Made by a program: the position numbers and the translations under genes | The notes under the pieces: generated by a model | Seen by the model: only the letters and a program-made list of their open reading frames with translations | The model's database searches: none | What the model was told of the DNA's origin: nothing | Shown here: positions 1-64,000 of the stretch, one piece after another | Layout of the letters: every line of letters begins with the position of its first letter | Position numbering within the stretch: position 1 is the stretch's first letter | Assembly (NCBI GenBank): GCA_037447655.1 | Contig: JBBHKE010001957.1 | Coordinates: 91,836 to 155,835, forward strand | DNA length: 64,000 nt | Origin: Zygnema cylindricum | Taxonomy: Eukaryota; Streptophyta; Zygnematophyceae; Zygnematales; Zygnemataceae | Direction: 5' to 3'

Positions 1-888
1 TTTTTTTACGCCGATTCGTTTTATTATAGTGCATAAAATTTATTTCGTTTCGTGCGTTTTGACATTTATGTACAAGACTTATAGTTCGTTTGCGTCTAAG
101 TTCAATGAAACGCTTGGTTCAAGTTCCATCAGTCGTTTCTGTGATCGTACAGCCAACCCTACACGCCGGGTTAATTGAGTCAATGTTCCATCAGGAAGAG
201 TCTGTAATCCACGTGTTATACATTGAGTGGCATCACGTGGGTTTTGACCGGATATATAAAATCTTTTAAAAATCTTCACACCGACAAATTTCACTTCAAA
301 TCTTCACTCACGCATAATACGACATAACCTTTGTACTTTCTCCAAACGCCAGTCTTATACGCCAGCTCATTTTTTTGGGTTCCTGCTTTCGAACATTGCA
401 AAAATCCTTTGCTAGAAATATTGTGACGAAAGATATTGCGCGACGAAAGATCGTTACGAGATTACATTTTAAATTCTTGGTTAAATTTTGAAAAGTACAT
501 ACCATGTGCAAATTTCGTCGATTTTCGTTAGTTTTTCATCGTGACACGTAGCTTATTTGTCCAGCCTGTCACGATTTATTTTTTTCTGTATCTGCCAACC
601 CACCTCTTACAAGTACGTTGGCAGCTATAGAGAAAAAAGAAGTGAACGCCTCGCGGATGAACATCCAAGGGTTAGTATTACCTCCAAGACCTTCAGAGAG
701 TATTGGTAAGAATCTATGTAATGTTGTTTCGCGTATAAAAACAAAATAAGCGGTACGGTTTGGTACGAATAGTCGCAAAATTTTGTAAACTACCCCACTT
801 TTCGACTGATGGAACTTGACCCTTAGACAATTGAATTTCCATTTCGCGGCTCAGTGCTCTCACCGTGGAGCTAACGTAACGACAAAAA
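1..888. other. Left flank, no gene recognised
   Basis: No convincing coding region. A 17-base segment at 118-134 recurs inverted at about 797-813. Bases 884-888 (AAAAA) form the left half of the probable target-site duplication of the copia element that starts at 889. Confidence 0.5.
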
Positions 889-1944
889 TGAGACTCTGAG
901 ACCTCCATAAGTCCTCAGAGTAGACAGCTTCCAAGAAGCCTCTATGATAACCATGACCCCTTTGTGTTTCAGCAAGAACAACTGCCACCCTGGCAGACAA
1001 TAACTCTGACCACCTTCAACCTTGTAAAGGCAAGACTCCCTTGAGTCGATAGCAAAAAGAATCTATGAATTTGCTCCCCTGAGCAGTAAGTTATGGAGGG
1101 TCACAGTTGACTTTTTGTACAAAAGCTCTCTGGGAGAGAGGATCCTATCTCCTAATTTTTCTAAGTCCTATCTCTCTCACAAACTCTATCTACTGATGTA
1201 CGGAACGAATCATATTCCACTTTCGTACACAAAAGTACAGCTGCAGGTGTACTTTTTGTATAGACATTGTACGACATGGCCTAAATGTCGACACATGTCA
1301 TATCCGGATTCGGTGCCGTAATCTCCGAAGATACCACGATCCAATGTAAGTTCGCCACGTGTCATCCGATGTGGTGAGGACCACAAATCGCTAAAATTCT
1401 CTTCCGCGATCTCGGCGTTCATTCTGGCAGTCCGATTGAATTTTCATTTAATCGTAGCCGTAATAAATACCTGCGCGATATTCGTTTCGCTGAAGAAACA
1501 AATGCGCGGTATTCATTTCTTTATTCGTACCACAATCCGTACTTTACATTACTGATTCTATGTATCCCGTAAATAGTTTCAGTTAAATGAATTATCCTAC
1601 TTGTTAATGTATAACTAAAAATCAAACCATATAGTACGTAACACTAGCTAAAGACATAACGGTTAAGGCTACCGGCTACCGGCAGCTTGCCCTCTGACAA
1701 GTACCATGATCAAATCTTGTGGCCGGCACATATCCTTTTTAGTAAATAACTCCTGGGTAATATATATTTCTCGTAAACTTCTGGATAGCCTAGGTAGCCA
1801 TGGCTCTAGCTCCCTCTCCGAACTCTCAGTGACTGCGACAAGTTTGAGAGTAGGAGAGAGAAGTTAGAGGTAGACTGCATCGGCTTCTTTCCATATTTCT
1901 ATTTAGACCTAGAAAATACTTTAAACGGACCATTAATTTTTACA
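889..1944 (-). repeat. 3' LTR of copia-A
   Basis: About 1,056 bp, alignable over its whole length with 19,622-20,679 and, inverted, with both copia-B LTRs. The adjoining internal bases up to 2,020 match the end of copia-B just before its 3' LTR, including the purine-rich tract, which identifies this as the 3' LTR. Confidence 0.9.
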
Positions 1945-2060
1945 CTCCCGTTATTTTCTAGTCAATCTTTAATTTCAGACCACACTTCTCCCTGCAGAAA
2001 ATTAGCTAAGGGGAAGGCACCGCAACGCAAGATCCGAAACTCAGCGCAGTCACCGGTACG

Positions 2061-3457
2061 GTGCAGGTGGACGAACAGTGGTTAGGTCGGATAAAGGCCG
2101 CCTATGGCGACGATGATTCACTAAAGGAACTCATTAACTGGAAGGTACTCGTTCGAACCGCCAATGGTATGTGGCGATACAGACAAAGTAAGACAACACG
2201 GCATTATGTGCCAACAAATACAGAACTTTGTCACATGATTCTTAAAATGAGTCACGACGAGCCGCTCAGTGGACATTTTGGGCGGGATAAAACAACCGCA
2301 CGTGTCGCGGAGGCGTATTACTGGCCAAACATGACTCGAGACATTGCAAAATATGTCCGGACGTGTGACTCGTGTAATAGGAACAAACCGAATTCAAGGT
2401 AACAAGGTCTGTTACAACCCCTTGCGATACCATCTGTTCCTTGGGAGGCGATTTTGATGGATTTTATCACGGCCCTTCCACTGACGAAGGAGGGCTACGA
2501 CTCAATTTTCGTTGTCGTGGAATACCTGACGAAAATGACACATTTTCTACCCACGTCCACAACAGCTACTGCACGCGATATCGCGGACTTATTCTTTTGG
2601 GAGATATTCCGCCATCACAGACTTCCAAAAAGGATCGTTAGCGACGGCGATCGTAAATTCGTGAGCCACTTTTGGCTTGGCCATGTCCACAGCCTATCAC
2701 CCTCAAACTGATGGTCAGACTGAAAGGGTGAATCGAACTTTGGAGGAAGCGTAGCGGGCTTATGTCTCGGTGCACCAAACGGATTAGGTGGACCATTTAA
2801 CAGCGATCGAGGTAGCATACAACAGTGCAGTGCACTCGTCAACGAATGCTACGCCATTCTCCCTCAATGGACGACAACCCACTCTACCCTAAAACTTATT
2901 GGTAGCGGACTGCCAAACACCGACAGCTCTAAACTTTGCCAAAACGCTGCAAGGAAACCTGGAAAAGGCGGCCAAGGCGCTCCAAATGGCAAAGGATCGT
3001 CAAAAGTCGCATGCCGACGCTCACCATAAGGACACCGTCTTTAGCGCTGGGGACAAGGTTCGCCTTAATATCGCAAACCTCTCCTTGCCGGGTGCCCTCT
3101 CTAAGAAGTTAGCGGCGAAGTTCACGCGCCCGTTCACAATTCTTCCCGTGTGGGCGACGTGGCTTACAAGTTGGATATCCCAACGGACTGGCATATCCAC
3201 AATGTCTTCCATGTTTCCCTTCTAAAACCATTCCACGATCCTGATTCAGTGTTCCCAAATTGACGACGACATTCTCCTTTACCACCTGTTCGAGGAACCT
3301 CGGGCGAGTATGAGGTAGACGAGATCCTTCAGTCACGCCGCTCTCGGAATTCCAACTCCAGCCAATATTTGGTGCGTTGGAAGGGCTACGGTGCTGAGGA
3401 CGACTCTTGGGTGGACGAGGAGGATCTGCATTCTCCGGAGTTGCTGCGCCGGTTTTA
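2061..3457 (+). pseudogene. Gypsy integrase with C-terminal chromodomain, decayed
   Basis: Would insert the element cDNA; the chromodomain would guide it to chromatin. Seen: an HHCC zinc domain (HDEPLSGHF followed by CDSCNRNK, about 2,255-2,390), a stop at 2,400, then the catalytic core in the same frame (DFITALP and VSDGDRKFVSHFW, 2,454-2,680). About 2,685 the frame breaks and a stretch of the core is lost. Further pieces follow with internal stops: HPQTDGQTERVNRTLEEA (about 2,700), then NFAKTLQGNLEKAAKALQ and KVRLNIANLSLP (2,930-3,100). A chromodomain occupies about 3,310-3,457 (core YLVRWKGYGAEDDSW). Several stops and frameshifts make it non-functional. The chromodomain places it among Ty3/gypsy chromoviruses. 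Confidence 0.85.
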
Positions 3458-4907
3458 GCACAGTGAGTACACTCCGCCTTACCGGAGGGGTACTCGCAGC
3501 GGCCGCAATAAAGGAGCGAATCGCAGCCGCATTAAAGGAGCGAATCGCAATGTCGCAACCATCGCAATCATCTTGGGGACGCGGCAAAGGAACGCAGCGG
3601 CGATGTTACCACACCACAGCGTTGTAGCAGCACAGCCACCGCAGCGCAACATGGTTACGATGACGTCAGAGGATCGCAACACCACCGCTGCGCTGACATG
3701 AAAGCGCAACGGCGCAATTGTGTTTCACTATGTGGATAACGACAAACCCTCGGTTTCGCCGCAGCAGCGCAGTTTTATAAATGATGGACACAGCGATACC
3801 CTCGCACACTGCGACGCTTCGCAAAGTCCAAAAGTAAAACCCTCAACCCCCGTGAATAAAGCTGCCATCCGTCCTCGCGACCAACCTAATCTCGGCAGCT
3901 TGGAAATTGCTTCTCTCCGCACAGTCAGTTTACCTTCACTTCTGGAATTACCGGAATTGTCTGGTTCAACAGTGTCTATGGCGTCGTCGTCCTCTCCACC
4001 ACCGAAAAGGAGGAGACTTGTACGAGTGGGACAAGGAGATGCGAACTGTCCCGAGAGATTGTTAAGGGCGGCGGAGGCCATGGTGGAAGCAAGATGGCGA
4101 AGAGAAGTGGAAGAAGAGCCGGAACCTGAGGAAACCGCCAGTAGCGAGGCAAGACAGGCAGAGGCCAGTGGAGGGGAGGGGTCAGAAAACTCACAGGACC
4201 CCAAATATACCCCAACCCAGGAAGGGGATCAGGAATCTAAGGAAGATCATGAGCTATCGGAGGTGGAGGATCTAGAACGAGAACCAACGCCTCCGCCAAT
4301 TGAGGAGCGCGCCTCAGATCTAGAGGTGATGCGGGACCCAAATAAAGAGAGTACCGCGGACGAGCAGTCGTCTGAAAGCGCGGAAAGAAAGGCAAAGGCA
4401 CAATACCCCAGCGGCGACGATGTGTTACTCCTGCGAGGGAACCGAAGAGATCCGGAGGAGGAAAGTGACCAGGGGGAGGCTATTCCCGACTACCTCTTCC
4501 CACTACCGATTGACACCCAACATCCGGACCTCGCCTTCAGCTTCGCCAAAAGGTTTTATTGGAACCCCTCAGAGTGGCCCGAGGAGTGGCGTATAGGGAA
4601 GCTTGGAGATCCTATCCGTATTCCTGTTGACGTTCCGTCACACCCAGCGTGGAATTTCATGCGGACCAAAAACCTGGGAAATAATCATAAGGGTTATATG
4701 CAGCTAAACCCTCACGCCTTACCGTTCGTGGAAGTGGTAGAGGACAACTACAGGTACAGGATTGATGTTCTCGGGTTACTCCGTCATTATCACCCGTGGG
4801 ATGTCCGCCTCCACGACATCATCTCTAGAGCGGAGGTCACCCCTGAGGTGCGGGTACTCAAGCTGGCTCGAAAGAATGCTCTGCAGCGAGCCCGAGCTGC
4901 AAGGAAA

Positions 4908-5880
4908 TGTTGTCCATAGCCTATTTCAGCCATGGATTACTCAAGGAAACACCCACAGACTACCTCAGAAACAGCTGTGTTTCAGACAACACAGATTACT
5001 CCAAACTGAACAGATTCACCTCAAACTGCATCAATAAGCAGTATACCATATACACTATAAACTCCCAAAGTTACAGCTAAATCCACCAAGACATCTAGAA
5101 TATATAGGCTCCAGAGTTTCACAAAAACAGTTGACAGCTTCACAAACTAACCACTTAGACTGCTCATAGAATCTTAGAGAGAAATTGGAATGCAATGAAA
5201 CTTCACACGCATATAAATTCTATATTATAGAATAACTCCACAAAGTTTCACATGAAGGAACCAAACAGAGTGATCACACCAACAGGTCAAAGATGCAAAA
5301 AACAGTCTGCCATTGCTTTGATAAACTTGACTGCGATACATAAAATAATCTAAGTCCTGCAAGTTATACTCAGAGTACGGAGGCATACCAGCCGTACTGT
5401 ATCTACTCTAATAAACTAATTAGTCAAAAGGACAAACCTCTGTTTACAGAATATTTACACCGCACTCTTCGTATGTCAGAAACCAAGCTACCACTAAGCA
5501 ACTACTAAGCTACCACTACCGTACAATCATCATTACTCGAGATCTATTCTGGTCATTTTATCTGAAGTTGCGCTGGCTGCGCTTGTTCATATGGATCATA
5601 CAAATAGCCGCAGCTACGTTGACTTAACTGCGTCGCAGCTCCGCAGTACCGGCGGCGCCTATTCCAACATTCCGTTTATTTTACATCGGATCGCTTCGCG
5701 ATCCGCCGTCCATTTGTCACAGCTTGTTCACACCACTCAATGAGTCTTTTACGTCACTTTAATTATATCAATCCGTTCGCTCCCCCAATCCGTGAATCTA
5801 TTCAAACCTCCGTATTAAATCCAATTAGCAGTTACGGGCAAACTGTCTCGTACGCACGAAACTGACTTTTCAAAACAACA
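4908..5880 (-). repeat. 3' LTR of copia-C
   Basis: 973 bp. Differs from the partner LTR by scattered substitutions and by lacking about 18 bases in a short repeat built on GGCTGCGCT (compare 5,570-5,590 with 9,075-9,110). Confidence 0.92.
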
Positions 5881-6721
5881 CTCCCCCGAAAATATAGGTT
5901 CGTGCACCCAGAAAAATATGCAGCGTGTATTGCTATGCTGCTACGCTGCGCTAGTTTGACATCGCAGTCCAAACTGCTGCTCTTTTTCACCTTTAACTTC
6001 CTCCTCATAGCCTCATCTAGTGAGACTAAAGCTTTCAAATTCTACACTCCCCTAAAGCTTTAGACTCATTAGTCCATGCTGTACGCAAATGTTTCCACTC
6101 TAATGGATAAACAAAAGAATAAAAAAAAAAGTTTAAATATTCAAAATTCTGTATCAACCTCCACTGTTCATCATACAATAAATTTAGCAAAAACACCACA
6201 TCACCAGTGCTTTGCCGACGTCGCCATTGCTCCTGCTGCCCTCTGCCAATTCCCAGTCTCTTGCTGCCTTCTTGCAAAAAGTGTCCTGTAATAGCTCCCC
6301 TTACGCCATAAATGCATAACCCCTGAATGTTTAGTTGCCTATACCTAGAATAAAATAATCAGCGTGTAAGTGTCATACGGCACCACTCCTTTTTCTGCGC
6401 CGCTATGCTGCGTCGCTGTTTGCGACGCGAACTTCTTCTGATGATTCTCCACTGCTTTCGTTGCGTTCTGCCATGTCTCCCGAAATTTCGTTCCTGAACA
6501 AGTCATTACTTCCACCACCTCATTCGTCTTCAAAAATACATAAATAAATCTTTTTGTTTCTTTTCAACTAACTCAACAAGGGAGAATACAAATCTAAAGT
6601 CTAACCAAAAACAAATGGAATGTCAAACAAAGTTGTCTTTATAAGACATGCTTGTAAAATAAGTTTTTCCAAAACTAAGATTTCTCTAAATTCACATTCT
6701 TCAGAAATATCCTCTAGAAAA
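5881..6721 (-). other. Copia-C internal region without recognised coding
   Basis: AT-rich sequence between the end of the gag frame and the 3' LTR. No pol motif is visible on either strand. Confidence 0.5.
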
Positions 6722-8403
6722 TCATTTCTCCCGCTCTCTTTTTTTTATCACTCTCTGAGCATGTTTTCTTCTACCCTTGATCTTTTGAATATTACATCTT
6801 CTTTTTGTTTTCTTCATGATCTTTTGTCTTGTTTGAAAGTTTACATTTCTTTCACAATTTTCTACTCGTTTAAAGTCACAAATACTAGTTTTGTGTTTCA
6901 CCTTTATGTTTTTCTCCATAGATTTGCTACTTCCATCAACTTCTTTCATATGAGAAATTTTAATTTTGATTCTTCTTCTTTTCAGCTGCACTCTTTTAAC
7001 TTTTACATTTCTATTACATTTTTCAATCCCACAAAATTCTTTTCTCACTCCAATTTTCTGAACAGTTTTTCTTTGTTTTTCTCCTAGTTCACCAATTTTC
7101 ATGGCCACCTTACTTCTAGTCTCTGCTTCTAAGTGTCCATCTCTTCCCCCAACTCCTCTTGCTTTAGTTAACAAACTTTCTTGTAAGCAATTTTCACTCA
7201 CAAATTTTTCATCTGATAAGGTCACATAAATCGTGTCCTTCTCTCTTTCGTCCTTCACCACACTATCTTCGGTGACATAACTCCTTCCATTAGTTTCCAC
7301 ATTATACACCTCATTCCTAATTCCAGATTTTTTCATATCTTCGCCCGGTCCTTGTAGAAAAATTGGGTTTAGTTTATTAGTCTTTATGTTTAAGAAATTT
7401 TCGGCTTCCACTTACAAGTGACCTTCACTTCCTCTAATTTCTCTTACTTCAAACAACTCTTCCTCTTGTAGCTCTTTGTTACTCACCAATCTAACGTCGG
7501 GAAAAGGGACAGACATTAAATCCTATTCTGTCACCTCCTCCTTTACTCCATTCCAAACACCACCGAAGGTCGGTAAATACATAAATTCGTCAACACACGG
7601 TGTATGCCTTTTGTCATTTGTCGAGTGTTGTCTCTCACTCACGAAAGCACTTGATTCTTTTCTTGTTGGGGTTCGAACTAGGGTGTTGTCCCATCCATCT
7701 CTGAAATTCCTTGTAACACATGCACTTTTATACGATGGACATACCCTAAAGGTATGTTTTAAATCATTACAGTAAAAACAGTTATTTGGCCGATCTCCGA
7801 ACTCACTATTACCTTTAAATATCTGAAACTGAGACTTAGATTCCTTTATATTCCTTTCACTTGATAAAATCTTTCTATTAGCCTCTTCATCTAGAATAAC
7901 TCGTCTAGCTACAGTTATACTCCAATCATTTTTATCAATTAAAGTCAATCGATCTAGTGCACTCTTATATTCTTTAGGTAGACTTCTCATTAACAAGATA
8001 GCTTGTTGAGCATCTGTAAAGTTTCCCCCTGCCAAATCATTTTCTGCAAATAATACTTGTAAGTCAATACAGTGTTTCTCCATACTACCTCCTACATACT
8101 TGTGTTCAACAATTTTAGTAACACTACTAAGCCAATGATATAAAGACCTATTTGCATACATACATTCTAAGCTCTTCCATAATTCAGTTGCCCTTTTAAA
8201 TCTTAGGTATGACATTACCAAATCCTCAGTCAAGGAGTTCTTAATAACCCTTAGACACTCATGATTTTTCCTTTTCTATTCATTTGATGTTTCGGCCAAG
8301 GTACGGTCCACCACATCCATTAGCTCCATCTTCTCGAAGTAGCTCTCAAGCGCACACTTCCAGTAGTGATATTTTGATCCATCAAATATAGGTAGCCATG
8401 GGT
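6722..8403 (-). pseudogene. Copia-C gag with long basic C-terminal extension
   Basis: Structural protein that would package the element RNA. One continuous minus-strand frame runs from about 8,403 to 6,722 (about 560 codons), interrupted only by stops near 8,265, 7,523 and 7,411. The N-terminal part has the copia gag pattern FDGSKYHYWK followed by a helical region (ATELWKSLECMYANRSL, then QAILLMRSLPKEY). A CCHC knuckle CFYCNDLKHTFRVC lies near 7,745-7,790. Instead of protease the frame continues about 230 residues into a strongly Lys/Arg-rich tail (for example RVQLKRRRIKIKI). The tail may add nucleic-acid binding; that is inference from charge alone. Confidence 0.75.
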
Positions 8404-8415
8404 GTGGGCCCATAA
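8404..8415 (-). promoter_or_regulatory. Primer-binding site of copia-C (half initiator tRNA-Met)
   Basis: GTGGGCCCATAA on the plus strand, next to the inner end of the 5' LTR, equals the anticodon stem-loop of plant initiator tRNA-Met as I recall it. Priming would therefore use an internally cut tRNA half rather than the usual 3' end. Confidence 0.72.
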
Positions 8416-8417
8416 TC

Positions 8418-9408
8418 TATTGTCCATAGCCTATTTCAGCCATGGATTACTCACGGAAACACCCACAGACTACCTCAAAAATAGTTGTGTTTCAGACAGC
8501 ATTGATTACTCCAAACTGAACAGAATCACCTCAAACTGCATCAATAAGCATTATACCATATACACTATAAACTCCCAAATTTATAGCTAAATCCACCGAG
8601 ACATCTAGAATATATAGGCTCCAGAGTTTCACAAAAATAGCTGACAGCCTCACAAACTAACCACTTAGACTGCTCACAGAATCTTAGAGAGATACTGGAA
8701 TACAATACAACTTCACACGCATATAAATTCTATATTATAGAATAACTCCACAAAGTTTCACATGAAGGAACCAAACAGAGTGATCACACCAACAGGTCAA
8801 AGATGCAAAAAACAGTCTGCCATTGCTTTGATAAACTTGACTGCGATACATAAAATAATCTAAGTCCTGCAAGTTATACTCAGAGTACGGAGGCATACCA
8901 GCCGTACTGTATCTACTCTAATAAACTAATTAGTCAAAAGGACAAACCTCTGTTTACAGAATATTTACACCGCACTCTTCGTATGTCAGAAACCAAGCTA
9001 CCACTAAGCAACTACTAAGCTACCACTACCGTACAATCATCATTACTCGAGATCTATCATGGTCATATTATCCGCAGCTGCGCTAGATGCGTTGGCTGCG
9101 CTGGCTGCGCTTGTCCGTATGGATCATAAAAATAGCCGCAGCTACGTTGACTTAACTGCGTCGCAGCTCCGTAGTACCGGCGGCGCCTATTCCAACATTC
9201 AGTTTATTTTACATCGGATCGCTTCGCGATCCGCCGTCCATTTGTCATAGCTTGTTCACACCACTCAATGAGTCTTTTCCGTCACTTTAATTATATCAAT
9301 CCGTTCGCTCCCCCAATCCGTGAATCTATTCAAACCTCCATATTAAATCCAATTAGCAGTTACGGGCAAACTGTCTCATACGCACGAAACTGACTTTTCA
9401 AAACAACA
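8418..9408 (-). repeat. 5' LTR of copia-C
   Basis: 991 bp. The inner end starts TATTGTCC where the partner has TGTTGTCC. The outer end ACAACA abuts the GGAAA duplication. Confidence 0.92.
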
Positions 9409-9811
9409 GGAAACACGTGTCCTTTAAATTACGGAAGGTACATTGGTGGGAACCGGCGGACGAGGAACCGGAGGAAGTTTCCCCAGTGACTGAACCTGAA
9501 GAAGCCCGGATTCTGACACCCGAGGAGCCTGCACCGGCGGTCGTTCCGAAGCGACCCGAACTACCCGGGGTTGTCCCCGAGGAAGGGGAAGATCGAGTTC
9601 GGGAGCGAATCACTCGAAGGCGGTTGGCAGTGGAAGATCATCACATTGCATTACAGGAGACCCGATGTGAACAGCTCCAGAATCAACTCGACGCCCTCCG
9701 CTTGGAGTTCGAGGAGTATCGCGAGGAAATATACGACATACTCTGGAAGTTACAGTTTCCCTGAGTAAATCAAGGTTCAGCGGGACGCTGAATCTTTAGT
9801 GGGAGGCATTC

Positions 9812-10300
9812 TAACAGGGTTACAGAGTTGGGTACGTAGTGGCTAGGGCTAGGCTGCTATAGTTCCGATCTCAGAGCAGCGCAGTTCCGATTCCAGACCA
9901 GCGCAGCATAGCAACATAGCAGCATAGCAAATAAGCGGCGTAGCAACTTAATAGCGCAGCAGCGTAGTAGCGCAGCAGCGTAGCAGGGCAGCATAGCAAC
10001 GCCGCATAATGTAGATTGAGCTGTATAGTTCTAGAAGGAAGTTTTGGATAGATCTCGGTTGACCGTGAAGGTCCACGTGTACAGGTGTATAGTACTAGGT
10101 TGACTAGCAGTTAGTTAGTTTAAATAGTCGAGTAGACCTAGTGAATTGTAGACCTAAAGTAGACCTACACAACTAGCGCAACCTTGTACTCTCTTCCAAG
10201 TAATAAAGCGCAGACTTATCTGTTAGTACTGTGTTCCTATTGTTGCTCCTTGGTGTTTTCCGCTGTACATTGTGACGTGTTGTGGTGTATTGTTGCCTCT
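9812..10300 (+). repeat. Probable 3' LTR of the gypsy remnant
   Basis: Follows a purine-rich tract (GTGGGAGGCA, about 9,800-9,811) and ends where copia-A integrase resumes. It contains a low-complexity block built from AGCAGCGTAG/ATAGCA units (9,870-10,000) and an AATAAA at about 10,201. There is no partner LTR in the window, so both limits are approximate. Confidence 0.5.
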
Positions 10301-11592
10301 TTTACGTTTAATCTTTCAGCTACCCTATTCTGTTCCGGGTTTTCTAGAACTGTCTTTTGGTGTTGGACTCCATCTTCCCTCAGAAAATCCTCAAATTAGT
10401 TAGAAGTATACTCCCCACCATTGTCACTCCTTACACTCTTGATTGGAGTTTCATGGAGTTTTTCACTCCATGTTTTATATTGTCTAAAACAATCCTGAGC
10501 TTCTGACTTATTTTTCAAAAAATACACGTTGGAATACCGAGACCAATCATCAGTGATAGTCATCATAAATCTCTTCCCCCACGGTGAGGGCACTTTAGCC
10601 GGTCCCCAAATATCTGTGCGTACTAGATCTAGAAATTTTTCTCCCTTATATGTGGTTGCTTTAGGAAAGGGTAATCTGTGTGTTTTACCTTGAGCACATC
10701 TACGACAATCACTTATATTATCACTCTCACTGAACTTAATCCCTTCCACCACTCCCGTCTTTTTTATCTCTCTTAACTTATCTAAATTCACATGCCCAAG
10801 CCTCTTATGCCACATCATAATATCATGAACACCAGCATAATAAAGTTTTTTCATTTAATTACTTCAAACAAGCCTAAACATCTCATGGCTACCTTTCTTA
10901 GCAATGAAATAGACATCCTCCTCAAAACTTGGAGCAAAGACTTCTTCCCTAGTGCTAGTAAAAAAACCCTTATCATCTAATACAGATGTAGAGATGAGGT
11001 TTTGTTCAGCTCCGGAATAAACAATACATCGGAGAATGTTACTATGGATGTCTGTCCTTCTACTAACACTTTCAAATCTACCGATCCTACAAGAGTAGTG
11101 GTGACTATCCTCCCATCCCCGTAGTCTATCTCTACGGTGGGAATCTTTCTTATCTTTGTGAACAGGTGCCTATCCTTACACATGTGCACGGAGGCACCTG
11201 AATCTACAATCCAGTGTGCTTCACCTTTCAATCCACCGTAAGCACATTTCTGCCTTCGTGGAATTTCGACCTCGTTTTTCGCCTCCAACTCCTCATCTAA
11301 AATGAGCTCATCGTCCTCGCCCTCGGATTTCGCCTCATGTACCTGTGTCACAAGGGCCTTTTTCTTTCCTCTCGGGGTACCACCGGTCTACCCCTCCTTT
11401 AACCGAAGCTCGGTTAGTTTAGTGCACTCTGCCATATAGTGCCCAGGTTTCTTACAAAAATGACATAAACCATTGGGAGCACTTGGTCTGAACTCGTTGG
11501 TCTGATTTTTTTGCTCCTTCCCCCTATTGTTTCCGACCGGTTTCCGGGAATCTTTGTTTCTCCAATCGGTCACAGTTTCCAAGGCTTGGCCA
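10300..11592 (-). pseudogene. Copia-A zinc knuckle, protease, GAG-pre-integrase and integrase start
   Basis: Read on the minus strand from 11,592. First a CCHC knuckle, CHFCKKPGHYMAEC (about 11,470-11,430). Then the protease active site in WIVDSGASVHMC (about 11,210), the GAG-pre-integrase motif MWHKRLGHVN (about 10,820-10,790), the zinc Cys pair CRRCAQGK, and integrase residues TDIWGPA and SDNGGEYTSN. Homology with copia-B continues past the local stop to about 10,300, where the gypsy LTR begins. The frame breaks after the protease and there are internal stops, so this is dead. It is better preserved around the knuckle and protease than copia-B. Confidence 0.85.
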
Positions 11593-12956
11593 TGTCATGC
11601 CGCATTGTGTCGTGACATGTATTTTGTTTATTTGTGGGAATATTACGGGTTGAGGCTACACTAATTCCGGTTGTGTTAAAATCATGCTTGAATGCAGGAT
11701 TTATTGTGTACTTACTTCGAAGAGACGTCGGGAATTCCGCTGGTGACACGGAGATACATATTTTCGTGCGCGATTTGAAGGTGCACGATTTGAATGGCGT
11801 ACGCGGATATCGTTTGGAGGTCGTACAATACAAGATGAACGATCCTCCACAATATTACATTTGTACTTTTATTTTCGCCTGTACTTTCACTTAAGTTGGA
11901 ATTTCGCGATGTACGAATCGAGTGTACGCGGAGCGTTTGTTGGCGCTTCGATTTTTGGTTCACATTGAAGTCGTGAACCCATGTAGGTTCACGCATACAT
12001 GTAGTTAGGAAGGGTTTTAATCCGCGGATTGTGAATTTTGTAACGTAGGCATATGGTCCTGGTCGCTTATTGGCCAGAACCCAAACTTGTCACAAATTGT
12101 ACAGTGAAATACTCTCACATGATTGGCTAGTTAGCAAATGTCAGAAAGTAGTACTTTGGTTATTTCGTTAGTACTTAGACGATTGCGTTAGGTTCGTACT
12201 CTCATAATTTGAGAGTACAGGAATTGGTCGAAAAGGATTTAGATTTTTTTGTCTTTTTCCCTTGTCTTTTTCCTTAGTCAAATTGTCATTTTTTTTCCCT
12301 GCAAGGCTTTTTCTGCCTTAGTTTTTTCAGCGTTTAGCTTTTCTCTTTTCTTATTATACTTTCATTGTAAGACCTACAAGTTAATTCACTCGGTTTTGGC
12401 CGGAGTCCGCACGGTTTCCCTTCAACAACCTCTTTTAATGTGGATTCTACCTGCTTTCTCAGGCTGTTTTCTAAACCTTTGTGGATGCCTTTGGTGAATT
12501 AGTGTTTGACTTTTCTTGTCTGATTTTCGTTACCTTGGTTGAAGTTTGCTGGTGTTTTGTTAGAATCCGGTTATCTCGGATTCTCTATAGCTTCTAATCG
12601 CTGGCTTTCTATTATCATTTTTTTTGCAATTGGTTACTAGTGTGTCAAAATCTGGTTTTCTCAGATTTTGTGCAGATTTTTAACGTTGCTTACTTGTATT
12701 TTCTTGTTGCTATTTTTACTCGTTTGTTAGAATTCGGTAATCTCGGATTCTTTACGTATTTTCAATGCTTGCTTTCTTGTTGTAATTTTCTGCAATCAGC
12801 GTGCCGAGATCCGGTTATCTCGGATTCACTGCAGATTTTTATTGTTGTTTTCTTGCATTTTTCTAGTTTTGTTTTCTTTATTTATAATCCTAGACCTAAC
12901 TCCTGTAAGGAATACGCCCAGACCGTGGAGCCTAGTGGCTACCCATTGGCTTAGTA
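11593..12956 (+). repeat. Left LTR block (Y only) of the gag-protease element
   Basis: Matches 17,325-18,671 closely. It has an extra 15 bases near 11,780 that duplicate adjacent sequence. It lacks the 197-bp X block that ends the right-hand LTR. Confidence 0.8.
12563..12850 (+). repeat. Four tandem ~80-bp units, each with a small hairpin
   Basis: Hairpins of the form GAATCCG-loop-CGGATTC occur at 12,563, 12,647, 12,730 and 12,806, spaced 84, 83 and 76 bp. The same series occurs in the right LTR at about 18,280-18,567. The stems keep pairing although unit sequences have diverged. Confidence 0.7.
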
Positions 12957-14305
12957 TTCCTGTACTCTCAAATTATCATTCTCCTCTCTCTTGTTTTGTG
13001 TTTGGAAAAATCAAAAAAATTGTAATATTTCATTTTCAGTTTTTGTTGAAAAGAAAAAAAAAATTATCTTTCATTTTCGGTTTTTGTTCTTGGTTTTGTC
13101 TTTTCCATTTCCAATCCAATTTACCTTTTATTTTCAGTTTTCATTCTCAGTTTGGCGTAAGAAATCTAAAAAGAAAAATATATAAATACATTATTTACCA
13201 TATAAAATCCATTTCTTTCCATTTCTAAATTTTCTTGCACGTATTTTTAATCCGGTTTTTTCCTTCTGATCCGGTTTTATCTTTCCATCGGTTTTAATCC
13301 TACCTCTTCTCCACTTGTAGTTTCTTTTTCAGTTTTTCCTTTGAAAGAAAAATTATAAAAATTGATATATATCTAAAATTTGTACCTTGAAAAGACTTTT
13401 GTTTGTTCTTTTTCAATTCAGTTTTTTGGTGTTTTCCCTCTATCTTATTTCTGTTGCCCACCTTGCTGCCACTCTATTTTAGGTTTTTTAGGTCTAAATT
13501 TGTGGCAGATTTTAGGGTTTAGTTGCAAATTTTAGGGTTAGTGTGCCGAATTCGGGTTTGGGATGCCGCTAACCTGATTCTAACTTGCTTCGTGACTTAT
13601 ACTATCTTTTCCGATACTTGTGGTCTTCCTTGCCCGGTCTCGCACCATACGGAGATCTCTGTGGCCTCACATTTTGGATTCGCTTTCAGTTTTGGTTCGT
13701 AATTTGCATTGTTAAGCCGTGGTGTTTCACACGATTAATTGGAAATTGTGTGGAGGCCCACACTATCATGAGGACATTTGGAGAAGACTCTTTTTGGAGG
13801 AAACTTTGGGAGCCGATTGTGGAGCGGATTCACACTTTGGCGCTCTGCAAAGCCCCAGCTGCGGCTCACCTTTGATAATCACCAGATTATTAAAGGTGTT
13901 CTGTAAGTATTACGATGCCCTGTGGGCGCAGGAGCGTGTTAAGATAGTTGGTTGACCGTTTAGAGGGTTCGTGCGTGGATTGGGTTTCGTTGGACCCAAT
14001 TGTATTGAGCACTTGCATTTCCCAGCTTTCTTTGTTTGTAATCTGGCCGTGAGTGGCCTTCCGTTTTTCGTGATTGCCTGGAGTGGATTTTACAGCTTAG
14101 ATTTGGCCGTTGGTGGCCTTGGATAGTTGTCTCTCTGTTTGTGTTGCTGTAGATCTGCACCTGTGGGTGGTTGGATAGCAATTTTTCTGCCTTTATAGAT
14201 CTGGCCCTCTGGCCTTGCCCACTTGTTTGCAGGGTAGAAGGTTTTGGTAACACAGCTTTTTGGTAGATCTGGTCATCGTGGACTATCAGTGACTTATTGG
14301 TTTGA
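12957..14305 (+). other. Leader of the gag-protease element
   Basis: T-rich sequence without a recognised gene. No primer-binding site matching a common tRNA 3' end is visible after the left LTR block. The bases just after it (TTCCTGTACTCTCAAA) echo, in part inverted, a hairpin at about 12,196-12,220 in the LTR. Confidence 0.4.
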
Positions 14306-17110
14306 TTGTTGTGTGTGGCTTGGTTTCTCACTTGTTGCATTTTGTATAAATCGTGTTCATTATCTCGTCGTTGTTTCCCTCTTCGTTTTATGCCCACCGA
14401 TTGGAACATTTTTAATTTCAGTTCCGGGTCTACTCGTAGTGGTGTAGTTCTCCGCCCATCACTTGTAGACCAAATCGATCTAGCAAGTATATCTAATTTT
14501 CCTATAACTTCGGTTCTGGTATCGAAAACATCCTCTGTCCGTTCTGAACTCACGTCGGTCTCTTCTTTGTCCTCCGTCTCCTCTACGCTATTTGTAGAGG
14601 AAACCAAAGACGAGAGCCTCAAAGGATTCGACTCAGGTTCCCTCTCCTTTTGGTCTTCTCCTGGTCTAATTTTTGTCCCACCTCCATACACACCGGTCAG
14701 TGACATGGCTTCCTCCTCGGAGGGACCCATGAGCAAAATGCAATTCTGCTTTTCAGGGATGAAGGATACAATGTCCTTATCTCATTTCCGCATGTTGTAT
14801 GATACCGAAATGCGCGATTTGGCATTTCGCTATCAGGATCAATTTGATCTTCGTGTAGCATTCTCTCTCTTTGGTCGGTACCTTAGAGGTTCGGCTCTCA
14901 CCCTATATTCCCGCAAGTATAATAGTATACTCGCGATGACAGAATTTTCCTCTCCTTTCGCTGGCACACCCGAGGTCATAGGACAAGTGGATATCCCGTT
15001 TCAGGCCGCTTTTCCCGAGGTTCTGGATGCCCAAGGTAATGTTCTAGTTCCCGCTGTCTCGGAAATTCCTCGGCAATATGCTGTAGCTGCACGTGCTGCT
15101 GTCCCAGCACGATTAGGGATGACGATTCCGTTGCGAGATCCCCTTCCTGTTATGTTTGATCTCCTAGAAGCGGAGTATCGAATGTAAAATCCAGATCAAG
15201 TGAAGGAACTGATGAACTTCGAACGTAAACTGGGTGAAACCGCCCCCGCTCTACGTTCCCGTATGGAGACGTTACGGGAAGCCTTACCGGACTTAATGTC
15301 CGATGCGGAAGCTGTCCAAAAATTTGTTAGACAGTTTCCTGATCACTCAAAACGATTTATCCAAAGTCATCTTACGCAGACATACGACTTGAAATTTACC
15401 TTTGACCAGGCCGCCCAATATGCGGTTGAATATGAGATGCAGTCGTGTTGGTGGGAAGCTCATGATCGATCGGAAGTTGCTTTCCCACTCCCCCCACCAA
15501 GCAACCCATGGCCCAACAATAGGCCTCCGAAAGTGCCTGCCATGGGAGCTCCACCGTTTAACCCTAGAAACATATTATGTTTTAGTTGCGGGGAAACAGG
15601 GCATGAGGCTCGCATGTGTCCAAATAAGACGGCCACATGCACTCACTGTCAGCAGATGGGACATTATTCCCATCGATGCCATATTAAAAATCCAGAGTTC
15701 TCGTATCAAAATCAAATCAAGAATAGGGGTATTCCCGCTCGTTCCGCCAAGCCGGTCACTCCGCCTAAGGAGACCGAGAAAGAATCGACTCCTCCCAGAA
15801 TTTCTAGTAGAGAGAGAGAAAAATTAGAGCTGCAAGCTACTATGGCAGCTATGATGAAGAAACAGTTCGCAGCCTTCATGGCGGAAATGAAGCCGCAGTT
15901 TACAGGAATGGCCCAAACGGTCGTTCATATGCCGACGTTGGCCGGTCGAACCCTTCGGGATTCTACCGTCTAACAACGAGCAGCCACGTTTGACCAAGGC
16001 TCGGCAGATCATAATCGAGTTGGAAAAGTAACAAATTCTCGAATCCCACTATCTTTCGAGAAAGAAACTCTCTCCCCTCTTCCGGAAACGGCTTCAGCTA
16101 TCGTAGCTGAAGCACTTACAATCTTGGATTGAACAATCCAAGATGCTCATCGCGTCAAGGAACGGTTGAGCATCCTATCTTCTATGATGGAGGACGTGCC
16201 TAAGGTCTCTCCTACTTTGGGTGAGGTAACTACAACCGCTGCTTTACGCGCGTTGCAGCTGAATCTCAATCTGTCAGCAGTCCAGCCGATTTCGGTGGAC
16301 AAACGTCGTACATTGGATCCCCACATCAGCTTTCTTGATAACAACCGACACTCATTCACAGTCAATGGTGTCGCACCTTCCCTCCCTCTCATGGACACCG
16401 GAGCAAAACCCATGATCTTAGGATCCGGATTTGCATTGAAGTTTGGCCTCACGGCAGACAAGCTGCAACCCACAACCACACGGTTACTAACTTCAGCTGG
16501 TACCACAGAGCCGGTCCTTGGAATCACCAAGGACCCCCTCGGGTTTCGGTTTCAAACAGAAACCGAAACTGAATTTTCAGAAATTTCTTCACGTGCACTC
16601 GTTACTAAGTGTAGCGATTACGAATGTTTGGTTGGCCATGACGTTATATTTTGGGTTGGTGGCGGTGTAGATATGCATGACCAGACATTCTCTTATAGAC
16701 CCAGTCACTTTCCTGAGCAGAAGATTTGCCTTCCACTTATTTCAGCACGGAAGCCCTTACCTACCATGGCTCATTCAGCGACAACACTTCCTACTTATGC
16801 TGGTATCGACACATTAGATATTGACATCTCTCCATGTATCCACACATTAGATACTGACATCTCTCCATGTATCTTTCCATGTATTTCTCCATGTATTCTC
16901 CCGATCAACAAGAAAACTTCTAATGGGACTTTGAGTTCTCAGGGTGCAGATTACATGCCTATTAGGGAGCATGCTAAGCTGGGTGCTTCGCGTTATTTAC
17001 GGGATTTTTCACTGGATATGGATTCCATGAGGATACTCACTACTGAGGAGACTCTCGATGCGCGTCTTCGCGGTCTTCCGATTTTGTTTGCCAGCTCCAC
17101 TGCAGGCTAA
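14306..17110 (+). pseudogene. Gag-protease polyprotein with three in-frame stops
   Basis: One frame runs 14,306-17,110, with stops at 15,185-15,187, 15,971-15,973 and about 16,130. A likely initiator Met is at 14,705. Gag helices follow (FRMLYDTEMRDLAFRYQD; ALPDLMSDAEAVQKFVRQF), then two CCHC knuckles, CFSCGETGHEARMC and CTHCQQMGHYSHRC (about 15,580-15,676). A retropepsin-like protease has DTGA at 16,394-16,405 and a second conserved segment, CLVGHDVIFW. Near 16,800-16,900 a 33-bp unit encoding HTLDTDISPCI is duplicated. A purine tract with nine G (17,111-17,125) follows the stop, as expected of a polypurine tract. No polymerase follows. Confidence 0.8.
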
Positions 17111-17125
17111 GGAGCTGGGGGGGGG

Positions 17126-18868
17126 AATAAATGGATCTCTCTCTCGGCTTCCCACTCACCTTTTCACAAGTTATCTCATTTTTACATTTTCATATTCATT
17201 TTAGCTTTGTATTATTATTCATTTTGCTTCGAGATGTGCTTTGCTGATGTCTATTCCACGTTTTCTACTCGCCAGCTGGTTAGGTTGCATGTTTCTTGGT
17301 TTGATTAGACACATGCACGACAGCTGTCATGCCGCATTGTGTCGGGACATGTATTTCGTTTATTTGTAGGAATATTACGGGTTGGGGCTACACTCATTCC
17401 GGTTGTGTTAAAATCATGCTTGAATGCAGGATTTATTGTGTACTTACTTCGAAGAGACGTCGGGAATTCCGCTGGTGACACGGAGATACATATTTTCGTG
17501 CGCGATTTGAATGGCGTACGCGGATATCGTTTGGAGGTCGTACGATACAAGATGAACGATCCTCCACGATATTACATTTGTACTTTTATTTTCGCCTGTA
17601 CTTTCACTTAAGTTGGAATTTCGCGATGTACGAATCGAGTGTACGCGGAGCGTTTGTTGGCGCTTCGATTTTTGGTTCACATTGAAGTCGTGAACCCATG
17701 TAGGTTCACGCATACATGTAGTTAGGAAGGGTTTTAATCCGCGGATTGTGAATTTTGTAACGTAGGCATATGGTCCTGGTCGCTTATTGGCCAGAACCCA
17801 AACTTGTCACAAATTGTACAGTGAAATACTCTCACATGATTGGCTAGTTAGCAAATGTCAGAAAGTAGTACTTTGGTTATTTCGTTAGTACTTAGACGAT
17901 TGCGTTAGGTTCGTACTCTCATAATTTGAGAGTACAGGAATTGGTCGAAAAGGATTTAGATTTTTTTGTCTTTTTCCCTTGTCTTTTTCCTTAGTCAAAT
18001 TGTCATTTTTTTTCCCTGCAAGGCTTTTTCTGCCTTAGTTTTTTCAGCGTTTAGCTTTTATCTTTTCTTATTATACTTTCATTGTAAGACCTACAAGTTA
18101 ATTCACTCGGTTTCGGCCGGAGTCCGCACGGTTTCCCTTCAACAACCTCTTTTAATGTGGATTCTGCCTGCTTTCTCAGGCTGTTTTCTAAACCTTTGTG
18201 GATGCCTTTGGTGAATTAGTGTTTGACTTTTCTTGTCTGATTTTTGTTGCCTTGGTTGAAGTTTGCTGGTGTTTTGTTAGAATCCGGTTATCTCGGATTC
18301 TCTATAGCTTCTAATCGCTGGCTTTCTATTATCATTTTTTTTGCAATTGGTTACTAGTGTGTCAAAATCCGGTTTTCTCAGATTTTGTGCAGATTTTTAA
18401 CGTTGCTTACTTGTATTTTCTTGTTGCTATTTTTACTCGTTTGTTAGAATTCGGTAATCTCGGATTCTTTACGTATTTTCAGTGCTTGCTTTCTTGTTGT
18501 AATTTTCTGCAATCAGCGTGCCGAGATCCGGTTATCTCGGATTCAATGCAGATTTTTATTGTTGTTTTCTTGCATTTTTCTGGTTTTGTTTTCTTTATTT
18601 ATAATCCTAGACCTAACTCCTGTAAGGAATACCCCAGACCGTGGAGCCTAGTGGCTACCCATCGGCTTAGTAATAAATGGATCTCTCTCTCGGCTTCCCA
18701 CTCACCTTTTCACATGTTATCTCATTTTTACATTTTCATATTCATTTTAGCTTTGTATTATTATTCATTTTGCTTCGAGATGTGCTTTGCTGTTGTCTAT
18801 TCCACGTTTTCTACTCGCCAGCTGGTTAGGTTGCATGTTTCTTGGTTTGATTAGACACATGCACGACA
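17126..18868 (+). repeat. Right LTR complex (X, Y, X) of the gag-protease element
   Basis: X (17,126-17,322) directly follows the polypurine tract. After two bases (GC) comes Y (17,325-18,671), then X again (18,672-18,868). The X-GC-Y joint contains the palindrome GACAGCTGTC (17,319-17,328), the joined ends of an LTR. Confidence 0.75.
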
Positions 18869-19606
18869 GCCACTCTTTCCTCCCATTTGGATCTTAATTG
18901 TATTCACCCGAACGAGAATCATCCCTACCTCTGAGTTCCATATCCATCTTGAGTCCAGCAAGTCCTGCACACGGTTGACTATGTTCTCGAACTCATCAGG
19001 TAACTTTATCAGTAAACAGTTAACCTTTTCTTTTTCACTAAAATATTTTCCCGCACTCTCTAGCTCTATGAAGAGTGTAGCAAGCTCATTGCAAAAATCC
19101 AGCATCTTCCCCCCTTTGTATACATACTCCTTAACTTTTTGATCAGCCAACTGTTGTTGCTGAATTGTACCACTTCGGTACATCTCTATGAGAGCCATCC
19201 AAAGATCGGATGCCCTTCTACCTGCAAATGAAGACATGCAAGACCTTGAGTGATATGGCGTAGGATGAAGTGCTTTGCCGCCATATTGTTCAAGTCCCAG
19301 GTTTCAGTATCATTCTCCTCGTTCCTCGAAATAGGTGACATAAATGCCAAACCAGTTGTTATTAGTGTGGTCGTCTCCTTCTCCTTTCCTTTGTCCACCA
19401 CCTCTCCTTCCTTTGTTTCCTCCGTTGGAGGTGGATCCTCTTTCCTGGTGAATTTGTTTCCTCCAAACCCTGGAGGGATTCCAAGACTTAATGGACACCC
19501 CAACCTTCCACTCACTATCCACTAAAACCATATTTTGCATAGAGCTCCTATCATCATACTTTCCCAGTATATGAAGCCAGTTCCATTAAAGATTGGTACC
19601 CTAGAG
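18869..19606 (-). pseudogene. Copia-A gag
   Basis: Minus-strand copia gag, decayed. Frame pieces include FILRHITQGLACLHLQVE, ASDLWMALIEMYRSGTIQQ, KVKEYVYKGGKMLDFCNELA and VNCLLIKLPDEFENIV, all with direct counterparts in copia-B at 25,588-26,187. Here the CAG codon that became TAG in copia-B is intact. The gene is cut at its 3' side by the element at 11,593-18,868 and resumes at 11,592 with the zinc knuckle. Confidence 0.8.
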
Positions 19607-19621
19607 GGTGGGCCCATAACC
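19607..19621 (-). promoter_or_regulatory. Primer-binding site of copia-A (half initiator tRNA-Met)
   Basis: GGTGGGCCCATAACC on the plus strand abuts the inner end of the 5' LTR. All 15 bases equal the anticodon arm of plant initiator tRNA-Met as I recall it. Drosophila copia is known to prime from a 5' half of the same tRNA. Confidence 0.78.
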
Positions 19622-20679
19622 TGAAATTCTGAGACCTCCATAAGTCCTCAGAGTAGACAGCTTCCAAGAAGCCTGTAGGATAACCCTGACCCCTTTGTGT
19701 TTCAGCAAGAAAAACTACCACCCTGGCACACAATATCTCTAACCACCTTCAACCCTGTAAAGGTAATACTCCTCTGAGTCGATAGCAAAATATAATCTCT
19801 GAATTTGCTCCATTGAGCACTAAGTTATGGAGGGTGAAAGTTCACCTTTTGTACAAAAGCTCTCTGGGAGAGAGGATCTTCTCTCCTAATTTTTCTAAGT
19901 CCTATCTCTCTCACAGACTCTATCTATTGATGAACGGAGCCAATCATATTCCACTTTCGTACACAAAAGTACAGCTGCAGGTGTACTTTTTGTACGGACA
20001 TTGTACGACATGGCCTAAATGTCGACACATGTCATATCCGGATTCGGTGCCGTAATCTCCGAAGATACCACGATCCAATGAAATTTCACCACGTGTCATC
20101 CGATGTGGCGATGACCACAAACCGCTGAAATTCTCTTCCGCGATCTCGTCGTTTATTCCGGCCGTCTGATTAAATTTACATTTAAACGTAGCCGTAATAA
20201 ATACCTGCGCGGTATTCGTTTTTCTAAAGAAACAAATGCGCGGTATTGGTTTCTTTATCCTTACCACAATCTGTACTTTACATTACTGATTCTATGTATC
20301 TCGTAAATAGTTTCAGTTAAACGAATTATCCTACTTATTAATGTATAAGTAAAAATCAAACCATATAGTACGTAACACTAGCTAAAGACTTAACGGTTAA
20401 AGCTACCGGCTACCGGCAGCTTGTCGTCCGGCATGTACTAGGATCAAATCCTGTGGCCGGCACATATCCTTTTTAGTAAATAAACCCCTAACTAATATAT
20501 ATTTCCCGTAAACCTCTGGATAGCCTAGGTAGCCATGGCTCTAGCTCCCTCTCCGAACTCTGAGTGTCTGCGACATGTTTGAGAGTGGGAGAGAGAAGTT
20601 AGAGGTAGACTGCCTCGGCTTCTTTCTATATTTCTATATAGACCTAGAAAATACTTTAAACGGACCATTAATTTCTACA
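19622..20679 (-). repeat. 5' LTR of copia-A
   Basis: 1,058 bp, beginning TGAAATTCTGAG and ending ATTTCTACA on the plus strand, followed by AAAAA. It includes a tRNA-like stretch (about 20,398-20,470) with B-box-like GGATCAAATCC and a downstream run of five T. Confidence 0.9.
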
Positions 20680-21679
20680 AAAAAGTGATTCTATGCAACA
20701 CTTTTATTTACATGTGGTTGCCGCAGTTTTATTACCGTAAACGTTCGTTGGCCGTGTGAATTGCTAATTTTATTATGACGGTCGACGTTCGCAAGCGCGG
20801 CAAAATTTTAAGTTGTTGAAACGGTGTTTTAAAAGTCAAAGTTGTTCAACCGATTTACCGTCAAATTTGTATTCAACGGTATTTTATTTGTACCCATGTG
20901 TACTTCAAAAGTACAATTTTTGACAAAATGACGTAAGTGATTGTGCGCAACCAAAACAGTCATTGTCATGATCAATTCCCTAAATTAAGCCCACTATTCT
21001 ATAAATTATACATTTGCTCTAGGTACATTTGAATATGGAAACGGGGCGATTTTTGATATACTGTCAACTATTTTAGTTGGAAAGACGAGTTTTTTTTTGT
21101 CGTTGCCATTAATAAAAATGACAAAAAAACCGAAGGCTCTCGGTTTCAACAAAAAAACTGGGCGACTTGATTGTAACCGATAGCCCTTAACAAGACCCGC
21201 CAGCACTTTCCAAAAAAGCTCAAAAAGAAATTTCGACTTATAATAACTACGTGATTCAAATCATCATTGCATTCGACAACATTAACGACAGAGGGGTTTT
21301 CCGTTAAAATGGGACATTTACGCTTTAGTAGAGTGGTGTAGCGGATTCTTTAGCCTCGCGATGTTTAATATCATCGATTTTTTTTACTATGGAATGGCAT
21401 GTCATTGCGATACATCGCGAAGTCACGAATCAGTTGGTTTCGCCGATATATTATTATATTTTTTATACCGTAGTTATTGACGATATTATGCACCGTGTCT
21501 TGTATCACAATCCGATACGGTACAGTACTGTACTGTACAGTACAGTACACCGTCAATCGATATTAGAGTATATAACGCCAATTCGGTGCCCTTCTTTCAA
21601 AAAAAAACCCGAAATACAATCCATAAATCTATTTTTTCTATTATTCTAATTAGGTTTTTTTTTCAATTAGCGTTAATAA

Positions 21680-21993
21680 TGGAAGTACACTGCGATGGAA
21701 AAAGTGTGTCGTACGGACAAGATATTTCCGTACGAAATGGTACTTTTTTGAATTACAAAGGCGTAAAAAGACACTTGACGTTATTGCGCACACATGTGAA
21801 TGTGCACTGGAAGAAAGAGACGCAAGCTTGTCGACAAAAATCACGCTCGCATATGTTCGTCCGTCGACCGTTTGAACCGCGCGACGACGTACAAATTGTC
21901 AGATTTTATGCGGATACACATATTACTGTAGACATCGAAAGGGCTGGTATTTATTATGTAGGACAACCCAAATTACAATTAGGGGTAAATTAG
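21680..21993 (+). CDS. Hypothetical 104-residue ORF, doubtful
   Basis: Open frame starting MEVHCDGKSVSYGQD and ending in a stop at 21,991-21,993. Moderately basic, no signal peptide, membrane segment or motif that I recognise. It lies between two copies of the palindromic repeat (about 21,668 and 22,030), which suggests it could be the inside of a small mobile element. It may equally be chance. Confidence 0.2.
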
Positions 21994-22793
21994 TATATAC
22001 TTTTTTTATCAAAAAAAAAAAAATCCCGATTAGTGTTATTAACACTATTTTTTTTTACGCTATTTATTCCTTTACTCTAATAGCGATTGACGGTGTAGCT
22101 TACCCGGCCGTACCCGTTTTTGATTTTTTTTTTATGTATCACCCGGCCCCGATCCGGCCGGCCCCCGAAATTTTGCACTCGAATCCGTTCCGGATCCGAC
22201 GCGGGTGGTCGGTTACGGATCGGTTACGGATTCGGGTACGCGATTGCGACCTCTGCTGAAGGAGTGAAGGGTCAATCATCGCAAAGTTGATATCTCGGTA
22301 GATCGGGCAAATACAAATATATCGCAATAGTTTTCTATTCAATGCGTGGTTTACACTTAAAAGGGAAAACGATGTCATAAATTTTGGGATCCATGCGCCA
22401 AATTTCATATAATGACAAAAAACGCAGCAATGACGGTTGGGACGGTTGGTTTCGACCGTTTTGGAGTGTAGCGGCGGACAAAAGATACAGTTTTATGCGT
22501 CAAAACTCGATAGATGCTAATAGCAAACGACAACTGCAGTCCGCCATCAGAACTCGTGTTTGGAATACACTTTTTCGATTTCGAAAAATTACGAAAACGA
22601 AACGCACGGACGTGAACTGTACAAGCATTCATTCCCTCGCAAACTTATAAACAGACTAGATGACCAATCAGAGAAGAGAACATGTAATGTAAAAAAAAAA
22701 AAACACCGATGGAAAAAAATGGTTTAATTTTTTCCCACTCTTTGTTGGTACACTCTGCTCTTCTTTTACTGTAGAGCAAATCTCTCTCTTCTT

Positions 22794-22825
<32 letters not shown>

Positions 22826-23021
22826 NNNNNNNNNNNNNNNNNNNNNNNNNNNNNNNNNNNNNNNNNNNNNNNNNNNNNNNNNNNNNNNNNNNNNNNNNNN
22901 NNNNNNNNNNNNNNNNNNNNNNNNNNNNNNNNNNNNNNNNNNNNNNNNNNNNNNNNNNNNNNNNNNNNNNNNNNNNNNNNNNNNNNNNNNNNNNNNNNNN
23001 NNNNNNNNNNNNNNNNNNNNN
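22826..23021. other. Assembly gap
   Basis: 196 N, directly preceded by a CT dinucleotide run (22,797-22,825), so the gap is probably an unresolved microsatellite. Confidence 0.98.
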
Positions 23022-23204
23022 GTACATGCCTAAGCCCTCCAAGCAACTGACCGCAACTGGATCTACCGTTTTTTTCATTGTTTTAAACTTTTAACAACAT
23101 GAGAGCTGAATGAGATGACGGTCATATAACGAGAAATGCTGCAGAGGCATGTTTACGAGGCATGTTAATCCCCGTTGTGAACTATCTCCTTGCCGGATCA
23201 TGAT

Positions 23205-23515
23205 CTATTTAAGGAGAGAGAGAGAGAGAGAGGGGGATAGGTGTGAGTAGAGAGATATAGAGAGAGAGGTATAGGGGGAGAAGAGGGAGAGGAGAACGGA
23301 GATGGCGAGGAGGAGAGAGAAGGAGCAGGATAAGGGGAGGGATAGGGAAAGGGAGAGGAATAATGAGAAAGAGAGGGTGATAAAAAAAAGGAGAAGAGGG
23401 GACGAGGAAGAGAGAGGAGGAGCGGTAGAGGCAAGAGGAGAGGGAGAAGAGGGGGATATGGAGAGAGAGATATAGAGAGATGAGTGTGGATAGGGGGAGA
23501 GAGAGAGAGAGAGAG
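23205..23515 (+). repeat. GA-rich low-complexity tract
   Basis: Interrupted (GA)n and GAGGGG units. Open frames across it are compositional only. Confidence 0.9.
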
Positions 23516-24424
23516 GAATTTATCTAGTACTAGGCCGTTCCTCTATCAAGTGTTGCCCCTAATTGTACGGAGCATTTGTACGGAGACGTCGTAAAGAGCA
23601 ATATACTGGCAGTAGAGTAAGTCGAGAGTACAACAATTTTCAAATTTTGTTACTTTTTTTGCCATCTAGGTCAACGCCAGTCAACGAACCTCCCGAATCC
23701 GTACATGATCCATACAGGATCATGCCACGTAGGCTTGCGGTCAGACATTGAAAATCGTCCAAGTTTTTTAAAGTCGTACAATTAGAATGTCACATTTGTA
23801 CTTTCATCCGTCATGAACTTTCCAGCCGTACGATGTGCATGTAAGATTTGTAAAAAGAGTTTGTCAAAAAAAAATCCATCCTTACAGTTTGGCTGTAAGA
23901 CTCGTACGAACGTACTACCACAATGTACCAAACCAGAAATATTAATAAAAATGTCGTAGTAAAAAACATAAGGACGATAGTCAACGAGGGTCCCCCCCCC
24001 CAAAGGATGGGAAATGGAGCGTGACGTGACATCCTCCGGCAAAGATTTCTTGGCAAAGATTTTGGCATTGATCCATCAAGCGTGACATCGTGCGATACAT
24101 CAAGCTTCTTATTGGTGGCATGTGGCACTAGTCATCTTTATCAACTGTTCACAACAATGAGTTTCCGTGATTAAATATTTCCCAAAATAGAATCCTTCTA
24201 ATGCCTGTCCTGCTGTATGAATTCCGCCCAAAGTCAGCAACTCGACAACTACGGCCATTATACAACCCACATAAACCATTATTTGTCCCTATCGGGAATT
24301 GTCGTTATGATTCGCTTATCGTATGTACGGTCGATGCTGCATTGACGTTTATGTACCTTTCGTCGATGGCGTAATTTTACTTTAGTTATTTCTCTCGTGG
24401 TGTGCAGAGTGTGCAGGTCACATA

Positions 24425-25492
24425 TGTAGAAATTAATGGTCCCTTTAAATTATTTTCTAGGTCTAAATAGAAATATAGAAAAAGCCGAGGCAGTCTACCT
24501 CTAACTCTCTCTCCAACTTCTCAAACTTGTCGCAGTCACTAAGAAATTGGAGAGGAAGCTATAACCATGGCAACCTAGGCTATCCATAGGTTTAAGGGAA
24601 TATATATATATGAGTTTGTTTACAGTTAGAGGTTTTGTTACTAAAAGGATATGTGCCACCCCAGGATTTGATCCTGGTACCTGCCGAACAGTATGCAACC
24701 GGTAGACGGTAGCCTTATCCGTTATGTCTAGACCTAGTGTTACGCAATATAGGGTTTGATATTTAATTATACATTACCAAGTAGGATAATTCATTTAACT
24801 GAAACTATTTACGAGATAGATAGAATCAGTAATGTATAAGTACGGATTGTGGTACGGATAAAGAAAGGAATACGCGCATTTGTTTCTCTAGCGAAACGAA
24901 TACCGCGCATGTATTTATTAGGACTACGATTCAAAGTAAATTTAATCGGACGGCCGGCATGAACGCCAAGATCGCGAAAGAGGATTTCGGCGGTTTGTGG
25001 TCATCGCCACATCGGGTGACATGTGGCGAAATTACAATGGATCGTGGTATCTCCGGAGAGTGCGACTTCAAATCCAAATATGACATGTGTCGACATTTAA
25101 GCCATGTCGTACAATGTCCGTACAAAAAGTACACCAGAAGCTGTACTTTTGTGTACGAAAGTGGAATATGATTGGCTCCGTACATCAATAGATAGAGTCT
25201 ATCAAAGAGATGGGACTTAAGAAAATTAGGAGATAGGACCCTCTCTCCCACAAAGCTTTTGTACAAAAGGTCAACTTTGACCCTCCATAACTTACTGCTC
25301 AGGGGAGCAAATTCATAGATTCTTTTTGCTATCGACTCTGGGGAGTCTTGCCTTCATTCGAGTGAAGGTGGTCAAAGTTTTTGTTTGCCAAGGTAGCGGT
25401 TATCCTTGTTGAAACACAAAGGGATCAGAGGTATCCTAGAGGCTTATTAGAAGCTGTTCAATCTGAGGACTTATGCAGGTCTCAGAGTTTCA
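24425..25492 (+). repeat. 5' LTR of copia-B
   Basis: 1,068 bp, TGTAGAAATT...GAGTTTCA. Aligns end to end with 29,840-30,907 and, inverted, with the copia-A LTRs. It carries the antisense tRNA-like segment at about 24,645-24,715. Confidence 0.93.
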
Positions 25493-25507
25493 TGTTATGG
25501 GCCCACC
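25493..25507 (+). promoter_or_regulatory. Primer-binding site of copia-B
   Basis: TGTTATGGGCCCACC directly after the LTR. TTATGGGCCCACC is complementary to the anticodon arm of initiator tRNA-Met, as in copia-A and copia-C. Confidence 0.75.
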
Positions 25508-25587
25508 CTCTAGGGTACCAATCTTTTATGGAAGTGGCTTCATATACTGGGAAAGTATGATGATAGGAGCTCTATGCGAAAAAGGTA

Positions 25588-28500
25588 TTGGGGGATAGTG
25601 AGTGGACAGTTGGGGCTTCTATGAAGTCTTGGAATCCCTCCAGGGTTTTGAGGAAGCAGATTCACCAGGAAAGAGGATCCACCATCAACGGAGGAAACAA
25701 TGAAGGAGAGGTGGTGGACAAAGGAAAAGAGAAGGAGACGACCACACCAATAGCAACTGGTTCGGCATTCATGTCACCTATTCTGAGGAACAAGGAGAAT
25801 GATACTCAAACCTGGGACTTCAACAATATGGCGGAAAAGCACTTCATACTACGCCATCTCACTCAAGGACTTGCATGTCCTTATTTGCAGGTAGAAAGGG
25901 CATCCGATCTTTGGATGGCTCTCATAGAGATGTACCGAAGTGGTACGATTTAGCAACAAGAGTTGGCTGATCAGAAAGTTAAGGAGTATGTATACAAAGG
26001 GGGAAATATGTTGGATTTTTGCAATGAGCTTGCTACACTATTCATGGAGCTAGAGAGTGCGGGAAAAGAGTTTAGTGAAAAAGAAAAGGTTAACTGTTTA
26101 CTGATGAAGTTACCCGATGAATTCGAGAACATAGTCAACTGTGTGCAGGACTTGCCGATTCAAGATGGATATGGAACTCAGTGGTAGGGATGATTCTCGT
26201 TTGGGAGAATACGATTGACATCCGAAAGGGAGGAAAGAGTGGCCAAGCCTTGGCAACTGCGATCGATTGGAGGAACAAGGATTCTCGGAAACCGGTCATA
26301 AACTATGGGGGGAGGGAGCAGAAAAATTCGACCGACGAGTTTTCGGACCAAGGGATCCTAAAGGTTTATGTTTATTTTGTAAGAAACCTGGGCACTATAT
26401 GGCAAAGTGCACTAACTAACCGAGTTTTGGTTAAAGGAGGGGCAGACAAGTGGTACCCTGAGAGGAAAGAAAAAGTCCCTTGTGACATAGGTACTTGAGG
26501 CGAAATCCGAGGACGAGGACGATGAGCTCATTTTAGATGAGGAGTTGGAGGCGAAAAACGAGGTGGAAATTCCACGAAGGCAGAAATGTGCTTACGATGG
26601 ATTGCAAAGTGAAGCAGGCTGGATTGTAGATTCAGGTGCCTCCATGCACATGTGTAAGGATAGCCACCTGTTCACTAAGATAAGAAAGATTCCCACTGTA
26701 GAGATAGGGTAAAGGGATGGGAGGATAGTCACCACTACTCTTGTAGGATCGGTAGATGTGAAAGTGTTAGTGGAAGGAAAGACATTCATAGTAACATTCT
26801 CCGATGTATTGTTTATTCCGAAGCTGAACAAAAACCTCATCTCTACATCTGTATTAGATGATAAGGGTTTTTTTACTAGCACTAGGGAAGGAGTCTTTAC
26901 TGCTAATTTTTAGGAGGATGTCTATTTCATTGCTGAAAAAGGTAGCCATGGGATGTTTAGGCTGGTTTTAAGCAATGAAATGAAGAAATTTTATTATGCT
27001 GGTGTTCATGATATTATGATGTGGCATAAGAGGCTTGGGCATGTGAATCTTGATAAGTTAAGAGAGATGAAAAAGATGGGAGTGGTGGAAGGAATTCAGT
27101 GCGGTGAGAGTGATAATATAAATGATTGTAGTGGATGTGCTCATGGTAAAGCACACAAATTACCCTTTCCTAAAACAGCCACCTATAAGGGAGAAAAAAT
27201 TCTAGATCTAGTACACACAGATATTTGGGGACCGGCTAAAATGCCCTCACCGAGGGGGAAGAGATTTATAATGACTATCACTGATGATTGGTCTCGGTAT
27301 TCGTGGGTGTATTTTTTGAAAAACAAGTCCGAAGCTCATAATTGTTTTAGACAATATAAAGCATGGAGCGAAAAACTCCATGAAACTTCAATCAAGAGAG
27401 TAAGGAGTGACAATTGTGGAGAGTATACTTCTAACCACTTTGAGGATTTTCTGAGGGAAGATGGGGTCCAACACCAAAAGACACTTCCAGAAAATCCGCA
27501 ACAGAATAGGGTAGCTGAAAGGTTAAATAGAACACTAAGTGATAGTGCTAGAAGTATGTTGTCAGATAAGAAGATAGGAAAAAGGTTTTGGGTAGAAGCA
27601 ATGAACTGTGCTAATTACCTCAAAAAAGAGTTCTTATGTCAGCTATAAAAGACGAAACACCTTATGAAAGATGGACAGGTCAGAAACCAGACATATCTCA
27701 CCTAAAGGTTTTCGCCAGTCAAGTATTCGGTCTAGATACATATCGGTCTAATTGGAAGCTAGATCCTAAAGGAAAACCGGGATACTTATTAGGATATGAT
27801 GAGGATGTTAAAGGATATAGAGTTTATGATCTAAAAAGGGAAGATATAATCTTAGTAAAGCATCTAGTGGTTATGGATGAAGAAAAGTCTGTGGATCCCT
27901 TCAAGTATACAAAGTCAATAAAAATCAGATTTGAGTTAGAAAATTCCGATGACTTTGAGCTTTTTAACTATCCATGTTTTAGAGAATATTACATTCTTGC
28001 AGGTACAAATCAGACCAAAAAAAGGACTCAGCTGTGGAAACTCTAGTAACAACTCTACCCGAAGCGGAATATGTGGTGGAAATTGATTCCGAATCAAGGG
28101 ATACGGGAGAAGCCGAGATTGTTCGAAAGAATCCACGAGAACCATCTATTCTGGCCACAGATTTTGAGGGGGGGAGGAGAAGTAGCAAAAGATTGTAAGA
28201 AAAACAGGTTAATAACAAGGTAACTAAACTATCTCATCAAGATAAACCTTCGACTTATGGAGAGGCGATGACTTGTCCAAAAAGAAACCGGTGAAAGACA
28301 ACCATCAATGAGGAGATGGCCTCAATTATGGCAGCCGATACTTGGGAGCAAGTGGATTGTCCACCTAACCGAAAACCAATCGGTTGTAAGTGGGTTTTCA
28401 AATTAAAACTGAACCTAGATAACACAATCAAGCGCTACAAGGCCAGATTAGTGGAAAAGGGATTTACACAAAAGGAGGGAATTGACTACGAGGAAACCTT

Positions 28501-29823
28501 TGCTCGGTTGTCATATTTCCCTCCGTCTACATACTTCTCAATCTGGCAGCAGTGGAAGACATAGAAGTGCACTTGATGGACATCAAGAAAGCCTTTTTGC
28601 ATGGAGAATTGGAAGAGGAGATCTTCATGCGACAACCCGAAGGTTTTGTGGAGGAAGGAGAGGAGAGTAAGGTATGCCGGCTGATTAAATCTCTTTATGG
28701 TTTGAAACAGGCGCCTCGATAGTGGAATAAGAAGCTTGATGAGTTTCTTACTGGTCTGGGATATATCCGGATCAGCTAAGATCACTCAATCTATGTTTTT
28801 TGTCGATGAGGAAGGTTTTATATTTATTGCAATTTATGTTGATGACTTGCTTGTTTTAAGTAAATCAATGGAAAAAATTAATAAACTGAAAACCGATCTT
28901 AAGGGGAGATTTGAAATGAAAGATATGGGAGAAGCAAGATATATTTTGGGAATTCAAGTAGAGAGAGACCGAAAAAGAAAAATTATAAGATTGACTCAAA
29001 AGGAAGCAATAGGGAACATGCTTGAAAAATTTTAGATAGATAAAGCTAATAGTTGTACAACTCCAATGGAGTTGAAAAAGGGAAGTGAGGGGAGTGAGGA
29101 AGGAGTCATATTCTTAGACGAGGAATTATCTCATGAAGAACAGAAGTTCATGCAGACTATTACTTACAGGCAAGTAGTGGGATGTCTAATCTATTTTATG
29201 AATTGTACCCGGCCGGATTTAGCTGCAGTTGTAGGAGTGCTGAGTAGAAGTCTAAATGCTCCCAAAAGAGAGATTGGGTGGCAGCTAAGAGAGTCATTAG
29301 ATATTTGATAGGAACTAGGGATCTATGGTTGCATTTGGGTGGGGAGAATACTGACATCACTACTTGGAGTGATGCCAGTTATGGTGATGCTCCGATGAGG
29401 AGATGCACTTCTAGATATGTATTATATGTGGATGATGGGACTTGCTGTTGGAGTAGCAAACAGCAAAAAGTTATTGCTTAGTCCACCATGGAGGCTGAGT
29501 ATATGGCCTCTTGCTCTGCTGTAAAAGAATTGATGTGGGTCAAGTCTTTGCTTCGTGATCTTGGTCACCTTAAGAGTGGTGTGTAGATTTTTTTTTGTGA
29601 TAATCAGGTAGCAATCGCTATTTCTTCCAATCCTAAACATCATTTTAAAGCCTAACACATGGACATTAGACTGAGCTTTGTTAGAGAGAAAGTAGAAAAC
29701 AAAATAATTAGTTTAGAGTACCGACCAAATAGTGAGATGGTAGTAAATATGATGACCAATTCTGTGCCTTCCCCTAAGCTAATTTTCTACAGGGAGAAGT
29801 TTGGTCTGAAATTAAAGATTGAC
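25588..29823 (+). pseudogene. Copia-B gag-pol polyprotein, decayed
   Basis: Domains in order. Gag is at 25,588-26,187, with a CAG-to-TAG stop at 25,951 relative to copia-A. The zinc knuckle (about 26,340-26,420) is destroyed by frameshift. The protease has WIVDSGASMHMC (about 26,620-26,650). GAG-pre-integrase and integrase (26,953-28,046) have MWHKRLGHVN, CSGCAHGK, TDIWGPA and SDNCGEY. RT is at 28,316-29,035, with CKWVFKLK, KSLYGLKQAPR and the catalytic YVDD at about 28,834. RNase H (about 29,280-29,700) has STMEAEYMASCS and a DNQVAIAIS segment. At least ten stops or frameshifts are visible, several explained by CAG-to-TAG changes. Confidence 0.9.
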
Positions 29824-29839
29824 TAGTAAATAAGGGGAA

Positions 29840-30907
29840 TGTAGAAATTAATGGTCCGTTTAAAGTATTTTCTAGGTCTAAATAGAAATATAGAAAAAGC
29901 CGAGGCAGTCTACCTCTAACTTCTCTCTCCAACTTCTCAAACTTGTCGCAGTCACTGAGAAATTGGAGAGGAAGCTAGAGCCATGGCTACCTAGGCTATC
30001 CAGAGGTTAACGGGAAATATATATATTAGTTTATTTATAGTTAGAGGTTTTTTTACTAAAAGGATATGTGCCAACCCCAAGATTTGATCCTGGTACCTGT
30101 CGGACGGTATGCAGCCGGTAGATGGTAGCATGATCCGTTGTCTAGACCTAGTGTTACGTAATATAGGATTTGATATTTAATTGTACATTACCAAATAGGA
30201 TAATTCATTTAACTGAAACTATTTTCGGGATACATAGAATCAGTAATGTAAATGTACGGATTTTGGTACGGATAAAGAAACGAATACCGCACATTTGTTT
30301 CTTTAACGAAATGAATACCGCGCAGGTATTTAATATGGCTACGATTAAATTTAAATTTAATCGGACGGCCGGAATGAATGCCGAGATCGCGGAATAGGAT
30401 TTCGGTGGTTTGTGGTCATTGCCACATCGGATGACACATGGCGAAATTACATTTGATCGTGGTATCTCCAGAGATTACGGCACCGAATCCGAATATGACA
30501 TGTGTCGAAATTTAGGCCATGTCGTACAATGTCCGTACAAAAAGTACAACGGAAGCTATACTTTTGTGTACGAAAGTGGAATATGATTTGCTCCGTACAT
30601 CAGTAGATAGAGTCTGTGAGAGAGATAGGACTTATAAAAATTAGGAGATAGGACCCTCTCTCCCAGAGAGCTTTTGTACCAAAGGTCAACTTTTACCCTC
30701 CATAACTTACTGCTCAAGGGAGCAAATTTAGAGATTCTTTTTGCTATCGACTCAAAGGAGTCTTGCCTTCACAGGGGTGAAGGTGGTCAAAGTTTTTGTG
30801 TGCCACGGTGGCGATTTTTCTTGCTGAAACACAAAGGGGTCAGAGTTATCCTAGAGGCTTCTTAGAAGCTGTTCACTCTGAGGATTTATGGAGGTCTCAG
30901 TGTTTCA
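29840..30907 (+). repeat. 3' LTR of copia-B
   Basis: 1,068 bp, preceded by the purine tract TAAGGGGAA and ending CAGTGTTTCA. Confidence 0.93.
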
Positions 30908-33900
30908 TCTTACATGAGGCGAAATGCGCCGAGACTTGCACACTTTGCAAAATACCGCCCGGGTACCGCGGATTTTTAGGATCATAAGGTTGTTGGTTGT
31001 GTTTTTTTTTATATAAAAAAAACACAAATGAGAAAAAAATCCTAAACATATTTATACACACGACGCGGCGCGCGGCGTCGTAAAGTGAAATTGGAGTGAA
31101 ATGTGTGAAGGGCGACATGGACGCTTCACACGCGACCTTCACACCTAAAAATGCTCGATTCGGAAACAACCATGTTGTCCATATTTTTTTTAAAGTAGAC
31201 GTTTTACAATATGCAAGTTTTGTGTGAATAAATCGTTTACAACATTTCCCTAGACAATGCGTATTTTATGTGAAACTTGTGCGTTTTGTATGTGCATTCC
31301 AAGCACACCTCATTTTTTCGTTCGAAGACATGATCGTACACTTCAGCATTTTGACAAAAAGATTTAAAGATACGTAGGGGTTTCGCATGTAAGCAAAACT
31401 TAGTCTTGTTACTTTGTTTTTTAGCTAAGATTCTTTGTATGACTTTCAGAGCATTCGGATGTTAACGCAAATAACTTGTTATTTAAAAAAGTGACTTACG
31501 TAGACGTGTACGAAATAATGTGACAGATGAAGTGGCACATAAAATGAGGAAAAACTTCCCACTCGAAAAAATAATCACGCGTCTTTCCCGCACGCTTTAC
31601 CATTTTTGTGACTTCCTAATGTACGTACGCCACATTGTCGACGTGTCGAAACCCTAAAATACCTTTCGTTATCGCACAAAAATGAGGTTTTGTTTTTTGT
31701 TTTCCCAACTTCGCAACAGGTGCCTAATGTTTTTCCTACGCCGTATGTGTGAAAACATGTGTGTTTGAGAGAAACGGCCCTTGTATAGAAATCAGCGTAC
31801 GGAAAACAGTACACACAGGCTGGAAACGTACAGTGTGTTTTTTTTTTGGTACTCCGCGCACAAAATTTGTTAAAAACTTCCGACTCGTGGGACAGCATAT
31901 GCCTATTCGCTCACCTCATTGGAATTTATTTCAAATCACCCCGCGAGGTGATTTGATGTAAAGTTTGAACATGTGCTGAAAGGACGCGAAAATGGGTCGA
32001 AATGTGCTCGATGACAAATTGCATCGCGCTAGAGGACAAAGTGTTTTATGTATACAGTTTCAAGGTAACGCAACTTGTACGGTGGTAATTTCTTTTTTTT
32101 GGTACGGCTGCAAATTTTCTCGTTTGTTTCTAAGTTATACAGGAAAACGACAAAAAATAACTGTAACTTTAGCACATGCAAAAGTATTCTTAGTGTTAAT
32201 GTTTTTGCTGCTAGTTAATACATCTTTTCTCCTTACACACATGTCGGTTTTAAGATCTAGATGTTGCAATTGAAAGGTAAGATTCTAAGCTTCCAATTGG
32301 CGGTCTCAATTTGAAAATGTGAAAAGTGTGTACGGAGAAAAGATGTTTAAGAAAAAGAATATAAACCTAATAGCGATACGGTGAAGTGAAAGTGGCGCAC
32401 GATTTTATGTAAACAATGATGGGACAAAACCCTTGGTAAAACCAAAAATCAAAAAAAAACAAGCAAACAGAAAGCGAGTTGGACCAATTGTTAGAAGCGG
32501 TGGTGATTAAATGTACGGTTGATCAGCATTTTTACGGCATTCTATGATTTTAGCTGACTTACATTCTAGCGGTTACTTTAATAATTTAAGCTCGTAGTCA
32601 AAAAAAAAATCAATATATAAAAGCGCTTCATTTGATGCCCATTCAATTCTCGTTGATGGAAACTCTAATGATAGCCAAAACTTTTCGAGTTTATCTGTAT
32701 TGTTAACAAACGATTTATTCGACTAAAAATCAGCTTTTGGAGGGTGGATGTGTTTCCACGAAGGCTATAACCATATTTTTTGTTTTTATTGCAAATGACA
32801 AAAATACATTTTGTCAAAAAAAAGACTTCCATACAGGTTTTAAACGTCGACTTTGTCTAACGGAATTGTGCTCTTGACGACCTACGCACTTGTCAACGTG
32901 TCATGTTTTAACTTACTCACCATTCCTGCGTGCCATAAAAGTCTCATCAAGAAATGATGTCTACTCGATGACTGAAAAGTCGTTTGTATTTTTCAAAAAT
33001 AATGATTGTTCTAGGCCAGCTAGCGCCATGCATCCAACGAAATCAATTTAAAGGCTCTTATGGAAAATTCTAAAAGTGTCCAATGCTCTAATAATAGTGA
33101 GGCTCTTGGCCATGATGAGCTGGAAAACATCGGATGGTCAAGATACAATTTTTGTGTTATCGATGGGACACCAAATCGTTGTTGCACAACAGCGACTAGG
33201 ACTCGAACAATAAAACTTTATAATTTTCTCGTATTATTTCCTAGAAAACTCGATATTAGTGGCACGACGTGGTCTTGAAAGACACCAAAAAGGTTCCATC
33301 CATATTATCGTTCATCGAATCTAAACGCTTTAATTTTTGTCAAGCTTCAAAACTGCATGTGTGACCTATGAAGATATTGGCTAGTCCTTGCAGTCCTTTT
33401 ACTTTCTACGCCGCGTTGCTTAAAAACCACACCGGAAACGATAAAAATATATTTTCATGGATAATTAAAATAAGACACTTCTCCCCTAGAATTTCTCTTA
33501 ATGATCCACGTGTCATGAATCCATGGCAAGCTGAATGTTTGCTTCTTTGTTGGTTGGTCTCTAGTTGTAGGCTCTTCTGTACTTTGTATTGATTTAACGA
33601 CCGGCTGATATGTTTGCTCACGTAGCCTGTGAGAGTGTGACCCATTGACCGTTTGTGAAAGTGAGGTACTTTTGTAGTTTTATTCTAAACTTAAATCTGT
33701 AACAAGAAAAATACTCTTTGGCCGTACGAAAAAAAAGTGAAGAAACGACAATACAATTTACGTCGTATTTAAACTTAGGTTGCATCTCCATGTACTTGAA
33801 ACTCATAAAATTTACTTTGTTTTTTAGCGAAGATCCAACGCACCAGGATTTTAGGTGTCCCTATGTGTACCAAACGAAGTTTTCACTTAAGGGCGTGACG

Positions 33901-36900
33901 ATTGTATACGTGGACAATGCGCGTGACGGCTGTCGACACTGTATAATCTGTGATGATGCACGATATTTTTTGTTGTTGCATGTGATGTGGCATGACTTTT
34001 CGTGACATTGTAGATGTATAGCCATTCAGCGAGTGTTATTTCACGGTTGAAGAAAATGCACTTTGCCTTTGCTTCTCTTGTCCGCTCGACGTGAAATGAC
34101 ATCGAATCTTGAGACCCTTCGTGAAATAAAATTCTTACCAGGCGACAACATAAAAGCAAACAAATTGTGTGTTTTGATTTGTTATACGTGAATGCAACCG
34201 GACAAAACATAGCGGATCGTGCACTTTTCATTGTTCACTAAAATTCTTTTGGTATTTTCTTAATTTTTTTTACACGTGCGACAATTTGTTTTTATTTGTT
34301 TTTCGAAAATTATTTGTTTTAAAACACATATTCCTTCTGTTCTAAACAAAACATTGAAAATGACGTTTTTTAGGGTGGCCGTGGGTTGAAGAACACAAAA
34401 CGACAACATATTGTACATCTTAAATTCAATGATGACGCAATTTGTACTTCTCATTTTTTTCTATTTTTTTGTACGGTTATAACTTACGTGGTACGGCTCT
34501 TAGTTTTCAGGAAAACGACAAAAAAAAAATCCTTACTTAGGCATTTGGAGACGCACCCTTAGGTTAGATTTTCGTTCAGCAAAAAGTGGGGCTGCTTACT
34601 GATTTTGTATTATATCGTACTTTGTAGTATTGTTTTTTTTTTAAACAACATTACATAATTTACAATCAGGCCCAAGGTTCTAGAGCAATATTTAGCCGTC
34701 AGATTATGTTTGAGCCTTCATCCGCGCCATTCATCCGTCCAGTTTTGTATTTGGCTATGAAACAAAATGGTTGGAATTGGTACACCAACATGATAAAGAT
34801 TGGTGGCACGATCAACTACATATTGTACAAAACAATAAGGTACAGTACAATACAGCACAGTGGCACTACAAATCTCACACATACTAAAAGCCACGTGCCC
34901 TTAAACAAAGGTGTATAAGGATCTCCTACCTCTCAAAAAATCTCATTACTACAAACAATCCCAACCACACATTCCACACATTGGAATATACACATCCACA
35001 TTCGACCACACTCACATAAGGATAAACTTTAAATTAGAAAAAGCTTTTGTCCACATAACATTAGCTTGGTCTCTTGCCCTCGTGGCTCAACCCTTCTTAT
35101 TAAAGTATTTTCCACTACTTTCCACTCTTAATAATTCTATCTCTTAACTACTAAAACACTATTTAGTTAGTAAGAGATTTCAATTCAAAAAAATGCCTTT
35201 CTCCAATTTGGTATTAATCGTTCAGGACCAAGATCTGTCAGAATTTCCATAAACTTTTCCAAAGTAAAAGATGTCTACTCTCCTCTTACACTTCACTATT
35301 TATCCATCATCGCCCTAGACTAGCCAGGCAAAAGTCAACGCTCCGTTTTAACAAGCTTTTACTTGGGCCAATCATTAATCAGCAAGGACTCAGACTGACC
35401 AATGCAAAAACGTGTGAAATCTCTTACGAACTACTTAGCACTTTACTAACCAATCAAACGTAACGTTTCACTACGTAACATTTACGTGCAAAAGTGCGCG
35501 CCAAACGAAACGCGACTTCGCACGATCGGGCGTAACAAATTTCGCACGCGAAACTTCCTACGAAATTCCCTTAAGTGAAAGTGACGTTTCATATTAAGAT
35601 TGTACGAAACGAAACCACCGTGCATACTAAGAGTTTCATTAGAACTTCATGAAACGTACACGCGTAATTTCGGTACTAATTTGACCCTTAACCCGTTTCA
35701 ATGATACCCACTTGTTATTTAGACCCCACGCTGTCACCTAAATACACCCATCCCTATAACTTTTAAAATATAACTCCAAATAGCGTGATTCTTTCGTTGA
35801 CGTCTACCAAATTTAGTACTCTATAATCAAAACACCTTAATACCCTTTCATAAACAAGTTCGATCCGCTATTATTGTTACATCATCCCCTTCTTTTTTTA
35901 ACTAACCTCAGTTAATGCACCTTAAATTCTCAAGACAAGACTTCTATATTATTATCCCTCCAATACCTTTGTATTATCCCTCCAATACCTCTATATTATT
36001 ATCCCGCGGGATCAAAAATTTTCATTTTTACCGTGGAGCACAACGCACTTTAGTTCACCTTAAACGGAGGTCGAAATGCGGAGTTAGTCCGGTGCAAAGG
36101 TGTCGGCTCAATTATATAGCATCGGTTCTATGTAGCTCTAACGTAGGGGTACATTGTGGAACGGCACGCAGCCTTTGGGATTGCCTCGTAGATCTTGCTA
36201 TTAGTTGTGAGTAGGATGTTAGTTCAGGCCCAACACACGGGCTGAGCATTTATGACACCGAGTCAAAGTTAGACGTTTCACGTCAATTCAGAACTTTGCT
36301 GCTTACTAGTGAACCATAGGAGGACCTTTGGCTGTCAATTGAGCCGGAGCCAGTCGCCTAACTTTTTGCCGTGAGTGTAGTACACCCTGGTTTTTCTTGT
36401 GTTTGTACAATAACAATTGCTAACCGTTGATTGGCTTTGAGTATTGCTTTGACTTTGGTAGAGGCAAAAAGACAAACTTTTGTTGTTATATGGATCTTTG
36501 GGCCAAATGAGACATGTTGCTTTTTCAATACTCTCTCTTGAGAAAATCCCCAGAGAATTGAATCAACCTTTTTGTTGGAAAATTGTTGCATTGTGTCGTT
36601 GACTCTATTGCCATCTTTCTTTTGGGTTGTCTTTTGTGAAGATCATAGCTCGGGTGGGTAAGTGGCACTATCCTCTCTTTGGGCGGTTTTGGACTTTCGT
36701 TGTTTAAAACTTAGAAGAGTCTTGTCGGATTTGTACGGCAAAACCGAGGGGTGAGGGAGACTCATACCTGTCTTCGGGGCCATTGGGAAAGTTTCCTTCT
36801 TCTGAGTTTGGTCAATGTTGCGCTCTGGAGTATGTTGGCTCACTTCACCATTATCATTGACTTATATCTTTATTTCCGTTCTCTCGGGCAAGGTGATATT

Positions 36901-37187
36901 GTTTAATCTGAAAGAGCCGATTTTTATTATTTCTATATTTCTGCATGGGAGTTATTTGCGTGCTCTTATGGTCGTCTTTGGTTTTTGTCCGGAGTTCATG
37001 TAGGCCTGATCGGACGACTATCATTTCCTTTCTATTCTTTGGAAAGTGGTCAAGGGAGTAGCATTTAGTAGGCTTCCAGTGGATAAACACATTACTTAAA
37101 ATGCCACTGTCCCCTTGAGTTAAAGAGGATAGCTGGTTAGGGTAGTGTACTTTTATAAGGAGATTTAGCTCCTCTATTCATATCAGT
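30908..37187. other. AT-rich gene-free region, possible decayed repeats
   Basis: No protein family recognised on either strand. Notable items are a GC-rich hairpin around 31,059-31,080 (ACGACGC...GCGTCGT) and a 9-bp stem CAAATCACC/GGTGATTTG at about 31,933-31,957. There are also several TTTTTTGGTACGGCT...GAAAACGACAAAAA segments (about 32,090 and 34,460) that look like diverged copies of one repeat. GTAC and CGTAC words are frequent. 35,450-35,650 is rich in CGAAAC/GAAACG words and may be part of an LTR. Confidence 0.45.
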
Positions 37188-37311
37188 CATGGGTGGAGGG
37201 GATGATTAGGATCGGGACCTTAGAAGTGTTAGTCAAGAAGAGCGCGAGTCATGGGCGGAGAGGATGATTAGAATCGGGACCTTACAGGTGTCACTCAAGA
37301 AAAGCGGGAGA
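37188..37311 (+). repeat. 62-bp tandem duplication
   Basis: CATGGGTGGAGGGGATGATT and CATGGGCGGAGAGGATGATT start two successive ~62-bp units at the presumed 5' side of the D1 gag. Confidence 0.75.
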
Positions 37312-40300
37312 GGCAAGAAGTAGTGGCCTAAGAAGAAGAGTCTTAGGTGCCCGAGGAAGCAGTCTCCTTTGATTTTGCATTAAACATAGAGCAGTTCCTC
37401 AAGGGAAAGATGCCTACGCTTGTCATAGTTGAGATTCCTCCCAAAAAATAAGAGAAGCAACCATCCACTCCACCTCCTCCGGTTTTTTCTCCCGACAACT
37501 TCCCTACGTTGTCCAAGGCCGCCACAGCTAAGGCTACAGAGAAGGAGGAACAACAAGCTAGAGCTCCTCAATCCCGCAGGAAGGTTTTGGCACATAAGAA
37601 AACGATTATTGGCTCACTTCTCGAAGTGGTACCGTATACCACGTCTAAAGCTCCAATAGTGGAGACATACGTAGATCCTCAAATCTTGTCACATCGTAGC
37701 AGGCCAGGTCGCAAGGAGATTTTATTCTGTATAATATCCATGAGTTAAAGGTAAAGAAGGAGCTTGTGCAACCTGTTGCCAGCAGCGACCGAGCCGGGAT
37801 CATACGCCCAGTGGGAGGTTTAGTTGAAATCCTAAGTAGTTCGTCTAAGAGCGGTTCTTCAACCTCCATCTGGGAGCAAGAGGGGAGGCCATCCACTTCG
37901 CGTTAGCAGCCCACCCTATCTCGAGACACTTAAACTAGTAAACAGTCTAGAGGCCGGGTAACTTCTCGGGCTCAGGCAGGTGAAGAGACAAGCAAGTTGA
38001 AATTGCCAGAAAACTAAGAGAGATTTTCGGTTCGACCATAGGGATAGCAAAGGCCGATTTGCTCCCCTAGCCGAAGAGGAGCCTTTCTTTCCTTCAACCT
38101 TAGTTTTGCCAACCATTTCTCCCTGAACACTAGTGGTTTTACCTTGGATTATGGAGTACGTGACCTACGGACCCTATGGTACCCGGTTTAGGGATTGTTA
38201 ATCTCTCGCGTGTGGTGAGCAGTACCCACGAACTGGTGGATATCCTGCGATCGCAAAGTCAGGCTACGGCGGGGGCCGGACCCATCATGATAGACTAGGA
38301 TGCTCTGGAACAAGAAAGGAAGAAAGCGTTGGAAGAGGATCTGCTCCTCATACGAGAGGCTAAATGAAGATCATGGGGGATCCTTAGTGGACAGTTATCT
38401 CCTTCTTTTAGGACAGGTGCATTGGTAGGAGGACAACCTGTGGAACAGGCTACCCCTCTTGCCCCGCAAGATCTGAAGGCCTCACGGGAACTTGGACAAA
38501 AATCTCCTCTTTAGCGAGATAGGGAGGACACAACAAGGGCTAAAAAAAAGGGGTTGGGTGTAGATCCACCGAGTTATCGGGTAGCCGCGTCCAGTGAGCT
38601 TCTTACTTTTGTCTCGGTGGCTGGATCTTCTTTAGTGGAGGCCATGGTAAAACTACAACCCGACAGGAAACTCTACATTTCCCTCAGATTGACCACTCCT
38701 CCTCCATCACCATCTTACGCTTCCTCTCCTTCCCGTTCCTTCTACCCAGCTAGAGCAGTCCGTGGGTCTCTGGATCTTCTTGTTTTTCCTTACAAATACA
38801 CCCCTAACTCACCTCCTCACTGGCAATCCCCATCCTCCAGTGGCGAAACTCCTCCTCTCGAGGATTTCCAAAGGCAGCACAAGAGACAAACATTGTTCGA
38901 AGACAAACACCCTCTCCTCCAAGCTTGCAGTCGTCCCCTTCTCCGTCGCCATCCATCTCCGGGGGCCTCGACCTCGCTTGCACATTCCATCGATGGAGAT
39001 AGTGTTAAGGGGAGAGCAAGCCTCTCCAAAATATAGAGGAGGAGGTGATCTAACATCTTCTTCGAGAGCAGGACCTTCCTCAGTGAGAGAAGGAATCAGT
39101 GCTGTTACTACAACCCTTCTTATTGGAGAGGGACTGGTTCAGATCCCGAGATTCATGACCCCGGAGCAGTCTCACCGGCTTAGTTTGTCAGTCCCACAGG
39201 AGAGGCCTCACCACTATTCATCAGTACTGTGGAGGAGGAAAAGAAAATGGGGGACGTCCGGATCTTCACAGGGGATAACTTTGGGATTGCTTTTTCTGAT
39301 TTTGAAATGTTGTGGAAATCTTTCACACAATCCGAAACTAACAAATACAGGGGGGGAGCCATCCCACTGGATTTTGAAAGAACTCTTTTTCCAATGATGG
39401 TCAATTATTTAGCGGGGGGGGCATTGGTCGATTATAAGGAGAGTCAACACTTGTTGATGGCTCCCAGTATAAAAATATCAGATTCAGACTTGGACATCGA
39501 TGTTCTTTAGGCATCCGCCGACTTGGCCCCCGCAGCCACAGCTCCTATCACAGCCACATTCAGTATGGACATAAATTTGCAGGCCCAAATTAGGCCTATG
39601 TTAATCATCTCCAGGCCGTTTAAGCCGCCAAGGCCGCCACTCGGATGATTGCCAACCCAACTCCTTGCACGAATCTCCTGTACGACTGGAGACTCCTTTA
39701 TATAGAAAGGAACGAAACAGCAATCAAGGAGTTCACCGACTTCCGATGTTTGAAGAATGAAATCCCTCAGACTTTGTTAAACCGACTCTCTAGCCTTTGT
39801 CAAAACACTAAATTGTCCACCATTTATACTCTAGCAATGGCCACCAAATACTATATGGCTGTTCGAAATTCATTCGGGCCAACAGGGCAAGTAGCTTTGG
39901 ACAATTGGAGTGCCAGTCAATATATACACGACAGGAATCCTACTGTGCAAGAAATTTCATTGGCGGCAATGAAGTTAAATGATCATTTTGTCAACAGCGA
40001 AGCAAGAGAAAAGGCTGTTACTAGAAAAGCAAGAGCCAAATTTGCACGTTTTGTAGAGGAATCCTCTCTCTGCCAAAAAGAACAAACTAAACTTCAAGAT
40101 TTGCGGAAGCTCAAAGAAAAACAAGAAGTTGAAACTAGACCCGAACCCGCAATGGGAGCCGATGAAAATGATTATCTTTACAACTGCGTGAACAACAACC
40201 AAACTTGTCATGGGTGGAAAACATGCCCCAGGAAACTGAACCCAAAACTCTTGATCAAGCAAAAAGAGTTTGAAAAGGAACGTGTAGAAAAAACCCAAAG

Positions 40301-41340
40301 GCAGCAAGAACGCAAGCAGAGAAGCGGAGGAGGGGACCGCTCGCCCGTCACTAGAGACACTTATAAACCTACTCCACTCTCTAAGACGACTAAGATGTCT
40401 CAATTCATTTGAGACAAATCCGACTTCCTAAATTTGATGACGCCTGGATCTCAAATGAGCTAAGGGGGAAGTATACGTTTGAGGGGTCGAAATGTGAGGC
40501 TTGTGGTTTCATAGGGCACAAAGAAGGGCAATGTTTCCGGAAGAACAGGGTCCCAAAAGACATGTTGTAATACGGGTTGTTCACAGGCGAAGGGGAAACA
40601 AGCGTTAATCCTCTACCACTGCAACTTTTATATCCACAAGAACGTCGATCTCTTGGTGAACCGTGACCCAAAACGCTGACAGAGGAACATATCATCTAGC
40701 AACAGAGCACTCAATTGGCCGCCTTCGCAGCAAAATTGGCTGCTCTTTGATTATGATCGAATGCTCGCACCCCCCAACCTTTGACGCTTGTCAAAAACTG
40801 TAGAAACAAAAAGAAGAACAGTTGCAAATGCTGGTAAAGTTAGAACAACAGTCCATGGTGGGTGCTGATGATGATGACATAATGGGGTGGGATATGGAGC
40901 CTCCAAAGGCTCATCATGCTCGGACATTTCTGTCCGAAGCTTGGAACGTTAAGTTAAAGGCAGGTTAAGCAAAACAACCACGCCACTGATGTCCTCTCAA
41001 CTGAGGGTGACAGTGACAGGAAGGGAATGGGCCGGGATCATCCCTCCTCGGCTCCTTTCTCCTCAAAGTAAAACCTTGGGGAAAAGATCTTCAACCACTG
41101 GCCAGATCAAGTTTTCGACCGTTGGGAAAGACCAGCAGTGCGTGACTCGGCTAGGTTGGGCAGGGGGGGGGGGAGAAGGCGACGTTCACATTTCATGGCA
41201 AAGCTTCCCCCCTTCTTGGCGGTCTTGCTTGCGTGGCAGCTGCCTTTCGACTCCGTCGAGTAAGCAAAGGGTTTGAAAGCACTGTCTGGGCGGAAGATTT
41301 GGAGGGGTGGGAGGGGTGGGGCGAAACCAAAAACTGGGGC
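37188..41340 (+). pseudogene. D1: gag region of the methyltransferase-carrying gypsy family
   Basis: A decayed gag in broken frames. The longest clean part is 39,645-40,412 (255 codons), with a helical core (LLYDWRLLYIERNETAIKEF; LAAMKLNDHF) and a charged Lys/Glu tail. A CCHC knuckle, CEACGFIGHKEGQC, lies at 40,493-40,534. The N-terminal half is Pro/Ser/Arg-rich (38,554-39,036). Every section has a counterpart in D2 in the same order (for example the HRSRPGRKE segment at about 37,690 against 42,206). No methyltransferase or polymerase follows before the D2 copy, so D1 is a truncated tandem copy or a second element fragment. Cellular role: RNA packaging of the element. Confidence 0.72.
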
Positions 41341-41989
41341 AGAGGTTGGGGGCATTTTAAAAAGGGATTTTAAACGTGGTTGGGTAGTAGGGAATGCAGT
41401 ATCATCATTGGGCCCGAGGAACGGCAGTCAGGCATAGGGGCGGTGGCACTCCCAACGAGTATATCCATCAAGCAAAATAAACCCTGATCCTAGCTCTCCT
41501 CCCATTCCTTCTCATGCACTGAAACTGGGTACTTCTGAGTTGAAAATGGAGTTGAGTGTGTGGAAGTAACAATTGACAGTTTCAGAGCCGGAGGACCCAA
41601 AGGGTGTTGATTTGAGATAATAGGTGACCTTGAGGAAGAAGAAGAAGCACCAGCTGTTGCTATAATATTCAGATTACAAAAGAGGATACTCTCACGGAAT
41701 CCACAAAAAGGACTGACTTCACAATAAAGCCTCAAGCAAACCAGACACACAATAGATTTGCAAATTTTCCACAATATAAACACTATAACAAAGAAACCAC
41801 ACGCAGACTTTCCCTGATTTTTGCCATAAGATCACAATGATCTTGCAATTCAAAAATACACAAAAACTGCTTTACAGTTTTTCATTCACAGAATTCTTAA
41901 CTCCAAAATATTCTAAGTCCTACATATACAAAGTGAACCTACAACTGATCTACACCGTACTACAACTACTCTTCTGAACATTTCCCTTC
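41341..41989. other. Sequence between D1 and D2, unassigned
   Basis: Does not align with either gag copy. The minus strand from about 41,783 to 41,490 encodes a short open segment (GASSSSSRSPIISNQHPLG) that resembles the start of a copia gag, so a copia fragment including part of an LTR is possible. No firm boundaries. Confidence 0.35.
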
Positions 41990-42062
41990 TTTTTCTGAAG
42001 TCGCCAGGACCTTTGCCGAGGAAAGAAAGGAGTCGAGGGCACAAGCTCAAGAAAGAAATAGA

Positions 42063-45000
42063 GTGTCGCCCAGGTCTCGACCAAAGAGACTAGCTCAGAG
42101 GGAGCCCCATGTGGGTCCTCTTCCAAAGATTGGGCTTCACGCCATATATAAAATGCCCGGGGGCGAGATCCAGATTGACCCCGCAGTTTTGACGGATCCA
42201 CATCGCCCGGGTCGTAAGGAACCCCTTGCCGTTCACGACCTCCATGAGCTCAAGGTGAAGAAGGAGTTGGTAGAATGAGTGGCTCAGACAGATTAAGTCA
42301 GAATAGTAAGATTCGCGGGTGGGGTGGTTGAGATTTTGAGCAGTTCTTCGGAGGGCAGCTCTTCAGAATGGGTGAAGGACCAGTCCCAGAGAGCCCCCTA
42401 TTCTCGCCCTCCCCCATCTTCCTCTCAGAACACCGCCGCCAGCAAACCCTCCACGGGGCGTACCTCTTCGTGGCCTCGTAGAGAAAAAAGGGGTATTGGG
42501 AGGGAAACACGAGATCCATTCAGGGGAAGTTGGTTTGACCACCGCAACAGCAAGGGGAGATTTGCACGGCTTCCCAAGGAGGAGACATCCCCAACTCCTG
42601 TGTTCCCATCAACCGAGAAACCTGCTCCTGCACCACCTCGTGACCGCCCTTCTAGAGGGATTTGGCGATCAAAACCAATTGATCCCGAGGTTCCGGGTAA
42701 GAGTCCATAAGATTTGCGCAAGGGATGGTGTTGGACCAGACCTAATGATCCCGAAATTCCGGGGGTAGAGATAACGGATCTTACGAAAATAGTGGAAAAA
42801 GCCAAGGAACTAGTGGAGTTTCTAAAATCCCAAGGACAGGCTACGGCGGGGGCCGAACCTGTCACAGTAGATTGGGAGGCCTTAGAGGAAGGGAGGCGAA
42901 AGGCTTGAGAATAGGAATTAAAGATCATTAGGGGAGCTCAGCGTAAGACGAGTGGGATTCTTAGCGAGAAGATTCCTCCTACACAAAAGATAGTGCCGCA
43001 TTCAAAAGCCCCAGCAGCGAGGATTCTTTTCTTGCCAGTACTCACCCTAAAATGCCTTCTTTGAAGCTAAGCCAAGAGCCTCTCTTACCGCGGAAAGGAG
43101 AGGAGGACCAAAGACTTAATTTGGAGGGTTTGGGTGCTAATTTACCTTCTGGAACCGCTTCGGCTCTTCGGGGAGAGACTACCTTTGTCTCGGTCGAGGT
43201 GTTTACTGCCGTAGAGGCTTTACTGGGGTTATGACTTGACGAGGTGATTCACAACCCCTTCAGATATCCAACCCCTCCTCCCACTTCTCCCAAAAAATCC
43301 TTAGAGCTCCCATCTTCGGCTCCTCCACCTTATTCATCTCACTCCGCAGAACCCACCACCTATCCCCGGGACTGTCCAGATCCCTCTCCATCACCATCCA
43401 TCTCTCCCGCAAAAGCTGTCTATGGGTCGCCTGGTCTCTGTGTTACCCTACAAATACGACGTACGCGCCTATTCCCCTCCTCACCGACGCTCCCCCTCCT
43501 CTAGCTCTGGAACTTCACCTCCCAAGGCCTCCAGGAGGCAAACAAGGAGACAGACACCTTTCCCCATAAGGGCTCAACCATCTCCGTCTCCATCCCTTTC
43601 ACTATCTCCGCCACCAACAATCCCCAAGAAGCTTGTGAATAAGGCGCGTTTCCACATCCCATCGGTGGTAACTGTTCTCAAGGATCCGCAATATTCTCCT
43701 AGAAATAGAGGAGTAGTGGGGAACATCCAACCTCAAACCATCTTTTCTAGCGCTGGAACTTCCTCAGTGAGAGGGGGATCCACACCACAAGGGGCTGCAC
43801 CTTCTAGCAGAGAAGGACCCAGTTCCGATACCGAGTAAGAGGATACGAGAGTCATCTTGCCCACTCAGTTTGTCAACCCAACAGGGCCTTCCTCTTCCCA
43901 TTTCACAAACTCTGCCGAAGAAGAAAAGGAAATGGGGGATATACGGATCTTTATCGTAGAGAGCTTGGGGATTACATTTTTATAATTTGAGTTGTTGTGG
44001 AAATCTTTCACCCAATCTGAAATCAACAAGTACCGGGAGGGGGGCATTCTGTATGACTTTGAAACAACACTCTTCCCAATGATGGTCAACTACCTTTCTC
44101 GAGGGGCGTTGGCGGATTACAAGGAGCATCAACCTTTATTGATGGCTCCCAATGTCTAGATCTCAGATCTAGCCCTTCATGCTGAAGTTTTACAAGCGAA
44201 GATAGACCTGGCTGCGGGGGCTGCGACCTCTGTGTTGGCTAACTTTACGCCGGAAATGAAACTCCAGGCAGAGGGAAGAGTTTATGCTAACCAGCAGCAA
44301 GCCATTTAGGGGGCCCAGGCAGCAACCTTCATGGTTGCTAATCCCAACACTTGTACAACTCTGCTGAATATCTGGAGACTCCTCTACACATAGAGGATAA
44401 AGTCCGCAATCAAGGAATTCACAGAATTTTGATGTTTGAAGAACGAGACTCTATAGACTCTCTTCAATCGACTCTTAAGCCTTTGTCAGAAAAATAAACT
44501 GTCAACGATTGACCTTCCAACAATGGCAACTAAATACTTCATCGCTGTCTGTAATCCATTTGGACGGACAGGGCAGATTGCTCTAGATAAATGGATTGCC
44601 AGACAGTCCATTTAGAACATCAATCCCTCTGCAAAGGAAATCTCACTGGTGGTAATGAAATTGTATGACCATTTCGTCCACAGTGAAGCATGGGAGAAGG
44701 CCGTGACTGGCAAAGCCTGAGCAAATTGGGTCGGATTCGCAGGGGAGACCTCCTTGAATGAGGAGGAAGAGGCTGAACTTCAAGCTTTGCGGAAGCTTAA
44801 AAGAAAGGAAGTAGTTGACAATGGGTCACAATGAGCTTTGGGAGCAGATGAGCGAGTATTTCTCTATAATTGCTTGAATTGTTTGCAACCAAGTCATGGG
44901 TGGAAGCATTGCACGAGGAAACTCAAACCGGTACTCGCTTTGAAACTTAAGTAATGGGAGAAAAGACGGGCATACAGGGCACTGAGAAAGCAAGAAAGGC

Positions 45001-45946
45001 TCAAGGGAGGAAGGGGCGAGGACAAGACACCTATAACTAAGGAGACCAACCGTCCAACCCCACAGAGCGAAACTTCTAAGATGTCCCAATCACAATTGCG
45101 ACAAATCAAACTTCCAAAGTTTGATGACGCTCAAAACTCCAACGAAATCTAGAGTAAATATACCACTGAGGGCTCAAAGTGCGAAGCATGTGGATTTCTC
45201 GGGCACAAGGAAAGGCAATGTTTTCTGGAAAATAGAGTACCCAAAGAAATGATGCAATTCACTTTGTTTACTGGAGAAAGAGAAACAACCTTTAACACTC
45301 TCCCTCTCCAACTTCTTTACCCATGGGGGCGTCAACTTCTACCCACGGCGGAGAAACCTGAGCGAGCCCGGGCTACTCCAGCCAAGCTTACGCCGGAGAT
45401 CATCATACAGCAGCAGAGTCAGCAGCAGGCGGCTATAGCTGCATAGTTGGCTGCCCTCCGCTTGAAAGTTTCTCAGCGGCCTGCTCCTATCATTACATTG
45501 CAACGACTCCACAAAGAGAAACGAAGTTGTTACAGAAGCTGGTGGAGCTGGAGCTTCAAGGAACAGCGGGTGCCAACGATGACGACCTATTGGGTTGGGA
45601 TTTGGAACCCCCAAATGCCCACCATGCCCAAACCTTCCTGTTCAGGGATTCGAATGTTGGGGTAGGAGACAACCGCCGCCAACTACGAAATTCCAAATCA
45701 ATGCAACGGCAGGACAGACAGAAAATGGGTCAGAGGGATCACAACCAGATAGCTACCGTACCCTTGTCATTCACTCCAAAGGCCGTAATCGTGAACAACG
45801 ACATCGAACTAGGACTCAAACCCAAACAATCGCCTTCTCTCCCTTCCAAACCTAAGTTGCCTCCGAGTTTCGAAAATGAGAAGAACGAGAAACAGCAGCA
45901 AGAGAAGGATTCATTGGAACGAGAGAAGAAGGACAATGAGGACTGA
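42063..45946 (+). pseudogene. D2 gag
   Basis: Frame-broken gag aligned with D1. It has Pro/Ser-rich N-terminal parts (42,324-42,710 and 43,244-43,838) and a helical central part (about 43,900-44,830, many stops). The CCHC knuckle CEACGFLGHKERQC lies at about 45,180-45,221. A downstream charged region (45,527-45,946) includes DDDLLGWDLEPPNAHHAQTF, with a counterpart in D1 at about 40,870-40,930. The gag is unusually long for a Ty3/gypsy element (nearly 4 kb). It would bind and package element RNA. Confidence 0.7.
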
Positions 45947-46789
45947 TTTGAGAAATATATGGCATAACAACCGGAGAATGACACACCCACAACACCACCA
46001 GTCGCAGAATCCGGCTCCGAAAGTGAGAAAGAAAGGACAAGTTCAGGATTTGCAGAAACTGGATTCATCCCCATCTTCATCGAATGCCACTCTCCCAACC
46101 TCCAAGCCGACTGTCATGTTGTTCCGGCACCTCATGCCATACGCTCTCACCCATGTAAAGACCCTAGCATCCTCCCACAACCTGCCCGAAGATATCCTCA
46201 TTCAGGCATTGGGAGACGAGATTCGATCTGGAAAGGCCGAAGTCAACAGGACCACTCCGCCAACCGCAGTCTTTATGTCAACCGATCCAAAAACCCCTAT
46301 AGTGGATAGGGACTACAAATCCTTATCAGTGGCTCTTAACCTAAACAGGACCGGAAACTTTCTAAGTTTGGTTGATCCGTCCCCATCCTGTTCAATCCCC
46401 AAGGAAATGGGACTCACCGAAATTCTGGCTGGATATGGGAGCGTAGCAGCAAAGGCGCCAGACTCCTGGGAATGGCACCAGCAGGTTCTTTATTTTGCAA
46501 CCCTGGAACCATTCCTGCTGAACTGAAGGTTTGGTAAGGAGGCTGTTTCTTGGGCAGAACTGTTGGCTCGATATCGCCGAAAAAATCAAGCAGTTCCCCA
46601 CTTCCAAGCGGTGGGAAGAGGAATACAAGAAAAGATTACTTCAGGTGGCAAAACTCCGGCGGGGAGTGGATAAGACTTTCTCGACCTTGACAATGACGGA
46701 AGTCGGTCCTACAAAAATGTCAGATGCTTCCAAACCCAAGACGAGTAACGAGGAATTCAATCGACAAGTGGTGTCCTTGGCAGTTCCCG
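45947..46789 (+). pseudogene. D2 linker between gag and methyltransferase, unknown
   Basis: Open in one frame to 46,526 (segments HLMPYALTHVKTLASSHNLP and YKSLSVALNLNRTGNFLSL), then in another frame from 46,531 (KRWEEEYKKRLLQVAKLRRG). A protease would be expected here in a gypsy polyprotein, but no DTG/DSG triad is visible. It could be the N-terminal part of the captured methyltransferase or a degraded protease. Confidence 0.4.
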
Positions 46790-47755
46790 ATTCCGCATTG
46801 CATATTTTATCTCTATTTTTGGGAAATAGTTCCGATTTGGAGGCAGTGTTGAAAACCGAATATATGGAAGAAGAGAACACAACCGTGGAAATATCACTTG
46901 AGGCCCGCGCTGTCAGCGAGCATCGCCTCCACCAGCTTCATCACTTATATCCTCAACAGCTTCTAGTGACAGCCTTTTCCAAAGCTCACCGAAGTCTTCC
47001 CCAAAATGTCGAAACCATTATGGAGCCCCACCTAGCCAGTTTGGGAAGAGTGGATTTGGTAATGGCAGGCTGGCTTTGTTAGAGATACTCCCTAGCGGGA
47101 CAAGGAAAAGGGCATCAAGATTGCCGAAGTGGAACATTTTACAGGATGATTGAATTGATCACGTGGATTCAGTAGCTTGAAGACACACCAGTGGGGTACG
47201 TTTGGGAAAATGTACACCCGGGGGATGATAAAAGAAAACAGGTTGCTGACAGCTGGAATCACGTAACCCGGATTATAGGAGCTCCCTTGGTTTTCGGCGC
47301 CGCACAAATGGGATCTCGGGCACACCGAGTAAGGGCGTATTGTACCAATATGATCCCGCTTCCAATCCTCCGGAAATTGTTGGACAACCAAAGACGTGAT
47401 CCGCAGAATTCGGTGCAGCAAATCCTTGGGAAGGGCAGGATGGCCACCCCTGTGATGTGACACAACCGCTCCCCTTTCTTCCGGTCTAATCAGTCGGGAC
47501 TACCGCGTAAAACCCTCTCGACTTTAGTTTCTTTCCCCCACAGTCACGCTTATCGGAAAGGAGCAGCGGGAATGATTTTCAACACTACAACAAGAATCTG
47601 GACAACACCAACAATTGCGGAACGGGAAGAAGCGATGGGATTTCAAAAAGGCACAACGGCAACACCACGTATTTCAGATCTACAGAGGTGCAGCCTGATT
47701 GGACAAAGTATGGATTTGAATTCAATCACATGGTTGCTCAAGCATGCACAAGCCT
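46790..47755 (+). pseudogene. C5-cytosine DNA methyltransferase domain inside D2
   Basis: Would transfer a methyl group from S-adenosylmethionine to carbon 5 of cytosine in DNA. One frame holds the class motifs in canonical order. Motif I is at about 46,798 (LHILSLFLGN, degraded from the usual FSGIGG) and motif II is VEISLEAR. Motif IV is at 47,053-47,110 (DLVMAGWLC, stop, RYSLAGQGKG); the catalytic Cys is 47,077-47,079, but the preceding Pro is Leu. Motif VI ENV is at 47,206-47,214. Motif VIII is near 47,300-47,349 (MGSRAHRVRAYCTN). Motif IX-X region is PTIAEREEAMGFQKGTT then CSLIGQSMDLNSITWLL (about 47,615-47,745). Stops at 47,080, 47,173 and 47,458 inactivate it. The unrearranged order argues against DRM. 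It lies between gag and RT. I cannot assign it to a DNMT subfamily by eye. Confidence 0.85.
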
Positions 47756-48055
47756 TTTCAACTCTCCAGTCCCCCGAATCACAGGCTATTTACTTTCAAG
47801 CTCCTCAATTGTTAGCAATGCAGACAACTTTGCATCTTGAGGGTGGGGAGAGAAAAGAGAAGAAGAAAACTTCACATTTCATCACCGCAGGTTTTCCCAA
47901 TGGGGGAGGGCGCCGGCTCAAATTGCTACGGCTTAGCGGAGGTTGTTAGCAGTAGCGTCCTAGCCGGAGGGGTAGAGGCAGATCCATCGGTAGGATTGGA
48001 ATTTGACATTAACCTCTGGGGTAGACCGCCGGAGGCCTAGGCTGCCGTAGAGCTT

Positions 48056-49060
48056 GTGAAAATGGATAGGACCCTTGGGGAGCAATTGGATCCTCAGCAA
48101 AAGGCGCGGCTCTCCAAGTTATTAGCCAAAAACAAACAGGTGTTGTCATGGTCAGAAACAGATGTCGGTATCTACAAAAGAACCCCTTTTCGAATCGATT
48201 TGATCGATGAGACGACGACTGTTTGTCAGAAGCAATATCCTCTCAGCTTCAAAGAGAAGGAATTCATCACGGCTAAAGTCCAAATTTTGTTGGAAGCTAG
48301 ATTGATTCAAGAAAGTACAGTTCTTCATGGGTTCGCTTTTTCAACAGTTCTCCTGCCCAAGAAAAGCTCGTTCAGAAATACTGTTGATTTCCGGATGTGT
48401 GGAGATTATCGCATGCTGAACACGGTAACCATCTCTGACCGGTATCCAATGCCGACCCCGAAAGAAGTATTCGACTCCCTTGCGGGCGCCACTATCTACT
48501 CCACTCTGGACATGAAAAATGGTTTCCACCAGATTGCCATGGAACCGAAGCACAGGGAGAGAACCAGATTTTGGGCAGGGTCCACACTTTATGAATGGAT
48601 TTACATGCCATTCGGGCTCAAGAATGCACCGGCCTAATTCCAACGGGCAATGGACGAAGCGCTCCGAGGAATCGATTGTGCCCGGTGCTACATTGATGAT
48701 GTTATTATATTCTCCAAAACTTTTGAGGAACACTTGGAGCATGTTCAGATTGTTCTCAAGGTACTCGAAGGAGCGGGCTGGAAATGCCACCCGGGCAAAG
48801 GGATCTTTAGAGTACAAAAAATCATTTACCTTGGATATGAGGTGACTCCCGAGACTGTGGGTCTTCACATGGTGAAGGTGGCATCCCTTCACGCTCTCCC
48901 CCCACCGCAAGACGTCTCGGCCCTTTGCACCTTTCTGGGTCTAGCAAACTACTATCTGCAATTTATCCCCGAATTTAGTAGACACGCTCAGCCCCTCACC
49001 CAACTATTGCGGAAGGACGAAGAGTGGCAGTGGGCCAAAAAACAACAGATCTCCTTTTGT
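48056..49060 (+). pseudogene. D2 reverse transcriptase
   Basis: Copies element RNA into cDNA. Seen in order: LIQESTVLHGFAFSTVLLPK, then DFRMCGDYRMLNTVTISDRY, then STLDMKNGFHQIAMEPKHR, YEWIYMPFGLKNAPA, the catalytic YIDDVIIFSKTFEEHLEHV (about 48,690-48,745) and the thumb/connection FLGLANYYLQFIPEFS. One in-frame TAA (48,635-48,637) replaces a Lys codon that is intact in D3, and a frameshift follows near 49,045. Typical Ty3/gypsy RT. Confidence 0.92.
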
Positions 49061-49545
49061 TCTTGAAAGATGCTCTGAAGCAACACCCCATGCTACAGAT
49101 GCCAGATAACCAGAGGCCTTTCCTCCTTTACACTGATTGGAGCAGGTTTGGATTGGGAGCAATTTTGGCTCAAGTTGATGATGCGGGAGCTGAATATGTG
49201 GTGGCTTATGCTAGGCGGAGCTACAACAGAGCAGATCGGAATTATAGCAGTTACCATGGAGAACTACTCGCAGCGGTGTGGGCAATCTTGCATTTCCGGC
49301 CTTATTTGTACGGTGTTCATTTAACCCTGATTACTGATCACCAACCACAAAAATGGATCATGGAAAATAGTAAGTTGAATGGCAAACTCGCTAGATGGGT
49401 TCTTATCTTGCAGAAATATGATTTTGACATTGTTCACCGGGCCGGGGAAATCCATGGGAATGCCGATTGACTTAGCCAGAATCCGGACCCTTCTACTCTG
49501 GATTTGACTGGGGCTTGACATGATGAGGATCTTGAAATCAATATG
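49024..49545 (+). pseudogene. D2 RNase H
   Basis: Degrades the RNA strand of the replication hybrid. Seen: LLYTDWSRFGLGAILAQ (first catalytic Asp; the usual TDAS is TDWS), then SSYHGELLAAVWAILHFRPY (catalytic Glu), then LITDHQPQKWIMENSKLNG (catalytic Asp), and the closing FDIVHRAGEIHGNAD with a TGA just before the usual LSQNP. Different frame from the RT because of the frameshift before it. Confidence 0.88.
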
Positions 49546-49849
49546 GAGATCATCCGAGCATCCTCCGCCTTTATCTAGCTTCCCCAATCTCGAGGGGAAC
49601 TATTAACGTTCTCGGCAGACGTGGAGGGGTAGGCACGTATAAGGGCCGGACCTAAGGATATTTAAAACAATCCCGAGGATCTCAAATCTATCTAGCAGGG
49701 GGCTCCCCTTGCCCACTTGACGGGAATTTAATTATCTCGAGAGCAAACCCAAATGGTGGCGTACGATGAGGACAGAGGAGTTCTTCTCCGCAAATGGTTA
49801 GATGGCACAAGGAAAGTGATTCCTCCTCCCTCAGACTGAGAAAATCTGA

Positions 49850-50155
49850 TTTCCAATCTCCATCAGCAATGTGGACACTTAGAGCAAAAACGGACCACTT
49901 CTCTAGTAACAGGCTCTTATTAGTAGCACGGGTTGAGGACCCAAGTTAACCGAATTGTGCACCTTTGCTCCTCATGCGATCGAGTAAAGGTAGCTTTTGA
50001 CAAAAAGGGCGGGACGGAGCTTCATTCGCTTCCTATCTGGAGAATGTTTTATCGGTGGTCGCTGGACCTTTTGGGACCTCTTATTACCAACAGGCCAAGG
50101 AACTGCTTCGTTCTAGTTATGATAGAACATTTTATTGTCTTTTTGGAAAGCTTTC
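49850..50155 (+). pseudogene. D2 integrase, N-terminal part only
   Basis: HHCC zinc domain (LHQQCGHLEQKRT, two stops, then HLCSSCDRVK, 49,860-49,985), then the start of the catalytic core (WSLDLLGPLITNRPRNCFVL and MIEHF, 50,055-50,145). It ends at about 50,155, where repetitive sequence begins. Confidence 0.8.
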
Positions 50156-50622
50156 AGTCTCAGAGCAGCGCAGCTGCTTTACAGACAAAGCAGCGCAGCT
50201 GCTATACAAACAGAGCAGCGCAGCTGCTATACAACAGAGCAGCGCAGCTGCTATACAGCAGAGCAGCTGCTATACAGCAGAGCAGCTGCTATACAGCAGA
50301 GCAGCGCTGCTATACAGCAGAGCAGCGCAGCAGCAGAGTAGCGCAGCAGCGAAGCTGCAACACAGACAGGACAACGCAACCACGATTATATTTGATATGG
50401 TCCGTACGGACAACGCAGCGTCTGATATTCTTAATGTGATTCTGTACAGGATAGAGCAACTGCGATAGATACGATTCTAGGTAGCTTAGTGATAGCTCAG
50501 TGGTAGCTTAGTGATAGCTCAGTGGTAGCTTAGTGATAGCTCAATGGTAGCTTGACAGATTAGTGGTAGCTTGGTGGTTTGATGTACCTCTCAAGTACAC
50601 TGGTGTTGCCAGTTCAACACAA
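50155..50622 (+). repeat. Repeat-rich insertion between D2 and D3
   Basis: Tandem units of CAGAGCAGCGCAGCTGCTATA (21-mer and shorter variants; 50,160-50,350), then a second series GGTAGCTTAGTGATAGCTCA (50,478-50,560). The second resembles, inverted, the CTACCACTAAGC units in the copia-C LTR (about 5,490-5,520), so this may be a relative of that LTR. Open frames here (AAIQQSS repeats) are repeat translations, not genes. Confidence 0.6.
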
Positions 50623-51190
50623 ATGTACACCCGGGGGATGATAAAAGAAAACAGGTTGCTGACAGCTGGAATCACGTAACCCGGATTATAGGAGCTCCCT
50701 TGGTTTTCGGCGCCGCACAAATGGGATCTCGGGCACACCGAGTAAGGGCGTATTGTACCAATATGATCCCGCTTCCAATCCTCCGGAAATTGTTGGACAA
50801 CCAAAGACGTGATCCGCAGAATTCGGTGCAGCAAATCCTTGGGAAGGGCAGGATGGCCACCCCTGTGATGTGACACAACCGCTCCCCTTTCTTCCGGTCT
50901 AATCAGTCGGGACTACCGCGTAAAACCCTCTCGACTTTAGTTTCTTTCCCCCACAGTCACGCTTATCGGAAAGGAGCAGCGGGAATGATTTTCAACACTA
51001 CAACAAGAATCTGGACAACACCAACAATTGAGGAACGGGAAGAAGCGATGGGATTTCAAAAACGCACAACGGCAGCACCAGGTATTTTAGACCTACAGAG
51101 GTGCAGCCTGATTGGACAAAGTATGGATTTGAATTCAATCACATGGTTGCTCAAGCATGCACAAGCCTTTTCAACTCTCCAGTCCCCGTA
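50622..51190 (+). pseudogene. D3 methyltransferase C-terminal half
   Basis: Contains motif VIII (MGSRAHRVRAYCTN) and the motif IX-X region (PTIEEREEAMGFQKRTT; CSLIGQSMDLNSITWLL). It shares with D2 the TGA after GRMATPVM (50,871-50,873), so the copies descend from an already interrupted source or the locus was duplicated. The N-terminal half with the catalytic Cys is absent. Confidence 0.82.
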
Positions 51191-51469
51191 ATCACGAACT
51201 ATTTACCTTCAAGCTCCTCAGTTGTTAGTGATGCATGCAACTTTGCAGCTTGAGGGGGGGGAGAGAAAAGAGAAGAAGAAAAATTTACATTTCATCACCG
51301 CAGGTTTTCCCAATGGGGGAGGGCGGCGGCTCAGATTGCTACGGCTTACCGGAGGTTGTTAGCAGTAGCGTCCTAGTAGGAGGGGTAGAGGCAGATCCAC
51401 CGGTAGTATTGGAATTCGACATTAACCTCTGGGTAGACCGCCGGAGGCGTGGGCTGTCGTAGAGCCTGG

Positions 51470-52567
<1,098 letters not shown>

Positions 52568-55005
52568 TTAAACCCAAAGTTCTTAGGTCACTCTTTTGGA
52601 TATTTTTAGTCAACTGTTGCCACAATGGCTTTTGAACTGAATACTATTGTCAAATTGTTGCATGTAGTTCTTCATGCGAGGGCTAATTGTTCATAAACAT
52701 CAACGTCAAAATCCATAAAAATTATTAAAGGCACAGGATCCTTGTAGTATAACGCGTGGCCAGGCTATACATTTGTACCACACACAGGTATTCTGATAAA
52801 TGACATTGCTCCACCGACAATCGTCTTTTGCATTTACTTTCTTTTTTATCTTGCATTTTTAATTTTTCATTTTTGCATTCTGCATTTCGATGGAATCGGT
52901 TATATTTTCGTGCTTAAACTTTGGATTTTTTTAAAGTTTGTTTTTTACTCTTTGATGTTCCCCCATTTCCATAAACATAAGTTCAGTGAAAATGGCAAAT
53001 CTTAGAACAGATAGCAAATCCATAATCAAACATGGTAACAAGCCTTTATTAGAAAAGCACGATGGAAAACCATAGGAGTACAAGGGAACAAAATAAATAA
53101 ATAATAATAAAGGCAAAAACCAAACTGAATTACAAACAGAGACTTTTAAACTTTAGACAAATACCTATAAACTTCAAATAGAGATTTGTAAACTTTGGCG
53201 TTTGCTAGTAATAGTAGACAGTTGGTCTTGACACTTTTTAGTTTAAGCACTTATGCCCGTAACTATGTACTGGAAACTTAGCTCTTTTGACAACTTAGTT
53301 GTTTTTGTTTTCATTTACGTGTGTTTTTTTTATAATCCTATTTTGTCCTCAATCATGATAAGGTTCGAATAGTGGCTGGTACACATGCTCTTTACTTCAG
53401 TAAACTCATAAGTTATCGGACATATAATACGAATACTATTGTCAAAATTATCTTTTTAATACCACTTATGAGCAATTTGTCTTTTTCTGCAACTTTCAGG
53501 TCACCCGGGAACCAAGAGTAACTGTTTTTCGAAAAAGGAAAACATAACTTGCACAAGTAATTTAAACCTTGAAGCAGTTTCGTATCAAAATCCGAAAAAA
53601 AAGTCCTTCGACCTCTTGCTTTTGTAAAAACTGTCAAGTGTTTTTCTGAAATTTTGCGTAATGATGGTCCTTCGATATCAACACTTTCCAAGCAAAATTT
53701 AAACATGTGTACATATTTTGGAAACCAATTAACATAAAAAAACCAAAAACCTTCAAAAAATTGTTTACATGTCACGGCTATTCTTCAAGATTGCCTAAAA
53801 CCAGAAAAAGCCGTCGGCAAGTCTATATCACCAAATCAACCCATTCAACAAATTTGAGGAAGGAAAGGAGGGAGAGAGGGAGGGAAAGAGGGAGAGAGGG
53901 AAGAAAGGAGAGGGAGGGAGGGAGGTCCATTCAGCAATGTTGCTATTCAAAAGGGTTTGACCAAATTTGGTGTTGAATATTGGAGCTACCCATGACTGCA
54001 GATTATATGACTTTAAAAAAGAAGGATAAACCATCTGAATACGTGGGAACAAAAACAAAAGGCAAAGACGGACTGAAAAACCGAAGAAGTTCGAAATTAA
54101 ATTTTATTAATTAAGTAGATAGAGTATCCAGAGTTGAACAAATCTCCTTTCATTTAGTTTGCTTCATTCGCATAAACCTCTAGGAAGGTAAAGCGCCCTA
54201 AAATTGGTCGTTGTCTCGCTTCTTGGGATCTTTGAATCACTGTGTTTTGGTACAAGAGTAGTTGTTGATAGAATGTTATAGCTTATTATGAAGCTTAGAA
54301 TAAATTCTATATAAGAGCTCAAATGCCAGATTTAGATTAGCCAAGACAAAATTACTAAGCGCCAAAGTTACACCAATTCTGGTTTGAACTAAGAAATTTG
54401 GGAGCTTGTATGTCCTTGCGGAGAAGTCCAGATAAGGTAATCTATAGCCTAATAGAAAGCCAATGGCGAATGCAACATATAGTGTTTTAGATCAAAACAA
54501 TTGGAGTGGTATTGGAGAAGAAATGGTGCCCAAGATTCGCCTCCTCGAGAGGCTTCGGAACTGAGTTTTTAGTCGCGCCATTATATTTATTCTAGTTTTG
54601 GGGAGTTGCCAATTGTTAAAACTCCTCGTCCCTAGGCTAGGATGGACGTGTCGAATAATTCTGTTTTTAATGTACTGTGCGTGAGAGAAATAAAGAATAG
54701 AAGGTGGGCCAGATAAGATAAGGAACGGCGAAAACGAGAAAATTCACAAGCATTCAAGAAGCAAAATATACTTTTTGTTTTTCTTTTTTTTCGTTTGAAG
54801 TATCGAGATGCTCATCCCCGCTTCATAGTTGTGAAACACACATACTAGAAATCAGTTTCTCACTAAATTGCAATCCTCATGTTTGTTTTTTCAGCACTAC
54901 TATGGTTACACCACAAACAGAATTGAACCTATTTGTAGGAAGCTTTCTATGTCTCGAATAAGCCTTGTTATTTGGAAAAAAACGTACAGCTGGTACATAA
55001 TTGAT
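52568..55005. other. Intergenic region downstream of glyoxalase I
   Basis: AT-rich, no coding segment recognised. A GAGGGAGA/GAAAG low-complexity tract is at about 53,855-53,925. Confidence 0.5.
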
Positions 55006-58751
<3,746 letters not shown>

Positions 58752-58933
58752 TGTAGCTGTGGTCCGGAACAACCTTTTAGACTGCAATGCAATAAAGTAA
58801 AAAAAGCAAATGATAATTCTTGTTCAACATTGAGATGAAGATACAGCGACAAAGAAATGTGGTGTCTAGCAGCACAGAAATGTAAAAACGCGAGACCAAA
58901 AATTTATTCTCACTCGTTACATAACAGCAATTG

Positions 58934-59310
58934 AAATATGGAATGCCTCACAAATGAAGTGCCGACACGTGCCCGTCTCTTTTTGCAGCAGCTCTTGATA
59001 TGTCGATAAAGCCTTTGAATGTTTGTTTGCATTTTACATGTCCACTTATCACATAGCTATGGAATCCCCTCACCAATGAAGTGCAGACTCGTGGTCGACT
59101 CCTTTTGCAGAAGCTTTCTATTGTCCATTCATGACATGAAAGCTATGGAATGCCTCACCAATGAATTGTTGACACAAGCCCATCGTTTTGAAGCAGCCTT
59201 TTATAAGTTCACTCATTACATAACAGCTATGGAATGCCTTACCAATGAAGTGCGGAATCCAAACTCCGACAGAACAACTGATTGCGGCAGTGCTACTTTC
59301 CATCTTGTCA
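58934..59310 (+). repeat. Four degenerate ~85-120 bp tandem units in the 5' UTR intron
   Basis: Each unit contains AGCTATGGAATGCCTCACCA-ATGAAGTG or a close variant, at about 58,936, 59,054, 59,140 and 59,225. Confidence 0.8.
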
Positions 59311-59511
59311 AGCACAAAGGCAGTAACATAGGAGACTGAAAGGAAACTTTGCTAAGCATACTTATTCCAGAGATAGCCATGTTTCAAGATGAGATAAAGG
59401 CTAAAATCAACTTGAGAAGTGGAATAAGACTAGCCTGAAGAATAAATAGATGAGCGGAGTTCAAATCAAGTTTCTGGAGAAAAGAGGATTTAAATGGGCA
59501 GGTTCACGTAC

Positions 59512-59600
59512 CTTGAAGAGATTCTACGGAAGAGAGGATAACGAGCAGGATTTTGAATTTACGAATCAGGCATACACAGGTTAATTGATTATGGCAAACG
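59512..59600 (-). other. GLYI: 5' UTR exon of glyoxalase I
   Basis: A consensus donor (CTTCAAG|GTACGTG) at 59,511-59,512 pairs with the acceptor at 58,782 (TTGCAG|TCTAAAAGG). A TAG in frame just before the donor shows the exon is untranslated. The transcription start is unknown, so the outer limit is approximate. Confidence 0.55.
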
Positions 59601-59907
59601 CGACCTGATCGTGAGAGAGAAAGAAAAAGAAAGTAATATTATTGCTAATGGCTTCATTCGAAACCGCCCATGTTCGAAACAAACCATGCATTAGAACGAA
59701 TCACAAAAATATATTGAGTCCATTTCATTTACACGTGGGCATTTGAACTTTTGAAGCTGTTCGCTGCTCACAGAGACACTGTACAAGTTTTGAGTTGATT
59801 GATTTTTATTAGTGTCTTTACAAGTTTACAACCAAAGCTATCCTGTCCTTTACGGAGAGAAAGAAACTTCCTTTACGAACTGTTGATCTTCTTGTCGTAA
59901 CTACCTG
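59601..59907. promoter_or_regulatory. Probable shared promoter of two divergent genes
   Basis: About 300 bp separates the glyoxalase I leader exon from the ATG of the PsaN-like gene. Neither start site is known. A GA/AAAG stretch (59,612-59,632) is present. I see no TATA box that I would defend. Confidence 0.4.
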
Positions 59908-61001
59908 ATGGCCTTGACTTTGGTTTCCTCCCCTTTGCGAAGTACACATGGAGCCATACATTGCTCACTAAACACTTCTGGAAGCAAAATATCTTCATCT
60001 TCATCTTCAAGACCTGTTTCTTCATCTCAAGTTAAGGTGTCTCTTCATAACTCCTCCAAGCACCAAGAATCATTGAACGAATCTCAGCCGTTGGATCGAA
60101 GATCTGCTGTTTTTGGCCTACTTGCAGCATCCTTCTCTTCATTGGTTGTATTTCCCAACGAGTTTGGAAGCATCAGTGAAGCGAGTGAAGAGCCTGAGAA
60201 TGCTCTTATAAAAAGTGAGTACTGTTTTTTTATTTAAATTTTCTTTTTTTCTTTACCTGTCGCTGAGTGCCGTTTTAATCAAACACAGATTCCGAAGAAT
60301 CTTCAGGCAATTGCATACATATGTTATCTTTAACATTCTGTCATTATTTGAACCTACACAGATTTTTATGGAAGCTGTGATTCAAGATAACTAGAAATAC
60401 TAAGCAGGACTACTTTGTATTGTCCTTATTTTTTCAGTTGACCTTTCTAGCCATAATGTTCTTTAAAAAGCAAGAATAACTGATAACTAAACTCGATGTC
60501 CTTGTATAACAAGTTGGCTTATAATAGTTGACTTATGTTTTATTAGTTTTACGGTTGCAGGTTTCTTGAATAGGGCTGGCTTTTATGTTTGCTAGTAATA
60601 AATCAAATTGTATTATTTTGACTTGCAGAGCTGTTGGAGCAATCAAAAGCCAACAAGGAGAAAAATGATCAACAGGTACTTAGATTCGTTGTGTCTTGGT
60701 AGTAAATATGATTCTAGTCTCTTGCTACCAAAAATGTTACCGGTTGAATGAAATAGGTCCCAAAAAGTGTATGTTCATACATTATAGAAAATATGCTTTA
60801 CAATGTGTATAATGTGTATGCATTACATTGCATAAACATAACATTATTATACTGTAATGTACGATATGCATTATATATAATGTATGAACATACACTTTTA
60901 CATACATTTACATACATTGCATATGCATTACATTATTATACTGCAATGTGCTATATGCCTTATATATAATGTATGAACATACACATTTTTATACATTACA
61001 T

Positions 61002-61049
<48 letters not shown>

Positions 61050-63692
61050 GTGTATATATGTGTGTGTGTGTGTGTGTATTGCTGTAAAATTGAAAAGTCG
61101 CACATGGTTGTTTTTTGGTATCTGTAATGACCTTCAATACCAACCTCTAAAAATTGGAATTTAAAAAACATGTGCTTTCTCGCAAGTTCATTGGTCGAGG
61201 GCAAGCTATGTATGCGAGAAAAAAACATTTTTATGCAAACTGACTATCAGAAAATAATCCTTCTTCCTTATCATGTAGAGGATCGAGGATTTCAACAGGA
61301 AAAACTACGGAGATTACTTTAGATTCCTTGAGGTATGCTTAATAACATTCCCTATTTCTTCCCTATTTAATAACAATAATGTTAATTTAAAAATTAGTAA
61401 TGTTAATTGAAAAATAATATGTGAATTTAATAATAATCTATCCGGAGTGGGGATGGGGGAGGAGAGAGAGGAAGAGAGTCAGAGAGGGGGAAGGAAGGGA
61501 AAGAGGAGGGAGGGAGAAAGAGAGAAGGGAGAGAGGAGAAAGAGGGCAATCAATCAAAGATCAATTGCATGGGCTTAAATAAAAAAAGCTCGAACATCGG
61601 CACATCAAATAAAAAGGCAAAATAAAAGTGAAAATGTCACACAAAAAAGAATCAAACAAAAAAGAACTGAAAAAACTGCAAAAACTAAGTGAGTTACTCG
61701 ATGTCCATCCTTTGTTTTCGTCCATTTCCACATAAAAGTCCATGCAAGACATGTTTTTTGGCCTTTTCTTCGTTTTTCAACTATTCATTTTATTATTATT
61801 TCTCTTCCTAAAACCACAAATCTCCCTGGATTTTCTGACAACAACATCCTTTCTTTTTGTCGTTTCTCCGTGTTCTCATTGTTTTCCTCTATTTTTTTCC
61901 CTCCCTAAAGGTAACCATTAGATGCTAATGAAGGTAGACAGTGAATCCCTATTAGCGTTAATAACATTATATCAGTGGCCCTGAATTTGCCCCTTGAACC
62001 TAAAATATTATTGATAACACTAATTGTTTTTTTTCTCAACTCTAATTCCGTAAATGGTTCAAAAGCAGCTATGTCATTCGAGACTGAATTAGAATTAATA
62101 ACTCTTATATAAACCCCGCACTGATAATTTCTTAACTCTAATAACACATATGAAATCGACTTTAATTATATCTTTACTCTTATAGAGGTGTCTGAAATTG
62201 AAATTAATATTGTGGATGAAAGCTTTAGAAGCTTACCTTTGCTGTTTTTTTTTCTTTTAGAAAGCAGGAGGAATAAGTACACTGCTCATCGCTATTGGTG
62301 TCAATAACACTTTTTCGCTCTCGACTTTTTCCGGCCGAAAATCATAAAATAGTGTTATTAACACTATTTATGGGAGTGGAAAACAATCGGCCAGGTGTCC
62401 TGACAGTACATTAGTATCATGCATTCTTATCATTTTGATTCCCATTTACACTTCTAATTCCTTTACACTAATAGCGATGCGCAGTGTATACTGTGAATCG
62501 CTATTAGTGTTAATTACACTAATTTCGGCCCGTGGTTTTTTGCCCTCTAAACACAAAATAGTGTTATTAATACTAATTGTTTTTTTCTTAACGCGGAATC
62601 TTTTTGCGGTTCACAATCGTCAACGTCGTTCGGACTGGAAACAGAATAATAAACACTAAAACAATCCTCATACTGATTATTTTATAACAAAAGCAATTCA
62701 CGGTGTATTAGTGTTAAAATAGTCTTGAGCTTGTCCGAGAAAGGACAACATTTTTGGACCCTAGTAGCAATTCTTGGTCATGAACACAAATTTCTTGTTC
62801 ATTTCTCTAAAACAAACTTAGTTCTTAGTAACTTTCTCCTATCAAGATCCCATATTTATTCTCACGTCTCTCACAGAAGAATGACTAACTTTTGTCTCTC
62901 AAAACTCCCAACTGTCCTTATTTGATTGCTTAAGAAATTTTTTTGGGTAAAACTTTCTAATTTTTTTGAGTAAAACTTTCTAATTCTTGTCACGAATAAG
63001 CAATGTTACATGAGGAAGTTTTTGTAAGGTTTACTGTACTATTTTACTTTTGTGGTTTTACTGAAAATGGAGATGTATATTTTCCATGAAAAGGATAAGG
63101 ATATTTTAAATTTGTGTACAAAGTCACTTCCTCTAGTAGTGTTTACGACAGGGAAAAGAGAGGCAAGGAGTAAGTGTGAGAGATGCTAAGTGGAGAGGAG
63201 AGGGAGGAGAGGGAGATGAGAAGGAGAGGAGAGGGGGGAGGATAGGTGAGGTGAGGTGGGAGAGTCGGTGAGGGAGATAGTAAGGAGAGGGTGGAGGAGA
63301 GGGGAGAAAGAGTGGGGGGGGACGAGGGGGAGGGTGGAGAGAGGGGGAGTGGGAGGGAGAGGTTTTTCATAAACGAAACGCAATGGCATATGAGAACAGT
63401 ATATGTATTTTTGAGTCTCCATTAGATAGGTAATTTATTAGGGCCATAGTTTAGATGATGACTGATTTGATTTGGATGTTGGTATAGGTTCATATTTGTT
63501 TTGTCACAATAACAAATACTATGATTATTTATAAATCAGGGCTCTAAAAGGAAAAGTGTTATGGTTTAGAATTTGTTGTCCCAATAACAATTACTATTAT
63601 TGTTTTTCAATCAGGGCTCTATAAGGAAAAGTGACCCAAGTCCGGCCGAAAAGGAGATTCTGGAGTGGCTTGAGAAAAACAAACGAGTATAA
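59908..63692 (+). CDS. Thylakoid-lumen PsaN-like protein, four exons
   Basis: Exons 59,908-60,214, 60,629-60,675, 61,279-61,332 and 63,615-63,692, all GT-AG, total 486 bases (161 residues). Residues 1-60 are Ser-rich and basic, as in a chloroplast transit peptide. RR at 64-65 followed by a hydrophobic stretch (67-82) is a twin-arginine type lumen signal. The mature part is short and charged. It contains LLEQSKANKEKNDQQR, which resembles the conserved SKANKELNDKKR-type segment of photosystem I subunit PsaN, then NYGDYFRFLE and a Glu/Lys-rich end, EKEILEWLEKNKRV. The Cys-containing C-terminal part of true PsaN is absent, so this is more likely the small PsaN-related lumen family than PsaN itself. 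Subcellular place is inferred from the targeting signals. Confidence 0.8.
60765..61076 (+). repeat. Duplicated AT-rich unit and (TA)n(TG)n microsatellite in intron 2
   Basis: A ~90-bp unit with ATTATACTG-AATGTRC and TATATATAATGTATGAACAT occurs twice (about 60,825-60,910 and 60,915-60,995), followed by (TA)n and (TG)n. Confidence 0.8.
61440..61550 (+). repeat. GA-rich tract in intron 3
   Basis: GAGAGAGG/GGGAAG low complexity. Confidence 0.9.
61935..62725. repeat. Cluster of palindromic TTAGTGTTAATAACACTAA modules in intron 3
   Basis: Copies or halves at about 61,950, 62,015, 62,285, 62,345, 62,465, 62,495, 62,560 and 62,705, several preceded by AATCGCTA. Between 62,463 and 62,510 two copies face outwards around TATA, giving a ~46-bp palindrome. 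Related copies lie at about 22,030 and 56,165-56,245. MITE-like, but no clear target duplications. Confidence 0.6.
63130..63362 (+). repeat. GA/GGGGA low-complexity tract in intron 3
   Basis: Purine-rich throughout. Open frames on the other strand (SLPLPLS) are compositional. Confidence 0.9.
63480..63645 (+). repeat. Tandem duplication spanning the exon 4 acceptor
   Basis: Two ~75-bp units, each with TTTGT...CACAATAACAA/CCCAATAACAA, then ATCAGGGCTCTA-AAGGAAAAGTG. The second contains the acceptor used for exon 4 (63,614|63,615). The first contains a matching AG at about 63,538-63,539. Confidence 0.8.
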
Positions 63693-63866
63693 TTTATTTT
63701 TTTTCAAATTTATCGAGGCCTCGACGGGAAAATTTCGTCTTAAAGTTAATATTGTGAGAGGTTTTTGCAATTGTTATAAGTCAATATTTTTGAGAGGTTT
63801 TTAAGATTTTGATAAGTTAAGATTTTGAGAGGTTATTTATACGCTTAAGCCCTCATCTATTTATGT

Positions 63867-64000
63867 TTGAAAGAGGGAAAGAGGGAAAGAGGGAAAGAGG
63901 GAAAGAGGGAGAGAGGGAGAGAGGGAAAGAGGGAGGGAGAGAGGGAAAGAGGGAAAGAGGGAGAGAGGGAATGAGGGAGAGGGAAGGAGGGAGAGAGGGA
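63867..64000 (+). repeat. (GAGGGAAA)n minisatellite at the window end
   Basis: Units of GAGGGAAA and GAGGGAGA run to the last base. Confidence 0.95.

Follow-up and report, generated by a model that had tools for sequence, protein, structure and literature searches.

Cytosine methylation is the mark by which plants silence transposons. Sarre et al. (2025, PMC12344493) again place some DNMT3 members in retrotransposons of streptophytes and dinoflagellates. De Mendoza et al. (2018, PMC5890265) described KnitGypsy-Dnmt3, in which gypsy domains are combined with a DIRS-like repeat arrangement. In yeast, they saw no methylation with the KnitGypsy-Dnmt3 domain in isolation, a result that they call inconclusive; for the SymbioDIRS enzymes, CG methylation was shown in yeast. 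Morozov et al. (2019, PMC6338049), who treated adenine and cytosine methylases together, state that green algae too have such retrotransposons and that land plants such as tracheophytes lack transposons with DNA methylases. Passages of PMC9033089 and PMC6453930 contain nothing on retrotransposon DNA methyltransferases (DNMTs).

The window analysed here, a stretch of 64,000 nucleotides from Zygnema cylindricum, holds an element of the known KnitGypsy-Dnmt3 kind, and the genome is very rich in that kind. As in KnitGypsy-Dnmt3 of Klebsormidium nitens (PMC5890265), a Dnmt3-type DNMT without DRM-like rearrangement is part of the gypsy Pol ORF, and A-coding-B-A-B repeats in DIRS order are found in both. 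The Zygnema genome has 123 scored domains, in three or more DNMT-bearing sets, and their likeness to KnitGypsy-Dnmt3 is drawn from the published description; a K. nitens name was absent from the best 120 of 1347 matches in a protein search with a related DNMT domain (that of protein P0002, see below). By the same source (PMC5890265), SymbioDIRS-Dnmt3 and SymbioLINE-Dnmt of Symbiodinium are also retrotransposons with a C5 DNMT in very many copies, and the SymbioDIRS ones share the A-coding-B-A-B repeats. However, they belong to the tyrosine recombinase and LINE classes, whereas gypsy-type reverse transcriptase (RT), RNase H and an integrase fragment are present here. DIRS elements with Dam-like methyltransferases likewise join a retrotransposon to a methyltransferase, but that enzyme acts on adenine and is described as structurally unrelated (PMC5890265).

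The C5-cytosine methyltransferase domain of the window (Dnmt3-type) lies at 46756-47850 on the plus strand and is read in the frame of 46522 with its stops masked. The initial annotation had seen C5 methyltransferase motifs in one frame on the element's strand at 46790-47755. The domain is indeed there and reads in one frame as described, although the match extends slightly beyond these limits. A degraded motif I, VEISLEAR, a GW-C loop with AGQGKG, ENV, GSRAHRVR, EREEAMGF and GQSMDLN follow one another in linear order, and we take these to be the C5 methyltransferase motifs of those names. Three in-frame stops are found at 47080, 47173 and 47458; the catalytic Cys is kept, but a stop comes after it. 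When searched as single open pieces, the domain gave no methylase match in Pfam. With X at the stops, PF00145 was matched at E=0.0013 and TIGR00675 (dcm) at 1.2e-6, both under the curated cut-off, phrog_116 (DNA methyltransferase) was matched at 7.3e-8, and DNMT3A was the top PDB chain (E=0.083). Significance comes from P0002, which matches the masked-stop 349-aa window stretch at E=1.9e-85 with 45% identity and 99% coverage. P0002 is the single protein found with the read-through window frame; it comes from a 4594-bp metagenome contig and carries PF00145 (1.7e-11) and then RVT_1 (5.8e-22) in a single frame. A protein search with the 326-aa domain by itself returned nothing at E<=0.001, where a length filter perhaps hid longer polyproteins, and viral_contigs scans with the domain and with P0002 gave pattern matches and no relative. 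We regard it as virtually certain that this stretch is the DNMT domain of a Ty3/gypsy-type retrotransposon present in many copies, the one in the window being dead. The explanation as a whole, namely a gypsy-borne Dnmt3-type enzyme with a cDNA-methylating role, is given a probability of about 0.6.

The decayed gypsy-type element around the domain extends over 41971-50172, and all its parts lie on the plus strand. Homology to the 5' leader of another copy (L029) begins at about 41971, and the integrase match ends near 50172, where a minisatellite cuts the 3' end. The gag region (43739-45323) contains many stops and shares 66% identity with that of another related element at 39054-40636, on the same strand. 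A CCHC zinc-knuckle region, CEACGFLGHKERQC (45153-45443), was recognised in translation and adjoins gag in other loci too. Between the zinc knuckle and the protease, comparison with other copies revealed conservation of a stretch (45813-46361) to which no role is assigned; its median dN/dS among copies is 0.49, as against 0.95 and 0.72 in the shifted frames. At 46361-46410, the site of the missing protease core, about 200 bp are absent in alignment with three other copies, and protease queries found nothing at this site of the window. The initial annotation had placed the DNMT between gag and RT; this position stands, but it is more exactly between protease and RT, with the protease core deleted here. 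Downstream of the DNMT, the first part of RT (PF00078, 48041-48634) is matched at E=1.5e-10 and shows 65% identity to the RT of P0002. It is in a different frame from the DNMT, and a frame break precedes RT. RNase H (PF17917 and PF17919, 48982-49467) follows at E=4.4e-33, and an integrase fragment (49762-50172) was found by tblastn with the integrase stretch of a public relative, P0016, at 34.5% identity. Minisatellite-like repeats, read directly from the sequence at 50165-50600, end the integrase. With the three DNMT stops, the missing protease core, the RT frame break and the truncated integrase, the window copy is dead.

A second partial copy with the C-terminal half of the DNMT and RT is located at 50621-52139 (plus strand) and is 94% identical to 47208-48728. 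Between 47208-47617 and 50621-51030, identity is 100% over about 410 bases; beyond, it is 87-98% per 100 bases, about 92%. Either gene conversion or an assembly artefact accounts for the fully identical stretch. The step in identity adjoins the minisatellite and a poly-C tract (about 52140-52400).

The genome (352,776,454 bases in 2689 contigs, 352.8 Mb) was searched for further copies. A 378-bp DNMT piece gave 40 scored matches of 457 candidates, at 81-100% identity, and tblastn found the DNMT in all 20 loci fetched around such matches. On the same strand upstream of the DNMT, gag was present in 15 of the 20 loci (the gag of the neighbouring copy served as query), with a protease between in 17; downstream, RT was present in 18, RNase H in 15 and integrase in 14. 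The order gag, protease, RT, RNase H, integrase, which is that of Ty3/gypsy elements, was found among the copies. Conversely, an RT piece gave 40 scored matches of 562 candidates. Half of them (20) lie within 1.5 kb of a listed DNMT match; the other 20 were read 200-650 bp upstream (450 bp), and 15 of these hold at least part of the DNMT. None was seen in the 450 bp read upstream of the remaining five copies (L063, L064, L065, L067 and L073). Altogether, a DNMT lies directly upstream in 35 of the 40 RT copies scored for the window's subfamily. Since the RT query came from the window's own subfamily, this test is uninformative on other gypsy families.

These counts bear on the idea that the DNMT is a chance neighbour, i.e. 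a host methyltransferase pseudogene hit or adjoined by a gypsy insertion. A domain that is decayed and weakly recognised in the window alone would fit such an origin. However, RT follows the DNMT in most DNMT loci, the DNMT precedes RT in most RT copies, and the two are fused in open frames of this genome and in P0002. The idea retains next to no probability, and a host pseudogene is ruled out by the genome-wide association of DNMT and RT. The initial annotation had held that family copies consistently lacking the domain would speak for a chance neighbour; they carry it in the proportion given above, and together with the significant match to P0002 this supports its claim that the gypsy element encodes a C5 methyltransferase of its own. 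When the genome was searched with a DNMT3A fragment, 518 candidates yielded 150 scored matches (best 52 bits), none of which stands out as a host DNMT3 gene.

Searched with PF00145, the genome yielded 782 candidates, of which 123 were scored; every one of the 123 exceeds the cut-off, and the best E is 1.1e-11. In 85 of them the part of the domain that is matched is stop-free; 21 of the 85 lie in frames of at least 500 aa and 6 in frames of at least 1000 aa. Seventeen of the 123 loci were read, picked mainly for open frames, and the remaining matches are likely retrotransposon copies as well. The initial annotation had suggested looking for intact copies. One open polyprotein has the order gag-CCHC-protease-DNMT-RT-RNase H-integrase in a single frame, with two CCHC knuckles; it measures 2089 aa in the piece read, whose end cuts the frame, and 2395 in the search table. 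The window's own subfamily is represented by a 982-aa open frame with DNMT-RT-RNase H. Three DNMT-bearing sets are distinguished in the tree (the window's set, a Glu-Cys-Gln set and L044), and at least two of them were read with open frames through the DNMT domain. Two open pairs are nearly identical over the stretch aligned (L033/L039, 99.8%; L034/L035, 100%), which makes recent transposition or segmental duplication likely. In the window's set, on the other hand, none of the 21 aligned copies, that of the window among them, has a DNMT free of stops and frameshifting indels.

As the window copy has lost its own ends, the repeat layout was read from other copies. One copy (L031, L027 and L032) shows the full A-coding-B-A-B arrangement: repeat A, about 1170 bp long, occupies the left end and recurs at the right end, where it is enclosed by two copies of the 285-bp repeat B. 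The right end B-A-B also occurs in L013 with L055, and B is followed directly by A in 8 of 20 loci. A plain pair of identical LTRs is rejected by this layout, so that the element counts as gypsy because of its genes rather than its ends. Between the left and right A of the full copy, identity is 89.7% over an aligned piece of 768 columns and 92.3% over one of 404, and this divergence indicates that the copy is old. It begins with TGTC, finishes with GACA and is flanked on both sides by ATGG, while a related repeat in the window (29640-29700) holds an empty site with a single ATGG. In this one copy, the 4-bp ATGG is a target-site duplication, as left by a DDE integrase.

The type of the enzyme was assessed with a profile of ten public relatives ranked against solved structures. 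DNMT3A (1.9e-21) and DNMT3B (9.4e-21) came first, followed by 4onj (1.5e-11), a 'DNA methyltransferase' chain that we take to be tobacco DRM, and HaeIII (3.1e-9); lower ranks went to DRM2 (2.3e-8), HhaI (1.9e-7), DNMT2 (1.3e-5) and chains named DNMT1 (0.85). The DNMT1 type is ruled out by its rank, as is the DNMT2-type RNA methyltransferase, and the DRM type is ruled out by the linear motif order and by DRM chains scoring under DNMT3A. A structural model of P0002, built from 27 sequences, has a mean pLDDT of 69.9 over 685 residues; over its DNMT (residues 31-360), pLDDT is 77 to 98 per ten-residue block, mostly above 90. In a Foldseek search against the PDB, the best 50 of 219 matches (E<=0.001) were DNMT3 chains or complexes, with TM up to 0.84 by target, and DNMT3A was matched at 4.3e-19 with a TM of 0.80 by target. 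Animal and plant DNMT3 are the best profile and fold match among solved structures, yet the element's enzyme differs from them in being embedded in Pol, and Pfam finds only PF00145 and RVT_1 in P0002, with no ADD or PWWP. Two results speak against a Dnmt3 label. C5 enzymes of phages and giant viruses also match the model (best phage E=1.3e-16, TM 0.55 by target), and the nearest free-standing proteins among the best 120 of 1347 sequence matches are for the most part PF00145 proteins without a name, presumed prokaryotic, with no host DNMT3 among them. Dnmt3-type is accordingly the best label among solved structures, and as a name it expresses structural likeness, not descent from a host Dnmt3.

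The same rankings bear on whether the enzyme might methylate the element's RNA or its tRNA primer instead of DNA. tRNA is a substrate of DNMT2-like C5 enzymes, and the DNMT here is translated with Pol, near the genomic RNA. RNA methylation was also raised by the 2018 authors for LINE-borne DNMTs (PMC5890265). However, DNMT3A ranks far above DNMT2 in the profile and the best 50 PDB fold matches are DNMT3 chains or complexes, and an RNA target appears quite improbable.

Selection on the domain was estimated among the decayed copies in the window frame. The median dN/dS of the DNMT is 0.35 (210 pairs of 21 copies), against 0.80 and 1.09 in frames +1 and +2; RT gave 0.24 (177 pairs; shifted frames 1.01 and 1.13) and RNase H 0.25 (134 pairs; shifted frames 0.67 and 1.27). 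Open copies gave DNMT values of 0.25 and 0.35, from 9 of 10 and 8 of 55 pairs, respectively; the other pairs were dropped for dS <=0.02, undefined values or too few sites. As dN/dS is well below 1, the DNMT was kept for its protein while the elements were active. Hence the DNMT was under purifying selection, a little less strictly than RT. The KnitGypsy-Dnmt3 domain is also reported to be under purifying selection, with Ka/Ks below 0.2 (PMC5890265), compared with the medians of 0.25-0.35 here.

In part of the lineage, the domain might be structural or bind nucleic acid without catalysis. The residue before the catalytic Cys raises this question: Pro-Cys-Gln is found in 6 of the 17 loci read, while Glu-Cys-Gln is found in 10 (L033, L039, L041-L043 and L045-L049), and Glu also replaces Pro in 8 of 47 public proteins (P0012, P0024, P0026, P0030, P0032, P0034, P0039 and P0042). 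The change appears on several branches and in both pol layouts described below, so it may have arisen more than once, and judged from sequence the Glu might lower activity. Nevertheless, GWxCQ is kept in 16 of the 17 loci, EN in 16 and AHRxR in 14, some pieces being cut short, and selection acts on the protein as described above. A non-catalytic domain is thus considered improbable, if slightly less so than an RNA target.

The preferred role is methylation of the element's own cDNA. Because the DNMT adjoins RT in one polyprotein, it would be made in step with RT, as part of Pol, and should enter the particle. There it could methylate the new cDNA de novo, before or at integration, most likely at CG by analogy with other retrotransposon DNMTs. 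A methylated new copy would resemble host chromatin and might evade defences against unmethylated DNA; alternatively, the gain could be that the new copy is held quiet so that the host survives. A Dnmt3-like fold and the Cys, EN and HRxR residues, kept in most loci read, are compatible with such activity, and we put this role at slightly under an even chance. Genomic parasites would here have taken over the chemistry used by hosts to silence them.

The mutation pattern counts against this role. In the decayed copies, C-to-T changes are slightly in excess at CG (0.190) over CHG (0.171) and CHH (0.156), while G-to-A changes show no excess (0.166 at CG vs 0.171 elsewhere); the footprint at CG is faint and confined to one strand. 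The CpG observed/expected ratio, 0.87 in the rest of the window, falls to 0.64 in the window element and to 0.58-0.76 in 20 copies, but it is 0.88 in an open copy of another subfamily. This CpG deficit would also suit self-restraint, by which the enzyme marks all element copies, the host silences them and copy number stays tolerable. More than 100 scored DNMT matches and the death of every aligned copy of the window's set point the same way. On the other hand, the CG transition excess is small, and open, nearly identical copies exist, so silencing is not complete. Self-restraint is held to be unlikely, though it is the most credible of the alternatives to cDNA methylation.

Relatives were collected by searching with the P0002 domain, for which 7986 candidates were scored and the best 120 of 1347 matches were listed. 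P0002 to P0046 and P0048, where the rows were long enough to include, group together in the trees. Named sources are Marchantia polymorpha (P0008, P0011, P0014 and P0033), Calypogeia fissa (P0005), Closterium (P0012, P0036 and P0043) and Cymbomonas tetramitiformis (P0029), the others being in part metagenomic. Some members, e.g. P0004, P0006, P0009 and P0019, have no retrotransposon domain in the Pfam list. Compared with the Closterium, Marchantia and Calypogeia proteins in the list of best matches, those of L033, L044 and L050 reach no more than about 26-44% identity, so none of the listed proteins is a close copy.

Two pol layouts were recognised. In layout A, that of the window, RT comes after the DNMT (P0002, P0012, P0036, P0037, P0040 and P0043) or a protease motif lies ahead of it (nine proteins; by Pfam in P0003 and P0012). 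In layout B, RNase H is ahead of the DNMT (10 proteins, Pfam lists) or integrase after it (11 proteins), nine of the latter with a PHD finger (P0016, P0020, P0027, P0030, P0032, P0034, P0035, P0039 and P0046). The layout B order was obtained by Pfam scan in P0015, P0016, P0020, P0021, P0026, P0027, P0029, P0035 and P0042, except that the DNMT of P0026 was placed separately. A G-patch follows the DNMT in P0026.

Layout B rows form one clade with 99-100% support, and a single branch (100/99.8) sets all retrotransposon rows apart from the DNMT3A row and from 12 free-standing PF00145 proteins, most of which are unnamed and presumed prokaryotic. That row, made of printed pieces, is the single long DNMT3 row, and plant DNMT3 is absent. 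With this single DNMT3 row, the sequence tree favours, without proving, a common origin of the retrotransposon DNMTs. An RT tree of 12 rows, in which Ty3 falls inside the group, does not tell one RT ancestor of the two layouts from several. Fragments with too little domain, P0047 and later P0048 were left out of the trees, and P0038 (long branch) was dropped from the last one, together with nine rows that were redundant or close to duplicates (L034, L039, L045, P0004, P0009, P0014, P0030, P0031 and P0033). P0047 and P0049-P0055 are free-standing PF00145 proteins with two DNMT matches each and are among the best listed relatives outside the retrotransposon set; P0055 has intein-like Hint domains.

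We tentatively suggest, at rather less than even odds, that the green-plant retrotransposon DNMTs form a single lineage that goes back to one capture, has resided in gypsy elements from a time before the prasinophyte/streptophyte split, was carried into liverworts and moved once within pol from protease/RT to RNase H/integrase, where it often received a PHD finger. If true, the methyltransferase would be an ancient and lasting part of the element and not a recent theft in one alga. The reach into liverworts was unexpected from PMC6338049. Judged from their sequences, the Marchantia and Calypogeia proteins speak against absence from land plants as far as liverworts are concerned; these partial proteins show no RT. 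In a literature searched mostly without subscription journals, we found no published report of liverwort, Closterium or prasinophyte members or of the two pol positions. If the Marchantia genes are parts of working elements, a genetic model would make a transposon's gain from DNA methylation directly testable.

Elsewhere in the window, gag and an aspartic protease (PLMDTGAKP) of the second, Glu-Cys-Gln DNMT-bearing subfamily lie at 14309-16807 and are 61% identical to an open copy elsewhere in the genome; its DNMT was not found downstream within the window. Direct repeats of 199 bp, 99% identical, at 17126-17324 and 18672-18870 flank a 1.35-kb stretch, which is 97.6% identical to 11593-12956. 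This stretch with its repeats looks like a young insertion.
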